Positions 1-59,054 of a stretch of 59,054 bases of DNA are shown in pieces. This stretch comes from Sanguibacter inulinus (GTDB taxonomy: Bacteria > Actinomycetota > Actinomycetes > Actinomycetales > Cellulomonadaceae). The position numbers and the translations under genes are program-made. The DNA is taken from NCBI RefSeq assembly GCF_013415325.1, contig NZ_JACBYE010000026.1, positions 1-59,054 on the forward strand. Direction: 5' to 3'. The notes under the pieces are model-generated. The model worked only from the letters and a program-made list of their open reading frames with translations. It did not search any database and was not told the origin of the DNA. Numbering within the stretch: position 1 is the first letter of the stretch; each line of letters starts with the position of its first letter.

Positions 1-44
1 GGGCTGTGGGGCCCTTGCTGGGGCAGCACCCGGACCGGCTGGGG

Positions 45-78
45 GACGCGTCGACGCGTCGGTGGGCACAGATAGGCT
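45..78 (+). promoter_or_regulatory. Promoter region of tmk with a 16-bp palindrome
   Basis: Bases 45-60 are a perfect 16-bp palindrome made of two GACGCGTC units. Bases 73-78 (TAGGCT) fit a -10 box placed seven bases before the GTG at 86, which suggests a leaderless transcript. No coding sequence can be assigned to bases 1-61. Confidence 0.4.
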
Positions 79-85
79 GTGGGGC

Positions 86-745
86 GTGAGCGCAGACGAG
101 CAGGCAGGCGGCCAGCAGGGGTACTTCATCTCCTTCGAGGGCGGCGACGGCGCCGGGAAGTCCACCCAGTCCAGGCTCCTCGGGCTGTGGCTCGAGCAGG
201 TCACCGGCCGCAGCGTCGTCTGGACGCGCGAGCCCGGCGGCACCGAGCTCGGGCTCGTGCTGCGCCAGGCCGTCCTGCACGGCGACCACGTCGACCCGCG
301 GACCGAGGCGCTGCTCTACGCGACCGACCGCGCGCACCACGTGGCCTCCCTCGTCCGCCCCGCTCTCGAGCGGGGCGACGTCGTCATCACCGACCGCTAC
401 CTCGACTCCTCGGTCGCCTACCAGGCCGGCGGACGCACGCTGCCCGTCGAGGAGATCGAGCAGCTGTCCCTGTGGGCCGTCGAGGGTCTGCTGCCGCACG
501 CGACCGTGCTGCTCGACATCGACCCCCTCGTCGGGACGCGACGCCTCGACACCGCGCCGGACCGCCTCGAGCGGGCCGGTGACGAGTTCCACCAGCGCAC
601 CCGGCAGGCGTACCTCGACCGTGCCGCCCAGGACCCCGACCGCTGGGTGGTCGTCGACGCCTCGGGGACCGTCGACGACATCCACGAGACGATCCGTGAG
701 GCTGTCGCCCAGCGCCTCGGCCTCGCGCTGCCCGAGGAGGTCTGA
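86..745 (+). CDS. tmk: Thymidylate kinase
   Basis: Phosphorylates dTMP to dTDP in the cytoplasm for DNA synthesis. The 219-residue length is normal for the family. The P-loop GGDGAGKST is at about residues 19-27, followed by the TREPGGT motif and the DRYLDSS motif with the catalytic-region Asp-Arg. I chose GTG at 86 because a -10 box (TAGGCT, 73-78) sits seven bases before it, as expected for a leaderless message. An in-frame GTG at 62 would add eight residues. The stop is one base before the holB start, so the two genes form an operon, a common actinobacterial arrangement. Confidence 0.96.
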   Translation: MSADEQAGGQQGYFISFEGGDGAGKSTQSRLLGLWLEQVTGRSVVWTREPGGTELGLVLRQAVLHGDHVDPRTEALLYATDRAHHVASLVRPALERGDVVITDRYLDSSVAYQAGGRTLPVEEIEQLSLWAVEGLLPHATVLLDIDPLVGTRRLDTAPDRLERAGDEFHQRTRQAYLDRAAQDPDRWVVVDASGTVDDIHETIREAVAQRLGLALPEEV

Positions 746-746
746 G

Positions 747-1883
747 GTGTCGGTCTGGGACGACGTCGTCGGGCAGGACACCGCCGTCGCGACCCTGCGG
801 GGCGCGATCGCCGACCCGTCGGCGATGACCCACGCCTGGCTCCTCACCGGACCGCCCGGGTCAGGCCGGTCCAACGCTGCCCGTGCCTTCGCCGCAGCGC
901 TCCAGTGCGAGCAGGGCGGCTGCGGCCACTGCCACGCCTGCACCACGACCCTCGCCGGGACCCACGCCGACCTCACGGTCGTCGCGACCGAGAAGGTCAC
1001 CATCGCGATCGACGAGGTGCGCTCGCTCATCACCCTCGCCTCCCGCACCCCCTCGCAGGGACGGTGGCGGGTGATCCTCGTCGAGGACGCCGACCGCATG
1101 GCCGAGCGCACCACCAACGTGCTGCTCAAGGCGATCGAAGAGCCGCCGCCACGCACGGTCTGGCTGCTCTGCGCACCCAGCCCGCAAGACGTCATGGTCA
1201 CCATCCGCTCGCGCTGCCGCGGCGTGAGCCTGCGCATCCCGCCTGTCGAGGACGTCGCCGCGCTGCTCGAGTCCCGTGACGGGATCGAGCCGGCCGTCGC
1301 CCTCGCGAGCGCCCGCGCCGCGCAGTCCCACATCGGCCTCGCGCGGCGTCTGGCGCGCGACGCCGGTGCCCGCCAGCGCCGCTCGTCGGTCTTGTCGATC
1401 GCCCGCAAGATCCGCGGGGTGCCCGACGCGGTCATCGCCGCCGGGGAGCTCGTCGAGGTCGCGCAGGCCGAGGCGAGGTCGGCGACCGAGGAGCGTGACG
1501 CGACCGAGAAGGCTGAGCTGCTGCGCTCGCTCGGCGCCGAGGGCAGCCAGACGCTGCCGCCGTCGCTGCGCTCGCAGGTCAAGCAGCTCGAGGACGACCA
1601 GAAGAGGCGCGCGACCCGGCGCCAGCGTGACGTGCTCGACAGGTCGATGGTCGACCTGCTCTCCCTCTACCGCGACGTGCTGGTGGTCCAGCTCGGCGCG
1701 CAGGTCGACCTCGTCAACACCGAGCTCGCGGAGACCGTCCAGGCGCTCGCCGAGGAGTCGACCCCGGAGCAGACCGTGCGGCGGATGGACGCGATCGGCG
1801 TCGCACGCACGCGGCTGGGAGGCAACGTGTCGCCGGTCCTCGCGCTCGAGGCGATGGCGATCGCGCTGCGGCCGCAGGGCTGA
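747..1883 (+). CDS. holB: DNA polymerase III subunit delta'
   Basis: Clamp-loader subunit that helps load the sliding clamp onto DNA. The protein is 378 residues, starting VSVWDDVVGQ at a GTG one base after the tmk stop. It shows the degenerate P-loop GPPGSGRS, where Arg replaces Lys as expected for the non-hydrolysing delta' subunit; a zinc-finger cysteine set (C-x4-C-x2-C-x2-C); the DADRM Walker-B region; and the SRC motif in TIRSRCRG. The C-terminal third is the collar domain. Translation is probably coupled to tmk. Confidence 0.95.
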   Translation: MSVWDDVVGQDTAVATLRGAIADPSAMTHAWLLTGPPGSGRSNAARAFAAALQCEQGGCGHCHACTTTLAGTHADLTVVATEKVTIAIDEVRSLITLASRTPSQGRWRVILVEDADRMAERTTNVLLKAIEEPPPRTVWLLCAPSPQDVMVTIRSRCRGVSLRIPPVEDVAALLESRDGIEPAVALASARAAQSHIGLARRLARDAGARQRRSSVLSIARKIRGVPDAVIAAGELVEVAQAEARSATEERDATEKAELLRSLGAEGSQTLPPSLRSQVKQLEDDQKRRATRRQRDVLDRSMVDLLSLYRDVLVVQLGAQVDLVNTELAETVQALAEESTPEQTVRRMDAIGVARTRLGGNVSPVLALEAMAIALRPQG

Positions 1884-1977
1884 GCAGGAGGCTCGACCCG
1901 GGCCTGAGGCGTGGGCCGAGCAGCAGCCGGTCCACAGGGCGACCGCTCGATCCATCGTCCACAGGACGGTCGTCTCG

Positions 1978-2007
1978 TTGGGCACGACGACGTGCAGTCG
2001 ATAGGTT
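1978..2007 (+). promoter_or_regulatory. Sigma-A-like promoter of the secreted peptidase
   Basis: A -35 element TTGGGC (1978-1983) and a -10 element TAGGTT (2002-2007) are separated by 18 bp. The GTG start at 2014 falls six bases after the -10, so the message is predicted to be leaderless. Confidence 0.55.
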
Positions 2008-2013
2008 GGCTCC

Positions 2014-3657
2014 GTGACCTCAGCCCTCCACGCGACACCTGCGTCCTCTCCAGCACCCTCTGCGCCCGGCTCCGCCGCGCTGCCCGCCAGCCCGGCCCCG
2101 CGCCGCAGCAGGCTGCTGCGCGCTGCGGCTGCCCTCGCCGGAGTCTCCCTCGTCCTCGCGGCGTGCAGCGACCCCGGCTCGAAGGTCCAGACCGACGTGG
2201 ACCAGCAGGCCGGCACGGGCTCCACGGCGCCCTCGGGTGACGCGCTCAGCACCGACGGGATCGAGGCGGACCTCCTGCCCTTCTACGAGCAGACTGTCGA
2301 CTGGTCCGACTGCGGCAGCGGTTTCGAGTGTGCCGACATCGAGGTCCCCTTCGACTGGGACGACCCCGCCGCCGACACCATCACGCTCGGCGCCAAGCGC
2401 TACCCCGCCTCGGGCGAGAAGCAGGGCACAGTGCTCATCAACCCCGGCGGTCCCGGCGGCTCGGGTGTGGAGTTCGTGCAGTACGTGCCCTTCCTCTTCG
2501 GCCAGCCGCTGCTCGAGAACTTCGACGTGCTCGGCTTCGACCCCCGTGGCGTCGGGGAGTCGAGCCCTGTGAGCTGCCTGTCCGACGCCGAGCGTGACGT
2601 CTCCGACGCGAAGACCTACACCTCCGACGAGGCCGGGCTCGCCGAGATGCGCGCCGACGCGAAGGTCTTCGGCGAGAAGTGCCTGGAGAACACCGGTCCG
2701 GTGCTCGGCGAGGTCGACACGCAGTCCTCGGCGCGCGACATGGACGTCATCCGTCACGTGGTCGGCGACGAGAAGCTCAACTACCTCGGCTACTCCTACG
2801 GCACCCAGCTCGGGGCGACCTACGCCGGTCTGTACCCGGAGAACGTGGGCCGGATGGTCCTCGACGGTGCGATCGACCTGCGCCTCACCGACCACGAGAT
2901 GAGCCTGCAGCAGGCCGTCGGCTTCGAGAACGCCCTCACGGCCTTCGTCGAGGACTGCCTCGCGAGCGGCAGCTGCCCGCTCACCGGGACGACCGACGAG
3001 GCGCTCGCCCAGGTGTCCGGCCTGCTCGACCAGATCCTCGCCAACCCCATGCCGACAGGCGACCCGGCGCGTCCGCTGACGCAGACCCTCGCCTTCTACG
3101 GGATCGCCCAGCCGCTCTACTCCCAGCAGCTCTGGGGTCAGCTCACGGACGCCCTCGACTCGGCGATCTCCGAGGGGGACGGCAGCGGACTGCTCGCCTC
3201 GGCCGACAGCTACAACTCCCGCAACTCTGACGGCACCTACGCCGACAACCAGGGCGAGGCCTTCAGGGCGATCAACTGCCTCGACTCCCGCACCGAGGTC
3301 GACATGGCCACGCTCGACGCCGAGGCTGCCGAGATCGAGGCTGAGGCCCCGACGGTCGGGCAGTTCTTCACCTACGGCGGTCTGGGCTGCGCGGACTGGC
3401 CCTTCCCGCAGGCCGAGAAGACCGGCGACCTCGCCGCGAGCGGCGCTGCGCCGATCCTCGTCGTCGGCACGACGAACGACCCCGCGACCCCCTACGTGTG
3501 GGCGCAGGGCCTGGCCGAGCAGCTCGAGTCCGGTGTCCTCGTCACCTACGAGGGCGAGGGCCACACGGCCTACGGCCAGTCGAACTCCTGCGTCCTGGAC
3601 ACCGTCGACGAGTACTTCGTCGACGGGACCGTCCCTGACGAAGGTCTGGTCTGCTGA
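2014..3657 (+). CDS. Secreted alpha/beta-hydrolase lipoprotein (tripeptidyl aminopeptidase family)
   Basis: A 547-residue exported serine peptidase of the SlpD/TAP type, predicted to remove short peptides from protein N termini outside the cell. The N terminus has a basic region and hydrophobic stretch ending in a lipobox with the lipidated Cys at LAAC, so it should be membrane-anchored. The oxyanion loop GGPGGSG, the nucleophile elbow GYSYG and a C-terminal TAP-like domain ending in two Cys residues are visible. The start is fixed by the promoter 5'. It is followed by about 200 bp without a gene, which holds the tRNA promoter. Confidence 0.88.
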   Translation: MTSALHATPASSPAPSAPGSAALPASPAPRRSRLLRAAAALAGVSLVLAACSDPGSKVQTDVDQQAGTGSTAPSGDALSTDGIEADLLPFYEQTVDWSDCGSGFECADIEVPFDWDDPAADTITLGAKRYPASGEKQGTVLINPGGPGGSGVEFVQYVPFLFGQPLLENFDVLGFDPRGVGESSPVSCLSDAERDVSDAKTYTSDEAGLAEMRADAKVFGEKCLENTGPVLGEVDTQSSARDMDVIRHVVGDEKLNYLGYSYGTQLGATYAGLYPENVGRMVLDGAIDLRLTDHEMSLQQAVGFENALTAFVEDCLASGSCPLTGTTDEALAQVSGLLDQILANPMPTGDPARPLTQTLAFYGIAQPLYSQQLWGQLTDALDSAISEGDGSGLLASADSYNSRNSDGTYADNQGEAFRAINCLDSRTEVDMATLDAEAAEIEAEAPTVGQFFTYGGLGCADWPFPQAEKTGDLAASGAAPILVVGTTNDPATPYVWAQGLAEQLESGVLVTYEGEGHTAYGQSNSCVLDTVDEYFVDGTVPDEGLVC

Positions 3658-3778
3658 CCGGTCTGAAGGCTGTCTCGGGGGCCCGGTCACAGGGCATCGA
3701 GATGACCTGCGCCGCGCGGGGCATACCGCACGTCTCGGCTGGTCACGGGACGTGCGGAGCATCACACAGTCCGTCGTT

Positions 3779-3807
3779 TTGGTGTCGCGGCAGATCGCTT
3801 GTAGGCT
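3779..3807 (+). promoter_or_regulatory. Promoter of tRNA-Thr
   Basis: TTGGTG (3779-3784) and TAGGCT (3802-3807) are spaced by 17 bp. They lie about 55 bp before the mature tRNA and would give a short 5' leader for RNase P to remove. Confidence 0.5.
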
Positions 3808-3861
3808 GAGCGCGGTTCTTCACCTGTGTCAGTGACTCGTCTCCGGGCACAGGAGAGGTCG

Positions 3862-3937
3862 GCCGCCTTAGCTCAGTCGGTAGAGCGTCTCACTCGTAAT
3901 GAGAAGGTCATCAGTTCGATTCTGATAGGCGGCTCCA
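3862..3937 (+). tRNA. tRNA-Thr (anticodon CGU)
   Basis: A complete 76-nt cloverleaf with encoded CCA can be folded by eye. The acceptor stem pairs GCCGCCT with AGGCGGC. The D arm pairs GCTC with GAGC. The anticodon stem pairs TCTCA with TGAGA around the loop CTCGTAA, giving anticodon CGT. The T arm pairs ATCAG with CTGAT around TTCGATT. The discriminator base is T. It is followed closely by a strong terminator and then by the lysis island. Confidence 0.96.
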
Positions 3938-3944
3938 GCACCAC

Positions 3945-3983
3945 GAACGGCCCGGTCCCCATTGCGGGGGGACCGGGCCGTTC
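3945..3983 (+). terminator. Perfect 16-bp hairpin terminator after tRNA-Thr
   Basis: Bases 3945-3960 pair perfectly with 3968-3983 around a seven-base loop. There is no T-run, which is normal in very GC-rich genomes. The symmetric stem could also stop leftward transcription from the lysis operon. Confidence 0.8.
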
Positions 3984-4075
3984 GCTCGTCCGGGGCCCGA
4001 TGGTACCGATGTGACGCGAGACCTCTCGGCAGCTGCGCTGCGGCGCCTCACCCGGTCATCAGGACCGCAGGACCG

Positions 4076-4276
4076 TCACGCCAGGTTGGCGCGGATGCGG
4101 GTGCAGAACTCCTTGATGACGTCTGCGTCGCGGTCCCCGAGGACGATCGCCGGGATCTGGGTGACACGCGCGATCGTGCTGTTGTACTCGGTGTTGGGGA
4201 TGTGGACGAACGCGCCGTTGTCGATGTTGACGAAGTGGACGGCGCCGCGGTTCTGGATACGGATGGGTCCTGCCAT
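4076..4276 (-). CDS. Predicted internal translation product: C-terminal domain of the M23 endolysin
   Basis: Inside the endolysin frame, an ATG at 4276 is preceded by GAGGAG (4283-4288) with six-base spacing, a better ribosome site than chance would give. It would yield a 66-residue free copy of the C-terminal domain. Some phage endolysins are known to make their cell-wall-binding domain separately in this way and to assemble it with the full enzyme. The same arrangement occurs in the paralogous domain at 4771-4977. Confidence 0.5.
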   Translation of the reverse strand: MAGPIRIQNRGAVHFVNIDNGAFVHIPNTEYNSTIARVTQIPAIVLGDRDADVIKEFCTRIRANLA

Positions 4277-4723
4277 GAGTGTCTCCTCTACGTCCGGGGG
4301 GAGCCCCGGGGTTGGTGTGCCTGAACCGAGGGTGACCCCTCGGGCTGCCATGAACGGCTGGGGATCCTGCGAGGCACCGTTGACGTGCGCCTCGAAGTGC
4401 AGGTGGTTCCCGGTGGCGCTGCCGGTCATGCCGACGGTGCCGATCTGCTGGCCCTGCACGACGGTCTGACCGACCGACGCCTGCCGTACGGTCAGGTGCA
4501 GGTACTTCGTGAGGATCCCGCCGGCGTGCTGGATCCAGATCTCGTTGCCGCCTGAGCCGGTGAGCTGTGAGAACGTCACCGTCCCGGCGGCGACAGACCA
4601 GACCGGGGTGCCTGCGGGTGCACTGATGTCAGTGCCGTGGTGCATGGTGCGCACGCCCGTGATCGGGTGTGTGCGCATGCCGTACCTGGAGCTGATCGTC
4701 CCGATGCATGGGTTGCTCCACAT
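4076..4723 (-). CDS. M23-family peptidoglycan endopeptidase with C-terminal wall-binding-like domain
   Basis: A 215-residue phage-type endolysin. Residues 1-130 form an M23 (LytM-like) domain with the zinc ligands in MHHGTDIS and the HLHFE motif, which cuts peptide cross-links in peptidoglycan. A proline-rich linker joins it to a 66-residue C-terminal domain beginning MAGPIRIQNRG that is nearly repeated in the upstream gene 4771-5457. No signal peptide is seen, so it would need the holin-like protein or another route to reach the wall. The start is fixed by AAAGGAG six bases upstream of the ATG. It is the last gene of the leftward lysis operon. Confidence 0.87.
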   Translation of the reverse strand: MWSNPCIGTISSRYGMRTHPITGVRTMHHGTDISAPAGTPVWSVAAGTVTFSQLTGSGGNEIWIQHAGGILTKYLHLTVRQASVGQTVVQGQQIGTVGMTGSATGNHLHFEAHVNGASQDPQPFMAARGVTLGSGTPTPGLPPDVEETLMAGPIRIQNRGAVHFVNIDNGAFVHIPNTEYNSTIARVTQIPAIVLGDRDADVIKEFCTRIRANLA

Positions 4724-4770
4724 GAGCGCTCCTTTCGGTGGTGGTGGTGGTGTCCTGGACGCGGAGTTGC

Positions 4771-4977
4771 TCAGGCGCCCTTGAGCTGGGCGCGGACGCG
4801 GGTGCAGAACTCCTTGATGACATCGGTGTCTCGGTCACCGAGCACGAGCTTCGGGACCTGGACGGCGCGGCCCAGGGTCTCGTCGTACTCGGGGTTGGGG
4901 ACGTGGACCCAGGCGCCGTTGTCGATGTTGACAAAGCTGACGGCGCCGCGGTTCTGGATACGGATCGGACCTGCCAT
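4771..4977 (-). CDS. Predicted internal translation product: C-terminal domain of the M15 endolysin
   Basis: An in-frame ATG at 4977 follows AGGAGG (4983-4988) by five bases. It would produce a free 68-residue domain starting MAGPIRIQNRG, the homologue of the nested product at 4076-4276. Confidence 0.5.
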   Translation of the reverse strand: MAGPIRIQNRGAVSFVNIDNGAWVHVPNPEYDETLGRAVQVPKLVLGDRDTDVIKEFCTRVRAQLKGA

Positions 4978-5457
4978 GAGTGCCTCCTGTACTGGTGGTG
5001 TGACCGGGGGGAGTCCTCCGGTCAGTCGTGCTGCGACGGCCGCCACGGTGGCGGCGTCGGTGTTGATCTCGAAGTGCATCTCGTCCTTGCGGCCGGAGTA
5101 GTCGCCGCCCCAGCGCACCGCAGGCGAGGTGGCTGCCAGGATGCTCCGGATCGAGGCGACCTGGCCGGCTGTGAAGGTGCCGCTCGCCCCGAGCGGGTGC
5201 CGAGGAGCGTTGAGGTCGATCGCGGTGCCTGACGCGTGGTTGGAGAGGTCGTCGTTCCCCGAGATCACGCGGTAGGCCCACCCCCACGACGTCGAGACGG
5301 TGATGCCCTCCACCTCTGCGTCGAAACGACGCGCGACGTGCTCGAGGACTGTGAAGACAGGGCCTGCGAGCACCTTGCCTGTCACCCAGGGGAAGGACGC
5401 CAGCCGGGGGTCAGAACCCGACGTGACGGCTTGCCACCCGTTCTGGGATGTCGCCAT
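4771..5457 (-). CDS. M15-family D-Ala-D-Ala-type peptidase endolysin with shared C-terminal domain
   Basis: A 228-residue enzyme. The N-terminal 160 residues resemble the M15_4 (VanY/phage L-alanyl-D-glutamate peptidase) fold, with zinc-site motifs SNHASGTAIDLN and DEMHFEI. A PPVTPPV linker leads to the 68-residue domain shared with the M23 enzyme; its conserved end reads VIKEFCTR. I start at the ATG at 5457 because it has a perfect AAGGAGG site; the open frame extends 15 residues further. A LexA-like box overlaps the predicted transcription start just upstream, so this gene and the M23 gene after it are probably damage-inducible. Confidence 0.87.
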   Translation of the reverse strand: MATSQNGWQAVTSGSDPRLASFPWVTGKVLAGPVFTVLEHVARRFDAEVEGITVSTSWGWAYRVISGNDDLSNHASGTAIDLNAPRHPLGASGTFTAGQVASIRSILAATSPAVRWGGDYSGRKDEMHFEINTDAATVAAVAARLTGGLPPVTPPVQEALMAGPIRIQNRGAVSFVNIDNGAWVHVPNPEYDETLGRAVQVPKLVLGDRDTDVIKEFCTRVRAQLKGA

Positions 5458-5493
5458 GTGATACCTCCTTCGTGCTGCTGTGTGCCGAGGTAT

Positions 5494-5515
5494 TTCGAAC
5501 ACGTGTACGAATCTA
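5494..5515 (-). promoter_or_regulatory. LexA (SOS) box over the endolysin promoter
   Basis: Bases 5495-5510 read TCGAAC-ACGT-GTACGA, one mismatch from the actinobacterial/Bacillus-type LexA consensus TCGAAC-N4-GTTCGA. On the minus strand the -10 element TAGATT (5515 to 5510) directly abuts it, so a bound repressor would cover the transcription start. The box is 37 bp upstream of the M15 endolysin start codon. Confidence 0.55.
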
Positions 5516-5563
5516 TGGGCACAAGGCCCTCCTCCCTAGACCCTGCTCGTCACCCTCGGTGCT

Positions 5564-6154
5564 TCATCCGAGGCCGAGCCGCGCGCGTGTGAGTGGCCCC
5601 GCGACGCCGTCCGGGACGAGGCCTGACCTGCGCTGGAACTCCGCGACGGCCGTTCGGGTCGCCGGTCCGTCGACGCCGTCAACGACGAGACGCGCGTACG
5701 CCGGGTAGTCGCGGTTGAGCCGGGCCTGGACCGAGCGCAGCACCATGCCCCCCGGGGCTGCCGGCCGCGCCGCGGCTGCCGCAGACGAGCGTGTCGGCGG
5801 GGTGTGCCGCACCAGGCCTCGCCCGAGGTTCGACCACTCGCCCACGTCGACGTGCAGGTGGTTCTGGTGGCTGCTGGCCGACCCGGCCGTCCCGTCGCGG
5901 GCGAAGGTGATCGCGAGCCCGCGCTGCTCGGCCTCGCCGAGTGCGATGAGCAGACGTGCCCGTTCGGCGGACCCGTTCGAGCCGTGGTTGAGGTCTGCGG
6001 CGAGGCCGTCGGCGTGCCAGGAGCCGGGTCTGTGCACGCCGGGCGTCACGCCTCCGTAGGCCGGGTGCTCTCGGACGGAATAGCCAGAGCGTGCGGCCCA
6101 TGCGAGGAAGTCGAGCAGGACGGGGGTGGGGGTGAGCTGTCGTGACAGGGCCAT
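5564..6154 (-). CDS. M15-like peptidase with C-terminal peptidoglycan-binding domain
   Basis: A 196-residue hydrolase, the third wall enzyme of the island. Residues 1-115 show M15-type motifs GSWHADGLAADLNH and NHLHVDVG, consistent with a zinc D,D- or L,D-peptidase. After an Ala-rich linker, residues 130-195 form a PG_binding_1 domain (SVQARLNRDYP, DGVDGPATRTAVAEFQ, DGVAGPLTRARL). The ATG at 6154 has AGGAG eight bases upstream; the open frame begins 27 codons earlier without a ribosome site. No signal peptide is visible. Confidence 0.83.
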   Translation of the reverse strand: MALSRQLTPTPVLLDFLAWAARSGYSVREHPAYGGVTPGVHRPGSWHADGLAADLNHGSNGSAERARLLIALGEAEQRGLAITFARDGTAGSASSHQNHLHVDVGEWSNLGRGLVRHTPPTRSSAAAAARPAAPGGMVLRSVQARLNRDYPAYARLVVDGVDGPATRTAVAEFQRRSGLVPDGVAGPLTRARLGLG

Positions 6155-6242
6155 GAGGGGTCTCCTGAGGTTGAGTTCGATTTCGAGGTCGAGATGGGAG
6201 CAGCCCGGAGTCCGCAAGCCCTCACGCTTGATCACTATGAAT

Positions 6243-6614
6243 CTAGGGTGAGGACTTGAGGTTCCGGGTATAGGTCGGACGACGAGACGACCCCAGCGCG
6301 GCGCGGGCCACCCACCGGGGCACGTGCGCCTCGACTCGACGCCAGGCTGCGTGCCACACGGCGACCGCCGTGACGGTCACCAGGAGGGCTGTCGACTCGT
6401 CACCGAGCGCCGATGCGAGCGGTTTTGCGGCCCAGGCGGGCAGGTGCGGCCCTGCGGCAGCCAGGATCGCGGTGACCGTCGCTCCCCAGATCGTCGGGAC
6501 TGTCGTGCGCAGCCACGACGTCACGAGGTCGCTGCGCTCGGGGGCGGTGGACGGTGGGTCGGTCGGTGGCAGGTCGGGTCGTCTCTCTGCGGTGGTCGGG
6601 TGCTCTGTGCTCAT
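6243..6614 (-). CDS. Holin-like two-helix membrane protein
   Basis: A 123-residue protein with a polar, Pro/Thr-rich N terminus, two predicted membrane helices (about residues 38-62 and 75-93) and a basic C terminus. This topology and the position directly before three peptidoglycan hydrolases are typical of a phage holin, which makes the membrane hole that lets endolysins reach the wall. I see no named holin family signature, so the call rests on topology and context. GGAGG lies five bases before the ATG. Confidence 0.55.
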   Translation of the reverse strand: MSTEHPTTAERRPDLPPTDPPSTAPERSDLVTSWLRTTVPTIWGATVTAILAAAGPHLPAWAAKPLASALGDESTALLVTVTAVAVWHAAWRRVEAHVPRWVARAALGSSRRPTYTRNLKSSP

Positions 6615-6632
6615 GCGGTCCTCCAGACCGTG

Positions 6633-7004
6633 TCAGTCGCCGAGGTCGGCGGGGAGCGGGGGTGGTGGTGGTGCGTCTGGGGCGCTGTGCCGCGCGATGT
6701 GCGCATAGAGCGCGTTGATGAGGCGCAGCGCGCGCCAGTGGCGGTCGCGCACCTCGCGGACCTCGGCCTCGAGCTCGCCGATCCGCGCGGCGTGCCTGTC
6801 GACCTGCTGCTGGAGCGGCTCGAGCAACGAGCGGGTCTGGGCCTCGACGAGAGAGGACCAGTGCGCGTCGCCGGCGGCGTCGTCGTCGCGCAGAGCCGTG
6901 CGTCGGGCGATCGCGTGGTCGTGGGCGACCCGGAGCAGCGCGGCCAGGCCGCCGGCCCCGACGGTGCCGACGACGAGGCTCACGGCCGTCGGCACCCAGC
7001 TCAT
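6633..7004 (-). CDS. Small membrane-anchored coiled-coil protein of the lysis operon
   Basis: A 123-residue protein starting MSWVPTAV. One N-terminal membrane helix (about residues 4-24) is followed by a charged region (residues 50-100, rich in Glu, Arg and Leu heptads) likely to form a coiled coil, then a run of prolines. The start overlaps the WhiB stop as ATGA, implying coupled translation; an upstream in-frame start would overlap WhiB heavily and has no ribosome site. Such proteins in phage lysis cassettes can act as second holins or spanin-like factors, but no function can be assigned. Confidence 0.6.
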   Translation of the reverse strand: MSWVPTAVSLVVGTVGAGGLAALLRVAHDHAIARRTALRDDDAAGDAHWSSLVEAQTRSLLEPLQQQVDRHAARIGELEAEVREVRDRHWRALRLINALYAHIARHSAPDAPPPPPLPADLGD

Positions 7005-7378
7005 CGGACCGGTGCCGGTGCCGGCGAAGCCCGCAGCTCGTCGACGAGTGCTGCGCGCGAGGGGCCGCGGAGGTCCCGGCGTTCCTTGGGGGTCATGCCC
7101 CCGCGGACCAGCCACGGACCGTAGGCGGTGTCTTCTTCGTCCTCGAGGGCGTCGAGCAGGCAGGCGCGGCGGACCGGGCAGGCTGCGCAGATCGCCGTCG
7201 CGCGGGCCGCGACGTGGCGGTTGACGGGGTCGAACAGCGCCGGGTCTGCGCCGTCGCAGGCGGCGTCGCTGACCCAGTCCAGCTCGAGACGCCGGAGCGT
7301 GGCTCGGGGGGCTGTCTCGGGAGGGGTGGCGTGTGCTGTCGGGATGGTCTCGGGTCGGGTGAGGGTGAGTGTGTCCAT
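7001..7378 (-). CDS. WhiB-family iron-sulfur transcription regulator
   Basis: A 125-residue WhiB-like protein. The four cluster-binding cysteines are C41, C64, C67 and C73 (C-x2-C-x5-C in ICAACPVRRAC), typical of the [4Fe-4S]-binding family that works with the primary sigma factor. The usual G-V/I-W-G-G turn is altered to YGPWLVRGG. A basic C-terminal tail follows. The ATG at 7378 is preceded by GAAGGA. It is the first gene of the leftward operon carrying the lysis genes and is divergent from the XRE repressor, so it is probably an early regulator of this island, like the WhiB proteins carried by actinophages. Confidence 0.9.
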   Translation of the reverse strand: MDTLTLTRPETIPTAHATPPETAPRATLRRLELDWVSDAACDGADPALFDPVNRHVAARATAICAACPVRRACLLDALEDEEDTAYGPWLVRGGMTPKERRDLRGPSRAALVDELRASPAPAPVR

Positions 7379-7589
7379 GAGCGTCCTTCGATCGGTCAGG
7401 TCGTCCTCCGGCGTCGTTCGTCGGTGTCGGGTGCCATCGATGGTTACACCATGTTCCGACAAGTTCAACGCGCTACTTCGTCGTATCGCGAGAATAAGTT
7501 CCATGACGGCCTTCATCTCCGGTCATGATCCTGTGCCTTTGGTGTAAGGTGCCCTGAAAGACGACGGACCGACGCGAAAGGGAGCCCTC
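7379..7589. promoter_or_regulatory. Divergent control region between the WhiB operon and the repressor
   Basis: This 211-bp stretch is richer in A/T than its surroundings (about 7440-7560). Rightward, TGTAAGGT (7543-7550) looks like an extended -10 for the repressor gene, followed by AAGGGAG as its ribosome site. The leftward promoter is not clear. The XRE protein probably binds here, but I see no convincing long operator repeat. Confidence 0.45.
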
Positions 7590-8000
7590 ATGCCTCTCGA
7601 CCACGACGACAGGGCCCGTGAGGCCGTGGCCACCGAGCTGCGGCGGCGCGGGGTGACACCCCGCCAGCTGGCGATCCAGGGCGGTCTCTCCGTCGACACC
7701 GTCAACGACTTCCTCAACGGCGTCCGCTGGCCGCGCAGCGGCAGCCTCGGCAAGATCGAGGCCTTCCTCGGCTGGCCACCCGGTCGCCTGGACAGGCTCG
7801 GCGCGGGCGAGGACCTGAGCGGCGACATCGACGCTCCGGGCGAGCCTGCGGACTCGCCCGCCTCGGGTGTCCTGCTCGACATCGACCCGGAGGTCTTCTC
7901 CGACCTCGACCCGAGCGAGCGTGCCGAGGCCGTAGCGGCCGCAAAGCTCACGTACCTCGAGCGGGCCCGGGAGATCCGCCGCTCCCGAGGTGCCCTCTGA
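7590..8000 (+). CDS. XRE-type helix-turn-helix repressor (immunity-repressor-like)
   Basis: A 136-residue protein whose N-terminal 65 residues read as a Cro/CI-type helix-turn-helix (TPRQLAIQGGLSVDTVNDFL, then the GSLGKIEAFLGWPPG helix). The C-terminal part is acidic and unassigned. It has a good ribosome site (AAGGGAG). It diverges from the WhiB-lysis operon and is followed by an ImmA-type protease, the same order as the ImmR/ImmA control pair of ICEBs1 and many phages. It is the likely repressor of the island. Confidence 0.82.
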   Translation: MPLDHDDRAREAVATELRRRGVTPRQLAIQGGLSVDTVNDFLNGVRWPRSGSLGKIEAFLGWPPGRLDRLGAGEDLSGDIDAPGEPADSPASGVLLDIDPEVFSDLDPSERAEAVAAAKLTYLERAREIRRSRGAL

Positions 8001-8097
8001 GGTGCCGCTCAGGGCTGGCCGGCGGGGTCCGTGTCAGCGGTCGGGCGCAGGATGGTCTGTCCCGGCGTCAGCCGGACGCGAGGCAGAGGGGGTCTGC

Positions 8098-8529
8098 ATG
8101 AGCTACAGCCCGTGGAGGGACGCCGAGGTGCGTCATCCGCACCTGGACATCGAGCGGTGCGACATCGCACCGGCGCGCGGCGTCTGGGTGCGCAGCGAGA
8201 ACATGATCCTCATCGACGAGAACCTCGACCGCCCGTGGCGTCGGGCGACGCTGGCGCACGAGCTCGCGCACGTCGATCTCGGGCACGTCTCGCTCGTCGA
8301 GGGGTACTTCGCGCGGCGGGTCGAGCGTGAGGCCGACATGCTCGCGGCGCGCCGGCTGCTCGGCAACGTCGACGTCATCGCCGACGCCGTCGCCGCCTAC
8401 CCGGGGGACACGGCCGCCGTGGCCGACCAGCTCGACGTGCCCGTCGAGGTCTTGGTCCGCAGGGTCGAGAAGATGCACCCCCGGGACCGCGCGAAGATCG
8501 AGGCCCGCGTCTCGCGCAGCGCGGGCTGA
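8098..8529 (+). CDS. ImmA/IrrE-family metallo-endopeptidase
   Basis: A 143-residue zinc protease with HELAH at residues 54-58 and the second-helix motif EREADMLAARRLL supplying the third ligand. Members of this family (ImmA of ICEBs1, IrrE/PprI) cleave a partner XRE repressor after a stress signal. The gene lies 97 bp after the XRE gene, in the same direction. I start at the ATG at 8098 (MSYSPWRD) after GAGGGGG; the open frame extends 36 codons upstream. Confidence 0.87.
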   Translation: MSYSPWRDAEVRHPHLDIERCDIAPARGVWVRSENMILIDENLDRPWRRATLAHELAHVDLGHVSLVEGYFARRVEREADMLAARRLLGNVDVIADAVAAYPGDTAAVADQLDVPVEVLVRRVEKMHPRDRAKIEARVSRSAG

Positions 8530-8633
8530 CCTCCCGCGGCCGCGGGTAGCCTCGACGAGGTCGTCGGCGCTCGACGACCCGGCGCGGCGCCGACTCCAGG
8601 TGCCTGCCGCGGTGCACCGACCCAGGAGGACAG

Positions 8634-8888
8634 ATGGCCCCCACGCTCCGTTCGATCGAGGCGAAGATCTCAGGCGGCGAGCCCGTCGGTCCCGAGGAGG
8701 TGCGGTGGCTCGCGGAGTCGCTCCGCGCGCTCGTGGGCCCCGACCCGGACCCAGGCGACGAGCCCACGCCCGAAGAGCTCGCCGCCGAGTTCGGCCTCGG
8801 CTCGTCACCCTCGCCCGACATGCTCGAGTACCTCCGGGAGTTCGTGCGAGACCGCCGGGCGCAGGAGGCCGCAGACGCCTCAGAGTGA
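8634..8888 (+). CDS. Small acidic hypothetical protein
   Basis: An 84-residue protein beginning MAPTLRSIEAKISGG with a strong AGGAGGACAG leader. It is mostly helical and acidic, with no Cys, no membrane helix and no motif I recognise. It follows the ImmA gene on the same strand with a 104-bp gap that shows no other gene, and is taken as the last gene of the island. Confidence 0.7.
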   Translation: MAPTLRSIEAKISGGEPVGPEEVRWLAESLRALVGPDPDPGDEPTPEELAAEFGLGSSPSPDMLEYLREFVRDRRAQEAADASE

Positions 8889-8971
8889 GGCTCGTGTGTC
8901 CGGGAGGTCACCGCATGTTTCGATCATGTAGCGAAGTTACTAACTTGGGAGAATCTCTGAAGGTTCTTTGC

Positions 8972-9035
8972 TAGATTGCATCCAGAGCCTCCGCAGGGAG
9001 GCGGCGACGCGTCCGCGTCGCCCTGGACGAGAGGA
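8972..9035 (+). promoter_or_regulatory. Promoter and tandem-hairpin leader of the substrate-binding protein
   Basis: TAGATT (8972-8977) is a likely -10. Two adjacent hairpins follow: GCCTCC/GGAGGC (8987-9002, 6-bp stem) and GGCGACGCG/CGCGTCGCC (9003-9022, perfect 9-bp stem). The ribosome site GAGGA (9031-9035) comes directly after. The structure may tune translation or mRNA stability. Confidence 0.45.
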
Positions 9036-9038
9036 CCG

Positions 9039-10721
9039 ATGATGTTTCTATCCACGGGGCGCAACCGAGCTCTGGCCGCGGTGGCGCTGGCCTCGAGCAT
9101 GACGCTGGTGGTCGCCGGGTGCTCCAGCAGCGGCGCCGGAGCAGGTGGCGGCGAGGGCGAAGACCGCGTGCTCAACGTCTTCGCCGGGAGCCAGACGCCG
9201 ATCACCGCCAACTTCAACCCGTACTCCCCGACGGCGCTGCACGCGTCGTCAGGGGCGATCTACGAGACGCTGTACTACTACAACAAGGGTGCCGCCGGAG
9301 ACCCGACACCGTTGCTCGGAGAGTCCTTCGCCTTCGACGACACGGGCTCCGAGCTCACGGTCACGCTGAAGTCGGGTGTCACCTGGAGCGACGGCGAGCC
9401 CTTCACGGCCGACGACGTGGTCTTCACCTTCGAGCAGCCCTTCGCCTCGCAGGAGTGGATCACCTCGGTCGAGGCCGTCGACGAGACCACCGTGAAGTTC
9501 GTCTTCGACGGCCCGCAGTACACCAACGAGTTCACGGTCCTCGGGTCGACCTACATCGTCCCCGAGCACATCTGGTCGACGATCGAGGACACCACGGCCT
9601 ACGCCGACGCCGAGCCTGTGGGCACCGGACCGTACATCGTCGACAACGTCTCGACCTCGGCCTACACGATCGTCGCGAACCCCGAGTACCGCGAAGAGGG
9701 CAAGCCCGCCGTCAAGAAGGTCCGCTACCTCGGCATCGACAGCAACCAGTCGGCCGAAGACCTCATCCGCACGGGGAAGATCGACTGGGTCAGCATGTTC
9801 TCGCCCGAGCCCGAGTCGATCACGGCCGACGGCCGCATGGGGTACCTGCCGCTCTACAGCACCGCGACGGTCATCTACACCTGCGCGAACGCCGAGATGG
9901 GGTGCGAGGGACCCCAGACGGACGTCGCCGTCCGCCAGGCGATCGACGCGGCCCTGGACAGGTCGTCCATCAACGAGAAGGCGTTCGCCGGCGTCGGCGG
10001 GGCGGCGTCCCCGACCTTCGCCCTGCCAGGACGTGACGACCAGTGGGTGGCGCCGGGCATGCCGTCCCAGAGCCCGCAGCAGAGCGACGTCGAGGCCGCC
10101 CAGGCCATCCTCGAAGAGGCCGGCTACGCCCCCGACGCCGACGGCGTCTACGCCAAGGACGGTCAGCGGGTCGAGATGACCCTCGTCTCGGTCGACGGCT
10201 GGAACGACTACAACTCTGCGGCCAAGCTCATCGCCGAGCAGGTCTCGGCAGCAGGCATCCAGGTCACGGCGACGACGGTCTCGCAGAGCGAGTTCGCCGA
10301 CGCCCGCCAGAGCGGTGAGTTCCAGCTGATCATCGGCGGGGTGAGCGGCACGTCGGTCGCCGACCCGTTCCAGATCTACCACGACTGGTTCACCACGGGG
10401 ACGACGGCTCCGGTGGGCGAAGAGGTCCCGCTCGGTGCCTGGAACTTCTCGCGGTACTCCGACCCCGAGGTCGACGCGGCTGTCGAGGCCGCCTCGGTGA
10501 CCGACGACTCGGCGACCAAGCTCGAGGCCTACGGCGTGATCCAGGAGAAGATCGTCGAAGACCTGCCGTACATCCCGCTGATCCTCTCCGCGTCGCAGAC
10601 CTTCTACGACACCGAGCACTTCACGGGGTGGCCGACCGAGGACGACCTCTACGCCTTCCCGGCACCGTTCACCCCGACGGCCGCCGGTCTGATCCTGTCC
10701 ACCCTGGAACCTGTGGACTAG
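9039..10721 (+). CDS. Peptide-type ABC transporter substrate-binding lipoprotein (SBP_bac_5)
   Basis: A 560-residue lipoprotein with a signal peptide ending in a lipobox at VAGC, anchored outside the membrane. The body matches family-5 solute-binding proteins (DppA/OppA-like), with landmarks such as YETLYYYNKG, SDGEPFTADDVVFTFE and DYNSAAKLIAEQ. It should bind oligopeptides or similar solutes and pass them to a permease. No permease or ATPase gene for it lies nearby, so it is an orphan component. The start is the first of two adjacent ATGs after GAGGA; the open frame begins 21 codons earlier, inside the hairpins. Confidence 0.9.
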   Translation: MMFLSTGRNRALAAVALASSMTLVVAGCSSSGAGAGGGEGEDRVLNVFAGSQTPITANFNPYSPTALHASSGAIYETLYYYNKGAAGDPTPLLGESFAFDDTGSELTVTLKSGVTWSDGEPFTADDVVFTFEQPFASQEWITSVEAVDETTVKFVFDGPQYTNEFTVLGSTYIVPEHIWSTIEDTTAYADAEPVGTGPYIVDNVSTSAYTIVANPEYREEGKPAVKKVRYLGIDSNQSAEDLIRTGKIDWVSMFSPEPESITADGRMGYLPLYSTATVIYTCANAEMGCEGPQTDVAVRQAIDAALDRSSINEKAFAGVGGAASPTFALPGRDDQWVAPGMPSQSPQQSDVEAAQAILEEAGYAPDADGVYAKDGQRVEMTLVSVDGWNDYNSAAKLIAEQVSAAGIQVTATTVSQSEFADARQSGEFQLIIGGVSGTSVADPFQIYHDWFTTGTTAPVGEEVPLGAWNFSRYSDPEVDAAVEAASVTDDSATKLEAYGVIQEKIVEDLPYIPLILSASQTFYDTEHFTGWPTEDDLYAFPAPFTPTAAGLILSTLEPVD

Positions 10722-10732
10722 GGCTGCCGGCC

Positions 10733-10750
10733 GGCGCGCCGCCGCGCGCC
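10733..10750. terminator. Short hairpin between convergent genes
   Basis: GGCGCGC (10733-10739) pairs with GCGCGCC (10744-10750) around a four-base loop, 12 bp after the stop of the binding-protein gene. Confidence 0.45.
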
Positions 10751-10828
10751 ACCAGCAGACGACGGTGCGTCCGCTGCCCAGACCCTCACGAGCCGTCTGA
10801 CCGCGCGACCGCGCCGGAGGCGTGGCGA

Positions 10829-12100
10829 CTACGCGGTCTCGCGGCGTGCGCCCGTCGCGAGGAGCCCGCTGACAGTCATGATCGTCAGCGCGCCTAGGAC
10901 GACGAACAGCGGGACGGTCCATCCGTCGGTGGCCGTGTGCAGCGCGCCGATGGCGTACGGCCCGGCAGCAGCGGCGCTGTACCCGAGGCCCTGGATCATC
11001 GCCGACATGCGCCGGGCCTCGCTCTGCGACCGCGACCGCTGGACCACGAGCGTGAAGATCACCGTGAAGTTGCCACCCTGGGACATCCCGGCGAGCGCGG
11101 CCCACAGCGGCCACAGCTGAGGGGCCACGAGCAGGCCGACGGGGAGCGAGAGCCAGAGCACGCTCATGCAGGCGAAGACCGCGCGCAGCGGCATCCGGCG
11201 CGACATGAGCAGCGGGACCCCGACACCTCCGACGATCCCGAAGAACTGGAAGATCGACGCGGCGCCACCCGCGCCCGAGTCGCTCATGCCCTGGGTGTCC
11301 GTGAGGATCTTGGGCAACCAGGTGGTGACGGCGTAGTAGGAGAACGCCTGACCGACGAAGGTGAGCGTCAGGCACCACGCGATGCCGCGCCGCCAGACGG
11401 GCCCGAGCTCGGCGTCGGAGGTCCCGTGCGCGGGCACCAGGACGACGGGCACCTTCTCGCGGCCGGCCGTCGCACGCTGCCACAGGACCGCCGCGACGAT
11501 CATCACCAGGCCCCATGCGACGAGCGCCCAGCGCCACCCGAAGGACGCGGCCAACGGCGCTGTGACGAGCGTCGTGACGACCGAGCCGAGGTTGAGTGCC
11601 CCCGTGTACAGACCTGTCACGGCCCCGGCAGACTGCGAGAAGTCCCGCGCGATGAGGACGGGGACAGCGACGTTGCCGATCGTGATCGCCGCACCGATGA
11701 TCACTGTGCCCACGACCGCCAGCTCGAAGCCGCCGGCCGAACGCACGCAGGTCCCGACGAACACCGCGAAGAGCGAGAGGGTGATGGCGCGCTCGATCCC
11801 GACCCGCCCGATGAGCATCGAGGCGAAGGGGGCGACGAGGGCGAAGCAGAGGACCGGGATGCCGGTGAGGATCCCGACGGTCTCCGGCGTGACGCCGAGC
11901 CCGTCGGCGACCGTCGTGACGATCGGCGCGAGGGAGATGAAGGGGGCTCGCAGGTTGAGGGCGTAGACCAGCATCGCCAGGAGGAGCAGCCCGCTCGTCC
12001 CGTAGATGCGTGCGCGTTTCGAGATGTTTGCTCCTGATGTCGTCGTGAGGATCGATGACAGGTTACGCTCCCCGGCCAGCGCCGATCCTCGCGTGCCCAC
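10829..12100 (-). CDS. MFS transporter of the CynX/NimT (cyanate-type) family
   Basis: A roughly 12-helix carrier. The first helix ends with the NLRAPF motif and is followed by SLAPIVTTVADGLG, characteristic of CynX/YeaN-like major facilitator proteins. The substrate is unknown; relatives move cyanate, nitroimidazoles or other small anions. The start is uncertain. GTG at 12100 has a weak site. The best-placed ribosome site (AGGAG, 12031-12035) is instead five bases before an ATC codon at 12025 that would begin the protein ISKRARIYG, exactly where an MFS N terminus is expected. An ATG at 12193 lies upstream of the probable -10 (TATGGT on the minus strand) and is less likely. Confidence 0.85.
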   Translation of the reverse strand: MGTRGSALAGERNLSSILTTTSGANISKRARIYGTSGLLLLAMLVYALNLRAPFISLAPIVTTVADGLGVTPETVGILTGIPVLCFALVAPFASMLIGRVGIERAITLSLFAVFVGTCVRSAGGFELAVVGTVIIGAAITIGNVAVPVLIARDFSQSAGAVTGLYTGALNLGSVVTTLVTAPLAASFGWRWALVAWGLVMIVAAVLWQRATAGREKVPVVLVPAHGTSDAELGPVWRRGIAWCLTLTFVGQAFSYYAVTTWLPKILTDTQGMSDSGAGGAASIFQFFGIVGGVGVPLLMSRRMPLRAVFACMSVLWLSLPVGLLVAPQLWPLWAALAGMSQGGNFTVIFTLVVQRSRSQSEARRMSAMIQGLGYSAAAAGPYAIGALHTATDGWTVPLFVVLGALTIMTVSGLLATGARRETA

Positions 12101-12264
12101 GGTCCTACCGGGCGAGGACCTGGATGCGCCCTCTTGCAGACCGTGACCATACCGAGACCTGACCTCGTGCAAGATCGCGCGGGCTGATGACACAGTCCAG
12201 TCACGGCATCGAGCATGCCGACGATGCCTGGCAGGCCGCCAGGCAGAGACGTCCGGAGGACCGT

Positions 12265-12972
12265 GTGACGCCCGAGACCCGCCCAGACCGCGACGAGGCC
12301 TGGTTCGACGCGCTGTTCCGCGAGCACGCGCGCAGCGTCTACAGGTACGTCGCGCGCCGTGCCGCGTACGACGACGCCGACGACCTCACGGCCGACGTGC
12401 TGACAGTCGCGTGGCGCCGCCGGGACGAGGTCCCCGAGGGGCACGAGCTCGCCTGGCTCTACAGGACCGCGGCCTTCACCGTCGCCAACCACCACCGCCG
12501 CTCGCGCCCCGTGCTCGTCGAGGTGCTCCCCGAAGACCCCGACCAGACGTCGCCCGAGCTCCTCGTCGTCGCGGACCTCGAGGTGCGGGCAGCGCTCGCC
12601 ACGCTCTCGGACCGCGACCGCGAGATCTTGCTGCTCACGGCCTGGGACGGCGTGGACGGCGACGCGCTCGCCGAGGTCCTCGGCGTCTCGCGGGGTGGCG
12701 CCGACGCCGCGCTGTCCAGGGCCCGCAGCCGGCTGCGAGCCGCCTGGAAGGCGCAGGAGGAAGGGGCTGAGGCGGGGACGGAGCGGTCCGGTCCCACGTC
12801 CGTCGGCAGGCCACCGGCTGACGGTCGAGCTGACGGAGCGACCGACCCGCCGGCCCCGGAGCCTCCGCATCTTCCGCGGCATCCGCAGGGTACGACGCGC
12901 AAGGACGACGACGCTGACGACACAGACAGGGTGACGGGCCGACAGGGTGGCCCAGCCCCCAGGAGGACATGA
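12265..12972 (+). CDS. ECF-family RNA polymerase sigma factor
   Basis: A 235-residue protein. Region 2 spans about residues 10-55 (FREHARSVYRYVARR, DDADDLTADVLTVAW) and region 4 about 105-155 (LSDRDREILLLTAWDG, then LAEVLGVSRGGADAALSRAR). A Pro/Arg-rich tail of about 65 residues after region 4 is unusual. GTG at 12265 is chosen because GGAGGA lies four bases upstream; an ATG at 12187 would add 26 residues and overlap the divergent gene. The stop overlaps the next start, so it is coupled to the membrane protein that probably controls it. Confidence 0.88.
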   Translation: MTPETRPDRDEAWFDALFREHARSVYRYVARRAAYDDADDLTADVLTVAWRRRDEVPEGHELAWLYRTAAFTVANHHRRSRPVLVEVLPEDPDQTSPELLVVADLEVRAALATLSDRDREILLLTAWDGVDGDALAEVLGVSRGGADAALSRARSRLRAAWKAQEEGAEAGTERSGPTSVGRPPADGRADGATDPPAPEPPHLPRHPQGTTRKDDDADDTDRVTGRQGGPAPRRT

Positions 12973-14405
12973 TGGACACCACCGACCGCACCCCCCAGCA
13001 GCACGGCGACGAGCCTGACGAGGCCTACGACAGCCTCCGCGCGGCCGATCCCGCAGCGTCCGCCGAGCCCGACCTCTCCGCGATCCGGGCCGCCGTGAGC
13101 CGCAAGGTCGCTGCCTCGACAGGCGACGAGCCCGCAGGCGCGCGTGACGGCGACGGCACTCCCGAGGAGCCCCTCGGTGCCGTGCCCGGGCAGGACGGGG
13201 TCGCCGACCTCGCCGCGGCCCGCGCGCGCCGTCGGCCTGCGCGCTGGCTCCAGGTCGCGGCCGCCGCTGTCGGCGTGGTCGCCGTGGGGACCGCCGGATA
13301 CGCCTTCGGCGCCCAGGGCGCCGACCCGGAGCCGGCGGCAGGTGGCGTCGGGAGCGAGGCTGCCGACGCACCGGCTCTCCCCGTACCGGCTGGGCCAGCC
13401 GCGGGCGACCAGCAGGGCCTCGGTGGACCGTCGACCGAGAAGAGCTCTGCCTCGCAGGCCGACAGGTCGATGATCGCGCCCTTCGGCGGGATGCGGACTC
13501 TCTTCACGGCTGTCGGCCTCGGCGACGAGCCGGGCACCGCCACCGCCTACGGCTACGACTCGTCAGCAGCCTTCACCTCGGAGAAGGCCTCGGCGATCGC
13601 CTCCCTCGTCGGCCTCGAGGGCACCCCCGAGCTCGTCTCCGGGGCGTGGCACCTCGGGTCGACCGACTGGACGGGCCCGACCCTCGACGTGCAGCCCGAC
13701 GCCGCGACGAGCTTCTACTACAGCGACCCGACGAAGGACCCGTGGGTCGAGGGCTCGACGGCCGTCGCGGTCGACGGCGCGACCGCCACCGCGCAGCTCG
13801 CCGACATGATGACGACCCTCGGCGTCGACCCGGCCGCGTACACGCTGACCGTCGAGGACACCGGGACGCAGGACGTCACGACTGTCACCGCCTACCCTGT
13901 CGCAGGCCCTGGGGCGACCGGCCAGACGTGGCAGCTCAGCGTCTCGAGCGAGGGGATCTACAGCCTGAGCGGGACCCTCGCGCCCCTCGTCGACCTCGGC
14001 GCCTACGGCGTCGTCGGCCCCACGACCGCCGTGGCCCGGCTGACCGACCCCCGCTTCGGCGCGACCCCGGACTTCTCGATCCTCGAGGACCAGCCCTTCG
14101 CCAGGGCCGACGTCCAGACGCCCGAGATGGTCGACCCCGGCGTCGGGGTCGACTCGGCCGAGGTGCCCTCCGACGACCCGGCCGCCGTCCCGACGGTCCC
14201 GCCGACCCTGACCCCGGGGACCAGCTTCTCGTGGCCTGTCGCCGAGGTGGCGATCACCGGGGCTGAGCTCACGACCACCACGGTCTACGCGGCCGACGGG
14301 TCTGTCGCCCTCGTGCCGGCGTACAGGCTCACGGGAGACGACGGCAGCGGCTGGACGGTCGTGGCCGTCACCGAGGAGCACCTGGACTTCGCGGCCCAGC
14401 GCTGA
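12969..14405 (+). CDS. Single-pass membrane protein, probable anti-sigma partner
   Basis: A 478-residue protein overlapping the sigma gene by four bases. The first 90 residues are cytoplasmic and contain the helical segment LSAIRAAVSRKVA. One membrane helix (about residues 95-117, WLQVAAAAVGVVAVG) is followed by a large extracytoplasmic domain of about 350 residues rich in Thr, Ser, Asp and Gly. Gene order and topology suggest it holds the ECF factor at the membrane and responds to an outside signal. No zinc anti-sigma motif (H-x3-C-x2-C) is present, so this is inference from context. Confidence 0.75.
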   Translation: MMDTTDRTPQQHGDEPDEAYDSLRAADPAASAEPDLSAIRAAVSRKVAASTGDEPAGARDGDGTPEEPLGAVPGQDGVADLAAARARRRPARWLQVAAAAVGVVAVGTAGYAFGAQGADPEPAAGGVGSEAADAPALPVPAGPAAGDQQGLGGPSTEKSSASQADRSMIAPFGGMRTLFTAVGLGDEPGTATAYGYDSSAAFTSEKASAIASLVGLEGTPELVSGAWHLGSTDWTGPTLDVQPDAATSFYYSDPTKDPWVEGSTAVAVDGATATAQLADMMTTLGVDPAAYTLTVEDTGTQDVTTVTAYPVAGPGATGQTWQLSVSSEGIYSLSGTLAPLVDLGAYGVVGPTTAVARLTDPRFGATPDFSILEDQPFARADVQTPEMVDPGVGVDSAEVPSDDPAAVPTVPPTLTPGTSFSWPVAEVAITGAELTTTTVYAADGSVALVPAYRLTGDDGSGWTVVAVTEEHLDFAAQR

Positions 14406-14483
14406 TGCGCTGAGACGCGGGCGGGGCCTCGGCGCCCCGGCACCACCAGCAGGGGGCTGCGGGTGGCACCGCAGACGACCGAC

Positions 14484-14514
14484 GAGAGGGCCGGACGGGT
14501 TGTCCGGCCCTCTC
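14484..14514. terminator. Bidirectional hairpin terminator
   Basis: Bases 14484-14496 pair perfectly with 14502-14514 (13 bp) around GGGTT, between the stops of convergent genes. Confidence 0.8.
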
Positions 14515-14520
14515 AGTCGC

Positions 14521-15042
14521 TCAGCGGTTCTGGGACGCCAGGGTGCGCAGCGCGCCGCGCTGGAGCTGTGCGCCGGCCGACTGGACGAAGGCGGGCATCC
14601 ACCCGAGCTCGGCCGTGAGCCACCGGCGGGCGACGGCGTCGACAGGGAAGAAGGTCCGGCGGAAGAGGTCGTTGCGCACGGCGACGGTGGTGCGCGGCTC
14701 GTCGGCCACCACCTGCCAGCGGCTGCTGCCGCACTGCTTGACGAGTACGTCGCCGAGCGCCACGCCGAGCGCGCCGACCAGATAGTCGGGGTCCCAGCGG
14801 TCCGACTCGGGTGCTCTGTGCCACGCCCGGCAGTAGGCGTCGAAGAGGGACGAGAGGTACCCGACAGACCTCAGGTCGGCACCGGGGCCCCGCAGGTGCT
14901 GGCGGAGCTCTTCCATCCACACGAGCTCGACCACGCTCGGCTCGCGCAGCACGACGGCGCCGTCCTCGGGGCCTGGGGCCGCGGGCGTCGGGTCGGCCTG
15001 CGGGGACGACGTGCGTCCGTGCGGTCGCAGCACTGGCTTCAT
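14521..15042 (-). CDS. DUF3806-domain protein
   Basis: A 173-residue soluble protein. Its central part (residues 40-155) has the DUF3806 pattern of helices: an acidic start, then VGALGVALGDVLVKQCG, then the beta segment SSRWQVVADEPRTTVAVRN and a C-terminal RRWLTAELGW. The family has no known function. The ATG at 15042 follows GGGAGG. It is the second gene after the Pr6Pr membrane protein, separated by only seven bases, so the two are probably co-transcribed. Confidence 0.72.
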   Translation of the reverse strand: MKPVLRPHGRTSSPQADPTPAAPGPEDGAVVLREPSVVELVWMEELRQHLRGPGADLRSVGYLSSLFDAYCRAWHRAPESDRWDPDYLVGALGVALGDVLVKQCGSSRWQVVADEPRTTVAVRNDLFRRTFFPVDAVARRWLTAELGWMPAFVQSAGAQLQRGALRTLASQNR

Positions 15043-15049
15043 GCCCTCC

Positions 15050-15715
15050 CTATCGGCCGGAGGTCACCTGTTCTTGACGATTTCCGGGCGAGTCTGCGCC
15101 GCCTTTCATCCGCTGGTCGAGCCAGCCCGCCCCGGCGGCGAGGACCAGGAAGACGACGGCGACCACGAGCGTGCTCAGCAGCGCCGAGGCGTAGCCGTTC
15201 TCCGCGGCGTCGAGGAAGGGGTACGGGTACCAGCCGACGATCTCGCCGCGCACGAAGGTGTACGCGATCCAGGCCAGCGGCGCGACGAGCGACCACCCGA
15301 TCGTGCTCCGGTCGATCCGCGGGCGCGGCCCGAACAGCACCCACCCGACGACGACTGCCAGAGGGGAGAGCACGTGCAGCAGCAGGTTCGACACCGCGCC
15401 GGCGGCCGAGAGCTCGACGAGCCCTCGCAGGACGGCGTTGTAGACGATGCCCGTCACGGCGATGCACAGGATCGCGTCGAGGCGGGCGACGCGGAACACC
15501 CGCCCGTCGCGGTCGGGCCGGACCGCGAGCAGGACCGCGACGACGCACACGAGGACGTTCGACAAGATCGTGAAATAGCTGAAGAGCCTCACGAGGCGCT
15601 CGAGCATCGACCCTGCCTCGCCGGGACCGTCGAGGAGGGCGACGACCACCTCTATGACGACACCCGTCCCGGCGAGGAGGGCTGTCGCTGCGTGCCACGT
15701 GCGCTGGACGACCAC
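15050..15715 (-). CDS. Pr6Pr-family six-helix membrane protein
   Basis: A 221-residue integral membrane protein with six predicted helices. Landmarks of the Pr6Pr (FAR-17a/AIG1-like) family are the FSYFTILSN motif after the first helix, ITGIVYN-like residues (AVTGIVYNAVLRG) and GWYPYPFLD between the last helices. The family is uncharacterised in bacteria. The open frame runs 108 codons further upstream, through the divergent OsmC promoter; GTG at 15715 with GGGAG upstream gives a start just before the first helix. Confidence 0.8.
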   Translation of the reverse strand: MVVQRTWHAATALLAGTGVVIEVVVALLDGPGEAGSMLERLVRLFSYFTILSNVLVCVVAVLLAVRPDRDGRVFRVARLDAILCIAVTGIVYNAVLRGLVELSAAGAVSNLLLHVLSPLAVVVGWVLFGPRPRIDRSTIGWSLVAPLAWIAYTFVRGEIVGWYPYPFLDAAENGYASALLSTLVVAVVFLVLAAGAGWLDQRMKGGADSPGNRQEQVTSGR

Positions 15716-15835
15716 TGCGGCTCCCGGGGGTGAGGCGTCTCGCGCGCCTGTCGGAGCGCGTCGCCAGTCTAGGCAGGTGGTCCCGGGGCGGCGAGATGTG
15801 CGTGCGCTCGAGCCCTGGGGCTCCGACCTGGTCAG

Positions 15836-15863
15836 GGGTACGGTAGGGGGACAAACCGTACCC
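15836..15863 (+). promoter_or_regulatory. Inverted-repeat operator upstream of osmC
   Basis: GGGTACGGT (15836-15844) and ACCGTACCC (15855-15863) are perfect 9-bp inverted arms with a 10-bp spacer, ending 18 bp before the OsmC start. The half-site centres are 19 bp apart, suiting a dimeric repressor on one DNA face. The regulator is not identified. Confidence 0.5.
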
Positions 15864-15881
15864 GACGTGAAAGAGGTCCTC

Positions 15882-16322
15882 ATGCCTACTCGCACCGCAC
15901 GCACAGCATGGAACGGCACGCTCGAGGAGGGCGCTGGCCAGGTCGAGCTCAGCAGCTCGAAGGCAGGGACCTTCGACGTGTCGTTCCCCAAGCGCGCAGC
16001 TGACGAGGCGGGTGGCACGACCAGCCCCGAAGAGCTCATCGCCGCGGCGCACTCCTCCTGCTACGCGATGCAGCTCTCCGCGCTCATCGGCGAGGCCGGC
16101 GGCACGCCGGACTCCCTCGACGTGAGCGCCGACGTCTCGCTCGCCCCCGACCCCGCCGGCGGCTTCCAGATCACGAAGATCGTGCTCACGGTCCGCGGCG
16201 AGGTCTCCGGGATCGACGAGGCGACCTTCCTCAAGGCGACCGAGGACGCGAAGGCCACCTGCCCGGTGTCTAAGGCCCTCACCGGCACGACGATCACCCT
16301 GGACGCCTCGCTCGAGAAGTAG
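15882..16322 (+). CDS. osmC: OsmC-family peroxiredoxin
   Basis: A 146-residue cytoplasmic thiol peroxidase that reduces organic hydroperoxides. The two catalytic cysteines are in HSSCYAMQLS and in ATCPVSKAL, at the normal spacing for OsmC/Ohr. The sequence AAHSSCYAM favours the OsmC over the Ohr branch. The ATG at 15882 follows AAAGAGG; the open frame starts further upstream but crosses the operator. It stands alone and is closed by a strong hairpin. Confidence 0.92.
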   Translation: MPTRTARTAWNGTLEEGAGQVELSSSKAGTFDVSFPKRAADEAGGTTSPEELIAAAHSSCYAMQLSALIGEAGGTPDSLDVSADVSLAPDPAGGFQITKIVLTVRGEVSGIDEATFLKATEDAKATCPVSKALTGTTITLDASLEK

Positions 16323-16349
16323 CAGGGCAGCAGGAGAAGACCATGACGC

Positions 16350-16383
16350 GCAGGACCGCCGGGCACGAGCCCGGCGGTCCTGC
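16350..16383. terminator. Perfect 15-bp hairpin between osmC and the TetR gene
   Basis: Bases 16350-16364 pair with 16369-16383 around ACGA. The genes on both sides converge here. Confidence 0.82.
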
Positions 16384-16387
16384 TGCG

Positions 16388-17038
16388 TCACCGGGGGAGG
16401 GGCCCCGTGAGGTCTCCCAGGACGGCCGAGAGCGTCCGGACGAGGAGGTCGCGCAGCTCGTGCTGGGTCAGCGGGCTGCCGGCCAGCCAGGCGGCTGTCG
16501 TGTTCTCGGCGAGGGCGACCCACCCTCGCGACAGGAGGGCGAGCGCGTCGGGGCCGAGCCGCTGGTCCCCTCCGGAGGCGTCCGGGGTGGGCGAGGTGCT
16601 CGACGCGTGCACCGCCGTCGACCGGCGTGCGAGTCGCTCGACGAGGAGCGAGCGGGCGTCGGCCAGGATCTCCTGGGTCTGGGGGTCGTCGTGGAGCGCA
16701 CCACGCCAGATGTCCGTCCACAGCTCGCGGCGGGCGGTGACCGTGGTGATGAAGGCGTCGAGCACGACCACGGGCCGCTCGGGGGAGACGGGCCCCTCGG
16801 TCGCGGCGAGTGCGGCGAGCAGGTCGTCGACAGCCGCGGAGACGACCGCGCGCTGCAGCCCGACCACCGAGCCGAAGTAGTGGAACACCAGCGCCTTGGA
16901 CGCCCCGGCGGCCGTCGCGACGGCCTGGGTGCTGAGGCTGCCGATCCCGTCGGCGGCGGCGAGCCGCTCGGCGACGACGAGCAGCTCGCGTCGGCGGTCG
17001 GCAGGCTCGAGTCGGGTCCGGGGTGTGTCGCGGCTCAT
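16388..17038 (-). CDS. TetR-family transcriptional regulator
   Basis: A 216-residue repressor. The N-terminal helix-turn-helix covers residues 18-62 (LSTQAVATAAGASKALVFHYF). The C-terminal ligand domain is helical with a polar Ser/Thr/Pro loop around residues 145-160. It is divergent from the pseudo-ABC/YhgE operon, and the 82-bp gap holds two matching operator-like repeats, one over the -35 box. It therefore probably represses both itself and that operon. The ligand is unknown. Confidence 0.88.
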   Translation of the reverse strand: MSRDTPRTRLEPADRRRELLVVAERLAAADGIGSLSTQAVATAAGASKALVFHYFGSVVGLQRAVVSAAVDDLLAALAATEGPVSPERPVVVLDAFITTVTARRELWTDIWRGALHDDPQTQEILADARSLLVERLARRSTAVHASSTSPTPDASGGDQRLGPDALALLSRGWVALAENTTAAWLAGSPLTQHELRDLLVRTLSAVLGDLTGPLPR

Positions 17039-17057
17039 GGCTCTTGTCTACCAACAG

Positions 17058-17110
17058 TGTTGACCTCAGGTCAACAGCGTCGTAGATTCTTTGTTGACCA
17101 CTAGTCAGTA
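17058..17110 (+). promoter_or_regulatory. Promoter and two TetR operators
   Basis: A perfect operator TGTTGACC-TCA-GGTCAACA lies at 17058-17076. A second site with the identical left arm and a partial right arm lies at 17092-17110. The promoter reads TTGACC (17060-17065), 17 bp, TAGATT (17083-17088), so the first operator covers the -35 and the second the transcription start. Confidence 0.68.
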
Positions 17111-17120
17111 CGAGGGGCAC

Positions 17121-17795
17121 ATGACGACTCACGACCACCCAGAAGCCATCTCGCTGCGCGCCGTGCGCGTCGAGGGACGGCGCGACACCATGCTCGACCC
17201 GGTCACCCTCCGGCTCGAGCGGGGCTCGCGCCTGCTCGTCGTCGCCGAGCCCGGCCACGGGCACACGGCCCTCGCGCTCGTCGCGACGGGCCGCATGGTG
17301 CCCGACGAGGGAGACGTGCTCCTCGACGGGCGACCCGACGCCGAGACCCTGCGCAAGGTCTCAGCCGTGGTCGACGCCCCCACCATCACCGAGCCTGACG
17401 ACGCCCTGACCGTGGCCGGGACCGTCGCCGAGGGGCTCGCCCTCGCTGGTCGACCGTCCAGCCGTCGGGCCGTCAACCACTGGCTCACCGAGCACGACCT
17501 CGCCGAGCGCCGCTCGCTGCGGGTCGACCAGCTCGACCCCGTCACCCGCGTCCAGACGCTGCTGGCGCTGGGCGCCGCAGACCCGGCCGTGCGGTATCTC
17601 GTCCTCACCCTCCCCGACCGCCACGGCGGCAACCCCAAGGACTGGTGGCGGATGGCCGGCGGGTACGCCGAGTCCGGTTACGGCGTCATGGTCCAGTGCA
17701 CCCCCGCCTCGGCCCACGTCCTCGAGGCCGGACGGCACATCGAACGGCCCGTCGAGGGCACCGACAACCACGACGCGATGGAGGTCCTGCGATGA
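17121..17795 (+). CDS. ABC-ATPase-like protein with degenerate nucleotide-binding motifs
   Basis: A 224-residue protein laid out as an ABC ATP-binding subunit, but the key motifs are eroded. The P-loop position reads EPGHGHTAL, with His in place of the catalytic Lys. The signature region reads VDQLDPVTRVQ instead of LSGGQ, and the Walker-B region reads YLVLTLPD without the Asp-Glu pair. It is probably a pseudo-ATPase that serves the YhgE partner structurally. It overlaps the next gene (ATGA) and is controlled by the TetR operators. Related small ABC-like proteins are often found before YhgE genes in Actinobacteria. Confidence 0.78.
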   Translation: MTTHDHPEAISLRAVRVEGRRDTMLDPVTLRLERGSRLLVVAEPGHGHTALALVATGRMVPDEGDVLLDGRPDAETLRKVSAVVDAPTITEPDDALTVAGTVAEGLALAGRPSSRRAVNHWLTEHDLAERRSLRVDQLDPVTRVQTLLALGAADPAVRYLVLTLPDRHGGNPKDWWRMAGGYAESGYGVMVQCTPASAHVLEAGRHIERPVEGTDNHDAMEVLR

Positions 17796-19879
17796 AGGCC
17801 GTCCGGATCAGCCTCTCCGAGCTCCGCCGCATCAGCGCGGGCACGCTCCCCAAGCTCGCGATCGCCGCCTTCGCGATCATCCCCACCCTGTACGCAGGGC
17901 TCTACCTCTTCGTGAACTCCGACCCCTACTCGCGTCTGGACCAGGTACCGGCGGCCCTCGTCGTCGAGGACACCGGAGAGTTCGGCCAGAAGGTCGCGGA
18001 CAACCTCCTCGACGACGGCGGCTTCGGCTGGGTCGAGACCTCACGGGCCGAGGCGCAGGTCGGGGTCCGCTCCGGCGAGTACGACGCCGCGCTCGTGATC
18101 GGCCCGACCTTCAGCGACGACCTCGCGTCCTCGGGAGAGTTCGCGCCCCAGCAGGCGAGCATCACGCTCGTCACCAACGACGCCAACAACTACCTGGCGC
18201 GCACGATCGCGGACCAGATCGTCGGGAAGGTGCGCGACTCGATCGCCTCCGAGGTCGGCACCGAGGCGGCCGCCCAGTTCCTTGCGGGCTTCTCCGACAT
18301 CCGGACGAGCCTGGAAGACGCCGTGAGCGGCGCGACCGAGCTCACCGACGGGACGGCGCAGCTCGTCACAGGCTCGGACCAGCTCGTCACGGGCTCGGCA
18401 GACCTCGCGACGGGGGCGTCGACGGCAGCCACGGGTGCCTCCGACCTCGCGACGGGAGCGAGCACCCTCAAGACCGGCGCCGCCACCCTCGCGACAGGCG
18501 CGAGCACGCTCAAGACCGGGATCGACGACCTCGACACGGGCCTGGGGACCCTCAAGACCGCCACGACAGACCTGCCCACCCAGGCCCAGGCTCTCGCCGA
18601 CGGCGCGAAGAAGGTCGCCGACGGCAACGCGACGATCGCCGGCTACGGCGACGCTGCAGCCACGGGGGCGCAGACGCTCGTCGACGACCTCGACACCATC
18701 CGGACCGGGATCGCCGACGACCTGCGCGCGCAGGGCCTCACCGAGGAGGAGATCACCACGGTCCTCACGGCCCTCGACACAGCGCGCCAGCCGATCACCG
18801 ACGCGTCCACGGCGCTCGGTGAGGTCTCGACCTCCCTCGACACGCTGTCCTCAGGTGCCACGCAGGTGAGCGACGGGGCTGCAGCGCTCGCGCTCTCCGC
18901 ACCGACCCTCGCCCAGGGGATCGCCGACGCCGCGACGGGGGCCGACAGCCTCGCGACAGGTGCGTCGACCCTCTCAACAGGTGCCTCTGACCTCTCGACG
19001 GGCGCCTCGGAGCTGTCGACAGGGGCCGACTCGCTCAAGACCGGGACCGCGACGCTCTCCGAGGGCGCCAGCACCCTCGCGACGGGCGTCTCGACCCTCC
19101 ACGACGGGATCGTCGCGGCCGACACCGGAGCTGTCCAGCTGCGCGACGGCCTCACCTCCGGCATGGGAGAGGTGCCCGACGTCGACGCCCAGACGCAGGA
19201 CGACACCGCCCAGACCATCGGCAACCCCGTGGTCGTGCAGAACGAGTCGCTGACCAGCGCGGGCACCTACGGCGCCGGTCTCGCACCGTTCTTCCTCTCG
19301 CTCGCCTCGTGGATCGGCGCCTACGTGCTGTTCCTGCTGGTCAAGCCGCTGTCCAGGCGTGCGCTCGCAGCCGGGCGGTCCCTCTGGTCCTCGGTCGCCA
19401 CAGCCCTCGGCGGCTGGCTGACCCCGGCAGCCATCGGTGTCGCGCAGGCCGCGCTGATGTTCACGGTGACCAAGTTCGCCCTCGACATCCAGCCCGCCTA
19501 CCCGTGGTTCACGGCGCTGTTCCTCGTGCTCGTCTCGGCGACCTTCGTCGCGATCCTCCAGGCCCTCAACGCCTGGTTGGGTGCGGCCGGGCAGTTCCTC
19601 GGTCTGGTCCTCATGCTCACCCAGCTGGTGACCGCGGGCGGGACCTTCCCGTGGCAGACGATCCCGGAGCCGCTGCGCTCGCTGCACCAGTTCTTGCCGA
19701 TGAGCTACGGCGTGGACGGTCTGCGGCACCTGCTCTACGGAGGCTCCCTGACGAACGTCGGGACCGACGCGGCCGTGCTCGCGCTGTTCCTCGTGGGGTC
19801 GCTCGCGGTGACCACGCTCGCTGCTCGCAAGCAACGGCTGTGGACCGTGCGGACGCTCCAGCCCGAGCTGGTGCTCTAG
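17792..19879 (+). CDS. YhgE/Pip-family membrane protein
   Basis: A 695-residue protein with one N-terminal helix (about residues 14-36), a long extracytoplasmic segment and five C-terminal helices (from about residue 495) resembling an ABC-2-type membrane domain. The family includes the phage infection protein Pip and is related to the type VII secretion protein EsaA. The middle holds dozens of seven-residue repeats of the form L-A-T-G-A-S-T that form a rigid stalk. The start is the ATG overlapping the upstream stop. Together with the pseudo-ATPase it may make an export or envelope complex. Confidence 0.88.
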   Translation: MKAVRISLSELRRISAGTLPKLAIAAFAIIPTLYAGLYLFVNSDPYSRLDQVPAALVVEDTGEFGQKVADNLLDDGGFGWVETSRAEAQVGVRSGEYDAALVIGPTFSDDLASSGEFAPQQASITLVTNDANNYLARTIADQIVGKVRDSIASEVGTEAAAQFLAGFSDIRTSLEDAVSGATELTDGTAQLVTGSDQLVTGSADLATGASTAATGASDLATGASTLKTGAATLATGASTLKTGIDDLDTGLGTLKTATTDLPTQAQALADGAKKVADGNATIAGYGDAAATGAQTLVDDLDTIRTGIADDLRAQGLTEEEITTVLTALDTARQPITDASTALGEVSTSLDTLSSGATQVSDGAAALALSAPTLAQGIADAATGADSLATGASTLSTGASDLSTGASELSTGADSLKTGTATLSEGASTLATGVSTLHDGIVAADTGAVQLRDGLTSGMGEVPDVDAQTQDDTAQTIGNPVVVQNESLTSAGTYGAGLAPFFLSLASWIGAYVLFLLVKPLSRRALAAGRSLWSSVATALGGWLTPAAIGVAQAALMFTVTKFALDIQPAYPWFTALFLVLVSATFVAILQALNAWLGAAGQFLGLVLMLTQLVTAGGTFPWQTIPEPLRSLHQFLPMSYGVDGLRHLLYGGSLTNVGTDAAVLALFLVGSLAVTTLAARKQRLWTVRTLQPELVL
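18345..19110 (+). repeat. Heptad-coding 21-bp repeat tracts within the YhgE gene
   Basis: Two blocks (about 18345-18560 and 18840-19110) encode tandem seven-residue units such as LATGAST and LKTGAAT. The DNA repeats about every 21 bp without frameshift. The blocks are separated by the non-repetitive stretch with AQALADGAKKVADGN. Confidence 0.75.
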
Positions 19880-19907
19880 CAGCTGCGCCTGCTGCCGTCG
19901 TGCACCT

Positions 19908-19954
19908 GACGACAGGTGCGGTGCGCTCGTGGTGAGTGCACCGCACCTGTCGTC
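19908..19954. terminator. Perfect 17-bp hairpin between convergent genes
   Basis: Bases 19908-19924 pair with 19938-19954 around a 13-base loop, between the YhgE stop and the FtsX-permease stop. Confidence 0.82.
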
Positions 19955-19985
19955 CCGCGCTGCGTCGTCGAGAGCGTCCGTCCGG

Positions 19986-22571
19986 TCAGTCGACCGTGAC
20001 GGCCTCGAGCACCGGCAGCCGTGCCGCGCGGATCGCCGGCCACGCCGCCGCGAGCACACCGACGACGACCGAGATGCCCAGCATCACCGCGAGACCACCC
20101 CACGGGACGACGAGCTCGGTCAGCCCGGAGCTCTGGAACACCGTCGGCATCCCCGCGGCGAGCCCGACGCCCACGGCCAGCCCGAGGACTGTGCCGAAGA
20201 CCGCCGTGAGGACCGACTCGATGGTGATCGTCGCGGCGAGCTGCGCCCGGCCGAGGCCCACGGCCCGCATGAGGCCGATCTCGCGGGTCCTCTCGATGAC
20301 CGACAGGGCCAGGGTGTTGACGATGCCCAAGATCGCGATGACGATCGACAGCCCGAGCAGCGCGTAGAGGATCGTCAGCACCTGGTCCACCTGCGCCGCG
20401 AGGGACGACACGAACTCGTCGTTGTCCATGACCGAGACGATCATGTACGGCTTCGCGGCTGCGGTCACGGCTGCGTCGAGGTCGGCCTGGGAGACGCCGT
20501 CTGCTGCCTGCAGCAGGACCATCGTGGCCATGTCTGCAGGACTCGAGGCGAGCTGGTCGAAGATCGAGTCCGCGACCAGGAGCGGGGTGCCCAGGGCCGG
20601 GGAGTCGAAGACCGAACCGATGGTCACCTCGACCTCGCCGACCTGCGTCGACAGGGTGAGGCTGTCTCCGAGCGCCCAGCCGTTGGACGTCATGGCTGAC
20701 TTCAGCACGCTGACCTGACCGTCAGCAAGGGTGTCGAGATCACCCTCGACAGCCTCGGTCGCCCAGCTGCGGTCGAAGACGCCAGGGTCTGCGCCGAGGG
20801 CGTAGAGGCTGACGGGGTCACCCCCGGAGGCGTCCGTGACGAAGTACTGGTCGAGCAGCATCGCGTCTGCGGCACCGACCTCGGGCAGCGCGTCGATGTC
20901 GGAGACGACCCCGGCGGGCAGGGTGCCCGTCGCCGACTGGACGATGAGGTCGGCACGCGACTCGTTCTCCACGATGCTGCTGACCGACGACTGCGCTGAC
21001 GCGGCGAGGACCGAGGCGGCCCCGACGAGCGACATGCCGATCATCAGTGCGCTGGCCGTGCTCGCCGTCCGGCGAGGGTTGCGGGTCACGTTGCCGGACG
21101 CGAGCTTCCCGAGAGGCTTGACGAGCCAGACGAAGGGCAGCGCCATGACGCGCAGGACGGGCTTCGCGATGGCCGGCGCGAGCAGCAGCACGCCCACGAC
21201 GACGGCGGCTGCGCCGATGCCGAGGATGCTCCCGGTGCTCGCCGTGTCGTCCCGGGCGGCGGTGACGACAGCCGCGATGACGGCGCTCGCCCCTGCGCCG
21301 GCGACGACCAGCCCGGCGATGGTGCGGACCCGCAGCGAGGCGCTCTGGGCCGGGGAGTCGTCCCGCATCGCCTCGACAGGCGCGACGAGCGCCGCACGCC
21401 GGGCGGGCACAGCCGCCGAGAGGATGCTCACGACGATCCCGAGCACGAGCGAGATGACGACCATCGAGGTCGAGACCGGCACGCTGCCCGCGAGCTCCAT
21501 GCCCATCGAGGCGAAGAGCGCCTTGAGCGCGAGGACCAGCCCGAGACCACCGGCGACCCCGAGGGCGCCGCCGATCGCCCCGACGACAGCCGCCTGGACG
21601 AGGATCGACACGAAGACCTGGAGCGGTGACGCCCCGACAGCCCGCAGCAGCGCGAACTCCCGCTGACGCTGACGGACCGTCATCGCGAAGGTGTTGGAGA
21701 TGATGAACCCGCCGACGAACAGCGAGATCCCTGCGAAGACCAGCAAGAAGGTCTCCACGAAGCCGAGCATGGTCGAGATCTCGTCGCGGGCCTCCTCGCG
21801 GGCCGTCTCGCCGGTGACGACCTCGACGGGCGCCGCGTCGGTGGCACCGGCCGCCGGCTGGACTGCCGCGTCGACGCGCTCCGCGAGTGCCGTGTCGTCG
21901 ACGCTGCCGTCGCCGAGGACCGAGATGGTCGAGACCATGCCGTCGGGCGAGAAGGCCGCGGCAGCCGTGGCCTCGTCGAAGAACACGATGGTCGCACCGG
22001 CCATCGAGGTACCCATGTCGACGATGCCCGTGAGCGTCGCCTCCGTGAGCTGCCCGCCGACGACGAGGGTCGTGGTGTCACCGACTGCCAGGCCCGTCGT
22101 CTCGAGCGCACCGGCCTCGAGCATGAACTCCCCAGGCCCGCTGGGGGCGGTTCCCTCGGAGATCGGCGTCGCCGGGTCGTCGGCGTACCAGGCGAGCCCG
22201 AAGGTGGGTGCGCCCGTCGTCGGCGGCACCGTGCCGTCGGCCCCGACGAGCACGAGCGGACCGGTCAGGTCGGCGAAGGCGTGGGCGACGCCGTCGACCT
22301 CCGCCACGGTGGTCACGAGGTCGGCAGGGATCGTGTTGCGGACGGCCCCGGCGCTCGCGTTCTCCTGGACGAGGGTCGAGACGTCGTCGGCCCCGCGCAG
22401 GTAGACGTCGGAGGAGGTGCCGGCGTCGACGATCCCGTCGAAGGTGTCGGACAGCATCTCGCGCAGCGAGAAGGTGCCTGCCACGAAGGAGACGCCGAGG
22501 ACGACGGCGAGGATGGACAGCCCGAGGCGGACGAGGTGCGCCTGGACGTTGCGCAGTGCGACGCGGAGCAT
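19986..22571 (-). CDS. FtsX-domain ABC transporter permease
   Basis: An 861-residue permease of the MacB/LolE superfamily. It begins with a membrane helix and a MacB_PCD-like periplasm-facing domain, then a first FtsX domain (three helices, about residues 265-400), two linker helices, a second extracytoplasmic domain and a second FtsX domain (about 740-850). This duplicated layout is typical of Gram-positive exporters of peptides, lipids or antibiotics. Its ATG overlaps the stop of the ATPase gene by ATGA, so the two are made together. Confidence 0.9.
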
Positions 22572-23365
22572 CAGCCCGTCACCTTCTGGCGCGTGAGGGA
22601 GGCGAGGACGTCGAGGACGGTCTCGGGGGTCGGCTCGGAGAGCTCGGCGACGATCTGCCCGTCCGCGAGGAACAGCACCCTGTGCGCGTTGCTGGCCGCG
22701 ACGGGGTCGTGCGTGACCATGACGACAGACTGGCCCAGGGTGTCGACGGAGGTCCGCAAGAACGACAGCACCTCACGCGAGGACGTCGAGTCGAGGTTGC
22801 CTGTCGGCTCGTCGGCGAAGACGACCGACGGCTTGGACACGAGGGCCCGGGCGCAGGCGACACGCTGCTGCTGCCCGCCGGAGAGCTCGGCCGGGCGGTG
22901 CTTGAGCCTGTCGCCGAGACCCACGGCCTCGACCACCTCCGCGAGGTACGCGCGGTCGACAGGCACCCGGGCGATGTCGAGGGGGAGCGTGATGTTCTCC
23001 TCGGCGGTGAGCGTGGGCACGAGGTTGAAGGACTGGAAGATGAACCCGAGATGGGTCCGGCGCAGACGTGTGAGCTGACGCTGGTTCATCGACGACACCG
23101 TGAGGTCGTCGACGACCACGGTCCCCGACGTCGGGGTGTCCAGGCCCGCCATGCAGTGCATGAGCGTCGACTTGCCCGACCCGGACGGGCCCATGATCGC
23201 GGTGAACTGCCCGCGGGCGAAGTCGACATCGACCCCGGCGAGAGCCCTGACGACGGTCGAGCCCTTGCCGTAGGTCTTGGTGAGACCACGGGCCGTCGCG
23301 ATGGCCGCTGAGCGGCTGCCGGGTCCCGGGGACGTGGGGGTTGTGCTGGCGGGGGAGGGCGACAT
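22571..23365 (-). CDS. ABC transporter ATP-binding protein (MacB/LolD type)
   Basis: A 264-residue ATPase with all motifs intact: Walker [11 protein letters not shown]-loop FIFQSFNL, signature LSGGQQQR, Walker B VVFADEP followed by TGNLD, and switch His in MVTHD. It powers the FtsX permease encoded directly after it. I use the ATG at 23365 (MSPSPAST); the open frame has 20 more codons upstream without a better ribosome site. The 185 bp between this start and the next gene upstream show no other gene. Confidence 0.94.
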
Positions 23366-23550
23366 GACCGTGCTCTTCTCTGCTGGGTCGGGTGGCACGC
23401 GGGGTGCGCCCGCGTCTGAGACCATCCTGGCGGTGGCCGACCGCTGCGGGAATAGGGGAGGTCCCCCACCCGACCCTGAGACCTGCCTGAGAGTCCTGTG
23501 GCTCGGACCCCGGGCCGCAGAGGTCTTCTCCTCGCTCCGCTGACCTGCGG

Positions 23551-25131
23551 CTATACGTCGAGGTCGCTGCTGAAGCGGCGCTTGGCCCCGGGCCCGAGGT
23601 CACGCGGGTCCGAGACCGTCGTGGTGAGGACAGGACGTCCCAGCAGCGCGGTCAGGGCTGTGTCGAGCGTGCTGAGCCCGGGCTGTGCGGGCACCGTCGC
23701 CACGGTGGGAGGCGTGGCCCGGGTCGGCAGCGCGGCGAGGTGGATCGTGCCGTCCGCTGCCTGGTGCAGGTGCCAGGCGGCGAGCCCGTAGGCCTGCAGC
23801 AGCTGGGTGGTGTCGACCGACGGGACCCAGCGGCCGTCGGCCGTCTGGAAGCGGACGGCCGCCCGACCCTCGAGCCCGACGAGGACCGTCGCCCAGGTCC
23901 CCTCGGCATCGCGCTCGCGGACGAGGGCAGCGGTGTCCCCGGTGCGGTACCGCAGCAGCGGGAGGTACGGGTTGTCGTCGACCGTGACGACCACGTCGCC
24001 CCGCTCGCCATCGGGGACCGGCGTCCCGTGCTCGTCGAGGATCTCCACGTGGACGCGGCGCGGCAGGACAGTGTGGCGCGTCTGGCCGTCCGTCGTCCGG
24101 TCCCCGGTGAGGTCTGCGGCGACGAGCCCGGCCTCGCGGGTGCCGTAGACGTCGACGACGGGCACTCCCCACCGCTGCTCGAGCCGTCGCCGTGCCCCCG
24201 GTGCCAGGTGGGCGGCGCCGGAGAAGACGACGAGAGGGTGCAGCTCGATGTCGAGGTCGGCGAGGGCGAGGAGCGACAAGGGGTTGCCGCTGAGCACCTG
24301 GGCGTCGGCGTCGGCGAGGAAGGCCTCGCGGTCACCGGGTGCGCGCCAGCCGTCAGGGTGCACGTTGACGCGGGCCATCGGCGCGCCACCCTTGGCCGTC
24401 AGGGCAGAGGCGTAGGTGAAGGCCGTGCGCTGGTCGACGACGTTGAGCAGGCACGTGCGTCCAGGCTCGGCCTCCCAGGTCACTCCCGCCCGGGCGGCGA
24501 GGTCGGTGAGGTAGACGACCTCGGCGGCGGTCGAGAGCGGGTGCAGCGGCACGACGAGCGCGGCCCCGGTGCTGCCCGAGCTCGACCCCTCGAGCACCCT
24601 GTCGAGGGGGACGTCGACGGGGACGAAGTCCGCGACCCCGCGCCCCAGGTCGTCGCGGGAGACGGGTGCTACGTCGTCCAGGCTGCGGGGTGCTCGGCCC
24701 TCACGGCGGGCGAGCGACCTGTAGTGCGGGACTGTCGTCGAGACCCGCTGCACCAGCTCGTCGACCCACCCGGGGCGCGCCCACACCTCACCCCTGGGCT
24801 CCCAGGACCTCTGTGCTGCGTCGGCGGCGCGCTCTCGCAGCACCGGGAGGTCGTCGGGCATCACCCTGTCGCCGCAGACGTGCACCCACGCGGGGGCGTG
24901 CGGGTGGTCCCGCAGGGCCTGCATCCCCGCGAAGCCCTCGGCCGAGAGCGACGGCCACCGTTCCGTGTCGGTGAGCGCGACGGCCGAGAAGGCCTCGTAC
25001 TCGGCGAGCGCGGGGTCGGGGACACCGCGGGGGAGGGCCTTCAGGTCGGGCCCGGCTGGGGAGGTGCGCTGGGGAGGGGCCGCTGACGGTCCGTTGGCGT
25101 GCGCGCCGGTGATGTCCTGGTCCTCAGACAT
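23551..25131 (-). CDS. Adenylate-forming enzyme (phenylacetate-CoA-ligase-like)
   Basis: A 526-residue member of the ANL/AMP-binding superfamily, closest in layout to PaaK-like ligases. The phosphate loop SSSGSTGA is at residues 183-190, the adenine motif YGTREAG near 318 and the ribose-binding YRTGD near 385; a short C-terminal cap follows. Such enzymes activate a carboxylate as an acyl-AMP, usually for transfer to CoA or another acceptor. It is the last of five overlapping genes with a MoxR ATPase and a zincin-VWA protein, an unusual setting, so a role in tagging or modifying a target is possible. Its start overlaps the previous gene by eight bases. Confidence 0.8.
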   Translation of the reverse strand: MSEDQDITGAHANGPSAAPPQRTSPAGPDLKALPRGVPDPALAEYEAFSAVALTDTERWPSLSAEGFAGMQALRDHPHAPAWVHVCGDRVMPDDLPVLRERAADAAQRSWEPRGEVWARPGWVDELVQRVSTTVPHYRSLARREGRAPRSLDDVAPVSRDDLGRGVADFVPVDVPLDRVLEGSSSGSTGAALVVPLHPLSTAAEVVYLTDLAARAGVTWEAEPGRTCLLNVVDQRTAFTYASALTAKGGAPMARVNVHPDGWRAPGDREAFLADADAQVLSGNPLSLLALADLDIELHPLVVFSGAAHLAPGARRRLEQRWGVPVVDVYGTREAGLVAADLTGDRTTDGQTRHTVLPRRVHVEILDEHGTPVPDGERGDVVVTVDDNPYLPLLRYRTGDTAALVRERDAEGTWATVLVGLEGRAAVRFQTADGRWVPSVDTTQLLQAYGLAAWHLHQAADGTIHLAALPTRATPPTVATVPAQPGLSTLDTALTALLGRPVLTTTVSDPRDLGPGAKRRFSSDLDV

Positions 25132-25810
25132 GGCTCACCTGCGCCGCGGCCTCGCGGGCGCGCTTCTCGGCGAGCGCCCTGTTGAGCTCTTCGGTGCGGC
25201 GGGCCTCTTCGGCGAGCTGGGCGAGGACGAGGCTCTGGATCGCTGTGCTGACGGTCTGCCACCGGGCCTCGGCGTCGACGGCGGTCTCGTCGCCGGGGTG
25301 CAGGCCGCAGGCACGCAGCACGGCGCGCGCGGCCTCTTCGCGGGTGGCCGTCGTGCTCGGCCACGTGGAGGGCTCGAGGACCGGGGCGAGGACCGTCGAC
25401 AGGCGCGAGATCGCCGTGAGGGCCCAGTCGGTCGTGGCCTCTGGTCCCGTGAGCACGTCTGCGAGGACCGGGGTGCGCCGCAGAGCGGGGTCGGCCAGCA
25501 CCCAGGAGGTGATCAGCGCGGCGCGTGCGCGCTGGTCGCCGAAGCCGCCCGGGGCCGAGAAGAAGGTCCGCAACCAGGCGATCTGCTGCTGGGTCCGCAC
25601 ACCCCCCGGGGCGAGGTCGGCGAGGGTGTCGGAGACGACCGCGGCGGCGTCGACGTGCGCGCGGCCGGGTCGTGGGCTGCCGTCGCCGAGGGCACCGACG
25701 GCTGGCAGCCTGTCGGCGGGGCTCTGGGCGATCCGCTGCATCACGGTCGCGAGCGTCGGGCCGGGGCGCAGCGGCTGCGCGGGGTCGACGAGCCCGTCTC
25801 GTACGGTCAT
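25124..25810 (-). CDS. Unknown protein of the MoxR/zincin-VWA operon (228 residues)
   Basis: I do not recognise a family. It is an all-helical, soluble-looking protein without signal peptide or Cys clusters. The middle contains Trp-rich helices (TRTQQQIAWLRTFF-like, SRLSTVLAPVLEPSTWP) and the C terminus is a charged coiled coil (RTEELNRALAEKRAREAA). The ATG overlaps the VWA gene stop as ATGA, and its own end overlaps the ligase gene. Translational coupling suggests a complex with its neighbours. Confidence 0.7.
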   Translation of the reverse strand: MTVRDGLVDPAQPLRPGPTLATVMQRIAQSPADRLPAVGALGDGSPRPGRAHVDAAAVVSDTLADLAPGGVRTQQQIAWLRTFFSAPGGFGDQRARAALITSWVLADPALRRTPVLADVLTGPEATTDWALTAISRLSTVLAPVLEPSTWPSTTATREEAARAVLRACGLHPGDETAVDAEARWQTVSTAIQSLVLAQLAEEARRTEELNRALAEKRAREAAAQVSHV

Positions 25811-27717
25811 GCGTTCTGCCCCCAGAGGGTCCGGGCGAGGTCTCTCGCGAAGGGGACGACATCCTCCCAGGCCGACACCGTGTAGACGGCGTAGCCGGGA
25901 GCCATGTCGACGTAGCGGTCGGGTGGTCCTGCGACGTTGAGCACGAGCGATCCTCCGCCGCCGGCGGCCCGGACCGCTCGGGCCGCGCTCGTGGTGAGCG
26001 GCTCGAAGTCCTCGGGGAGGCTCCAGGCCCCGTCGGCGAACATGCTCACGACCCCGCTGTCCGAGATCACCGCGATGTGCCGACGCCGACGCCGGCTCCG
26101 GGCAGGGCTGCCCGCGCTCGCGGTGTTCCCTGCGCTCGCGGTGCTCCCGGTGCTCGGGGTGCGGTCGGCCTCGTCGAGGTGCGTCTGCTCGAGCAGCTGG
26201 ATGGGGAAGGACGTGCTCCCGCCGAAGTACGCGACGACGGCTGACATCACGGCTGTCGCGTCCCGGGTGAAGCCGTCGGTCCCGGCGATCTGCCCGGGAC
26301 CGCTCCAGGTGGTCGCCTGCACGCGCGCGCCGCTGCGCAGGGCAGAGAGAGCGAGGACCGCGCCGGCCAGCGCGATCGGGGCAGGCTGGTGGCGGGGGTC
26401 GGGCATCGAGCCTGAGGAGTCCAGGTACAGGTCGAGGTCGACGGGCTGGTCGTCGGTCTCGGTCGAGGTGGTCGAGTCGAGGTGGCGCTGGACCGTCGTC
26501 ATCCCGGGCACGACGACGGGTGAGGCGAGCATCGTCGCGGTCCAGTCGACGTCGGCGAGGTCGTCGCCCGTCTCCCACGGGTCGAGGCCGCCGAGCAGCG
26601 TCTCGGGAGCCGCGGGTGTGGCTGTCGTCGGGAAGGGGACGAGGTGGCGGGCTGCGTGCTCCCGGTACCAGGCGATCGCCGCGGACTCGGGCGAGGTCGC
26701 GACCCCGAGCGACTGCAGCACGGCCGCGTAGTCGGCCGGGGTGAGCGTGTTCCCGGCGCTCTGGGACGCGACGGGGTCGCGCTGCAGCCCAGTCTGCGGT
26801 CCAGGGGTCGGCGAGGTCGAGTCCTCGCGTGCTGCGAGGGTGCCGACGACGCGTGGGTCGAGTGCTGGGTGGACGGGTGGGCGGAGGGCGTCCGAGGCTG
26901 TCGCCAGCCCGGGGACTGGCGTCCCCGGGTGCTCGTGCTGGGCGCAGGGCAGGTCGACGACGGTCTGCCCGCCGCCGCTCCCGGTGTCCCGTGCCAGGAA
27001 CGGACGCAGGACCATGGCGAAGCCGCCGGCGCCGGCTGCGGGGTCGTCGGCGTAGGTCCGGACGAGCCTGGCGAGCACCTGTGCCTCGGCGTCAGCGTGC
27101 GGCCCGGGTCCGCTGAGCGTTGCCGCGGGGAGCGACCACAAGATCTCGTCCGTGCGCAGCAGGAGAGTCATGACCTCTCCCTGCGGCGGACCGAGCCTGC
27201 GCCACAGCCCGACCATGTCGATCCCGGCGCGGGTCTGCAGCCTGTCGTTGATGAGCATGTCCGACCACAGGTTGGTCACCAGGCCGGCCCGGTGGTCCAG
27301 GTCGACCAGCCCCAGGCGGACCTGCGCCGTCATCCGGCCAGCCGTGAGCATGTCGGCCGGGGAGTAGACGTGGTGGCCGATCTCGTGCGCGAGGACAGCC
27401 ACGGCGTGGTCTTCGATCCCCTCTGCGAGCACCTGCTCGAGATCGATCGACACCTCGACGTCTCCGAGGCTGAACCACGCGAAGCTCGTCGCCCCGCTCA
27501 CCTCGCCAGCGCCGTGGAGCCGCGGTGGCCGCAGGCGGGTGAAGCGGCCCCACGCGCCGAGCGCCTCGGGCCAGGCGGCCGTCCAGGCGGCCCTGAGCGC
27601 TGCATACCGTGCATCGTCTGGGCGGGGCGCGCGGGTGACGGGGAGCGGGAGTGCCGCCGGGACCGCAGGAGCCTGGTCGGCAGAGGTCCCGGTCCCGCGA
27701 CGACGACCGCCCCTCAC
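25807..27717 (-). CDS. Zincin metallopeptidase-VWA fusion protein
   Basis: A 636-residue protein with two parts. The N-terminal half has a metallopeptidase signature HEIGHH at residues 111-116, followed by the helix with NLWSDMLINDRLQ near 149-161. The C-terminal half is a von Willebrand A domain with a complete metal site: DSSGS at 433-437, the Thr of FGGSTSF and the Asp in AVISDSG. The layout resembles the DUF2201 proteins that pair with MoxR ATPases. The VWA domain should dock on the MoxR ring, which may unfold or present substrates to the protease-like half. The start is GTG at 27717, overlapping the previous stop as GTGA. Confidence 0.82.
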   Translation of the reverse strand: MRGGRRRGTGTSADQAPAVPAALPLPVTRAPRPDDARYAALRAAWTAAWPEALGAWGRFTRLRPPRLHGAGEVSGATSFAWFSLGDVEVSIDLEQVLAEGIEDHAVAVLAHEIGHHVYSPADMLTAGRMTAQVRLGLVDLDHRAGLVTNLWSDMLINDRLQTRAGIDMVGLWRRLGPPQGEVMTLLLRTDEILWSLPAATLSGPGPHADAEAQVLARLVRTYADDPAAGAGGFAMVLRPFLARDTGSGGGQTVVDLPCAQHEHPGTPVPGLATASDALRPPVHPALDPRVVGTLAAREDSTSPTPGPQTGLQRDPVASQSAGNTLTPADYAAVLQSLGVATSPESAAIAWYREHAARHLVPFPTTATPAAPETLLGGLDPWETGDDLADVDWTATMLASPVVVPGMTTVQRHLDSTTSTETDDQPVDLDLYLDSSGSMPDPRHQPAPIALAGAVLALSALRSGARVQATTWSGPGQIAGTDGFTRDATAVMSAVVAYFGGSTSFPIQLLEQTHLDEADRTPSTGSTASAGNTASAGSPARSRRRRRHIAVISDSGVVSMFADGAWSLPEDFEPLTTSAARAVRAAGGGGSLVLNVAGPPDRYVDMAPGYAVYTVSAWEDVVPFARDLARTLWGQNA

Positions 27718-28946
27718 GGCTGGTCCTGGGGGACGTCGTGAGAGGCGGCGCGAGCACGGTCCTCGCCTGCGCCGGTCCGCACGAGGTCGAGCCTGTACGA
27801 CGTCGCGCGGCTCACCAGGACCATCCCTGCAGTGGTGGCGCCCGCCCCGGTGACGGTGTCCTGAGCACCTAGGTGGGGTGCGACGGCGTCGACGAGCGCG
27901 GGGTCTGGCTGCACGGCCGCCAGCAGGCTGTCGAGCTCGGCAGCCGAGGTCGAGCGTCCCGCGCTCTCGCGCAGGACAGCGGTCCCGTGGACGTCGGCGA
28001 CGACCACCCAGACCTGGTCGTCAGCCGCGACCCGCCATGTCGGTGTGGCTGCCTCGACGGTCCCCAGGACGACCGGGACACCGACCCACGGCCCGCCGCT
28101 CCCACGGAAGCCGCCGACCTGTCCGGTCCGACCAGCCGCCGGGGCACCGGGCCACCAGAAGGGGTCTGCAGCGCTGCGCGCCAGGACGTCCCCCGGACTG
28201 CCCGTGCCGCGTCCCGAGCCCCGTGAGCCGGGCACCGCGGCACCTGCACCACGGGTCCCGGCTGCGCCGGAGGTCTCGCCGTCGGCGCCGCTAGCACCGC
28301 CTGCACTGCCTGCGCCGCCCGCGCCCAAGCTCTCACCGACTCCATCTCCAGCACCGTCTGCAGAGGAGCTCTCGTCGACGGCACCGGCCAGGTCGAGGAG
28401 CTGGACGAGAGCAGCATCGGGGAGCGATCCTGCAGCAGCGAGCGCCGCACCGCGTAGCCTCACGAACCCTGACCTCCAGGCGGCGACCGCAGCCGCCGCA
28501 CGCTGGGCGTCGTCGTCGTCGAGGTGCGCGTCGGCCGCGCAGAACCGACGGCCCCACTCACCGAGGTCGGCCCCTCGGGCGATGCGTCCGGCTCCCTGGA
28601 CGACGACGTCGACGGTCACCTTCGGTGAGCGGCCCATGGCACGGGGCAGGAAGGGGACGACCCCCAGGAGCGCCCAGCGGTCGGCCGAGGACTCGTGCCA
28701 CGCGCGACGCACGACGAGGGCGCTCGCAGCGTCGACGAGGACGGGCACGACCGCTGCGAAGGCTGACGGGTCGCCCATGGTCCGCGCGAGGTGGTCGGCC
28801 CCCGGACCCATCTCGAGCAGGGCGGTGCGCAGCGCGTCGGCCGACGCGCCGGCGGACCGAGCGGCGGCGACGCGGGAGTTGAGGACGTCGCGCTGCGCGA
28901 CCAGCTCGCCCTGCCACGTGGGAGCGGCAGCCGTGGACTGGTCCAT
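27714..28946 (-). CDS. Unknown protein of the MoxR/zincin-VWA operon (410 residues)
   Basis: No family recognised. An N-terminal helical domain (residues 1-195, with RRAWHESSADRWALLGVV) and a C-terminal beta-rich domain (about 275-400, with WVGVPVVLGTVEAATP and DDQVWVVVADVHGTAV) are joined by a 70-residue Gly/Ala/Ser linker. By position it corresponds to the third component often seen between MoxR and VWA genes, sometimes a substrate adaptor. Its ATG shares one base with the MoxR stop (TGATG). Confidence 0.7.
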   Translation of the reverse strand: MDQSTAAAPTWQGELVAQRDVLNSRVAAARSAGASADALRTALLEMGPGADHLARTMGDPSAFAAVVPVLVDAASALVVRRAWHESSADRWALLGVVPFLPRAMGRSPKVTVDVVVQGAGRIARGADLGEWGRRFCAADAHLDDDDAQRAAAAVAAWRSGFVRLRGAALAAAGSLPDAALVQLLDLAGAVDESSSADGAGDGVGESLGAGGAGSAGGASGADGETSGAAGTRGAGAAVPGSRGSGRGTGSPGDVLARSAADPFWWPGAPAAGRTGQVGGFRGSGGPWVGVPVVLGTVEAATPTWRVAADDQVWVVVADVHGTAVLRESAGRSTSAAELDSLLAAVQPDPALVDAVAPHLGAQDTVTGAGATTAGMVLVSRATSYRLDLVRTGAGEDRARAASHDVPQDQP

Positions 28947-30589
28947 CACCGGTACCAGCGCAGCCACGTGAGGTAGTTGGTGTACCGCTGGTGCGCGTAC
29001 TTGAGCACGAGGGCGTCCTCGTAGACGTGGCCGTGCAGCTTGCCGGCGCCCTCCCACCCGGCGAGGATCTGCTCGATCCGGCGCATCCTGTCGAGCACGA
29101 CGTCTTCACCCAGGGAGTCGAGCCCCGCCTGTACCTGCTCGAGGACCTCGCCGACGGGGTCGTCCTGGTCCAGCCCGTACGCGTCGTACTGGGCGCACGC
29201 GTCGTCGAACATCGTCCGGATCCACGACACGCGGTCCGAGCGCAGCGGCTCGCGGTCGGCGTCGTCGAAGACCGTCGACTGCTGGTCCGGCACGAGCTTG
29301 TCGTGCAGCACGAAGGGCAGGACGGCGCGCAGGTCGTCGAGGCCGACGCTCGAGCGACCACGGAAGTAGGCCATCGCCTTCGCGTACGCCACGAGGGACT
29401 GCAGCGCCCGGACGGAGAGCCCGTTGAGGGTCTGGGCGCCGATGTCCGAGAGCTTGTCGCGCCCGGTGTCCGAGCTCGCCACGAGGTGCGGGTCGATCCC
29501 GGCGAGGCGCGCGGTGTCCTTCGTGCGGTACTCGAACTGCCACGCCGACCCCTCGAGCAGCTCGAGCTGGCTCGCGAAGAACTCGAGCCGTCGCCGGACG
29601 GGCCGCTCGATCTGCACGGCCGTGACCTCGCGGTGCAGGCGCTCGTGCTGCGCGTCGTCGAAGACGATCGACTCGGGCACGGCCCGCTCGGGGTGGATAC
29701 CCTGCTCGGCCCGCGCCACGAGGTCGCCGAGGAACCTGTTGTTGAAGGGCAGCGCGTGCACCACCACGTCGATGCGGTCCCGCAGCGCCTCGACCACCTG
29801 GTACGTGCCGCCGCCGGCGTCGTCGTTGGCGGTGAGGTACCAGGCGGACTCGCCCGTCTCGTAGAACTGGTCGAAGACCTCGACGTACCCGTCCGCGAGG
29901 ACCGTCAGCAGCGCCGACTGCGTGCGCGTCGGGATGCGGTTGTACTCGTCGACGATCTTCACGCGCATGCCCAGCCACGATCGCCAGGCGACGTCGACGT
30001 CGGCGAGCGAGTCTGCCTGCACGAGGTCCTTGGGCAACGGTGTGCCGAACATGTCGGAGACCGTGAGCTGTGGGTGACCGTGCTGCATCGCGCGGCGCAC
30101 GTCCTGGATCGGGTACCCGGCGAGCACGCCCATGAGCACGGCGCTCGCGGTCTTCCCGCGACCCGGTCCGCCGATGAGCAGGCAGCGTCCTCGCACGGCG
30201 AAGGTGAGCAGCGGCAGCAGCACGAAGCTCGAGTAGGACTGGTCGGAGGGCAGCGTGAGCAGCGCCTTCGAGTCGCCGAGCCTGAAGCTCGTCTCCGGGG
30301 TCCCCGGCCCCGCGGAGAACTCGACGTCGTAGTGCGGGGAGATGATCGCGTGGTTGACCACCCAGAAGTACGCCTGCCGCAGCTTCTCCGCGAGGTCTGC
30401 GTCCTGCGAGCCCTCTGTGGGGGTCGCCGTGCCGAAGAGGTCCGCGACGTCGAGGTCGTAGTCGCCCTGCGTGCTGGACGTCCCGCTGGGAGCCGGCCGG
30501 GTCGGCGCGTCCGAGACGTGCCCGAGGGGCGATGCTGGAGACGATCCGGACGAGGTCGCTGACGCGGGGCTGCTGGTGTGCTCTGTCAC
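28946..30589 (-). CDS. MoxR-family AAA+ ATPase
   Basis: A 547-residue ATPase, first gene of the five-gene operon. After a 45-residue disordered Ser/Pro-rich tail come Walker A GGPGRGKT (140-147), Walker B VKIVDEYNR (210-218), the MoxR-type RTQSALLTVLADG helix and sensor-1 region LTANDD. The C-terminal 200 residues extend beyond a plain MoxR lid. MoxR proteins are hexameric remodelling enzymes that act with VWA partners. GTG at 30589 (VTEHTSSPAS) is chosen because the open frame further upstream would translate the intergenic hexamer repeat as Ala-Arg. The transcript leader carries the (GGGCTC)n tract. Confidence 0.88.
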   Translation of the reverse strand: MTEHTSSPASATSSGSSPASPLGHVSDAPTRPAPSGTSSTQGDYDLDVADLFGTATPTEGSQDADLAEKLRQAYFWVVNHAIISPHYDVEFSAGPGTPETSFRLGDSKALLTLPSDQSYSSFVLLPLLTFAVRGRCLLIGGPGRGKTASAVLMGVLAGYPIQDVRRAMQHGHPQLTVSDMFGTPLPKDLVQADSLADVDVAWRSWLGMRVKIVDEYNRIPTRTQSALLTVLADGYVEVFDQFYETGESAWYLTANDDAGGGTYQVVEALRDRIDVVVHALPFNNRFLGDLVARAEQGIHPERAVPESIVFDDAQHERLHREVTAVQIERPVRRRLEFFASQLELLEGSAWQFEYRTKDTARLAGIDPHLVASSDTGRDKLSDIGAQTLNGLSVRALQSLVAYAKAMAYFRGRSSVGLDDLRAVLPFVLHDKLVPDQQSTVFDDADREPLRSDRVSWIRTMFDDACAQYDAYGLDQDDPVGEVLEQVQAGLDSLGEDVVLDRMRRIEQILAGWEGAGKLHGHVYEDALVLKYAHQRYTNYLTWLRWYR

Positions 30590-30696
30590 ACGGGCGAGTC
30601 TGCCACGGGGGCACCGGCCCGTCAGGCCGTCGCAGGGCTGCTGGGGAGAAGGCCCCATCGACGCTCCCTGTGGACGAGCGCCAGGGCCGAGAACCT

Positions 30697-30768
<72 letters not shown>

Positions 30769-30803
30769 AGATGCAGGCTCCGCGGCGCGGCTGTCTTGCT
30801 GGC

Positions 30804-32030
30804 TCAGACCCCGCGGTCCGAGCCAGCCGGCGCCGGGGCTGTCGGGTCGGGCAGCGGGGCGCCGACCTCTTGGCCCTGCTGGTCCATCGGCGGGGCCACC
30901 CACCGCGGCACCGCGACGAGGGCGTCGACCAGGCGGACCGCCTCGGCGAGCCGCTCCGCCCGGGTCCCGCGGAGCTCGACCCACGGGGCGCCGCCGTCCT
31001 CCTGCGCGGCGAGCTCCTCACGGAAGCGCTGCTGCATGCCGTGCCGGATGTGCTCGCCGTCGCGCAGACCGTCCTGCACGAAGGGGATCTCGTCGCCGGT
31101 CAGCAGGTAGAGGTCGGGCACGCGTGAGGCCGCGAGCTCCTGCACGGACGGAGAGGGCGTCCCCATGTACCGCTCGTGCCACAGGGTCGTCGCGAAGGCG
31201 TCGGTGTCGCAGACCACGAGGGGGAGCGGGGTGGTCGCCGCGGCATGGTCCTCCATCCGGCTCTGCTCCCGGGCGATCAGGTCGAACTCGGCCGTGTGCC
31301 ACGGGGTCTCGAGCCCGCCCGGACGGACCTCGGACCACTCCCGCCCGAACTCCGGGACCGCGGGCAGCCCGTAGTGCGCCTGCAGGGCCTCGGCGAGGGT
31401 CGTCGTGCCCGTCGACTCCGCCCCGACCACCACCACCCGCCGCGCGAACCAGGCCCGCACGGCTGGCGGCAGCGCCCACCAGTGCGCCCCGGGGTCGGCC
31501 CGGACCGCCGAGCCGCTCACGGTCACCGCGGCACGGCCCGGGTCTACCTGGACCCACTCCGCGTCGAAGCGGCGTGCCATCTCGGCTCCGTAGACGTCCG
31601 AGGTGAAGACGGCGTCGACGGGGGCGCTGACCGAGCACCCGGGCACGCAGCCGGCGTCGAGCAGGTCCTTCATCACCTGGACGTGCGCCTGCCACGCGTC
31701 GTGGGACTCGTAGTCGACGGGTGCGTCGTCGAGCCCGGTGACGACGTGCGCGCCTGGCAGCTCGTCGCGCAACCACTGTGCTCGCAGGTCTGCCGGGATC
31801 GACTCCTGCGACGACCACAGCACCTGCACGGTGACGTGCTCGCACTGCGCCAGCGCCGTGCGCACGAGGTTCAGGTGCCCGGCGTGGACGGGGTAGAACT
31901 TGCCGATGACCAGGCCGTGCCGGAACCGCTGCCGCAGCCCCTGCTCCTCGACGGACGCCCCGTCAGCCCTGTCAGCACAGTCAGCACCGCGCGTCCCTCC
32001 CACGCTGCTCGTGCTCCGCCCGCCGGTCAC
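30804..32030 (-). CDS. nadR: NadR-type NMN adenylyltransferase / ribosylnicotinamide kinase
   Basis: A 408-residue bifunctional enzyme. The N-terminal domain has GKFYPVHAGH with the nucleotidyl-transfer HxGH motif at residues 49-52 and makes NAD from NMN. The C-terminal domain corresponds to nicotinamide riboside kinase, but its P-loop reads GAESTGTTT (203-211), with Thr where Lys is expected. It lacks the helix-turn-helix of enterobacterial NadR. The GTG start overlaps the pnuC stop (GTGA), so transporter and enzymes are co-translated: imported nicotinamide riboside becomes NMN and then NAD. Confidence 0.88.
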   Translation of the reverse strand: MTGGRSTSSVGGTRGADCADRADGASVEEQGLRQRFRHGLVIGKFYPVHAGHLNLVRTALAQCEHVTVQVLWSSQESIPADLRAQWLRDELPGAHVVTGLDDAPVDYESHDAWQAHVQVMKDLLDAGCVPGCSVSAPVDAVFTSDVYGAEMARRFDAEWVQVDPGRAAVTVSGSAVRADPGAHWWALPPAVRAWFARRVVVVGAESTGTTTLAEALQAHYGLPAVPEFGREWSEVRPGGLETPWHTAEFDLIAREQSRMEDHAAATTPLPLVVCDTDAFATTLWHERYMGTPSPSVQELAASRVPDLYLLTGDEIPFVQDGLRDGEHIRHGMQQRFREELAAQEDGGAPWVELRGTRAERLAEAVRLVDALVAVPRWVAPPMDQQGQEVGAPLPDPTAPAPAGSDRGV

Positions 32031-32653
32031 CGTGACGACCCCGGAGCCGGAGCACCGGGCCGAGGCTCGGCGAGGAGCGCGTCGTCCGCAGCCTCCGACC
32101 TGAGCAGCGCGACCTTCCAGTCCCGCAGCCCCAGCAGGCAGAGCCCGATGAATCCTGCGTAGAGCACGGCGGTCAGGTACAGACCCGACGACAGGTAGAG
32201 CCAGACGAAGATCACGTCCGCGACGATCCACACCACCCAGTTGCCGATCCACTTACGACCGAGCATGAGCTGCGCGACGAGGCTCAACGAGGTGGTCACC
32301 GAGTCGAGCCACGGGCTCGACGCGTCGGTCCAGGTGCTCAGCACCCAGGCGAGCAGCCCGACGAGGACGACCACGGTCACCGCGGCTGCAGGCCACACCC
32401 ATCGCGGGGTCCGGCGCACGGCGAGCGTGCCGCCACCGGTCCCTCCGCGGAGCCACCAGTACCAGCCGAGGCTGGCCAGCACGAGGTACACGACCTGGAG
32501 CCCCGCCCCGGCGTAGAGCCCCGTCGAGGCGAACAAGATGATGTAGACACCGTTGTTGACGATGCCGACGGGGAAGGTCCAGACGTTCTGTCGTACGGCC
32601 AGGTACACGCACACGGCACCGGTGACGAACCCGATGATCTCTTCGGCAGACAT
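32027..32653 (-). CDS. pnuC: Nicotinamide riboside transporter PnuC
   Basis: A 208-residue inner-membrane protein of the SWEET-like PnuC family with about seven helices. Landmarks are VRQNVWTFPVGIVNNGVY in the first third and the tryptophan-rich GRKWIGNWVVWIVADV near residues 140-157, which lines the substrate path. Facilitated uptake is driven by phosphorylation of the substrate by NadR, encoded by the overlapping next gene. Long open frame upstream of the ATG at 32653 is antisense to the dehydrogenase gene and is not used. Confidence 0.93.
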   Translation of the reverse strand: MSAEEIIGFVTGAVCVYLAVRQNVWTFPVGIVNNGVYIILFASTGLYAGAGLQVVYLVLASLGWYWWLRGGTGGGTLAVRRTPRWVWPAAAVTVVVLVGLLAWVLSTWTDASSPWLDSVTTSLSLVAQLMLGRKWIGNWVVWIVADVIFVWLYLSSGLYLTAVLYAGFIGLCLLGLRDWKVALLRSEAADDALLAEPRPGAPAPGSSR

Positions 32654-32703
32654 GCGGACAAGATTCCCACACGCGGGCCCGACACCTCCGCGCCACTCAG
32701 ATG

Positions 32704-32764
32704 CTCGCGCGCCAGGACGCGACCCCGGCCCGCGCAGGCGTCCGGAGAGTGGTTGGCGCGCGAG
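32704..32764. promoter_or_regulatory. Divergent pnuC/dehydrogenase region with distant inverted repeat
   Basis: CTCGCGCGCCA (32704-32714) and TGGCGCGCGAG (32754-32764) are perfect 11-bp inverted arms 39 bp apart, in the 141-bp gap between two divergent starts. They could be two half-operators or the feet of a DNA loop. Confidence 0.35.
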
Positions 32765-32794
32765 GTCCTGTGCGGGCGGTGGAAGAATGCGCGT

Positions 32795-35719
32795 GTGGCT
32801 ACCCCGGTAGAGGTTGAGATCAACGGTCCCGACGGCACCCCGCGCACCGTCCGGTCTGCAGACGCGCACGCAGACCTCGTCGCGTCGCTCCGCAGAGCCG
32901 TCGACGGCGAGGTCTCCGACTCGACGCTCCGCCGTGCCGAGTACTCCTCGGACGCCTCCAACTACCGCGTCGTGCCGCAGGTCGTCGTGGTGCCCAAGGA
33001 CGTCGACGACGCGCTCGCGGCCATCACCGTCACCCGTGAGGCCGGTGTCCCGCTGACCACCCGCGGGGCAGGCACCTCGTGCGCCGGCAACTCTGTGGGC
33101 CCGGGCGTGGTGATCGACTTCTCCCGCCACGTCAACACGATCCACCACCTCGACGTCGAGAACCGCACCGCGCGCATCGACCCCGGCGTGGTCATGTCGT
33201 CCTTGCAGAAGGTCGCCGCGCCGCACGGCCTGCGCTTCGGCCCCGACCCGTCGACCCAGAACCGCGCGACCCTCGGCGGCATGATCGGCAACAACGCCTG
33301 CGGTCCGCACGCCGTCGCCTACGGGCGCACGGCCGACAACGTCGTCGAGCTCGACGTCGTCGACGGCCTGGGCCGCCGCTTCACAGCGGGGGCCGACGGT
33401 CGGGGCGTCGACAGGGTGCCCGGGCTCGGCGAGCTCGTCACCACCAACATGGCCCTGCTGCGGACCGAGCTCGGCCGCTTCGGCCGCCAGGTGTCCGGCT
33501 ACTCCCTCGAGCACCTCCTGCCGGAGAACGGCACGAACCTCGCCAAGGCCCTCGTCGGGACCGAGGGCACCGTCATGTCGATCCTCGGGGCGACGGTGAA
33601 CCTCGTGCCGATCGCCGGCGCCCCGACCCTCGTGGTCCTCGGCTACCCGGACATGCCGAGCGCGGCCGACGCCGTCCCTGCGCTGCTCACGCACTCGCCG
33701 CTCGCCGTCGAGGGCCTCGACGCCCGCCTCGTCGACGTCGTCCGTCGCGCCAAGGGCGCAGGCTCGGTCCCCGAGCTGCCGCCGGGCGGCGGCTGGCTCA
33801 TGGTCGAGGTCGGCGGCACGACAGCCCAGGAGGCTCTCGCCAACGCCGAGGCGATCGTCCGTGACTCCGGCACGACCGCGACCCGCATCCTCCCCGCAGG
33901 TCCCGAGGCGACGGCCATGTGGCAGATCCGCGCCGACGGCGCCGGGCTCGCCGGCCGCACGCCGTCTGGCGCGCAGGCCTGGCCCGGCTGGGAAGACTCG
34001 GCGGTCCCGCCCGTCCACCTCGGCGCGTACCTGCGCGACCTCGACGCGCTCATGGCGCGGTACGGCGTCGACGGTCTGCCCTACGGCCACTTCGGCGACG
34101 GCTGCGTGCACCTGCGCATCGACATCCCGCTCGAGGCCTCGGGCGACGTCCTGAGGTCCTTCATGACCGAGGCTGCTGCGCTCGTCGGCACCTACGGGGG
34201 GTCGCTCTCGGGCGAGCACGGCGACGGCCGCGCCCGCTCGGAGCTGCTGCCCTCGATGTACTCGGCCGAGGCCATCAGCGTCTTCGAGCAGTTCAAGGCG
34301 CTCTTCGACCCCCACGACCTGCTCAACCCGGGCGTCCTCGTGCGTCCCGACGCCGTCGACGCGCACCTGCGCCGCCCGGCCGCCAAGCCCGTCGCGCTCT
34401 CGGGCGGCTTCGGTTTCGGGCACGACGGCGGCGACTTCACCACCTCGGTCCACCGCTGCGTCGGCGTCGGCAAGTGCCGCGCGGACTCGACAGCCGCGGG
34501 CGGCTTCATGTGCCCCTCGTACCTCGCGACCAAGGACGAGAAGGACTCGACCCGTGGCCGCGCCCGCGTGCTCCAGGAGATGGCCAACGGCACCCTGGTC
34601 ACCGGTGGCTGGCGCTCGCCCGAGGTGCACGAGGCCCTCGACCTCTGCCTGTCCTGCAAGGCTTGCTCGAGCGACTGCCCGGCCGGGGTCGACATGGCCC
34701 AGTACAAGTCCCAGGTGCTGCACGAGTCCTACAAGGGCCGGCTGCGTCCGATGAACCACTACGTGCTCGGCTGGCTGCCCCGCTGGGCGCACCTCGCGAG
34801 CCGCATGCCGCGGCTGGTCAACCTTGCGCTGAGCGTCAAGCCGCTCGCGAAGCTGTCGCTCACCATCGGCGGCATGGACACCCGACGCTCGATCCCGTCC
34901 TTCGCCGACGTGCCCTTCCGCACCTGGTGGAAGCGCCAGGGCGCGGCAGCAGCCGCCGGCTCGCGTGCCGCGGGCACCACGAGCGAACGCCGCAAGCCCA
35001 AGGTCGTCCTGTGGACCGACTCCTTCAGCGACTCCCTCGCCCCGTCGGTCCCCGAGGCCGCCGTCAAGGTGCTGCTCGCTGCTGGCTACGACGTCGTCGT
35101 CCCCGAGGGCGAGGCCTGCTGCGGTCTCACCTGGATCAGCACGGGACAGCTCGACGGCGCCAAGAAGAAGCTGTCGACGCTCCTCGACACCCTCGGTCCC
35201 TTCGCCGTCAACGGCGTGCCCATCGTCGGCCTCGAGCCGTCGTGCACAGCCGTGCTGCGCTCGGACCTGCTCGACCTCTTCCCCGACGACCCGCGCGCCC
35301 ACGCCGTCTCGACAGCCACGCACACCCTCGCCGAGCTGCTCACCGACCCGCAGACGCGCCCGGCCGAGGACTCCGGCTGGGCCGTGCCCGACCTCTCCGA
35401 CGTCACGGCCGTCGTGCAGCCGCACTGCCACCAGTACTCGGTCATGGGCTACAAGACCGACGAGGCCCTGCTCGTCGGGGCCGGCGCGAAGATCCGTACC
35501 CTCGCTGGCTGCTGCGGCCTCGCCGGGAACTTCGGCATGGAGAAGGGCCACTACGACGTCTCGGTCGCCGTGGCTGAGAATGCGCTCCTGCCCGCTCTGC
35601 GAGAGGCTGAGGAGGGCGACGTCTTCCTCGCCGACGGATTCTCCTGCCGCACCCAGGCCGACGACCTCGCCGGGGTGCAGGGCAAGGCGCTCGCCGAGCT
35701 CCTCGCCGACAGGCTCTGA
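32795..35719 (+). CDS. FAD-linked oxidase with C-terminal Fe-S domains (GlcD/D-lactate dehydrogenase type)
   Basis: A 974-residue respiratory-type 2-hydroxyacid dehydrogenase. The N-terminal half is FAD_binding_4 (TTRGAGTSCAGNS, NRATLGGMIGNNACGP) plus FAD-oxidase_C (LPYGHFGDGCVHLRID, SGEHGDGRAR). The C-terminal half has a ferredoxin-like pair of clusters (CVGVGKC and CLSCKACSSDCPAGVD) and two CCG-type motifs (EACCGLTW and AGCCGLAGNFG). The electron path is hydroxyacid to FAD to Fe-S to quinone. The substrate is probably D-lactate, glycolate or 2-hydroxyglutarate. GTG at 32795 gives the N terminus VATPVEVEING; a GTG at 32753 is also open. Confidence 0.92.
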   Translation: MATPVEVEINGPDGTPRTVRSADAHADLVASLRRAVDGEVSDSTLRRAEYSSDASNYRVVPQVVVVPKDVDDALAAITVTREAGVPLTTRGAGTSCAGNSVGPGVVIDFSRHVNTIHHLDVENRTARIDPGVVMSSLQKVAAPHGLRFGPDPSTQNRATLGGMIGNNACGPHAVAYGRTADNVVELDVVDGLGRRFTAGADGRGVDRVPGLGELVTTNMALLRTELGRFGRQVSGYSLEHLLPENGTNLAKALVGTEGTVMSILGATVNLVPIAGAPTLVVLGYPDMPSAADAVPALLTHSPLAVEGLDARLVDVVRRAKGAGSVPELPPGGGWLMVEVGGTTAQEALANAEAIVRDSGTTATRILPAGPEATAMWQIRADGAGLAGRTPSGAQAWPGWEDSAVPPVHLGAYLRDLDALMARYGVDGLPYGHFGDGCVHLRIDIPLEASGDVLRSFMTEAAALVGTYGGSLSGEHGDGRARSELLPSMYSAEAISVFEQFKALFDPHDLLNPGVLVRPDAVDAHLRRPAAKPVALSGGFGFGHDGGDFTTSVHRCVGVGKCRADSTAAGGFMCPSYLATKDEKDSTRGRARVLQEMANGTLVTGGWRSPEVHEALDLCLSCKACSSDCPAGVDMAQYKSQVLHESYKGRLRPMNHYVLGWLPRWAHLASRMPRLVNLALSVKPLAKLSLTIGGMDTRRSIPSFADVPFRTWWKRQGAAAAAGSRAAGTTSERRKPKVVLWTDSFSDSLAPSVPEAAVKVLLAAGYDVVVPEGEACCGLTWISTGQLDGAKKKLSTLLDTLGPFAVNGVPIVGLEPSCTAVLRSDLLDLFPDDPRAHAVSTATHTLAELLTDPQTRPAEDSGWAVPDLSDVTAVVQPHCHQYSVMGYKTDEALLVGAGAKIRTLAGCCGLAGNFGMEKGHYDVSVAVAENALLPALREAEEGDVFLADGFSCRTQADDLAGVQGKALAELLADRL

Positions 35720-35784
35720 GCCGTCGCGCGACAGGCGTCGCAGGTCGTCACCACGACCGTCACGACATCGTTGATTGGAGCACC

Positions 35785-36429
35785 ATGACCCGCATCGTCA
35801 TCGTCGGAGGCCACGGCAAGATCGCGCTCAAGCTGGCCGCGCTGCTCACCACCGCAGGCCACGAGGTCACGTCGCTCGTGCGCAACCCGGACCACCGCGA
35901 CGACGTCGCCGCCACGGGCGCTGCGCCCGTCGTCGCCGACGTCGAGAAGCTCAGCACCTCGTCGATCGGCGACGTGATCGCCGGGCACGACGTGGTCGTC
36001 TGGTCCGCGGGGGCCGGCGGGGGCTCGCCCGAGCGCACCTACGCCGTCGACCGCGACGCGGCGATCCGGTCGATCGACGCCGCTGTCGCTGCAGGCGTCC
36101 CGCGTTACGTGATGGTCTCGTACATGGGTGCGAAGACCGACCACGGGGTGCCCGAGGACAACTCCTTCTTCGCCTACGCCGAGTCCAAGGCGGCGGCAGA
36201 CGAGCACCTGCGCCAGTCCTCCCTCGGCTGGACGATCCTCGGCCCGAGCAGCCTCACCGACGACCCGGGGACGGGCGCGATCGAGGTCGGCGACGACCTG
36301 GAGTCGGGCTCTGTCCCGCGTGACGACGTCGCTGCTGTCGCCGCAGCCGTCATCGAGGCTCCGGCCTCGGTCGGCCGCACGATCCAGTTCAACTCCGGTC
36401 CGACCCCGATCAGCGACCTCTTCGACTGA
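35785..36429 (+). CDS. NAD(P)-binding atypical short-chain dehydrogenase (SDR_a5-like)
   Basis: A 214-residue Rossmann protein with the glycine-rich motif VGGHGKIA at residues 7-14, the segment VVVWSAGAGGG and the YAESKAAAD helix carrying the Tyr/Lys pair. These NAD(P)-binding proteins, related to YwnB and NmrA, act as oxidoreductases or redox sensors; the substrate is not known. TTGGAG lies before the ATG. It stands alone; the lower-GC gene begins 84 bp downstream. Confidence 0.88.
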   Translation: MTRIVIVGGHGKIALKLAALLTTAGHEVTSLVRNPDHRDDVAATGAAPVVADVEKLSTSSIGDVIAGHDVVVWSAGAGGGSPERTYAVDRDAAIRSIDAAVAAGVPRYVMVSYMGAKTDHGVPEDNSFFAYAESKAAADEHLRQSSLGWTILGPSSLTDDPGTGAIEVGDDLESGSVPRDDVAAVAAAVIEAPASVGRTIQFNSGPTPISDLFD

Positions 36430-36500
36430 CCCTTTGAAGCGTTTCCACCGTGCGTCTGGGCCTACGTAGCTTTCTTTCCTGCTCGGCTGGAGGCCTCAGA

Positions 36501-36506
36501 TAGGAT
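36501..36506 (+). promoter_or_regulatory. -10 element of the ATPase-DUF4435 gene
   Basis: TAGGAT ends seven bases before the ATG at 36514, so the message is predicted to be leaderless. No clear -35 is seen. Confidence 0.45.
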
Positions 36507-36513
36507 AGGCACC

Positions 36514-38151
36514 ATGGATGATGAGGGCGCGCGCGCGGAGCCGATAGCGCAGTGGGAGATTCCTTCTAGAGCAGGATCCCTGAATTTGGAGGCCAAAGCT
36601 GGCGAGGTGATGGTTTTCGTTGGTGCGAATGGTTCAGGAAAATCGGCACTGGCCGCCAGTTTCTCTTCAGTGACCCCTGCAGGAAAATTACAGAGGGTCC
36701 TCGCGCATCGAAAACTGTGGTTTCAAAATTCCGGACCGGACATAAGCGCCTCGGGTCGAGAGCAGTTTGAGCAGCAATTGGTGTATTTTAATCAGGCGCC
36801 CGAGTCGCGGTATATCGATCGTTCTGCCAACCAGAGAACGGATGTGGCTCTTTTTGACTTTCTTGGAAAGGTCGCTTCCGAAGATCATCGAATCGCACGA
36901 CTATCGCAGCAGGATCGGATGTCACCTGACGAGATTGATTCAGTGATGGGGGCTCGAGTCTTCGACAAACTTGAGGCTGTCCTGTCAGCAGCGGGGCTAA
37001 ATGTTCGGATTGAAATCCGGGGCGGACAGTCATTTAGCGCGGTCCACCGTGGGAACGGCGGTGAATACTCGATATCCAGGATGTCGGATGGTGAGAGGGC
37101 GGCTCTTCTGCTATCAGCCGAGGTGCTTTCTGCGCCTGACTCGTGCGTAATAATTTTGGATGAGCCAGAAAGGCATTTGCATCGTTCCGTCTCGGCGGGA
37201 CTAATTGAAGCACTTTTGGACGCAAGAGCGGATTGCTGCTTCGTTGTGATGACCCACGACCTTGACTTAGCTTCGAGCCTGAATGCCCGTTCCGGGGAGA
37301 CCTTTGCGGTCCTCGGACTCGAATGGGTCGGAGAGGAAGTTGCTTATTGGGATATCCAGCGAGTACGCGAAGACGAATCACTCACGGAGTCGGCACGCAG
37401 GGCGATTCTCGGGGGTCGGCAGAGGATACTATTCGTTGAGGGGGCTGACGGGAGTCTCGACTATTCCTTGTATCGTCACCTCTTCCCAGGGTGGACAATC
37501 GCCGCAGCCGGAGGGTGTGAATGGGTGATTCGAAGCGTAGAGGGCTTGCGCTCTGCGGCTGCTCACCATTGGGTGCATGCCGCAGGGGTGATTGATGGAG
37601 ACGGGCGAGAGGAAACGGAGCGATTGGCGCTTGCTTCGAAAAACGTTTGGGTGCTCCCGTGCTCCGAGGTGGAGAGTCTCTATTATCTTCCGGAAGTTAT
37701 ACGCGTGGTGGCTCGGCGTCGCGCTGCCGCAGACGGAACCGTTTGGTCGGATCTCTACGAAAAGGCAATATCTGAAGGTTTGCGAGCCCTTCGTTCTGCA
37801 GGCGTCGTTGAGCGGCTCGCCTTAGATCTGGCGAAGAAAGTAGCTTTCCGAAAGATTCGAGACTTTATAATGCCTGATCTTCGGGAGGCCTCGATAGAGG
37901 TCAAATTCTCCTCGCCGTACGACGGTATTCTTACAAGGCTCCGCGAACAGCTTGCAAGCGACGATTTCGCAGCCATCGTTCGCGAGGTCTCATTTCGAGA
38001 TTCAGGTTTTAGGTCCGCCATAGCGAAGGCGCTCGGATTTCAAAAGTATTCCCTATACGAAAATGCTGCTTTGCACGCGATAGGTCAGGAGTCTGCTCTC
38101 GCGGATGCGATACGACGCGAGATGGAGGTGGGCGGGCTGCCCTTGTCTTAA
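36514..38151 (+). CDS. ABC-type ATPase-DUF4435 (TOPRIM) fusion, PARIS-like defence protein
   Basis: A 545-residue protein in two domains. Residues 25-265 form an SMC/ABC-like ATPase: Walker A GANGSGKS (37-44), signature MSDGER (190-195), Walker B CVIILDEPE with D216/E217 and switch His248 in VMTHD. Residues 303-545 match DUF4435, a TOPRIM-related nuclease fold: VEG with Glu309, VIDGDG with Asp361/Asp363 and SEVESLYYLP. In PARIS, AriA (ATPase) holds AriB (DUF4435 nuclease) until a phage anti-restriction protein is sensed; fused forms exist. Base composition and codon use are clearly more A/T-rich than all neighbours, indicating recent transfer. It is a single-gene insert without integrase. Confidence 0.84.
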   Translation: MDDEGARAEPIAQWEIPSRAGSLNLEAKAGEVMVFVGANGSGKSALAASFSSVTPAGKLQRVLAHRKLWFQNSGPDISASGREQFEQQLVYFNQAPESRYIDRSANQRTDVALFDFLGKVASEDHRIARLSQQDRMSPDEIDSVMGARVFDKLEAVLSAAGLNVRIEIRGGQSFSAVHRGNGGEYSISRMSDGERAALLLSAEVLSAPDSCVIILDEPERHLHRSVSAGLIEALLDARADCCFVVMTHDLDLASSLNARSGETFAVLGLEWVGEEVAYWDIQRVREDESLTESARRAILGGRQRILFVEGADGSLDYSLYRHLFPGWTIAAAGGCEWVIRSVEGLRSAAAHHWVHAAGVIDGDGREETERLALASKNVWVLPCSEVESLYYLPEVIRVVARRRAAADGTVWSDLYEKAISEGLRALRSAGVVERLALDLAKKVAFRKIRDFIMPDLREASIEVKFSSPYDGILTRLREQLASDDFAAIVREVSFRDSGFRSAIAKALGFQKYSLYENAALHAIGQESALADAIRREMEVGGLPLS

Positions 38152-38295
38152 CTGATCGATCACGGCCAGAGCGCGATCTAGATATGTCAGCGGCATCTAA
38201 GGGTGGAGATGTACGCCGCCGGCTGCAACGCGGCTTCCGCTGTCGACCGCCCTCTCCCACTGTCGCCCCACGCCGGGCGGTGGCACGATGGGCGG

Positions 38296-38643
38296 ATGCT
38301 CTTCGCCTTCTCTGTCGCCCCGCTCGGTGCTGGGGAGTCCGTCACGGACTCCGTCGCCGAGGCCGTCCGCATCGTCCGTGAGTCCGGTCTGCCCAACCGC
38401 ACCGACTCGATGTTCACGACCATCGAGGGGGAGTGGGACGAGTGCATGGACGTCATCAAGCGCGCGACCGAAGCGGTCGGCGCCGGCGGGCACAGGGTCT
38501 CGCTCGTGGTGAAGGTTGACATCCGCCCCGGGCACACCGGCGAGCTCGACGGCAAGGTCGAGCGTGTCGAGGCACGGCTCGCGGCCTCGACGGGCAGCGC
38601 GACAGGCAGCACAGACAGCGGGACGCGGTCCGACCGCGTGTGA
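38296..38643 (+). CDS. Thiamine-binding protein, MTH1187/YkoF family
   Basis: A 115-residue ferredoxin-like-fold protein. The first 95 residues match the Thiamine_BP (DUF77) family: FAFSVAPLGAGESVTDSVAEA, then NRTDSMFTTIEGEWDE and SLVVKVDIRPGHTGELD. Family members bind thiamine or hydroxymethylpyrimidine in the cytoplasm. A Ser/Thr tail follows. I start at ATG 38296; the upstream in-frame codons extend into the foreign segment. The 144-bp gap before it shows no other gene. Confidence 0.86.
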   Translation: MLFAFSVAPLGAGESVTDSVAEAVRIVRESGLPNRTDSMFTTIEGEWDECMDVIKRATEAVGAGGHRVSLVVKVDIRPGHTGELDGKVERVEARLAASTGSATGSTDSGTRSDRV

Positions 38644-38735
38644 CATGGACCTCCGCCGTGCAGGTCTGGTCTTGCTCCACCCACGAGGGTCCCACGACCC
38701 TGTCGCCGTGAGGTCGGGATCGCTACCCTGTGGGG

Positions 38736-39842
38736 ATGCCCCTGTTCGACCTCGAGGGTGGCGCGCGCGCCGAGCCCGTGACGACGATGCGCCCTGACGA
38801 CGCCTCGTTCGGGCAGGTCCTCTCGGTCGTCCTCGAGCACCTCCCGACGCTGCTCGGCGAGCGGCTCTTCATGACCCTCGAGCGTGAGGCGGCTCCGGCC
38901 GCCCTCGGTGATGGTGCCGCGACGGTGCTCGCGATCGACGCCGCAGGCGACCCGGTGGTCGTCCAGGCCGTGCCGCTGCTCGCCGCCCAGCATCTCGTCG
39001 TCGCGCTCCGAGGTGCCGGACGGGCCTCGGGGATCACCCGGCGAGCCTTCGCCGCGTCCTATGCCCAGGGGCCCGACAGGTTCCACCGTGACCTCGCCGC
39101 GTTCTTCGACCGGGACGGCGCACCGCGCGCGACGGGATCAGGCCGCACGGCCCGCCTGGTCCTGGTCTGCTCGGAGATCGACGACGACGCTGTCGAGGCG
39201 GTCTCGTTCCTCTCGGTCGACGCCGCGCGGGTACAGGTCCTCACGGTCGGGGTCGTCGAGGGGGCGAACGGTCGACGTCTGCTCGACGTGTCGTCCTTGC
39301 GGCCCGGAGAGCTCGGGGCCCGTCAGACGGTCTCGCTCGACCTGAGCACTCCCGGCGCCGACCTTGACGTCCGCCCGCAGGCGCCAGCCGAGACGACGTC
39401 CGCGCCTGGCCAGAGCCCCGCCGAGGCGCAGCCTCTCCATGCCTTCGGACGCAGCGGCCCGCAGCCAGCAGGGCCGGGTCCAGCGCCCCGGCGTGAACGT
39501 TCCTACCCGGTCTACGACTCGCCCCCGCAGGACGGTGAGCCCGTCGAGACGAGCGCCGCGCCCCCCGTCGACGCCCGGCTCGCCCTCGTCGCGCGCACCC
39601 TCCAGGAACCGCTCGACCTCGTGTGGGTCCGGCACCGCCGCGGCGAGCGTCTCGAGGTGGTCCTGGGCCTCGACGGTCTGCTGCACGCCCCGGACGGCGC
39701 GAGCTTCGGCGACCCCGACGCAGCCGTGCAGGCGCTGTCCGGCTCGTCGTCCTCGAACGGCTGGCGGGTCTGGCGCGCGGGCGAGGCAGGACCGAGCCTC
39801 GACGAGCTCGTCTCAGAGGCTCAGGAGTCCGACCAGCCGTAG
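38736..39842 (+). CDS. RAMA-domain protein with degenerate nuclease-like N terminus
   Basis: A 368-residue cytoplasmic protein. The last 75 residues match RAMA, a domain from restriction systems thought to read modified DNA (GLDGLLHAPDGASF, then DPDAAVQALSG and the terminal NGWRVWR). The N-terminal 180 residues recall NucS/DUF91-like PD-(D/E)XK folds (VLAIDAAGDPVVVQAV, then ALRGAGRASG), but the catalytic E-x-K is not visible. A Pro-rich linker separates the halves. A -10 box TACCCT (38724-38729) six bases before the ATG supports this leaderless start. The 3' end overlaps the convergent hydrolase gene by 22 bp. Confidence 0.72.
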   Translation: MPLFDLEGGARAEPVTTMRPDDASFGQVLSVVLEHLPTLLGERLFMTLEREAAPAALGDGAATVLAIDAAGDPVVVQAVPLLAAQHLVVALRGAGRASGITRRAFAASYAQGPDRFHRDLAAFFDRDGAPRATGSGRTARLVLVCSEIDDDAVEAVSFLSVDAARVQVLTVGVVEGANGRRLLDVSSLRPGELGARQTVSLDLSTPGADLDVRPQAPAETTSAPGQSPAEAQPLHAFGRSGPQPAGPGPAPRRERSYPVYDSPPQDGEPVETSAAPPVDARLALVARTLQEPLDLVWVRHRRGERLEVVLGLDGLLHAPDGASFGDPDAAVQALSGSSSSNGWRVWRAGEAGPSLDELVSEAQESDQP

Positions 39843-40930
39843 GCGCTCGCCCACCGCTGTATCTGCGCGTAGTACACGCTGCGCACAGGCAGGGCCGACA
39901 GGGCGAGGTCGTGGACCGCCCCGGCGATCCGGGCCACCGTGACTGTCGGCCCGAGCTGGACGGCCCGCCGGACGATGGCCTCCACGTCGAGCACTGAGTC
40001 GGCCGAGCGCATGTCCTCCGACCACCGCGGCGAGATCACGGTCTTCGACGAGGCCATCATCAGGACAGGCTGCGTGATGCGCAGCCCACGGGCCACCTCG
40101 GCGTGGCCGGCGATGATCGCCCGCAGCCACCCGGCCCGGACGGGGAAGGTCGGGGTGGGCCGCCAGCGCTCGTCGAACTCCCACTCTCCACCGTCGGACC
40201 TGCGGATGGTGCGTGCGTAGTTCCCGGTGTCGATGTTGGGCAGCGGGGCCTTCGCCTGGAACCTGGCGAGCTGCGTGATCGCGGGCGTCGAGACCGTGCG
40301 GACCACGGACGAGCCCTGCAGCTCGAGCCACGGGCTGTTGAGGACCAGGCCCGAGGTCTGGCCGGGGTGCCGGTCTGCCCACAGCACGGCCGTGAGCCCA
40401 CCTGTCGAGTGGCCGTGCAGCATGACGGCCGTGTGCGGGCCGAGGTCGACCCGGATCTCGGCCAGGGCTGCGGCGAGGTCTTCGTCGTAGGTGCGCAGCG
40501 TCGTCACGTAGCCGGGAGTCTGGCCGGGGCGCAGGCTCCGGCCGTACTTGCGCAGGTCGAGCGCGTAGAAGGCGACACCTTGCCGGTGCCAGAACTCTGC
40601 GGTCTCGGTCTGGAAGAAGTAGTCGGACCACCCGTGCACGTAGAGGACGGCGCGGGCCGAGCGCACGGCGTCCGGCGGACGGTACCGCACCAGGGAGGCG
40701 ACGACAGGCCCCTCGTCGTCAGGGGTGAGCTCGAGGGTCCGCACCTCGTAGGGCTCGCCGAGGACGTCCTGCTCCCAGCCCGCGCCGCGCGTGCGCGGCG
40801 ACGCGGCCCGCGTCCGGCGGGCGAGCTCGTGCGCGACCACGTCGGAGATGTGCGCGTCGAGGGCCGGCACGACACCCTCGGGGGTCTCGGCACGCGACAA
40901 GAACCTCGGCAGCGGGACCCGGTCCGTCAT
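39821..40930 (-). CDS. Alpha/beta-hydrolase (serine aminopeptidase S33-like)
   Basis: A 369-residue soluble hydrolase of the monoglyceride-lipase/lysophospholipase group (Hydrolase_4). It has the oxyanion region YVHGWSDYFFQ, the DLRKYGRS loop, the nucleophile elbow GHSTGG and a late His in GAVHDLALS. No signal peptide is seen. The ATG overlaps the stop of the quinone-oxidoreductase gene (ATGA), so the two are co-expressed. The physiological substrate is unknown. Confidence 0.88.
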   Translation of the reverse strand: MTDRVPLPRFLSRAETPEGVVPALDAHISDVVAHELARRTRAASPRTRGAGWEQDVLGEPYEVRTLELTPDDEGPVVASLVRYRPPDAVRSARAVLYVHGWSDYFFQTETAEFWHRQGVAFYALDLRKYGRSLRPGQTPGYVTTLRTYDEDLAAALAEIRVDLGPHTAVMLHGHSTGGLTAVLWADRHPGQTSGLVLNSPWLELQGSSVVRTVSTPAITQLARFQAKAPLPNIDTGNYARTIRRSDGGEWEFDERWRPTPTFPVRAGWLRAIIAGHAEVARGLRITQPVLMMASSKTVISPRWSEDMRSADSVLDVEAIVRRAVQLGPTVTVARIAGAVHDLALSALPVRSVYYAQIQRWASAYGWSDS

Positions 40931-41886
40931 GGCGTCAGGACGATCTTGCCGACGTGCTCCCCGCCGGCGAGCCGGGTCACGGCGTCGCGCGCCCCGCTGA
41001 GCGGGTAGGTCCGGTCGATGCGGGGGCGCAGGTCGGTGCGCACCATGAAGGCCAGCAGGTCAGACAGCTCGTCGCGGGTGCCCATGGTGGCGCCGAGCAC
41101 CGAGATCTCGTTGAAGAAGATCCGCGTGAGCTCAGCGGCTGTGGGGTCCCCGGAGGTGGCCCCGGCGACCACGATGGTCCCGCCGGGCCGGACGGAGCGG
41201 ACCGAGTGCGACCAGGTCGCTGCGCCGACCGACTCGATCACCGCGTCGACCCGGTGCGGGAGCCGAGCACCGCTCTCGAGCACGTGCGCGGCTCCGAGGG
41301 CTGCGGCAGCTGCACGCTTCGTGCCGGACCGGCTGGTGACGATCACCTCGAGACCGGCCGCAGCACCGAGCGCGACCGCCGCCGTCGCGAGACCACCGCC
41401 GGCCCCCTGCACCAGGACGCTCTGACCCGGGGTGAGCCGGGCCGACCTGAACAGCATCCTGTACGCGGTGAGCCACGCCGTCGGGATGCATGCGGCCTCC
41501 TCGAAGGAGAGGTCCGAGGGCATGGGCACCAGGTTGTGGGTCGGCACGCTCACCTGCTCGGCCAGGGTGCCGTCGTACCTCTCCGAGAGGAGGGTGCGCG
41601 GCTCGTCCGGACCGACGCCGTGGCCGTCCGCGCCGATCACCGCGTGCACGACGACAGCGGACCCGTCGGGTGCGTAGCCCGCGGCGTCGGTGCCGAGGAT
41701 CATCGGGAGCTGCTCGGCCCGCAGACCGACGCCGCGCAGCGACCAGAGGTCGTGGTGGTTGAGGCTCGCGGCCCTCACGTCGACGGTCGTCCACGCGTCG
41801 CGGCTCGCCGGCTCAGGCCTGTCACCGACCTCGAGGCCGTCTGCGGGCGAGTCGGGCGAGAAGCGCGTCACGGATGCGGCAAGCAT
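40927..41886 (-). CDS. Zinc-type alcohol dehydrogenase / quinone oxidoreductase-like protein
   Basis: A 319-residue MDR-superfamily oxidoreductase with a GroES-like N-terminal domain (SLNHHDLWSLRG, LGTDAAGYAPDG) and a Rossmann domain with the nucleotide loop VQGAGGGLATAAVALG. The structural-zinc cysteines are absent, so it belongs to the quinone-oxidoreductase-like branch that uses NADPH. A -10 box TACGTT (minus strand, 41898 to 41893) lies six bases before the ATG, so it is probably leaderless. It heads a two-gene operon with the hydrolase. Confidence 0.88.
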   Translation of the reverse strand: MLAASVTRFSPDSPADGLEVGDRPEPASRDAWTTVDVRAASLNHHDLWSLRGVGLRAEQLPMILGTDAAGYAPDGSAVVVHAVIGADGHGVGPDEPRTLLSERYDGTLAEQVSVPTHNLVPMPSDLSFEEAACIPTAWLTAYRMLFRSARLTPGQSVLVQGAGGGLATAAVALGAAAGLEVIVTSRSGTKRAAAAALGAAHVLESGARLPHRVDAVIESVGAATWSHSVRSVRPGGTIVVAGATSGDPTAAELTRIFFNEISVLGATMGTRDELSDLLAFMVRTDLRPRIDRTYPLSGARDAVTRLAGGEHVGKIVLTP

Positions 41887-41943
41887 GGACCCAACGTACA
41901 GCGCACGGGCTCGGCGCGACGGGGACCAAGGTCGACGCCCTGG

Positions 41944-42675
41944 TCAGAGGATCGGCAGCATCCGTCCGAGGTCGGGCACGCCGCCGGCGGTGTCCTGCGA
42001 GGCGAGCGCGCGGGCGAGGTCGTCGACGTCGTAGGGGGTCCGGCCTGTGGCCAGCCTGATCCACAGGCCCGCGTCGGTCACCTCCAGCGAACCGGCCCCG
42101 CGCCGTACGACGATGTCGAGCAGCTCTTCGGCGACGATCCGCTGTGCCGTCCGGTCGATCGGGTTCGCCGAGCCCGCCGAGCCGACGACCCCCGCGAGCG
42201 ACGCGACGAGGTCTTCGGCGTGGACCACGAGCTCGACGAGGCGCGACATCGCCATGTCTCGCAGCCGGATGGGGCCGCGGCGGGCCTGGACGACCCTGTG
42301 CCCGTCGGGGCCGAGAGCGTCCAGGGCGGCGAAGGCCTTCTGGGCTCGCGCCTCGACCTCGACGAGCGGTGCGTGCGCGATCTCCGCGGCGAGCGCACGG
42401 GTGACCTGGTCGATGTCTGCGGCCCGCTCGGGGTAGGTCCCGAGGTACTCGGCGAGGGTCAGAGGCACCGTGCCCGCGGGGGCCGGCGTGCACACAGCCA
42501 AGGCCTCCATCGCCCGGCCGAGGTGTGCCACGAGCTCACCGTTCGTCCAGCCGTCTAGGCTCGACGGTCGGTCCCGTGTGCCCAAGAGGTCGTCACCGAG
42601 AGGTGCGACCCACGCACGCAGGAGGGACCACTGGTTCGTCAGGGCTGCGGAGATCTGCGCGAGGTCGGCTGTCAT
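41944..42675 (-). CDS. Maleylpyruvate isomerase N-terminal (MDMPI) family protein
   Basis: A 243-residue DinB-like four-helix-bundle protein of the TIGR03083/MDMPI family: the DGWTNGELVAHLGRAME segment carries the first metal His, and the VELVVHAEDL motif the second. Members act as mycothiol-dependent enzymes in Actinobacteria. Its exact reaction is unknown. I start at ATG 42675 (MTADLAQI); a GTG at 42693 would add six residues. The 57 bp before the next gene are non-coding. Confidence 0.84.
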   Translation of the reverse strand: MTADLAQISAALTNQWSLLRAWVAPLGDDLLGTRDRPSSLDGWTNGELVAHLGRAMEALAVCTPAPAGTVPLTLAEYLGTYPERAADIDQVTRALAAEIAHAPLVEVEARAQKAFAALDALGPDGHRVVQARRGPIRLRDMAMSRLVELVVHAEDLVASLAGVVGSAGSANPIDRTAQRIVAEELLDIVVRRGAGSLEVTDAGLWIRLATGRTPYDVDDLARALASQDTAGGVPDLGRMLPIL

Positions 42676-42881
42676 GAGGACATGGTGCCGCACCGGACCC
42701 CGACCTGTCGTCGGCGTGTCTCAGACCGCAGACGCGGGGCCTGATGGTGCCGTCTCGAGGTGCGCTCGCGCAGCAGTGCCCGAGCCTGGAGGTGCGCACA
42801 TACACCTAGACGTTTCGTTCCGTCCACTTCGAGCTCCACCCAAACGCCGGCCTCGAGCCCTCATATGGCACTCAGAATGGG

Positions 42882-43020
42882 CAGATTTCAAGGCCCGCGG
42901 GGCTTGAGAACGTCGAGCGGGTGAAATCTGACCCTAGCATTGCTGCCGCTTCCCCCCCAAGACGAGACTCGCCTTACCAACGGGGGCGGTCGCCAAGAGG
43001 TCAGCAGACCTCGTCCGGAG
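42882..43020 (+). promoter_or_regulatory. Structured leader of the giant surface-protein gene
   Basis: The 352-bp gap upstream of the giant gene holds several pairings. CAGATTTCA (42882-42890) is a perfect inverted match to TGAAATCTG (42922-42930). Between them CAAGGCCC and GGGGCTTG (42889-42906) can pair with one mismatch. GAGGTC/GACCTC (42997-43012) forms a 6-bp hairpin ending just before the ribosome site GGAGGGG. A C-run (42952-42958) can also pair with GGGGG near 42982. The rest of the gap shows nothing recognisable, and no known riboswitch class fits. Confidence 0.42.
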
Positions 43021-43027
43021 GGGACAC

Positions 43028-46000
43028 ATGAACACGCGCGACTCGGACCTTGGTCCCAGACCTGCCCGCACCCGTCGGGCCTGGGTCCGGTCTGCCGGCG
43101 CCGTCGCGGTCACGGCGATGCTGGCGTCGCTCCTCGCCGTCCTTCCCGCGACCACGGCCTCGGCTGCGGACCGCACCTTCCTCGTCGACAGCCTGAGCGC
43201 GGTCGGCGACGACGCGACCGTCGGTGACGGGGTCTGCGCCACGGCCGCAGGGGCGTGCACCCTCCGCGCGGCGCTCCAGGAGTCCAACGCGATCGGCACG
43301 ACAGACACCGTGACCATCGCTCCCGCCGAGGACGTCGACGCGAGCACCCCCGGGGTGCAGACCTCGGGGACGATCGTCGGGCACGCGACGACGTCCGCGG
43401 GCTGGATGTACTCGGGTGCGCTCACGCCGCTCGGCGACCTGGGCGCGTACTTCGTGGCGACGGCTCCGGTGACCCTCGACTTCCAGGGCCGCCTCGGCAT
43501 CAGATCGCTCAACGACGTCTACGGCTCGACCGCGATCTACCTCAACGGCCCCGGCGTCACGCTCCGGAACTTCACCACCGTGAGGTCCAACGAGACTGCC
43601 GTCGTGGTCGGCCCGGCGGGCGACGGCGCCGTCATCGAGAACGGCTCCTCTCTCGACCCGGGCAGCATCGACCTCGAGCGTTTCTTGTGGCTCGCCGACG
43701 GTGCGGACCGGGTGACGGTCCGAGCCGTCGAGATCGGCTCGACCTACGCCGCAGGCGGGTCCGCGATCAGGATCGCCGCAGGGGCGACAGTCGACGGTCT
43801 GACCCTCGACCGCATCCACATGTACGACCCTGACACCGAGCGCTACACAGGACTCCAGGGTCAGGGGGCAGCGACACTGAGCAACCTCACGGTCATCGGG
43901 TCGAGGTTCGAGGGCTTCGGCGGGGCGAACCACGCCCTCGACCTGCGCGGCTTCACGCTCACCAACGCGCAGATCGTCGGGAACACCTTCACCCGCAACA
44001 GCCTGACCGCCGGGTACACCCTGGTCTTCATCAACACCCCGGGGCTCGGGGCCCCGAACGTCATCTCGGGCAACACCTTCGACAATGCCGGGGCGAATGC
44101 CGGCACCACGTCCTACGCCGTCTACGCCCTCCTGAGCCGGACCGCGGCCCAGCAGAGCGGCTGGCGCATCGAGGACAACTACTTCGACGGCTTCACGAGC
44201 AGCTCGGTCTACCTCGCCGGGACCGGGATCCTCACAGCCCAGCGCAACACCTTCGGCACGGCGTCCTACGGAGGCCTCGGTGCGGGCAACGAGACGAGCG
44301 CCGTCTCGATGCTGACCAACGCGACCGCAGCCTCCAACTCCCAGGTCTCGACCTGGTACCCCACGGCGACGAGCTATGACTCTGCGCAGTGCACCCTGTC
44401 GATCTCCGTCACACCGCCCTCCTCCGGAACCGTCCCGACCGTCCCCGTCAGCATCGACGCGTACTACCTCCCGACAGGCGCGACGAGCGGTGCCACCGTT
44501 CACCTGGGCCGCCAGACGCTCAGCGCAGCCGGCCAGATGACTGTTCCCTACACGCTCGGCCCTGGCCAGATCAGGGTGCAGACGATCGACGCGACGGGCA
44601 GGGCCTCGCAGTACTCCAGGACGGTCCAGCAGACCCAGGCCGACCTCTGCGGGCCCCGCGTCACGGTCGACCAGGCAGCGAGCCAGGCCGACCCGACCTC
44701 TATGCGCGACCTCAGGTTCACCGTCGCCGTCTCGGAGCCCCTCGCGACCTCGGGTGCGGGTGCCCTCACAGCCTCGGACTTCTCCACGGCAGGCTCGACA
44801 GCCCCGGGGACCCGTGTCACGGCGGTGGCGAAGGTGAACGACACCCTCTACACGGTCACGGCCCGCGCGGACGCCTCGGGCACCGTGACACTCTCGCTGC
44901 CCGCCGGGGCCGTGTCCGACGCGTCGGGCAACCTCTCCGCCGAGTCGACCTCGACCGACGGGTCGGTCACCTACGTCTCTCCGCTCACGATCGCACCGAC
45001 GTCGGTCACCGTGACGGAGGGCGACCTCGGCTCCTCTTACACGGTGTCCAGCACGCTCGCGGCGACAGCGCCGATCCTCGTCGCGGCGACAGTCGGCACC
45101 CCCGCCTGGGCGACGGTGGACCCTTCGACGGCGAGCCTGCCGACCACGGGCGGCTCGGTCTCGCTGGTCGTCACCGCAGTGGACGACGCCGAGACCGACG
45201 GCACGCGGCAGACGACCATCACGCACACGGTGACGTCGACCGACCAGAACTTCGACGGGCTCGTCCTGGCACCGGTCGACCTCACCGTGCTCGACGACGA
45301 CGTCGTCGACGCGGCACTGTCGACGCTCACCGTGGAGCCGGGCACGGCTGTCGCCGACGGCGTCGACTCGCTCTCGGCGACGGTCACGGCGCGCAACGCT
45401 GCGGGCGGTCTCGTCGCAGGCGTGGCGCTCGTCGTCTCGGTGGCACCGGGGGCGTCGCCGGCGTCGACCACCTGCACGACCTCGGCCGCAGGGACCTGCT
45501 CGGTCCCGGTCACGTCGACGACGCCGGGCACCTACCAGGTGTCCGCGACCCTCGGCGGCGCCGCGGTCCAGGGGAGCCCGGCGTCGGTGACCTTCGTCGC
45601 CGGCCCCGCCGACGCGACGACCTCGACGATCTCCGCCTCGGTCGCCGAGCTCGTGGCTGACAACGCGTCGCAGAGCGAGATCACCGTCCAGCTCCGCGAC
45701 TCGCTCGGGCACCCGCTCACCACATCGGGGGGCACCGTGGCCATCGCCACGAGCGAGGGCACCGTCGGTCCGACGACAGACAACGGCGACGGGACGTACA
45801 GCGCGATCCTCACAGCACCCTCGGAGGTCTCGGTCGCGACGGTGAGCTTCACGCTCGACGCCGTGGTCGGGGCACGGACGACGACGGTGACCTTCGTGCC
45901 GGGAGACGCCTCCCCAGCACGCTCGACGATCGTCGCTGCCGACCCGACCCTCGTCGCCGACGGCGCCGCGACGACCGAGGTGACGGTGACGCTCCTCGAC

Positions 46001-49000
46001 GGCTTCGACAACCCGCTCACGGCCTCCGGCGGAGACGTGGTCGTCGCGACGTCGGCCGGGACGGTCTCCGGCACGACCGACAACGGGGACGGGACGTACA
46101 TCTCCACGCTGACAGCCCCCACGACGACGGGGACGGCCGTGCTGTCCTTCACGGTCGACGGCACCCAGGCGACGGCGACGACAGAGGTCGGGCTCGTCGC
46201 CGGACCTGTCGACCTCACGCTCTCGACGATCACCGCAGACCCTGTCGCGATCACGGCCGACGGGACGTCGACGGCCGTCGCGACGGTCCAGCTCCGCGAC
46301 GCAGCGGGCAACGCGGTCACGACAGGTGGAGGTGACGTCGTCGTCTCGAGCGACCTCGGGACGCTCACCGGGACCGTCGACCAGGGCAACGGCACGTACA
46401 CGTCCACGCTCACGTCGACCACGACCCCGGGGACCGCGACCTTGACGTTCACCGTCGACGGTGTCGAGGGCTCTGCCCGGGCGACGGTCGACCTCGTGGT
46501 CGGTTCCGCCGACCCGACGACCTCGACCATCGACGCCTCCCCGACCTCGATCGTGGCAGACGGCACGTCGACGTCTGCCATCACCGTGCGGCTCCGGGAC
46601 TCTCAGGGGACGGCGCTCGAGACCTCGGGCGGTGTCGTGGTCGTCTCGACAGACCTCGGCTCTGTCTCGGCGACCACAGACAACGGCGACGGCACGTACT
46701 CGGCAGTCCTGACCTCGTCGTCCACGACAGGCGCGGCCACCCTCGGCTTCGCGATCGGCGACGACGAGGCGACCAGCACGGCGAGCGTCGCCTTCGTCCC
46801 CGGGCCCGTCGACCTCGGGCTGTCGGAGATCTCGGCGAACCCGACCGAGATCCTCGCCGACGGCTCGTCCACATCCCTCGTCTCGGTGCAGCTCAAGGAC
46901 GCTCAGGGCAACACCATCGTCGGGTCGACCGACGTCGTCTCCATCACGACAGACCTCGGGACCGTCACCGCGACGACGGCCGTGGGAGACGGCCTGCACA
47001 CGGCGACCCTCACCTCCAGCACCACGGCAGGCACAGCCACCCTCGGGTACGCAGTCGGCGGCATCGACGCACCGGGCACCGCGCAGGTCGAGCTGCTGGT
47101 CGGGGCTGTCGACCTCGCGGCGTCGACGATCGTCGCGACCCCGGACAGCATCGTCGCCGACGGGACGAGCACCTCCCAGCTCGTGGTCCAGCTTCGTGAC
47201 ACGAACGGGAACCCGCTGAAGACCTCCGGTGGGACCATCGTGATCTCGACAGACGCAGGCACCGTCGGAGCCACCACGGACGTCGGTGACGGCACGTACA
47301 CGGCTGAGCTGACGTCTGCGACGACGGTCGGGGCGGCGACGCTGTCCTTCAGCCTCGACGACGTCCCCGGCGAGGCGACCGCCACGGTCGACTTCACGGC
47401 CGGTCCAGCAGCCCTGACGACCTCGACGATCGAGGCGTCCTCGACGTCGATCACGGCTGACGGTGCGTCGAGCTCGACGGTCACCGTCCGGCTGCTCGAC
47501 GGCAACGGCAACCCGCTGACGACCTCGGGCGGGACCGTCGTGATCGCGACGGACGCAGGGACCGTCGGTGCGACGACGGACGTCGGCGACGGTACGTACA
47601 CGGCTGTCCTGACGTCTGGGACGACGGCCGGCACGGCGACACTCTCCTTCACCCTGGACGACGTGTCGGCGGAGGCGACCGCGACGGTCGACTTCACGGC
47701 CGGCGCGGCCGACCTGACGGCGTCGACGATCGAGGCGTCCCCGACGTCGATCACCGCTGACGGCACGTCCACCTCGACCGTCACCGTCCGGCTGCTCGAT
47801 GCGAACGGCAACCCCCTGACCTCATCGGGTGGGACGGTGGTTGTCACGACAGACGCGGGCACCGTGGGTACCACGACGGACGTCGGTGACGGGACCTATA
47901 CGGCCGAGCTGACGTCCTCGACGACGGCCGGGACGGCGACGCTGTCCTTCACCCTGGACGACGTCCCCGCCGAGGCGACCACAGCCGTCGAGCTCCTGGC
48001 GGGCGCGGCTGACGCTGCGACCTCGACCATCGAGGCCGCCCCGACGTCCATCACGGCCGACGGCATCTCGACCTCGACGATCACGGTCCAGCTGCTCGAT
48101 ACCAACGGCAACGCCCTGACCACGTCGGGCGGGACGGTAGTCATCGCGACAGAGGGTGGCACTGTCGGTCCGACGACCGACGTCGGCGACGGCACGTACA
48201 CAGCCGAGCTGACCTCCGCGACGACGGCTGGTACGGCGACGGTCTCCTTCAGCCTGGACGATGCGCCCGGGACGCAGACCGCGAGCGTCGCGTTCACGCC
48301 TGGCGACGTCGACCTCTCGGCGTCGACCATCTCGGCCTCGCCGACGACGATCCTGGCCGACGGGACGTCGACCTCCACGGTGACGGTGACGCTCCTCGAC
48401 GCCAACGGGAACCCGACGGGTACCTCGGGCGGCCTCGTGGTCGTCGCGACAGACCTGGGCACCGTGGGCGCGACGACGGATGCCGGCGACGGCACGTACT
48501 CGGCAGTGCTCACCTCGGCTCGGACCGCAGGGACGGCGACGGTCTCTTTCACCCTCGACGGTGCCGGGGCCCCGGCGACGGCGCCCGTCGCGCTCACCGC
48601 GGGCGCGGTCGATCTGGGGTCCTCGACGATCGAGGCAGACCCGATGTCGATCACCGCCGACGGTGTCTCGACCTCGACGGTCACCGTGCGGTTGGTCGAC
48701 GCGAACGGGAACGCGCTGGTGTCCTCGGGTGGCGAGGTGGTGGTGTTCTCCTCGCGTGGTGAGGTGCTGGGCACTGTCGACGAGGGGGATGGGTCGTACA
48801 CGGCCGTGCTGAGGTCGTCGACGGCTGCGGGTGTCGCAGCGGTGGGGTTCACCCTGGGTGGTGAGGTGGCTGGGCCGACTGTTCCCGTGACCTTCGTGGC
48901 GGGTGAGGCTTCGGCTGGCCTGTCGGAGATCTCTGCGAGCCCTGCGTCGATCACGGCTGACGGTGCGTCGACCTCGACGATCACGGTCCGGTTGGTCGAC

Positions 49001-52000
49001 GCGAACGGCAACCCGTTGACGACGTCGGCTGGGACTGTCGCGATCGCGACGGACGCGGGCACCCTGGGTGCCACGACCGACGTGGGTGACGGCACCTACA
49101 CGGCTGAGCTGACGTCCTCGACGACGGCCGGGACAGCGACGCTGTCGTTCACGCTCGACGACGCACGGGCGGAGGCGACCGCCACGGTCGACCTCACGGC
49201 TGGCGCCGTCGACCTGACGACCTCGACCGTCGAGGCGTCCCCGACGTCGATCACCGCTGACGGGACGTCCACCTCGACGGTGACGGTCCGTCTGGTCGAC
49301 GCGAACGGCAACCCCCTGACGAGCTCGGGCGGGACCGTCCTCGTCTCGACGGACCTCGGCTCGGTCTCCTCGACCACCGACGTCGGCGACGGCACCTACA
49401 CGGCGACGCTCACCTCGGGGACCTTCGCGGGCCAGGCGACCGTGACTTTCGCAGTCGACGACCAGCCCGCAGAGTCCTCCGCGACGGTCGACCTCCTGCC
49501 TGCCGCAGCCGACCTGACGACCTCGACCGTCGAGGCGTCCCCGACGTCGATCACCGCTGACGGGACGTCCACCTCGACGGTGACGGTCCGGCTGCTCGAC
49601 GCCAACGGCAACGCCCTGACGACCTCCGGCGGGACTGTCGTCGTCGCGACAGACGCCGGGACCGTCGGTGCGACGACGGACGTCGGTGACGGCACGTACA
49701 CGGCTGAGCTGACGTCCTCGACGACGGCCGGCACGGCGACGCTGTCCTTCACGCTCGACGACGCGGCTGCTGAGGCCACGGCAGCCGTCGGCTTCGTGGC
49801 GGGGCCCGCTGACACCGAGACCTCGACCGTCGAGGCGAGCCCGACGTCGATCACCGCTGACGGCGCCTCGACCTCGACGGTCACCGTCCGCCTGGTCGAC
49901 GGCAACGGCAACCCGCTGACGACCTCCGGCGGTGCCGTCGTCATCGCGACCGACGCGGGGACGCTCGGCACGACGACCGACAACGGCGACGGCACGTACA
50001 CAGCCGTCCTGACGTCCTCGACGACCACCGGCACGGCGACGCTGTCCTTCACCCTCGACGACGTCCCCGCCGAGGCCACCGCCACGGTCGACTTCACGTC
50101 GGGCACGGCGGACCTGACCGCCTCGACCATCGAGGCAGACCCGACAACGCTCACGGCCGACGGTTCGTCGACCTCGACGGTCACCGTCCGCCTGGTCGAC
50201 GGCAACGGCAACCCGCTCACCTCGAGCGGCGGAACCGTCGTGGTCACCTCAGACCTCGGCACCGTGGGCGCGGTCACCGACCTCGGGGACGGCAGCTACA
50301 CAGCGGTCTTCACGGCCGCGACGACAGTCGGGACCGCGACGCTCGGCTTCACGCTCGACGGCACGGCCGCCGAGGCGACAGCCACCGTCGACCTCCTCGC
50401 CGGACCCGCCGACCCGACGCGGACCACCGTCGAGGTGTTCCCGACGACCCTCGTCGCCGACGGCACGACCACGGCGACGGTCACGGTCCGGACTGTCGAC
50501 GCCCAGGGCAACCCCGTGACGACAGGCGGCGCGCCCGTCGCCGTCAGCACGGACCTCGGCGCTGTCGGACCCGTCACCGATCTTGGAGACGGCACCTACA
50601 CGGCGACACTCACCTCGGCGACCACCGTGGGCACGGCGACGATCAGCTTCACCCTCGACGGTGCGGCAGGATCCCAGAGCGCCGAGGCACTGTTCGTCGC
50701 CGGCTCGGCAGACCCGGCACGCTCGGTCGTGGCAGCCGACCCGACGACCATCACCGCCGACGGGGTCTCCACCTCGACGCTCACCGTCCGTCTGATCGAC
50801 GCGAACGGCAACCCGCTCACCTCCTCGGGTGGCACCGTCGTGCTGATCACCGACGCCGGCTCGGTCAGCGCGACGACAGACCAGGGTGACGGCACCTACA
50901 CAGCGACTCTCCTGTCACCCACCACGACAGGGACCGCGACGGTCAGCTTCACGGTCGACGGTGTGCTCGCCGAGGCGACAGCCGCCGTCGCCCTCGTCGC
51001 AGGTGCTGCCGACCCGACCCTCACGACCATCGAAGCGTCTCCGGGGCAGATCGTCGCCGACGGGGTCTCGACCTCCACAGTGACGGTGAGGCTCCGGGAC
51101 GCCCTCGGCAACCCCATCGCCTCGTCCCGCGGCACCGTCGTCGTCGCGACAGACGCGGGCACGGTCTCGGGGACCACCGACGTCGGTGACGGCACCTACA
51201 CGGCGACGCTCACCTCAGCCGCGACCGCCGGGGTCGCGACCCTCACCTTCACCCTCGACGAGACCCCTGGTCTCGACACGGCGACCGTGACCTTCGTCGC
51301 CGGGACCGCCAGCCCCACGACCTCGACGATCGAGGCGTCTCCGGACGTGCTGCTCGCCGACGGCGCGTCGACCTCGGACGTCACGGTCCGGCTCATCGAC
51401 GTCAACGGCAACCCGCTGACGTCCTCCGGCGGGACCGTCGTGGTCTCCACGACCGCTGGCTCGGTGACTGCTGCCACAGACGACGGAGACGGCACCTACT
51501 CGGCGACCTACACAGCGGCCACCACACCCGGCACGGCCGTCCTGAGCTTCACGGTCGGCGGCGTCGCCGCCGACGAGACGGCGACTGTCGACCTCGTCGT
51601 CGGTGCCGGGGACCCGACCACCTCGACGATCTCGGCCTCCGAGTCCACCCTCGTCGTGGGAGACGACGTCGAGTCTGTCATCACCGTGCAGCTGCGCGAC
51701 CTCGCAGGGAACACCCTGACCACCCCAGGAGGCGCCGTGGTGATCGCGACAGACGCCGGGACCCTCTCGGCGACGTCAGACAACGGTGACGGCAGCTACT
51801 CGGCTGTGCTCACGGCGCCGCTCGTCGCTGGTCAGGCGACGGTGTCCTACACGCTCGACGGCATACCGGGCACGCGCACCCTCGTGGTGAGCTTCTTGGA
51901 GGGAGAGGCCTCGCCGTCGACCTCTCAGATCTTGGCCGCCCCGAGCTCGATCGTCGCCGACGGTGTCGACGGGGCGACCGTCACCGTCCGCCTCTTCGAC

Positions 52001-53833
52001 GGCTTCGGCAACCCCCTCGTCTCGTCGGGCGGCACGGTGGTCGTCACCACCTCGCTGGGTGACGTGACGGCCACGACCGACCTCGGCGACGGCACGTACA
52101 CGGCGCGCCTCAGCGGCACCAGCACGGGGGATGCGACGCTCGGCTTCTCGATCGACGGGGTACAGGCCTCGGCGACGACAGACGTGTCCCTCGTCGCCGG
52201 GGGAGCCGACCCCGCGACGTCGACGGTCTCGGCCTCCCCGACGGTCCTCGTGGCCGACGGGACGAGCACCTCGGCCGTGACGGTCCGGCTGCGCGACGCA
52301 CAGGGCAACCCGCTGACTTCCGAGGGCGGATCCGTGACCCTCTCGACCGACCTCGGCACGCTCTCGGACGTCACCGACAACGGCGACGGCTCGTCGACCG
52401 CGACGCTCACCTCGGCCACGACGGCGGGCACGGCGACGGTCTCCTTCGCCGTCGACGGCGTCCGGGGGACCGGGACGGCGACGGTCGAGCTGGTCGCCGG
52501 ACCGCCCTCACCGACGACGTCGACCCTCACCGTCGCACCCACGACCATCGAGTCCGGAGGCGTCGACGCGTCGACGCTCACGGTCCGGCTGCTGGACTCC
52601 GTAGGGAACCCGCTCACCCAGGGCGGAGCCGCTGTGGTCCTCTCCTCCGACCTGGGCGAGGTCTCGCCGACAGTCGACCACGGGGACGGCACGTACACGG
52701 CGACCCTCACCTCGCTCCTGCCGGGGACGGCGACCGTCACCTTCACGGTCGGCGGGACCACCGCGGACGCGACGAGCACCGTCCAGGTCGTCGACACGAC
52801 AGCCGCCGAGGCGCCGGCGATCCTCGCGCCGACCGACGGCAGCCGGGTCAGCCCGACGGTCCAGATCTCAGGGTCTGGGGCGTCCGGGGCGACGCTCACG
52901 GTCTCTGTCGTCGGCGGGGGCGAGATCTGCACAGTCGTCGTGACGACCTCGGGGACGTGGGCCTGCAGCCCAGCCCAGCCGCTGCCCGAGGGCACGACGA
53001 CCTTCGTCGCCACCCAGGTGGACGGGTCCGGGAGCACGAGCGTCGGCTCCACACCCGTGAGCGTCGTCGTGGACGGGACCGCGCCGCCCGCCCCGGATCT
53101 CGATCCCACCACGGGCGACCTCGTCACCGGGCTCTCCGAGCCCGGGACCACGGTGACCGTCAGCGACTCCGGTGGCACAGTGCTCTGCACCGCGACAGCC
53201 GGACCCGACGGTCGCTTCGTCTGCGACCCCGAGGAGCAGGTCCCCGCAGGGACGCTCCTCTCGGCGACAGCGACCGACGAGGCGGGAAACACCTCCGAGG
53301 CCTCCTTCGTCAGGGTCGGCGGCGCGTCCCTCACCCTCGAGGCCGAGAGCCTCCTCAGCGGTGCTGAGCAGGTCGCGTACGGTCGCGGGTTCCTGCCCGG
53401 AGAGACCGTGGCCGGTCTCCTCGAGTCGACGCCCGTCGACCTCGGGACCCAGGTCGCCGACGCTGACGGCACGGTGACCTTCTCCTTCGTGCTCCCGGCC
53501 GACGTCGAGCTCGGTGCGCACACCGTGACCCTCACGGGGGAGCGCAGCGGCAGCGTGGCAGCCGACTTCGAGGTGGTCGCGGCACCCGTCGACCCGACGC
53601 CGCCGACCACCCCGACCACCCCGACTACCCCGATCTTGCCGACCGCCCCGAGCGTGGCACCGGGGAGCTCTGGTCCCTCAGCGCCAGCGGCACCGACGCC
53701 TTCCACCCCCCAGCACGGGCTGCTGTCCAGGACAGGCGCCGACCCCGCAGGTGCGCTCGTGGCGGCGGCTGCGGTGCTCCTCGGCCTGCTGCTGCTCGGA
53801 GCCTCGCGCCGGCGACGCGGGGAGGACGTGTGA
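43028..53833 (+). CDS. Giant repetitive surface protein: CSLREA/beta-helix head, Big_1 repeats, sortase-type tail
   Basis: A 3601-residue exported protein. A long signal peptide ends near TASAA (residue 46). A CSLREA motif (CTLRAALQESN) and a right-handed parallel beta-helix region follow to about residue 480, then a mixed Ig-like region. From about residue 760 to 3257 there are about 25 tandem invasin-like Big_1 domains of 100 residues each (consensus ADGTSTSTVTVRLLDANGNP). Two Ig-like domains with paired Cys, a further beta domain and a Pro/Thr-rich wall-spanning segment precede an LSRTG motif, a hydrophobic helix and RRRR, a sortase sorting signal. The role is most likely adhesion or cell contact. 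The ribosome site is GGAGGGG. Confidence 0.9.
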   Translation: MNTRDSDLGPRPARTRRAWVRSAGAVAVTAMLASLLAVLPATTASAADRTFLVDSLSAVGDDATVGDGVCATAAGACTLRAALQESNAIGTTDTVTIAPAEDVDASTPGVQTSGTIVGHATTSAGWMYSGALTPLGDLGAYFVATAPVTLDFQGRLGIRSLNDVYGSTAIYLNGPGVTLRNFTTVRSNETAVVVGPAGDGAVIENGSSLDPGSIDLERFLWLADGADRVTVRAVEIGSTYAAGGSAIRIAAGATVDGLTLDRIHMYDPDTERYTGLQGQGAATLSNLTVIGSRFEGFGGANHALDLRGFTLTNAQIVGNTFTRNSLTAGYTLVFINTPGLGAPNVISGNTFDNAGANAGTTSYAVYALLSRTAAQQSGWRIEDNYFDGFTSSSVYLAGTGILTAQRNTFGTASYGGLGAGNETSAVSMLTNATAASNSQVSTWYPTATSYDSAQCTLSISVTPPSSGTVPTVPVSIDAYYLPTGATSGATVHLGRQTLSAAGQMTVPYTLGPGQIRVQTIDATGRASQYSRTVQQTQADLCGPRVTVDQAASQADPTSMRDLRFTVAVSEPLATSGAGALTASDFSTAGSTAPGTRVTAVAKVNDTLYTVTARADASGTVTLSLPAGAVSDASGNLSAESTSTDGSVTYVSPLTIAPTSVTVTEGDLGSSYTVSSTLAATAPILVAATVGTPAWATVDPSTASLPTTGGSVSLVVTAVDDAETDGTRQTTITHTVTSTDQNFDGLVLAPVDLTVLDDDVVDAALSTLTVEPGTAVADGVDSLSATVTARNAAGGLVAGVALVVSVAPGASPASTTCTTSAAGTCSVPVTSTTPGTYQVSATLGGAAVQGSPASVTFVAGPADATTSTISASVAELVADNASQSEITVQLRDSLGHPLTTSGGTVAIATSEGTVGPTTDNGDGTYSAILTAPSEVSVATVSFTLDAVVGARTTTVTFVPGDASPARSTIVAADPTLVADGAATTEVTVTLLDGFDNPLTASGGDVVVATSAGTVSGTTDNGDGTYISTLTAPTTTGTAVLSFTVDGTQATATTEVGLVAGPVDLTLSTITADPVAITADGTSTAVATVQLRDAAGNAVTTGGGDVVVSSDLGTLTGTVDQGNGTYTSTLTSTTTPGTATLTFTVDGVEGSARATVDLVVGSADPTTSTIDASPTSIVADGTSTSAITVRLRDSQGTALETSGGVVVVSTDLGSVSATTDNGDGTYSAVLTSSSTTGAATLGFAIGDDEATSTASVAFVPGPVDLGLSEISANPTEILADGSSTSLVSVQLKDAQGNTIVGSTDVVSITTDLGTVTATTAVGDGLHTATLTSSTTAGTATLGYAVGGIDAPGTAQVELLVGAVDLAASTIVATPDSIVADGTSTSQLVVQLRDTNGNPLKTSGGTIVISTDAGTVGATTDVGDGTYTAELTSATTVGAATLSFSLDDVPGEATATVDFTAGPAALTTSTIEASSTSITADGASSSTVTVRLLDGNGNPLTTSGGTVVIATDAGTVGATTDVGDGTYTAVLTSGTTAGTATLSFTLDDVSAEATATVDFTAGAADLTASTIEASPTSITADGTSTSTVTVRLLDANGNPLTSSGGTVVVTTDAGTVGTTTDVGDGTYTAELTSSTTAGTATLSFTLDDVPAEATTAVELLAGAADAATSTIEAAPTSITADGISTSTITVQLLDTNGNALTTSGGTVVIATEGGTVGPTTDVGDGTYTAELTSATTAGTATVSFSLDDAPGTQTASVAFTPGDVDLSASTISASPTTILADGTSTSTVTVTLLDANGNPTGTSGGLVVVATDLGTVGATTDAGDGTYSAVLTSARTAGTATVSFTLDGAGAPATAPVALTAGAVDLGSSTIEADPMSITADGVSTSTVTVRLVDANGNALVSSGGEVVVFSSRGEVLGTVDEGDGSYTAVLRSSTAAGVAAVGFTLGGEVAGPTVPVTFVAGEASAGLSEISASPASITADGASTSTITVRLVDANGNPLTTSAGTVAIATDAGTLGATTDVGDGTYTAELTSSTTAGTATLSFTLDDARAEATATVDLTAGAVDLTTSTVEASPTSITADGTSTSTVTVRLVDANGNPLTSSGGTVLVSTDLGSVSSTTDVGDGTYTATLTSGTFAGQATVTFAVDDQPAESSATVDLLPAAADLTTSTVEASPTSITADGTSTSTVTVRLLDANGNALTTSGGTVVVATDAGTVGATTDVGDGTYTAELTSSTTAGTATLSFTLDDAAAEATAAVGFVAGPADTETSTVEASPTSITADGASTSTVTVRLVDGNGNPLTTSGGAVVIATDAGTLGTTTDNGDGTYTAVLTSSTTTGTATLSFTLDDVPAEATATVDFTSGTADLTASTIEADPTTLTADGSSTSTVTVRLVDGNGNPLTSSGGTVVVTSDLGTVGAVTDLGDGSYTAVFTAATTVGTATLGFTLDGTAAEATATVDLLAGPADPTRTTVEVFPTTLVADGTTTATVTVRTVDAQGNPVTTGGAPVAVSTDLGAVGPVTDLGDGTYTATLTSATTVGTATISFTLDGAAGSQSAEALFVAGSADPARSVVAADPTTITADGVSTSTLTVRLIDANGNPLTSSGGTVVLITDAGSVSATTDQGDGTYTATLLSPTTTGTATVSFTVDGVLAEATAAVALVAGAADPTLTTIEASPGQIVADGVSTSTVTVRLRDALGNPIASSRGTVVVATDAGTVSGTTDVGDGTYTATLTSAATAGVATLTFTLDETPGLDTATVTFVAGTASPTTSTIEASPDVLLADGASTSDVTVRLIDVNGNPLTSSGGTVVVSTTAGSVTAATDDGDGTYSATYTAATTPGTAVLSFTVGGVAADETATVDLVVGAGDPTTSTISASESTLVVGDDVESVITVQLRDLAGNTLTTPGGAVVIATDAGTLSATSDNGDGSYSAVLTAPLVAGQATVSYTLDGIPGTRTLVVSFLEGEASPSTSQILAAPSSIVADGVDGATVTVRLFDGFGNPLVSSGGTVVVTTSLGDVTATTDLGDGTYTARLSGTSTGDATLGFSIDGVQASATTDVSLVAGGADPATSTVSASPTVLVADGTSTSAVTVRLRDAQGNPLTSEGGSVTLSTDLGTLSDVTDNGDGSSTATLTSATTAGTATVSFAVDGVRGTGTATVELVAGPPSPTTSTLTVAPTTIESGGVDASTLTVRLLDSVGNPLTQGGAAVVLSSDLGEVSPTVDHGDGTYTATLTSLLPGTATVTFTVGGTTADATSTVQVVDTTAAEAPAILAPTDGSRVSPTVQISGSGASGATLTVSVVGGGEICTVVVTTSGTWACSPAQPLPEGTTTFVATQVDGSGSTSVGSTPVSVVVDGTAPPAPDLDPTTGDLVTGLSEPGTTVTVSDSGGTVLCTATAGPDGRFVCDPEEQVPAGTLLSATATDEAGNTSEASFVRVGGASLTLEAESLLSGAEQVAYGRGFLPGETVAGLLESTPVDLGTQVADADGTVTFSFVLPADVELGAHTVTLTGERSGSVAADFEVVAAPVDPTPPTTPTTPTTPILPTAPSVAPGSSGPSAPAAPTPSTPQHGLLSRTGADPAGALVAAAAVLLGLLLLGASRRRRGEDV
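45308..52800 (+). repeat. About 25 tandem 300-bp repeats encoding Big_1 domains
   Basis: Unit boundaries fall at 45611, 45911, 46211 and so on to 51911 without a single base of drift: 21 units of exactly 300 bp. The next unit (51911-52207) is 297 bp, then 300 bp again. Central units are nearly identical over long blocks: about 80 bp around 49211 and 49511 match base for base. The outermost units are the most divergent. Confidence 0.93.
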
Positions 53834-53908
53834 CGCTCCGGGGCGGAGAGTGAGCGCCCCGCAGCCCCCCGCCCCGGTTGCAAGCAGGTTCCCCGTACGC
53901 TGTGCCTC

Positions 53909-54808
53909 ATGACCCGCAGCAGACGCAACCCCGCCCGTTCTGGCGCCGCAGGGGTGCTCGTCCTCGTCGTCGCCGTCCTCCTGCCGCTCACGCTCGCAGC
54001 GCGGTGGGCGGACGACACTGTGGCGGACACCGACGGGTACGTCGCCGTCGCCGACGAGGTCGTCGCCGACCCTGCGGTCCAGGCAGCCCTCGCCGACCAG
54101 CTGACCACCCAGGTGGTCGGGCAGGTGCCCGCGACAGGGGTCGGGACAGTCGACACCGGGGTGCGCGGCATCGTCGAGGGAGCCGTGCAGCAGGCCGTGG
54201 CCAGCGACACCTTCGCCTCGGTCTGGTCGCAGGCGAACCGCACGGCTCACAGCACGGTCCTCGCCCTGCTTCAGGGTGAGACCTCCCGCGTCACCCTCGA
54301 CGACTCTGGTCAGGTGGTCCTCGAGCTCGGAGCCGTGGCCGACGCCGTCACCGCACGGATCGTCGAGTCCGGGCTCGTCAGCGCCGACGCGATCCCGACC
54401 TTCGACACGAGCGTCCCGTTGTTCCAGAGCAGCGCCCTCGACGACGCCCGGACCGGTTACGAGGCCCTCACGCTCGTCGCGACCTGGGCGCCGTGGGTCG
54501 CGCTCGCGGTCCTCGTGCTGGCTCTCGCCCTCGCGTACTCGCGCGGACTCGTGCTCATCTGGGTCGGCGTCCTGTCTGCCGTGGGGACAGGACTGCTCAT
54601 GGCAGTACTCGGGCTGCTCTCCGAGCGGGCGACCCTCGCGGTCACCAGCCCGTCTGTCTCGCCGGCTCTCGTGGGGTCGATCACCGACGTGTTCACCGAG
54701 TCCGCGCAGCACGCCCTGCGGACGGGGCTCGTCGTCTCCGGGGCGCTCGTGATCGTGGGGATCGTGGTGCTCCTCGTCGAGAAGACCGTCCGGTCGCACC
54801 GGGTCTAG
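53909..54808 (+). CDS. Actinobacterial integral membrane protein of unknown function
   Basis: A 299-residue protein with an N-terminal helix (residues 13-32), an extracytoplasmic domain of about 160 residues rich in small and acidic residues (VADTDGYVAVADEVVADPAVQ), and three C-terminal helices (about 190-210, 215-240 and 272-292). This layout is common in Actinobacteria and has no assigned function. A -10 box TACGCT (53896-53901) ends seven bases before the ATG, so it is probably leaderless. It converges on metX with a 34-bp gap that contains a short CCTGC/GCAGG hairpin. Confidence 0.75.
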   Translation: MTRSRRNPARSGAAGVLVLVVAVLLPLTLAARWADDTVADTDGYVAVADEVVADPAVQAALADQLTTQVVGQVPATGVGTVDTGVRGIVEGAVQQAVASDTFASVWSQANRTAHSTVLALLQGETSRVTLDDSGQVVLELGAVADAVTARIVESGLVSADAIPTFDTSVPLFQSSALDDARTGYEALTLVATWAPWVALAVLVLALALAYSRGLVLIWVGVLSAVGTGLLMAVLGLLSERATLAVTSPSVSPALVGSITDVFTESAQHALRTGLVVSGALVIVGIVVLLVEKTVRSHRV

Positions 54809-54842
54809 CCCTGCTCGGGCAGGACCGTCCGTGCCGCGACGG

Positions 54843-56111
54843 TCAGCGGCGCTTGTGCACCCCGGCGAGGAACTCGCCGACGATCGGCCCGAGCTGGTCG
54901 AACTCGATGAGGAACCCGTCGTGCCCGTAGGCCGAGCGCAGCAGCCGCACGGGCTCGGCGCGCGGGACCTCCCGCGCGATCCGCTCCGACTCGGCCGGGA
55001 GGAACAGCCTGTCGGTGTCCACGCCCACCACGAGCACCCGTGAGCGGATGGACTGGAGCGCCGTCGTCACGCCGCCACGGTCCCGACCGAGGTCGTGGGT
55101 CAGCATCGACTCGGTGAGCACCACGTAGCTGTTGGCGTCGAAGCGGCGGGCGAGCTTGGACGCGTGGTGGTCCAGGTAGGACTGCACGGCGAACCTGCCG
55201 CCGTGCATGGGGTCGTCGCCGCCCTGCGGGATCCGCCCGAAGCGCTCGTCGAACTCGATGGCGCTGCGGTAGGTGGTGTGGGCGATCGACCGGGCGATGC
55301 CGAGGCCGACGTGCGGACCGTCGCCGTCGGCCGCGTCGTAGTAGTCGCCGCCGCGGAACCTCGGGTCGGCGTGGATGGCTGTGAGCTGCGGGTGCGCCCA
55401 GGCGATCTGGTCCCCGGGGGTCTGCGCAGCCGAGGCGATGATCGCGGCGGACTCGACCTCGATGCCGGCCTCGGGGCCGAGCAGCGTCCACTCGAGAGCC
55501 CGCAGCCCGCCCATCGAGGCGCCGACCACGAGGGCCCACGAGGTGATGCCCAGCGACCTGGAGAGCTCGATCTCGGCGGCGACCTGGTCGCGCACGGTGA
55601 TGATCGGGAAGGCTGAGCCCCACGGCGCGCCGTCGGGCGCGAGGCTCGACGGCCCCGTCGACCCCTGGCAGCCGCCGACCACGTTCGGGGCCACCACGTA
55701 GTACCTGTCGGTGTCGATGGGTGCGCCCGGCCCCACCATCTCGGACCACCAGCCGGCGGTCGGGTGGCCCGGGCCCGCCTCGCCGGTGACGTGGCTGTCG
55801 CCGGTGAGGGCGTGCAGCACGAGCACGGCGTTGTCCCGGCGGTCGTTGAGCGTGCCCCACGACTCGTAGGCGACCTGGACGCCGGGGAGCTGCCCGCCAC
55901 CCTCGAGCTCGAGGGTCCCGATCTTGACGTGCTGCCTGTCGCCGACGGGGTCGCCGGGTCGCCAGGCTCCGCTCGCCGGGAAGGTGGTCGGGTCGAGGCG
56001 TCGCGACTGCGCGCGCGAGGGACCCCCGGAGCGGCTCCAGCCCTGCGGCTGGGGAGCGCCCCGGTCGACGTCGTCGGTCCGGTCGCCCGGACGCTGCTGC
56101 TCGTCGGTCAT
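54843..56111 (-). CDS. metX: Homoserine O-acetyltransferase
   Basis: Transfers an acetyl group from acetyl-CoA to homoserine, the activation step of methionine synthesis. The 422-residue alpha/beta-hydrolase-fold protein has the HALTGDSHV motif, the nucleophile elbow GASMGG and the catalytic His in YGHDGFLIE. The start is uncertain: ATG 56111 gives MTDEQQRPGD, while GTG 56213, eight bases after the metY stop, would add 34 residues of low complexity. It follows metY in the same transcript and so shares the Met/Cys leader. Confidence 0.94.
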   Translation of the reverse strand: MTDEQQRPGDRTDDVDRGAPQPQGWSRSGGPSRAQSRRLDPTTFPASGAWRPGDPVGDRQHVKIGTLELEGGGQLPGVQVAYESWGTLNDRRDNAVLVLHALTGDSHVTGEAGPGHPTAGWWSEMVGPGAPIDTDRYYVVAPNVVGGCQGSTGPSSLAPDGAPWGSAFPIITVRDQVAAEIELSRSLGITSWALVVGASMGGLRALEWTLLGPEAGIEVESAAIIASAAQTPGDQIAWAHPQLTAIHADPRFRGGDYYDAADGDGPHVGLGIARSIAHTTYRSAIEFDERFGRIPQGGDDPMHGGRFAVQSYLDHHASKLARRFDANSYVVLTESMLTHDLGRDRGGVTTALQSIRSRVLVVGVDTDRLFLPAESERIAREVPRAEPVRLLRSAYGHDGFLIEFDQLGPIVGEFLAGVHKRR

Positions 56112-56220
56112 CGTCGTCCACTGTACGGAGGTCCCGGCGCCCGGCACCCGGGTGTCCACGGCGGCCCGTGACGGGTCGTCGCAGCCTGGGCGGGACGCCG
56201 GGACCTCGCTCACGGTCGGC

Positions 56221-57579
56221 TCACGCGTCCTGCGCGGCGGGCGCTCCGGCGGCACCCTCGACGGCACCCTTGGCGGCGATGAAGCCACCCTCGAGGTCGG
56301 CGAGGATGTCGTCGACGTGCTCGATGCCCACGCTCAGCCTGACGAGACCCGGCGTGACGCCGGAGGCCGCCTGCTCCTCGGGCGACAGCTGGCTGTGGGT
56401 CGTGGACGCCGGGTGGATGACGAGGGAACGGACGTCGCCGATGTTCGCGACGTTCGAGTGCAGCTCGAGCGCCGACACGAAGGCCTGCCCGGCGGGGGAG
56501 CCACCTTCGATCTCGAAGGCGACGATCGCGCCAGCACCGCGCGGCGTGTACTTGAGGGCGTTGGCGTGCCACGGGCTCGACTCGAGGCCGGCGTAGTGGA
56601 CGCGGGCCACGTCGTCGCGGGCCTCGAGCCAGGCCGCGACCGTCGCCGCGTTCGAGACGTGCCGCTCGACCCGCAGCGACAGCGTCTCGATGCCCTGCGC
56701 GATGAGGAAGGCGTTGAAGGGCGAGATGGCCGAGCCGAGGTCGCGGAGCAGCTGCACGCGCGCCTTGAGGACGTAGGCGAGGTTCGCGCCGAGGATCCCG
56801 TCGACGCCGAGGTCGCGGGCGTAGACCAGCCCGTCGTAGCTGGGGTCCGGGGTGTTGAAGCCGGGGAAGCGCTCGGGGTCCTTCGAGAAGTCGAAGTTGC
56901 CGGAGTCGACGATCACGCCGCCGATGGCCGAGCCGTGCCCGCCGAGGTACTTGGTGGCCGAGTGCACGACGATGTCCGCGCCGAACTCGATCGGGCGCAG
57001 CAGGTAGGGGGTCGCCACGGTGTTGTCGACGATGAGCGGGACGCCGACCTCGTGCGCGACGGCGGCGACGGCCTCGATGTCGAGGATGTCGGCCTGCGGG
57101 TTCGGGATGGTCTCGCCGAAGAACGCCTTGGTGGTCGGGCGGACGGCGTCGCGCCAGGCCTGCGGGTCGTGCGGGTCGGTGACGAAGGTCGTGGTGATGC
57201 CGAGCTTCGACAGCGTGTTCTGGAGCAGGTTGTACGTGCCGCCGTACAGCGACGGGCTGGCGACCACGTGGTCACCGGCCTCGGCGACGTTGAGGATCGC
57301 GAAGGTGGTCGCAGCCTGCCCGGAGGAGAGCAGCAGCGCACCGACACCGCCCTCGAGGTCGGCGATGCGGTTCTCGACGGCCTCCTGCGTGGGGTTGCCG
57401 ATGCGCGTGTAGATCGGGCCGAGGTCCTTGAGGGCGAAGCGGTCAGCGGCGACGCCAGCATCGGGGAACACGAAGGATGTGGTCTGGAAGATCGGCAGCG
57501 CGCGCGCCCCGGTCGTCGGGTCGGGGGTCTGGCCGGCGTGGATCTGACGGGTCTCGAAGGACCAGCTGGGCGAGGTCAT
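56221..57579 (-). CDS. metY: O-acetylhomoserine aminocarboxypropyltransferase (sulfhydrylase)
   Basis: A 452-residue PLP enzyme that makes homocysteine from O-acetylhomoserine and sulfide. It shows the PLP-anchoring [10 protein letters not shown] segment with the catalytic Lys, [13 protein letters not shown], the SSGQAAT loop and [10 protein letters not shown], all typical of the Cys/Met metabolism family in its MetY branch. AGGAG lies five to nine bases before the ATG. It is the first structural gene behind a 240-nt leader that starts with a Met/Cys-rich short peptide, and is followed by metX, which makes its substrate. Confidence 0.96.
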
Positions 57580-57820
57580 GAGGGCTCCTGGGAAGGTCGG
57601 GTGCGGGGAGCGCGTGCCGCACCTGTGCGACCGGCCGCGGCGGCCTGTCGCGTCCCTGCGAGAGCAGGAGGGGCAGACGGGGCCGGGAGCGGCCGGACGG
57701 CCTGCGGTCCGTCCCGCAGGGGCCAGGCTGGTTCGACGACGCGCTGTCGAGCAGTGAGCCTCGGGGTTGACGCCGGGTAGGGCGCGGGTCCGCGGGCTCG
57801 GTGAGCTCAGGGGTGCTCGG
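57580..57820 (-). promoter_or_regulatory. metYX leader region with attenuator-like hairpins
   Basis: This 241-bp stretch between the leader peptide and metY can form several GC-rich hairpins in the transcript. Examples are GGACGG/CCGTCC within 57695-57714 and GGCCG/CGGCC within 57680-57693. No SAM-I, SAM-II or SAM-IV core sequence is seen. The layout fits ribosome-mediated attenuation controlled by the leader peptide. Confidence 0.45.
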
Positions 57821-57844
57821 TCAGCAACACATTCGCATCGTCAT
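57821..57844 (-). CDS. Leaderless leader peptide MTMRMCC
   Basis: Seven codons plus stop: ATG ACG ATG CGA ATG then TGT TGC TGA. Five of seven residues are Met or Cys. A -10 element TACGCT lies at 57856-57851, six bases before the first ATG, so the transcript should begin at the start codon itself. Cys-rich leaderless short ORFs upstream of sulfur genes act as attenuators in mycobacteria. Here the Met and Cys codons would sense both sulfur amino acids and control metY-metX. Confidence 0.6.
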   Translation of the reverse strand: MTMRMCC

Positions 57845-57850
57845 GCTGGG

Positions 57851-57856
57851 AGCGTA
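57851..57856 (-). promoter_or_regulatory. -10 element of the metYX transcript
   Basis: TACGCT on the minus strand, correctly placed for initiation at the A of the leader-peptide ATG (57844). The -35 is weak (TTCCCC around 57880). Confidence 0.5.
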
Positions 57857-57969
57857 GGGTGCCGCAGCGGCCCAGGGGAAGCCGCGAGAGCCCCCAGTCT
57901 CACTGTGTGGACACCGCGTCTCACGCTGCGGGTGGGGCTCGTGTGACGTGTGGTGCGGGTGATACTTGC

Positions 57970-57993
57970 GTGAACGCTGTGACAGATGTTCAC
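57970..57993 (+). promoter_or_regulatory. Inverted repeat upstream of the secreted coiled-coil protein
   Basis: GTGAAC (57970-57975) and GTTCAC (57988-57993) are inverted with a 12-bp spacer. The right part also reads TGTGA-N7-TCACA, one base longer than a CRP/GlxR site. It lies 67 bp upstream of the start codon. Confidence 0.35.
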
Positions 57994-58059
57994 AGACGGG
58001 GCATCCGTGGGTACGCTCACGAGGACCGTCACGAGATTCATGCGAGAGGACCACCCGAG

Positions 58060-59054
58060 ATGGCGTCACCCCTGCGCGACAGGCGGGCAGCTGCACGTCG
58101 TGGTCCCCTCGTCGGAGCTCTTGCCCTGAGCTTCGTCATCGGTCTCGGAGCCAGCACCCCTGCGCTCGCCGACGACCCCGTCCCCTCGCAGGACGAGGTC
58201 GACCGGGCTCGTGGGCAGGTCGCGCAGGCAGCGACAGACGTCGCCGCGATGGACGTGCAGATCGCCCAGCTCGAGCAGACCCAGCAGACCGCGCTCGAAG
58301 ACGCAGCGCTCGCCGGGTCGGCCTACACGCAGGCCGTCGTCGACTACGACGCCGCGGTCCTCGTCGCGAGCGAGGCGACGACCAAGAGCGAGGCAGCCGC
58401 GGCGCGGGCAGAAGAGTCGCGCAAGCTCCTCGTGGGGATCGCCCGCGAGAGCTCCCGCAACGGTGGTGGGCTCGACCAGGTGGGCATGCTCCTCACTGTC
58501 GACGGCGTCCAGGACGCCGTGAGCGAGGCCAACGCCGTCGACCTCGTCGGCTCCAAGGCCGACAAGGCCGTCCAGCAGTTCCAGGCCGACACCGTCGTCG
58601 CCGAGACCCTCAAGGGGATCGCGGACCAGGCTGTCGCCGACCAGCAGACGAAGAAGGACGAGGCTGACACCGCGCTCGCCTCCGCCCAGCAGAAGCAGGC
58701 CGAGGCCGACACCGCGGTGAGCGACGCGGCCGCGCAGCGCACGACCCTCGTCAACGCTCTCGCCGCGGCCCGCAGCACGAGCGTGGAGGTCGAGCAGCAG
58801 CGCCAGGACGGTCTCGCCGCCCAGCGCGCAGCCGCAGCCGAAGAGGCAGCCCGGGCCCGCGTCGAGCGCGAGGTCGTCCCGGCCGCCTCGCCGGTCCCCG
58901 CGCAGCCGAGCACGCCGGCGACCGACCAGCCGGGGACCACCCCGGCCCCGACCACGTCGGCCCCCACGACCCCGGCGCCGACCACCCCGGCACCGACGAC
59001 GCCTGCGCCCACGACGCCGACGAACCCGGCTCCCACGACGCCCCCCGTCGTGAC
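58060..59054 (+). CDS. Secreted coiled-coil protein, probable RipA-like peptidoglycan hydrolase (cut by window end)
   Basis: The first 331 codons of an exported protein; the 3' end is outside the window. A signal peptide ends at ALADD (residues 1-39). Residues 42-270 form long Ala/Gln/Glu-rich coiled coils (ARGQVAQAATDVAAMDVQIA) with the RNGGGLDQVGMLLT break common in NlpC/P60 hydrolases of the RipA group. A Pro/Thr repeat linker (TTPAP units) follows from about residue 285. The expected catalytic NlpC/P60 or similar domain would lie just beyond the window, so the enzyme call is inference. GAGAGGA precedes the ATG. Confidence 0.78.
   Translation, partial: MASPLRDRRAAARRGPLVGALALSFVIGLGASTPALADDPVPSQDEVDRARGQVAQAATDVAAMDVQIAQLEQTQQTALEDAALAGSAYTQAVVDYDAAVLVASEATTKSEAAAARAEESRKLLVGIARESSRNGGGLDQVGMLLTVDGVQDAVSEANAVDLVGSKADKAVQQFQADTVVAETLKGIADQAVADQQTKKDEADTALASAQQKQAEADTAVSDAAAQRTTLVNALAAARSTSVEVEQQRQDGLAAQRAAAAEEAARARVEREVVPAASPVPAQPSTPATDQPGTTPAPTTSAPTTPAPTTPAPTTPAPTTPTNPAPTTPPVV

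Follow-up and report, generated by a model that had tools for sequence, protein, structure and literature searches.

Gene arrangement at the locus

The window analyzed here (the whole stretch of 59,054 nucleotides from Sanguibacter inulinus) contained five leftward genes between positions 23551 and 30589, with an overlap at every junction. Upstream of them, on the same strand, lay a nadR-like gene and pnuC, which overlapped each other by 4 bp. The features were as follows.

23551..25131, minus strand: PaaK-like AMP-forming (ANL) enzyme, 526 aa (PF00501 above the Pfam cut-off; PaaK structures, E = 1.1e-17)
25124..25810, minus strand: small helical protein, 228 aa, with a charged C-terminal helix (no family match; coiled coil presumed)
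25807..27717, minus strand: zincin (HEIGHH) with a C-terminal VWA fusion, 636 aa (conserved motifs, structural comparison)
25822..26451, minus strand: putative VWA domain, about aa 423 to 632, with MIDAS residues (MIDAS conservation, structural comparison)
27241..27273, minus strand: NLWSDMLINDR helix, aa 149 to 159, with the probable third metal ligand, Asp (motif conservation)
27370..27387, minus strand: HEIGHH metal-binding motif, aa 111 to 116
27714..28946, minus strand: two-part partner protein, 410 aa, without a family match (orthologue model)
28946..30589, minus strand: MoxR-family AAA+ ATPase, 547 aa
30697..30768, no strand: tandem repeat of the hexamer GGGCTC in the nadR-moxR spacer (seen in the window's genome; end points set by eye)
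30804..32030, minus strand: nadR-like gene with NMN adenylyltransferase and ribosylnicotinamide kinase domains (PF13521 [AAA_28] above the cut-off, PF01467 below it)
32027..32653, minus strand: pnuC, nicotinamide riboside transporter, putative first gene of the operon (PF04973, E = 2.3e-49; TIGR01528)

An earlier note, made from the DNA letters, had described the five overlapping genes, and both their positions and their junctions were confirmed. As read in the sequence, the junctions were TGATG (MoxR and 410-aa protein), GTGA (410-aa protein and zincin-VWA protein), and ATGA (zincin-VWA protein and small helical protein), and that between the small helical protein and the ligase was an 8-bp overlap by coordinates. 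An alternative start of the 410-aa protein, one codon earlier (GTG at 28949), would give a 4-bp overlap with the MoxR gene; such an overlap was chosen at 36 of 40 other loci, a count biased toward overlaps because the starts there were those nearest the preceding stop. Scanning for promoters and terminators found none. The only match in an Rfam scan was a tRNA.

The pnuC and nadR-like genes upstream had been missed in the note. With these two genes as the putative operon head, the likely setting moves to nicotinamide riboside (NR)/NAD salvage. PnuC scored 86.3 bits against the TIGR01528 equivalog (cut-off, 42.45). The NadR-like protein aligned with TIGR01526 over both domains (173.6 bits; E = 5.8e-51), at a score below the equivalog cut-off of 341.15.

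Protein families and conserved motifs

The putative ATPase exceeded the Pfam cut-offs for AAA_lid_2 (PF17863) and AAA_3 (PF07726), and the motifs GGPGRGKT, [KR]I[VI]DEYNR, TANDD, L[KR]DR[IL]D, and SVR[AS]L were found in 41 of 41 sequences; judged by sequence, it is of the MoxR AAA+ class with intact ATPase motifs. No Pfam family, VWA included, was above its cut-off in the zincin-VWA protein. The motif HE[IVL]GHH was kept in all 42 cassette copies, which suggests catalysis at this site, and the zincin is apparently active. The following helix read N-x-W-x-D-x3-ND in 41 of 42 sequences (NLYADLLINDR in the remaining one) and aligned in profile comparison with NxAxDxxIND of DUF2201_N; its Asp is the probable third metal ligand. 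The MIDAS residues (DSS[GA]S, T, and SD) were kept in 42 of 42 sequences, and residues ~423 to 632 of a low-confidence structural model (mean pLDDT, 44) resembled chiefly VWA domains, including that of NorD. The pairing of MoxR with a zincin-VWA protein described earlier is backed by Pfam matches for MoxR and by conserved motifs in both proteins.

The 410-aa protein consisted of an N-terminal helical part, a low-complexity linker, and a C-terminal beta part with GGFxGxGGPW, and it had no match at E ≤ 1 in Pfam, NCBIfam, or PADLOC. A model of a 313-aa orthologue (L010; pLDDT, 78.3) placed helices within residues 10 to 197 and strands within 210 to 310 and had no PDB match at E ≤ 0.001. The small helical protein, found in 41 of 41 other loci, matched nothing in Pfam or PADLOC at E ≤ 1, and its best NCBIfam match had an E value of 0.62.

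The putative ligase shared ANL core motifs with PaaK-type phenylacetate-CoA ligases and with DVU_1553 family AMP-dependent ligases. Unlike these, it scored far below the NCBIfam cut-offs (38 bits against 646.3 for the PaaK family, TIGR02155, and 68.9 bits against 300 for the DVU_1553 family, NF045666), and its C-terminal lysine was not fixed. What we take to be core motifs A5 (Glu), A7 (Tyr and Asp), and A8 (Gly-Arg) were present in 41 of 41 readable sequences, and A3, with variable spelling, was present in 41 of 42, the exception being L092, where it is aberrant. At the C-terminal (A10) lysine position, 19 of 42 ligases had Lys, 10 had Arg, and 2, including the window's, had Ala; the residue was not placed by pattern in 11, of which 2 (L074 and L077) end at contig ends. 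Since this lysine is not fixed, adenylation by the ligase is not assured.

Conservation of the cassette and its association with NadR

Of 41 other loci, among them 6 from outside the window's family (Cellulomonadaceae), 40 had all five genes in this order, and the remaining locus was cut by a contig end. In the locus counts, the duplicates L057 and L058 were left out, and L072, whose genome has pnuC-nadR-moxR on another contig, was kept with its absent genes scored as missing. An arrangement shared this widely is more than chance. The zincin and the ligase occurred in the identical 36 of 200 family genomes, and pairwise distances of the five proteins correlated at 0.84 to 0.95 (39 loci and no unlinked gene as a control). 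The earlier note had included the ligase in the set and had said that adjacency of the ligase in this genome alone would refute its reading; the 40 complete loci and the 36 shared genomes speak against such a refutation. By these sequence comparisons, some actinobacteria inherit the five-gene block as a whole. In a Nocardioidaceae sample, the ligase was found in 1 of 198 genomes, and as this was the query genome, the sample provides no independent replicate of the co-occurrence. Nothing describing this gene set was found in the literature searched, which covered few subscription papers.

In 33 of 41 stretches, the NadR gene preceded the MoxR gene in the same orientation, and 12 of these 33 pairs had a 4-bp overlap. 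Among the 200 family genomes, for which 6 to 9 first-pass candidates per genome were scored so that weak matches may escape, NadR was found at E ≤ 1e-10 in 36 of 36 genomes with the cassette and in 2 of 164 others. The threshold tried first, E ≤ 1e-30, gave 34 of 36 and 1 of 164 and was relaxed after weak NadRs had been seen in G101 and G114. At E ≤ 1e-10, the association was significant by genome (Fisher, 1e-37) and by genus (7 of 7 versus 0 of 18; 2e-6), with kinship only partly corrected in both tests, and the co-occurrence is inflated by joint loss or gain of adjacent genes. In six genomes (G101, G114, G361, G595, G598, and G082), NadR was present away from the cassette, each time with PnuC on the same stretch; in G101 and G114, the sole remaining NadR was 33% identical and about 2 Mb from the cassette. 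Genomes G197 and G120 had PnuC-NadR without the cassette. Besides NadR, PnuC, and antisense frames, no neighbor cluster (clusters unlabeled) occurred in more than 9 of 41 loci.

A putative MoxR machine in NAD salvage and its alternatives

MoxR/VWA pairs include NorQ-NorD, CoxD/CoxE, CbbQ/CbbO, and RavA/ViaA. As in NorQ-NorD, the cassette has a MoxR AAA+ ring gene beside a partner with a C-terminal VWA domain and an intact MIDAS. Unlike in NorQ-NorD and similar pairs, the VWA partner carries an N-terminal zincin with an intact HExGHH, and the cassette has three more conserved genes, including that for the adenylate-forming enzyme, plus the pnuC-nadR link. A second likeness is to DUF2201 (PF13203) metallopeptidase-VWA proteins, which lie beside a MoxR-type ATPase (one such case is L128, where a MoxR-like frame and the DUF2201 frame overlap). 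In a profile comparison of six sequences (L130 and L131 were dropped because the motif was not found by pattern), their HExxH and NxxxDxxIND aligned with the cassette zincin (probability, 74.5; E = 2.7e-5). One DUF2201 sequence compared alone aligned in the VWA part and not in the zincin part, and hmmscan gave no PF13203 match at E ≤ 1 for the zincin-VWA protein; the window's genome had none either. The relation of the cassette zincin to DUF2201 is distant. Two-gene units of MoxR and a zincin-like/VWA protein (family f23/f29; L093 to L108, 16 loci) have a MoxR and a VWA partner related to those of the cassette. Profiles found no counterpart of the 410-aa protein, the helical protein, or the ligase in 16 of 16 units, several of which are on short contigs, and HExxH was lost in the 9 sequences aligned of 16.

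We give a probability of roughly 0.5 to the five genes being the last five of seven in one operon (pnuC-nadR-moxR-410-aa protein-zincin/VWA-helical protein-ligase) and forming one module tied to NR/NAD salvage. The best reading of the proteins is a single machine, driven by ATP and built from MoxR and the VWA-metallopeptidase, that has an adenylate-forming enzyme of its own and would take part in that salvage or depend on it. The MoxR ring would contact the zincin protein through the VWA domain of the latter, in the way that NorQ contacts NorD in the NorQD model (PMC13036017). Powered by ATP, the ring would exert a pull or a twist on the ~280 residues that separate the zincin helix from the VWA domain, thereby opening or closing the site of the zincin on the client bound to it, with the 410-aa and helical proteins as possible adaptors. 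The PaaK-like enzyme would convert a carboxylate to an acyl-adenylate, to be passed on to the client or a small molecule, and PnuC and NadR would supply the NMN/NAD used by the pathway or recycle what it releases. Ring, zincin, and ligase may together modify proteins. The group placed on the client might derive from NR or from a carboxylate, or, more speculatively, NAD might serve as the adenylate donor, releasing NMN that NadR recycles. That the machine and its enzyme constitute an unreported pathway acting in NR/NAD metabolism is put forward tentatively, at odds well short of even. In the literature searched, no paper had PnuC, NadR, and MoxR together, and none combined MoxR with phenylacetate-CoA ligase and von Willebrand; as far as that literature shows, no earlier MoxR/VWA system has been linked with NAD salvage or with an AMP-forming ligase, and this one would be the first. 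MoxR/VWA machines are widespread, and a client is known for few. The fixed five-gene set, the apparently active zincin, and an NR/NAD context open to manipulation by feeding make a client search practical.

The cassette might instead be a maturation machine comparable to NorQD and CbbQO: MoxR and its VWA partner would insert or exchange a metal, or would activate a single enzyme. Its client would be either the neighboring ligase or an oxidoreductase linked to NAD, and the zincin would be a metal carrier, not a protease. Metal insertion and enzyme activation are known for MoxR/VWA pairs (PMC13036017), the modeled VWA part resembles that of NorD, and the loss of HExxH in the aligned two-gene relatives implies that peptidase chemistry is not required for the fold to be of use. 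The invariant HE[IVL]GHH of the cassette copies argues against this, as does the lack of a metalloenzyme gene among common neighbors, and we consider it unlikely. Linkage by history, in which some lineages acquired the seven genes in one piece and then retained or lost them together without joint function, would account for the joint patchiness of cassette and NadR (the same-genus genomes G040 and G056 lack both) and for the Mycobacterium loci and G361, where the five genes lack an adjoining pnuC-nadR. It is quite unlikely given the persistence of unlinked NadR, including the divergent, distant copies in G101 and G114, the lack of any other common neighbor cluster, and the 4-bp overlaps of adjacent NadR-MoxR pairs.

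A conflict or defense system like the MoxR-vWA ternary systems is very unlikely; in it, the zincin would be the effector, and NadR/PnuC would replenish NAD. According to PMC7159879 and PMC8195603, MoxR-vWA cores are proposed conflict machines, with rare metallopeptidase effectors mentioned; the ternary systems share the MoxR and vWA core, further partners, and occurrence in actinobacteria (PMC7159879), and the distribution of the cassette is patchy. In those systems, the effector is C-terminal to the vWA domain, whereas the effector-like domain of the cassette is N-terminal to a VWA domain that reaches ~632 of 636 residues, with no effector beyond it. Family searches (Pfam, NCBIfam, and PADLOC) of the 410-aa and small helical proteins recognized no known third component (VMAP, iSTAND, or TERNS3), and the likely setting, unlike that of the ternary systems, is NAD salvage; no NADase was seen. 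The defense role suggested in the earlier note found little backing: the five proteins had no PADLOC match at E ≤ 0.05, and MoxR had no match at E ≤ 1e-10 in phage or plasmid collections, nor did a single scan of viral contigs find one. On these searches, phage defense was rejected as unconvincing, the evidence for it being absent or weak. The ligase had four partial matches in the plasmid collection (identity ≤41%). Among ten flanking proteins, PADLOC matches were weak only: an ABC permease (19986 to 22571) matched CARF-LolE models (E = 4e-7), and a RAMA-domain gene (38730 to 39842) gave hits at E = 4e-4, the latter favoring a conflict role.

Conservation of the five-gene cassette

Five leftward genes were found at the positions claimed in the earlier note, and their junctions matched its description when the coordinates and junction sequences were read. 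Together with the two genes at the head of the operon, they are as follows.

23551 to 30589, leftward: five genes encoding, in order, a MoxR ATPase, a 410-residue protein, a zincin-VWA protein, a small helical protein, and a PaaK-like ligase
30804 to 32030, leftward: nadR-like gene
32027 to 32653, leftward: pnuC

Among the five cassette proteins searched, MoxR and the ligase had Pfam matches above cut-off, and the 410-residue, zincin-VWA, and small helical proteins had none. Compared to NCBIfam, the ligase showed a weak likeness, below cut-off, to the DVU_1553 and PaaK ligases.

When genome contigs were searched with the zincin-VWA protein, seven loci emerged (Sediminihabitans, Cellulomonas, two mycobacteria, and three Nocardioides), all containing the five genes with order kept. 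An eight-row zincin profile matched 36 of 200 genomes in the same family as the window and 18 of 396 in the same phylum. Only the window's own genome and G361 among these 18 carried the five genes; the other 16 matches were weak and accompanied by a MoxR-like gene, and profiles for the 410-residue protein, helical protein, and ligase detected none at these 16 loci, several of which were on short contigs. The ligase profile (E ≤ 1e-30) recovered the identical set of 36 family genomes; in the phylum sample it scored 665 bits in the window's genome and 258 bits in G361, and the next match (86 bits) was generic PaaK-like. Dropping two duplicates left 41 loci other than the window, and reading these showed the five genes in order at 40; the exception, L072, was without MoxR and the 410-residue protein because its contig ends there. 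The cassette, ligase included, thus recurs beyond this genome and is a real, conserved module of the MoxR-VWA kind, undescribed within the literature searched. Its distribution was patchy, being absent from the congeneric genomes G040 and G056.

Association with pnuC and nadR

The pnuC and nadR-like genes, which precede MoxR and share its strand, were overlooked in the earlier note. The pnuC product matched TIGR01528 above cut-off, and the nadR-like product contained both NadR domains, with a score below the strict NadR cut-off. NadR was matched at 32 and PnuC at 31 of the 41 other loci. In the window and the 40 loci having a MoxR (n = 41), NadR was same-strand upstream of MoxR in 33: the two genes overlap by 4 bp at 12 of these, lie 13 to 240 bp apart at 20, and are separated by 1.26 kb at one. 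The window's gap is 214 bp and contains a run of GGGCTC hexamers (30697 to 30768), possibly variable in number, near the presumed moxR ribosome binding site. At the remaining eight loci (L011, L015, L068, L080, L082, L083, L087, and L092), the five genes had other neighbors, such as def/GNAT/xthA-like genes (mycobacteria) or a P-type ATPase (named by eye). Adjoining pnuC upstream in the window is a divergent gene for an FAD-linked oxidase with a fused Fe-S domain (32753 to 35719), found beside the cassette at one other locus only (L064).

At E ≤ 1e-10, NadR was detected in 38 of the 200 family genomes, comprising all 36 cassette holders and 2 of 164 nonholders (G120 and G197); at E ≤ 1e-30, it was detected in 35 (34 of 36 holders and one nonholder). 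At E ≤ 1e-5, all nine genomes searched were positive, with weak matches in G101 and G114 (33% identity). By genus, NadR was present in 7 of 7 with the cassette versus 0 of 18 without (Fisher test, P = 2e-6). All of these co-occurrence figures are inflated by kinship and linkage. Unlinked NadR is the stronger argument for a tie, chiefly in G101 and G114, where the sole NadR detected is a distant one, approximately 2 Mb away, and NadR has apparently been replaced. The sole PnuC-NadR pair detected there (L137 and L138) is divergent. In six genomes with NadR away from MoxR (G101, G114, G361, G595, G598, and G082), PnuC was on the stretch that holds NadR, adjoining it or about 3 kb off. PnuC also accompanies NadR in G120 and G197, where the cassette is absent, and therefore nicotinamide riboside (NR) salvage can exist without it. 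Co-occurrence indicates that NadR function is important for genomes with the cassette and does not give the direction of the link.

Protein features and proposed function

MoxR ATPase motifs were kept in 41 of 41 sequences, and HE[IVL]GHH and the VWA MIDAS residues in 42 of 42 zincin-VWA proteins. A second zincin helix motif, N-x-W-x-D-x3-ND, was present in 41 of 42 (L092 has Y for W), 36 to 44 residues past HExGHH and 261 to 323 residues before the MIDAS. Because both zincin motifs align with those of DUF2201_N (profile comparison, probability 74.5, E = 2.7e-5), the Asp of the second helix is probably the third metal ligand. Judged from these residues, the cassette zincin retains an active-looking site, and its relatives appear to have lost theirs: in two-gene MoxR plus VWA units (L093 to L108), HExxH of the zincin-like domain was replaced in those aligned (9 of 16). 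These units are possibly an inactive sister family. Residues about 423 to 632 of the cassette zincin-VWA protein resembled VWA domains, including that of NorD, in a poor predicted model. The ligase kept motifs A3, A5, A7, and A8; its A10 lysine position (n = 42) held K in 19, R in 10, and A in 2, with 11 unresolved. The 410-residue protein was predicted to be helical and then beta, and structure comparison with a model of an orthologue found no match to known folds.

MoxR rings act on VWA partners. The NorQ ring of NorQD reportedly twists and stretches a linker of NorD (PMC13036017). Similar ring mechanics could gate the zincin, the ligase would be the source of an activated carboxylate, and NadR and PnuC may feed or recycle the nicotinamide nucleotide concerned. 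That the genes work as a single module linked to NR/NAD salvage by this mechanism has about an even chance (roughly 0.5); confidence in co-inheritance itself is higher.

The defense role suggested in the earlier note was not borne out: PADLOC matched none of the five proteins (E ≤ 0.05), PADLOC hits of flanking genes were weak, and MoxR had no match in the phage and plasmid collections (E ≤ 1e-10) or in one scan of viral contigs. MoxR-vWA ternary conflict systems differ from the cassette, as far as the consulted parts of PMC7159879 and PMC8195603 go, in having effectors C-terminal to vWA and rare or inactive zincins, and no ligase of this kind is named for them there. None of the terms NadR, PnuC, phenylacetate, and acyl-CoA appears in the main text of PMC7159879 (published in 2020).

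Elsewhere in the window, positions 38730 to 39842 encode a protein whose RAMA domain scores above the PF18755 cut-off; in PADLOC it matched PDC-S11 and PDC-S14 weakly. A very long open frame of about 3600 codons (43028 to 53833), with unusually high second-position G+C, perhaps encodes a large surface or secreted protein.
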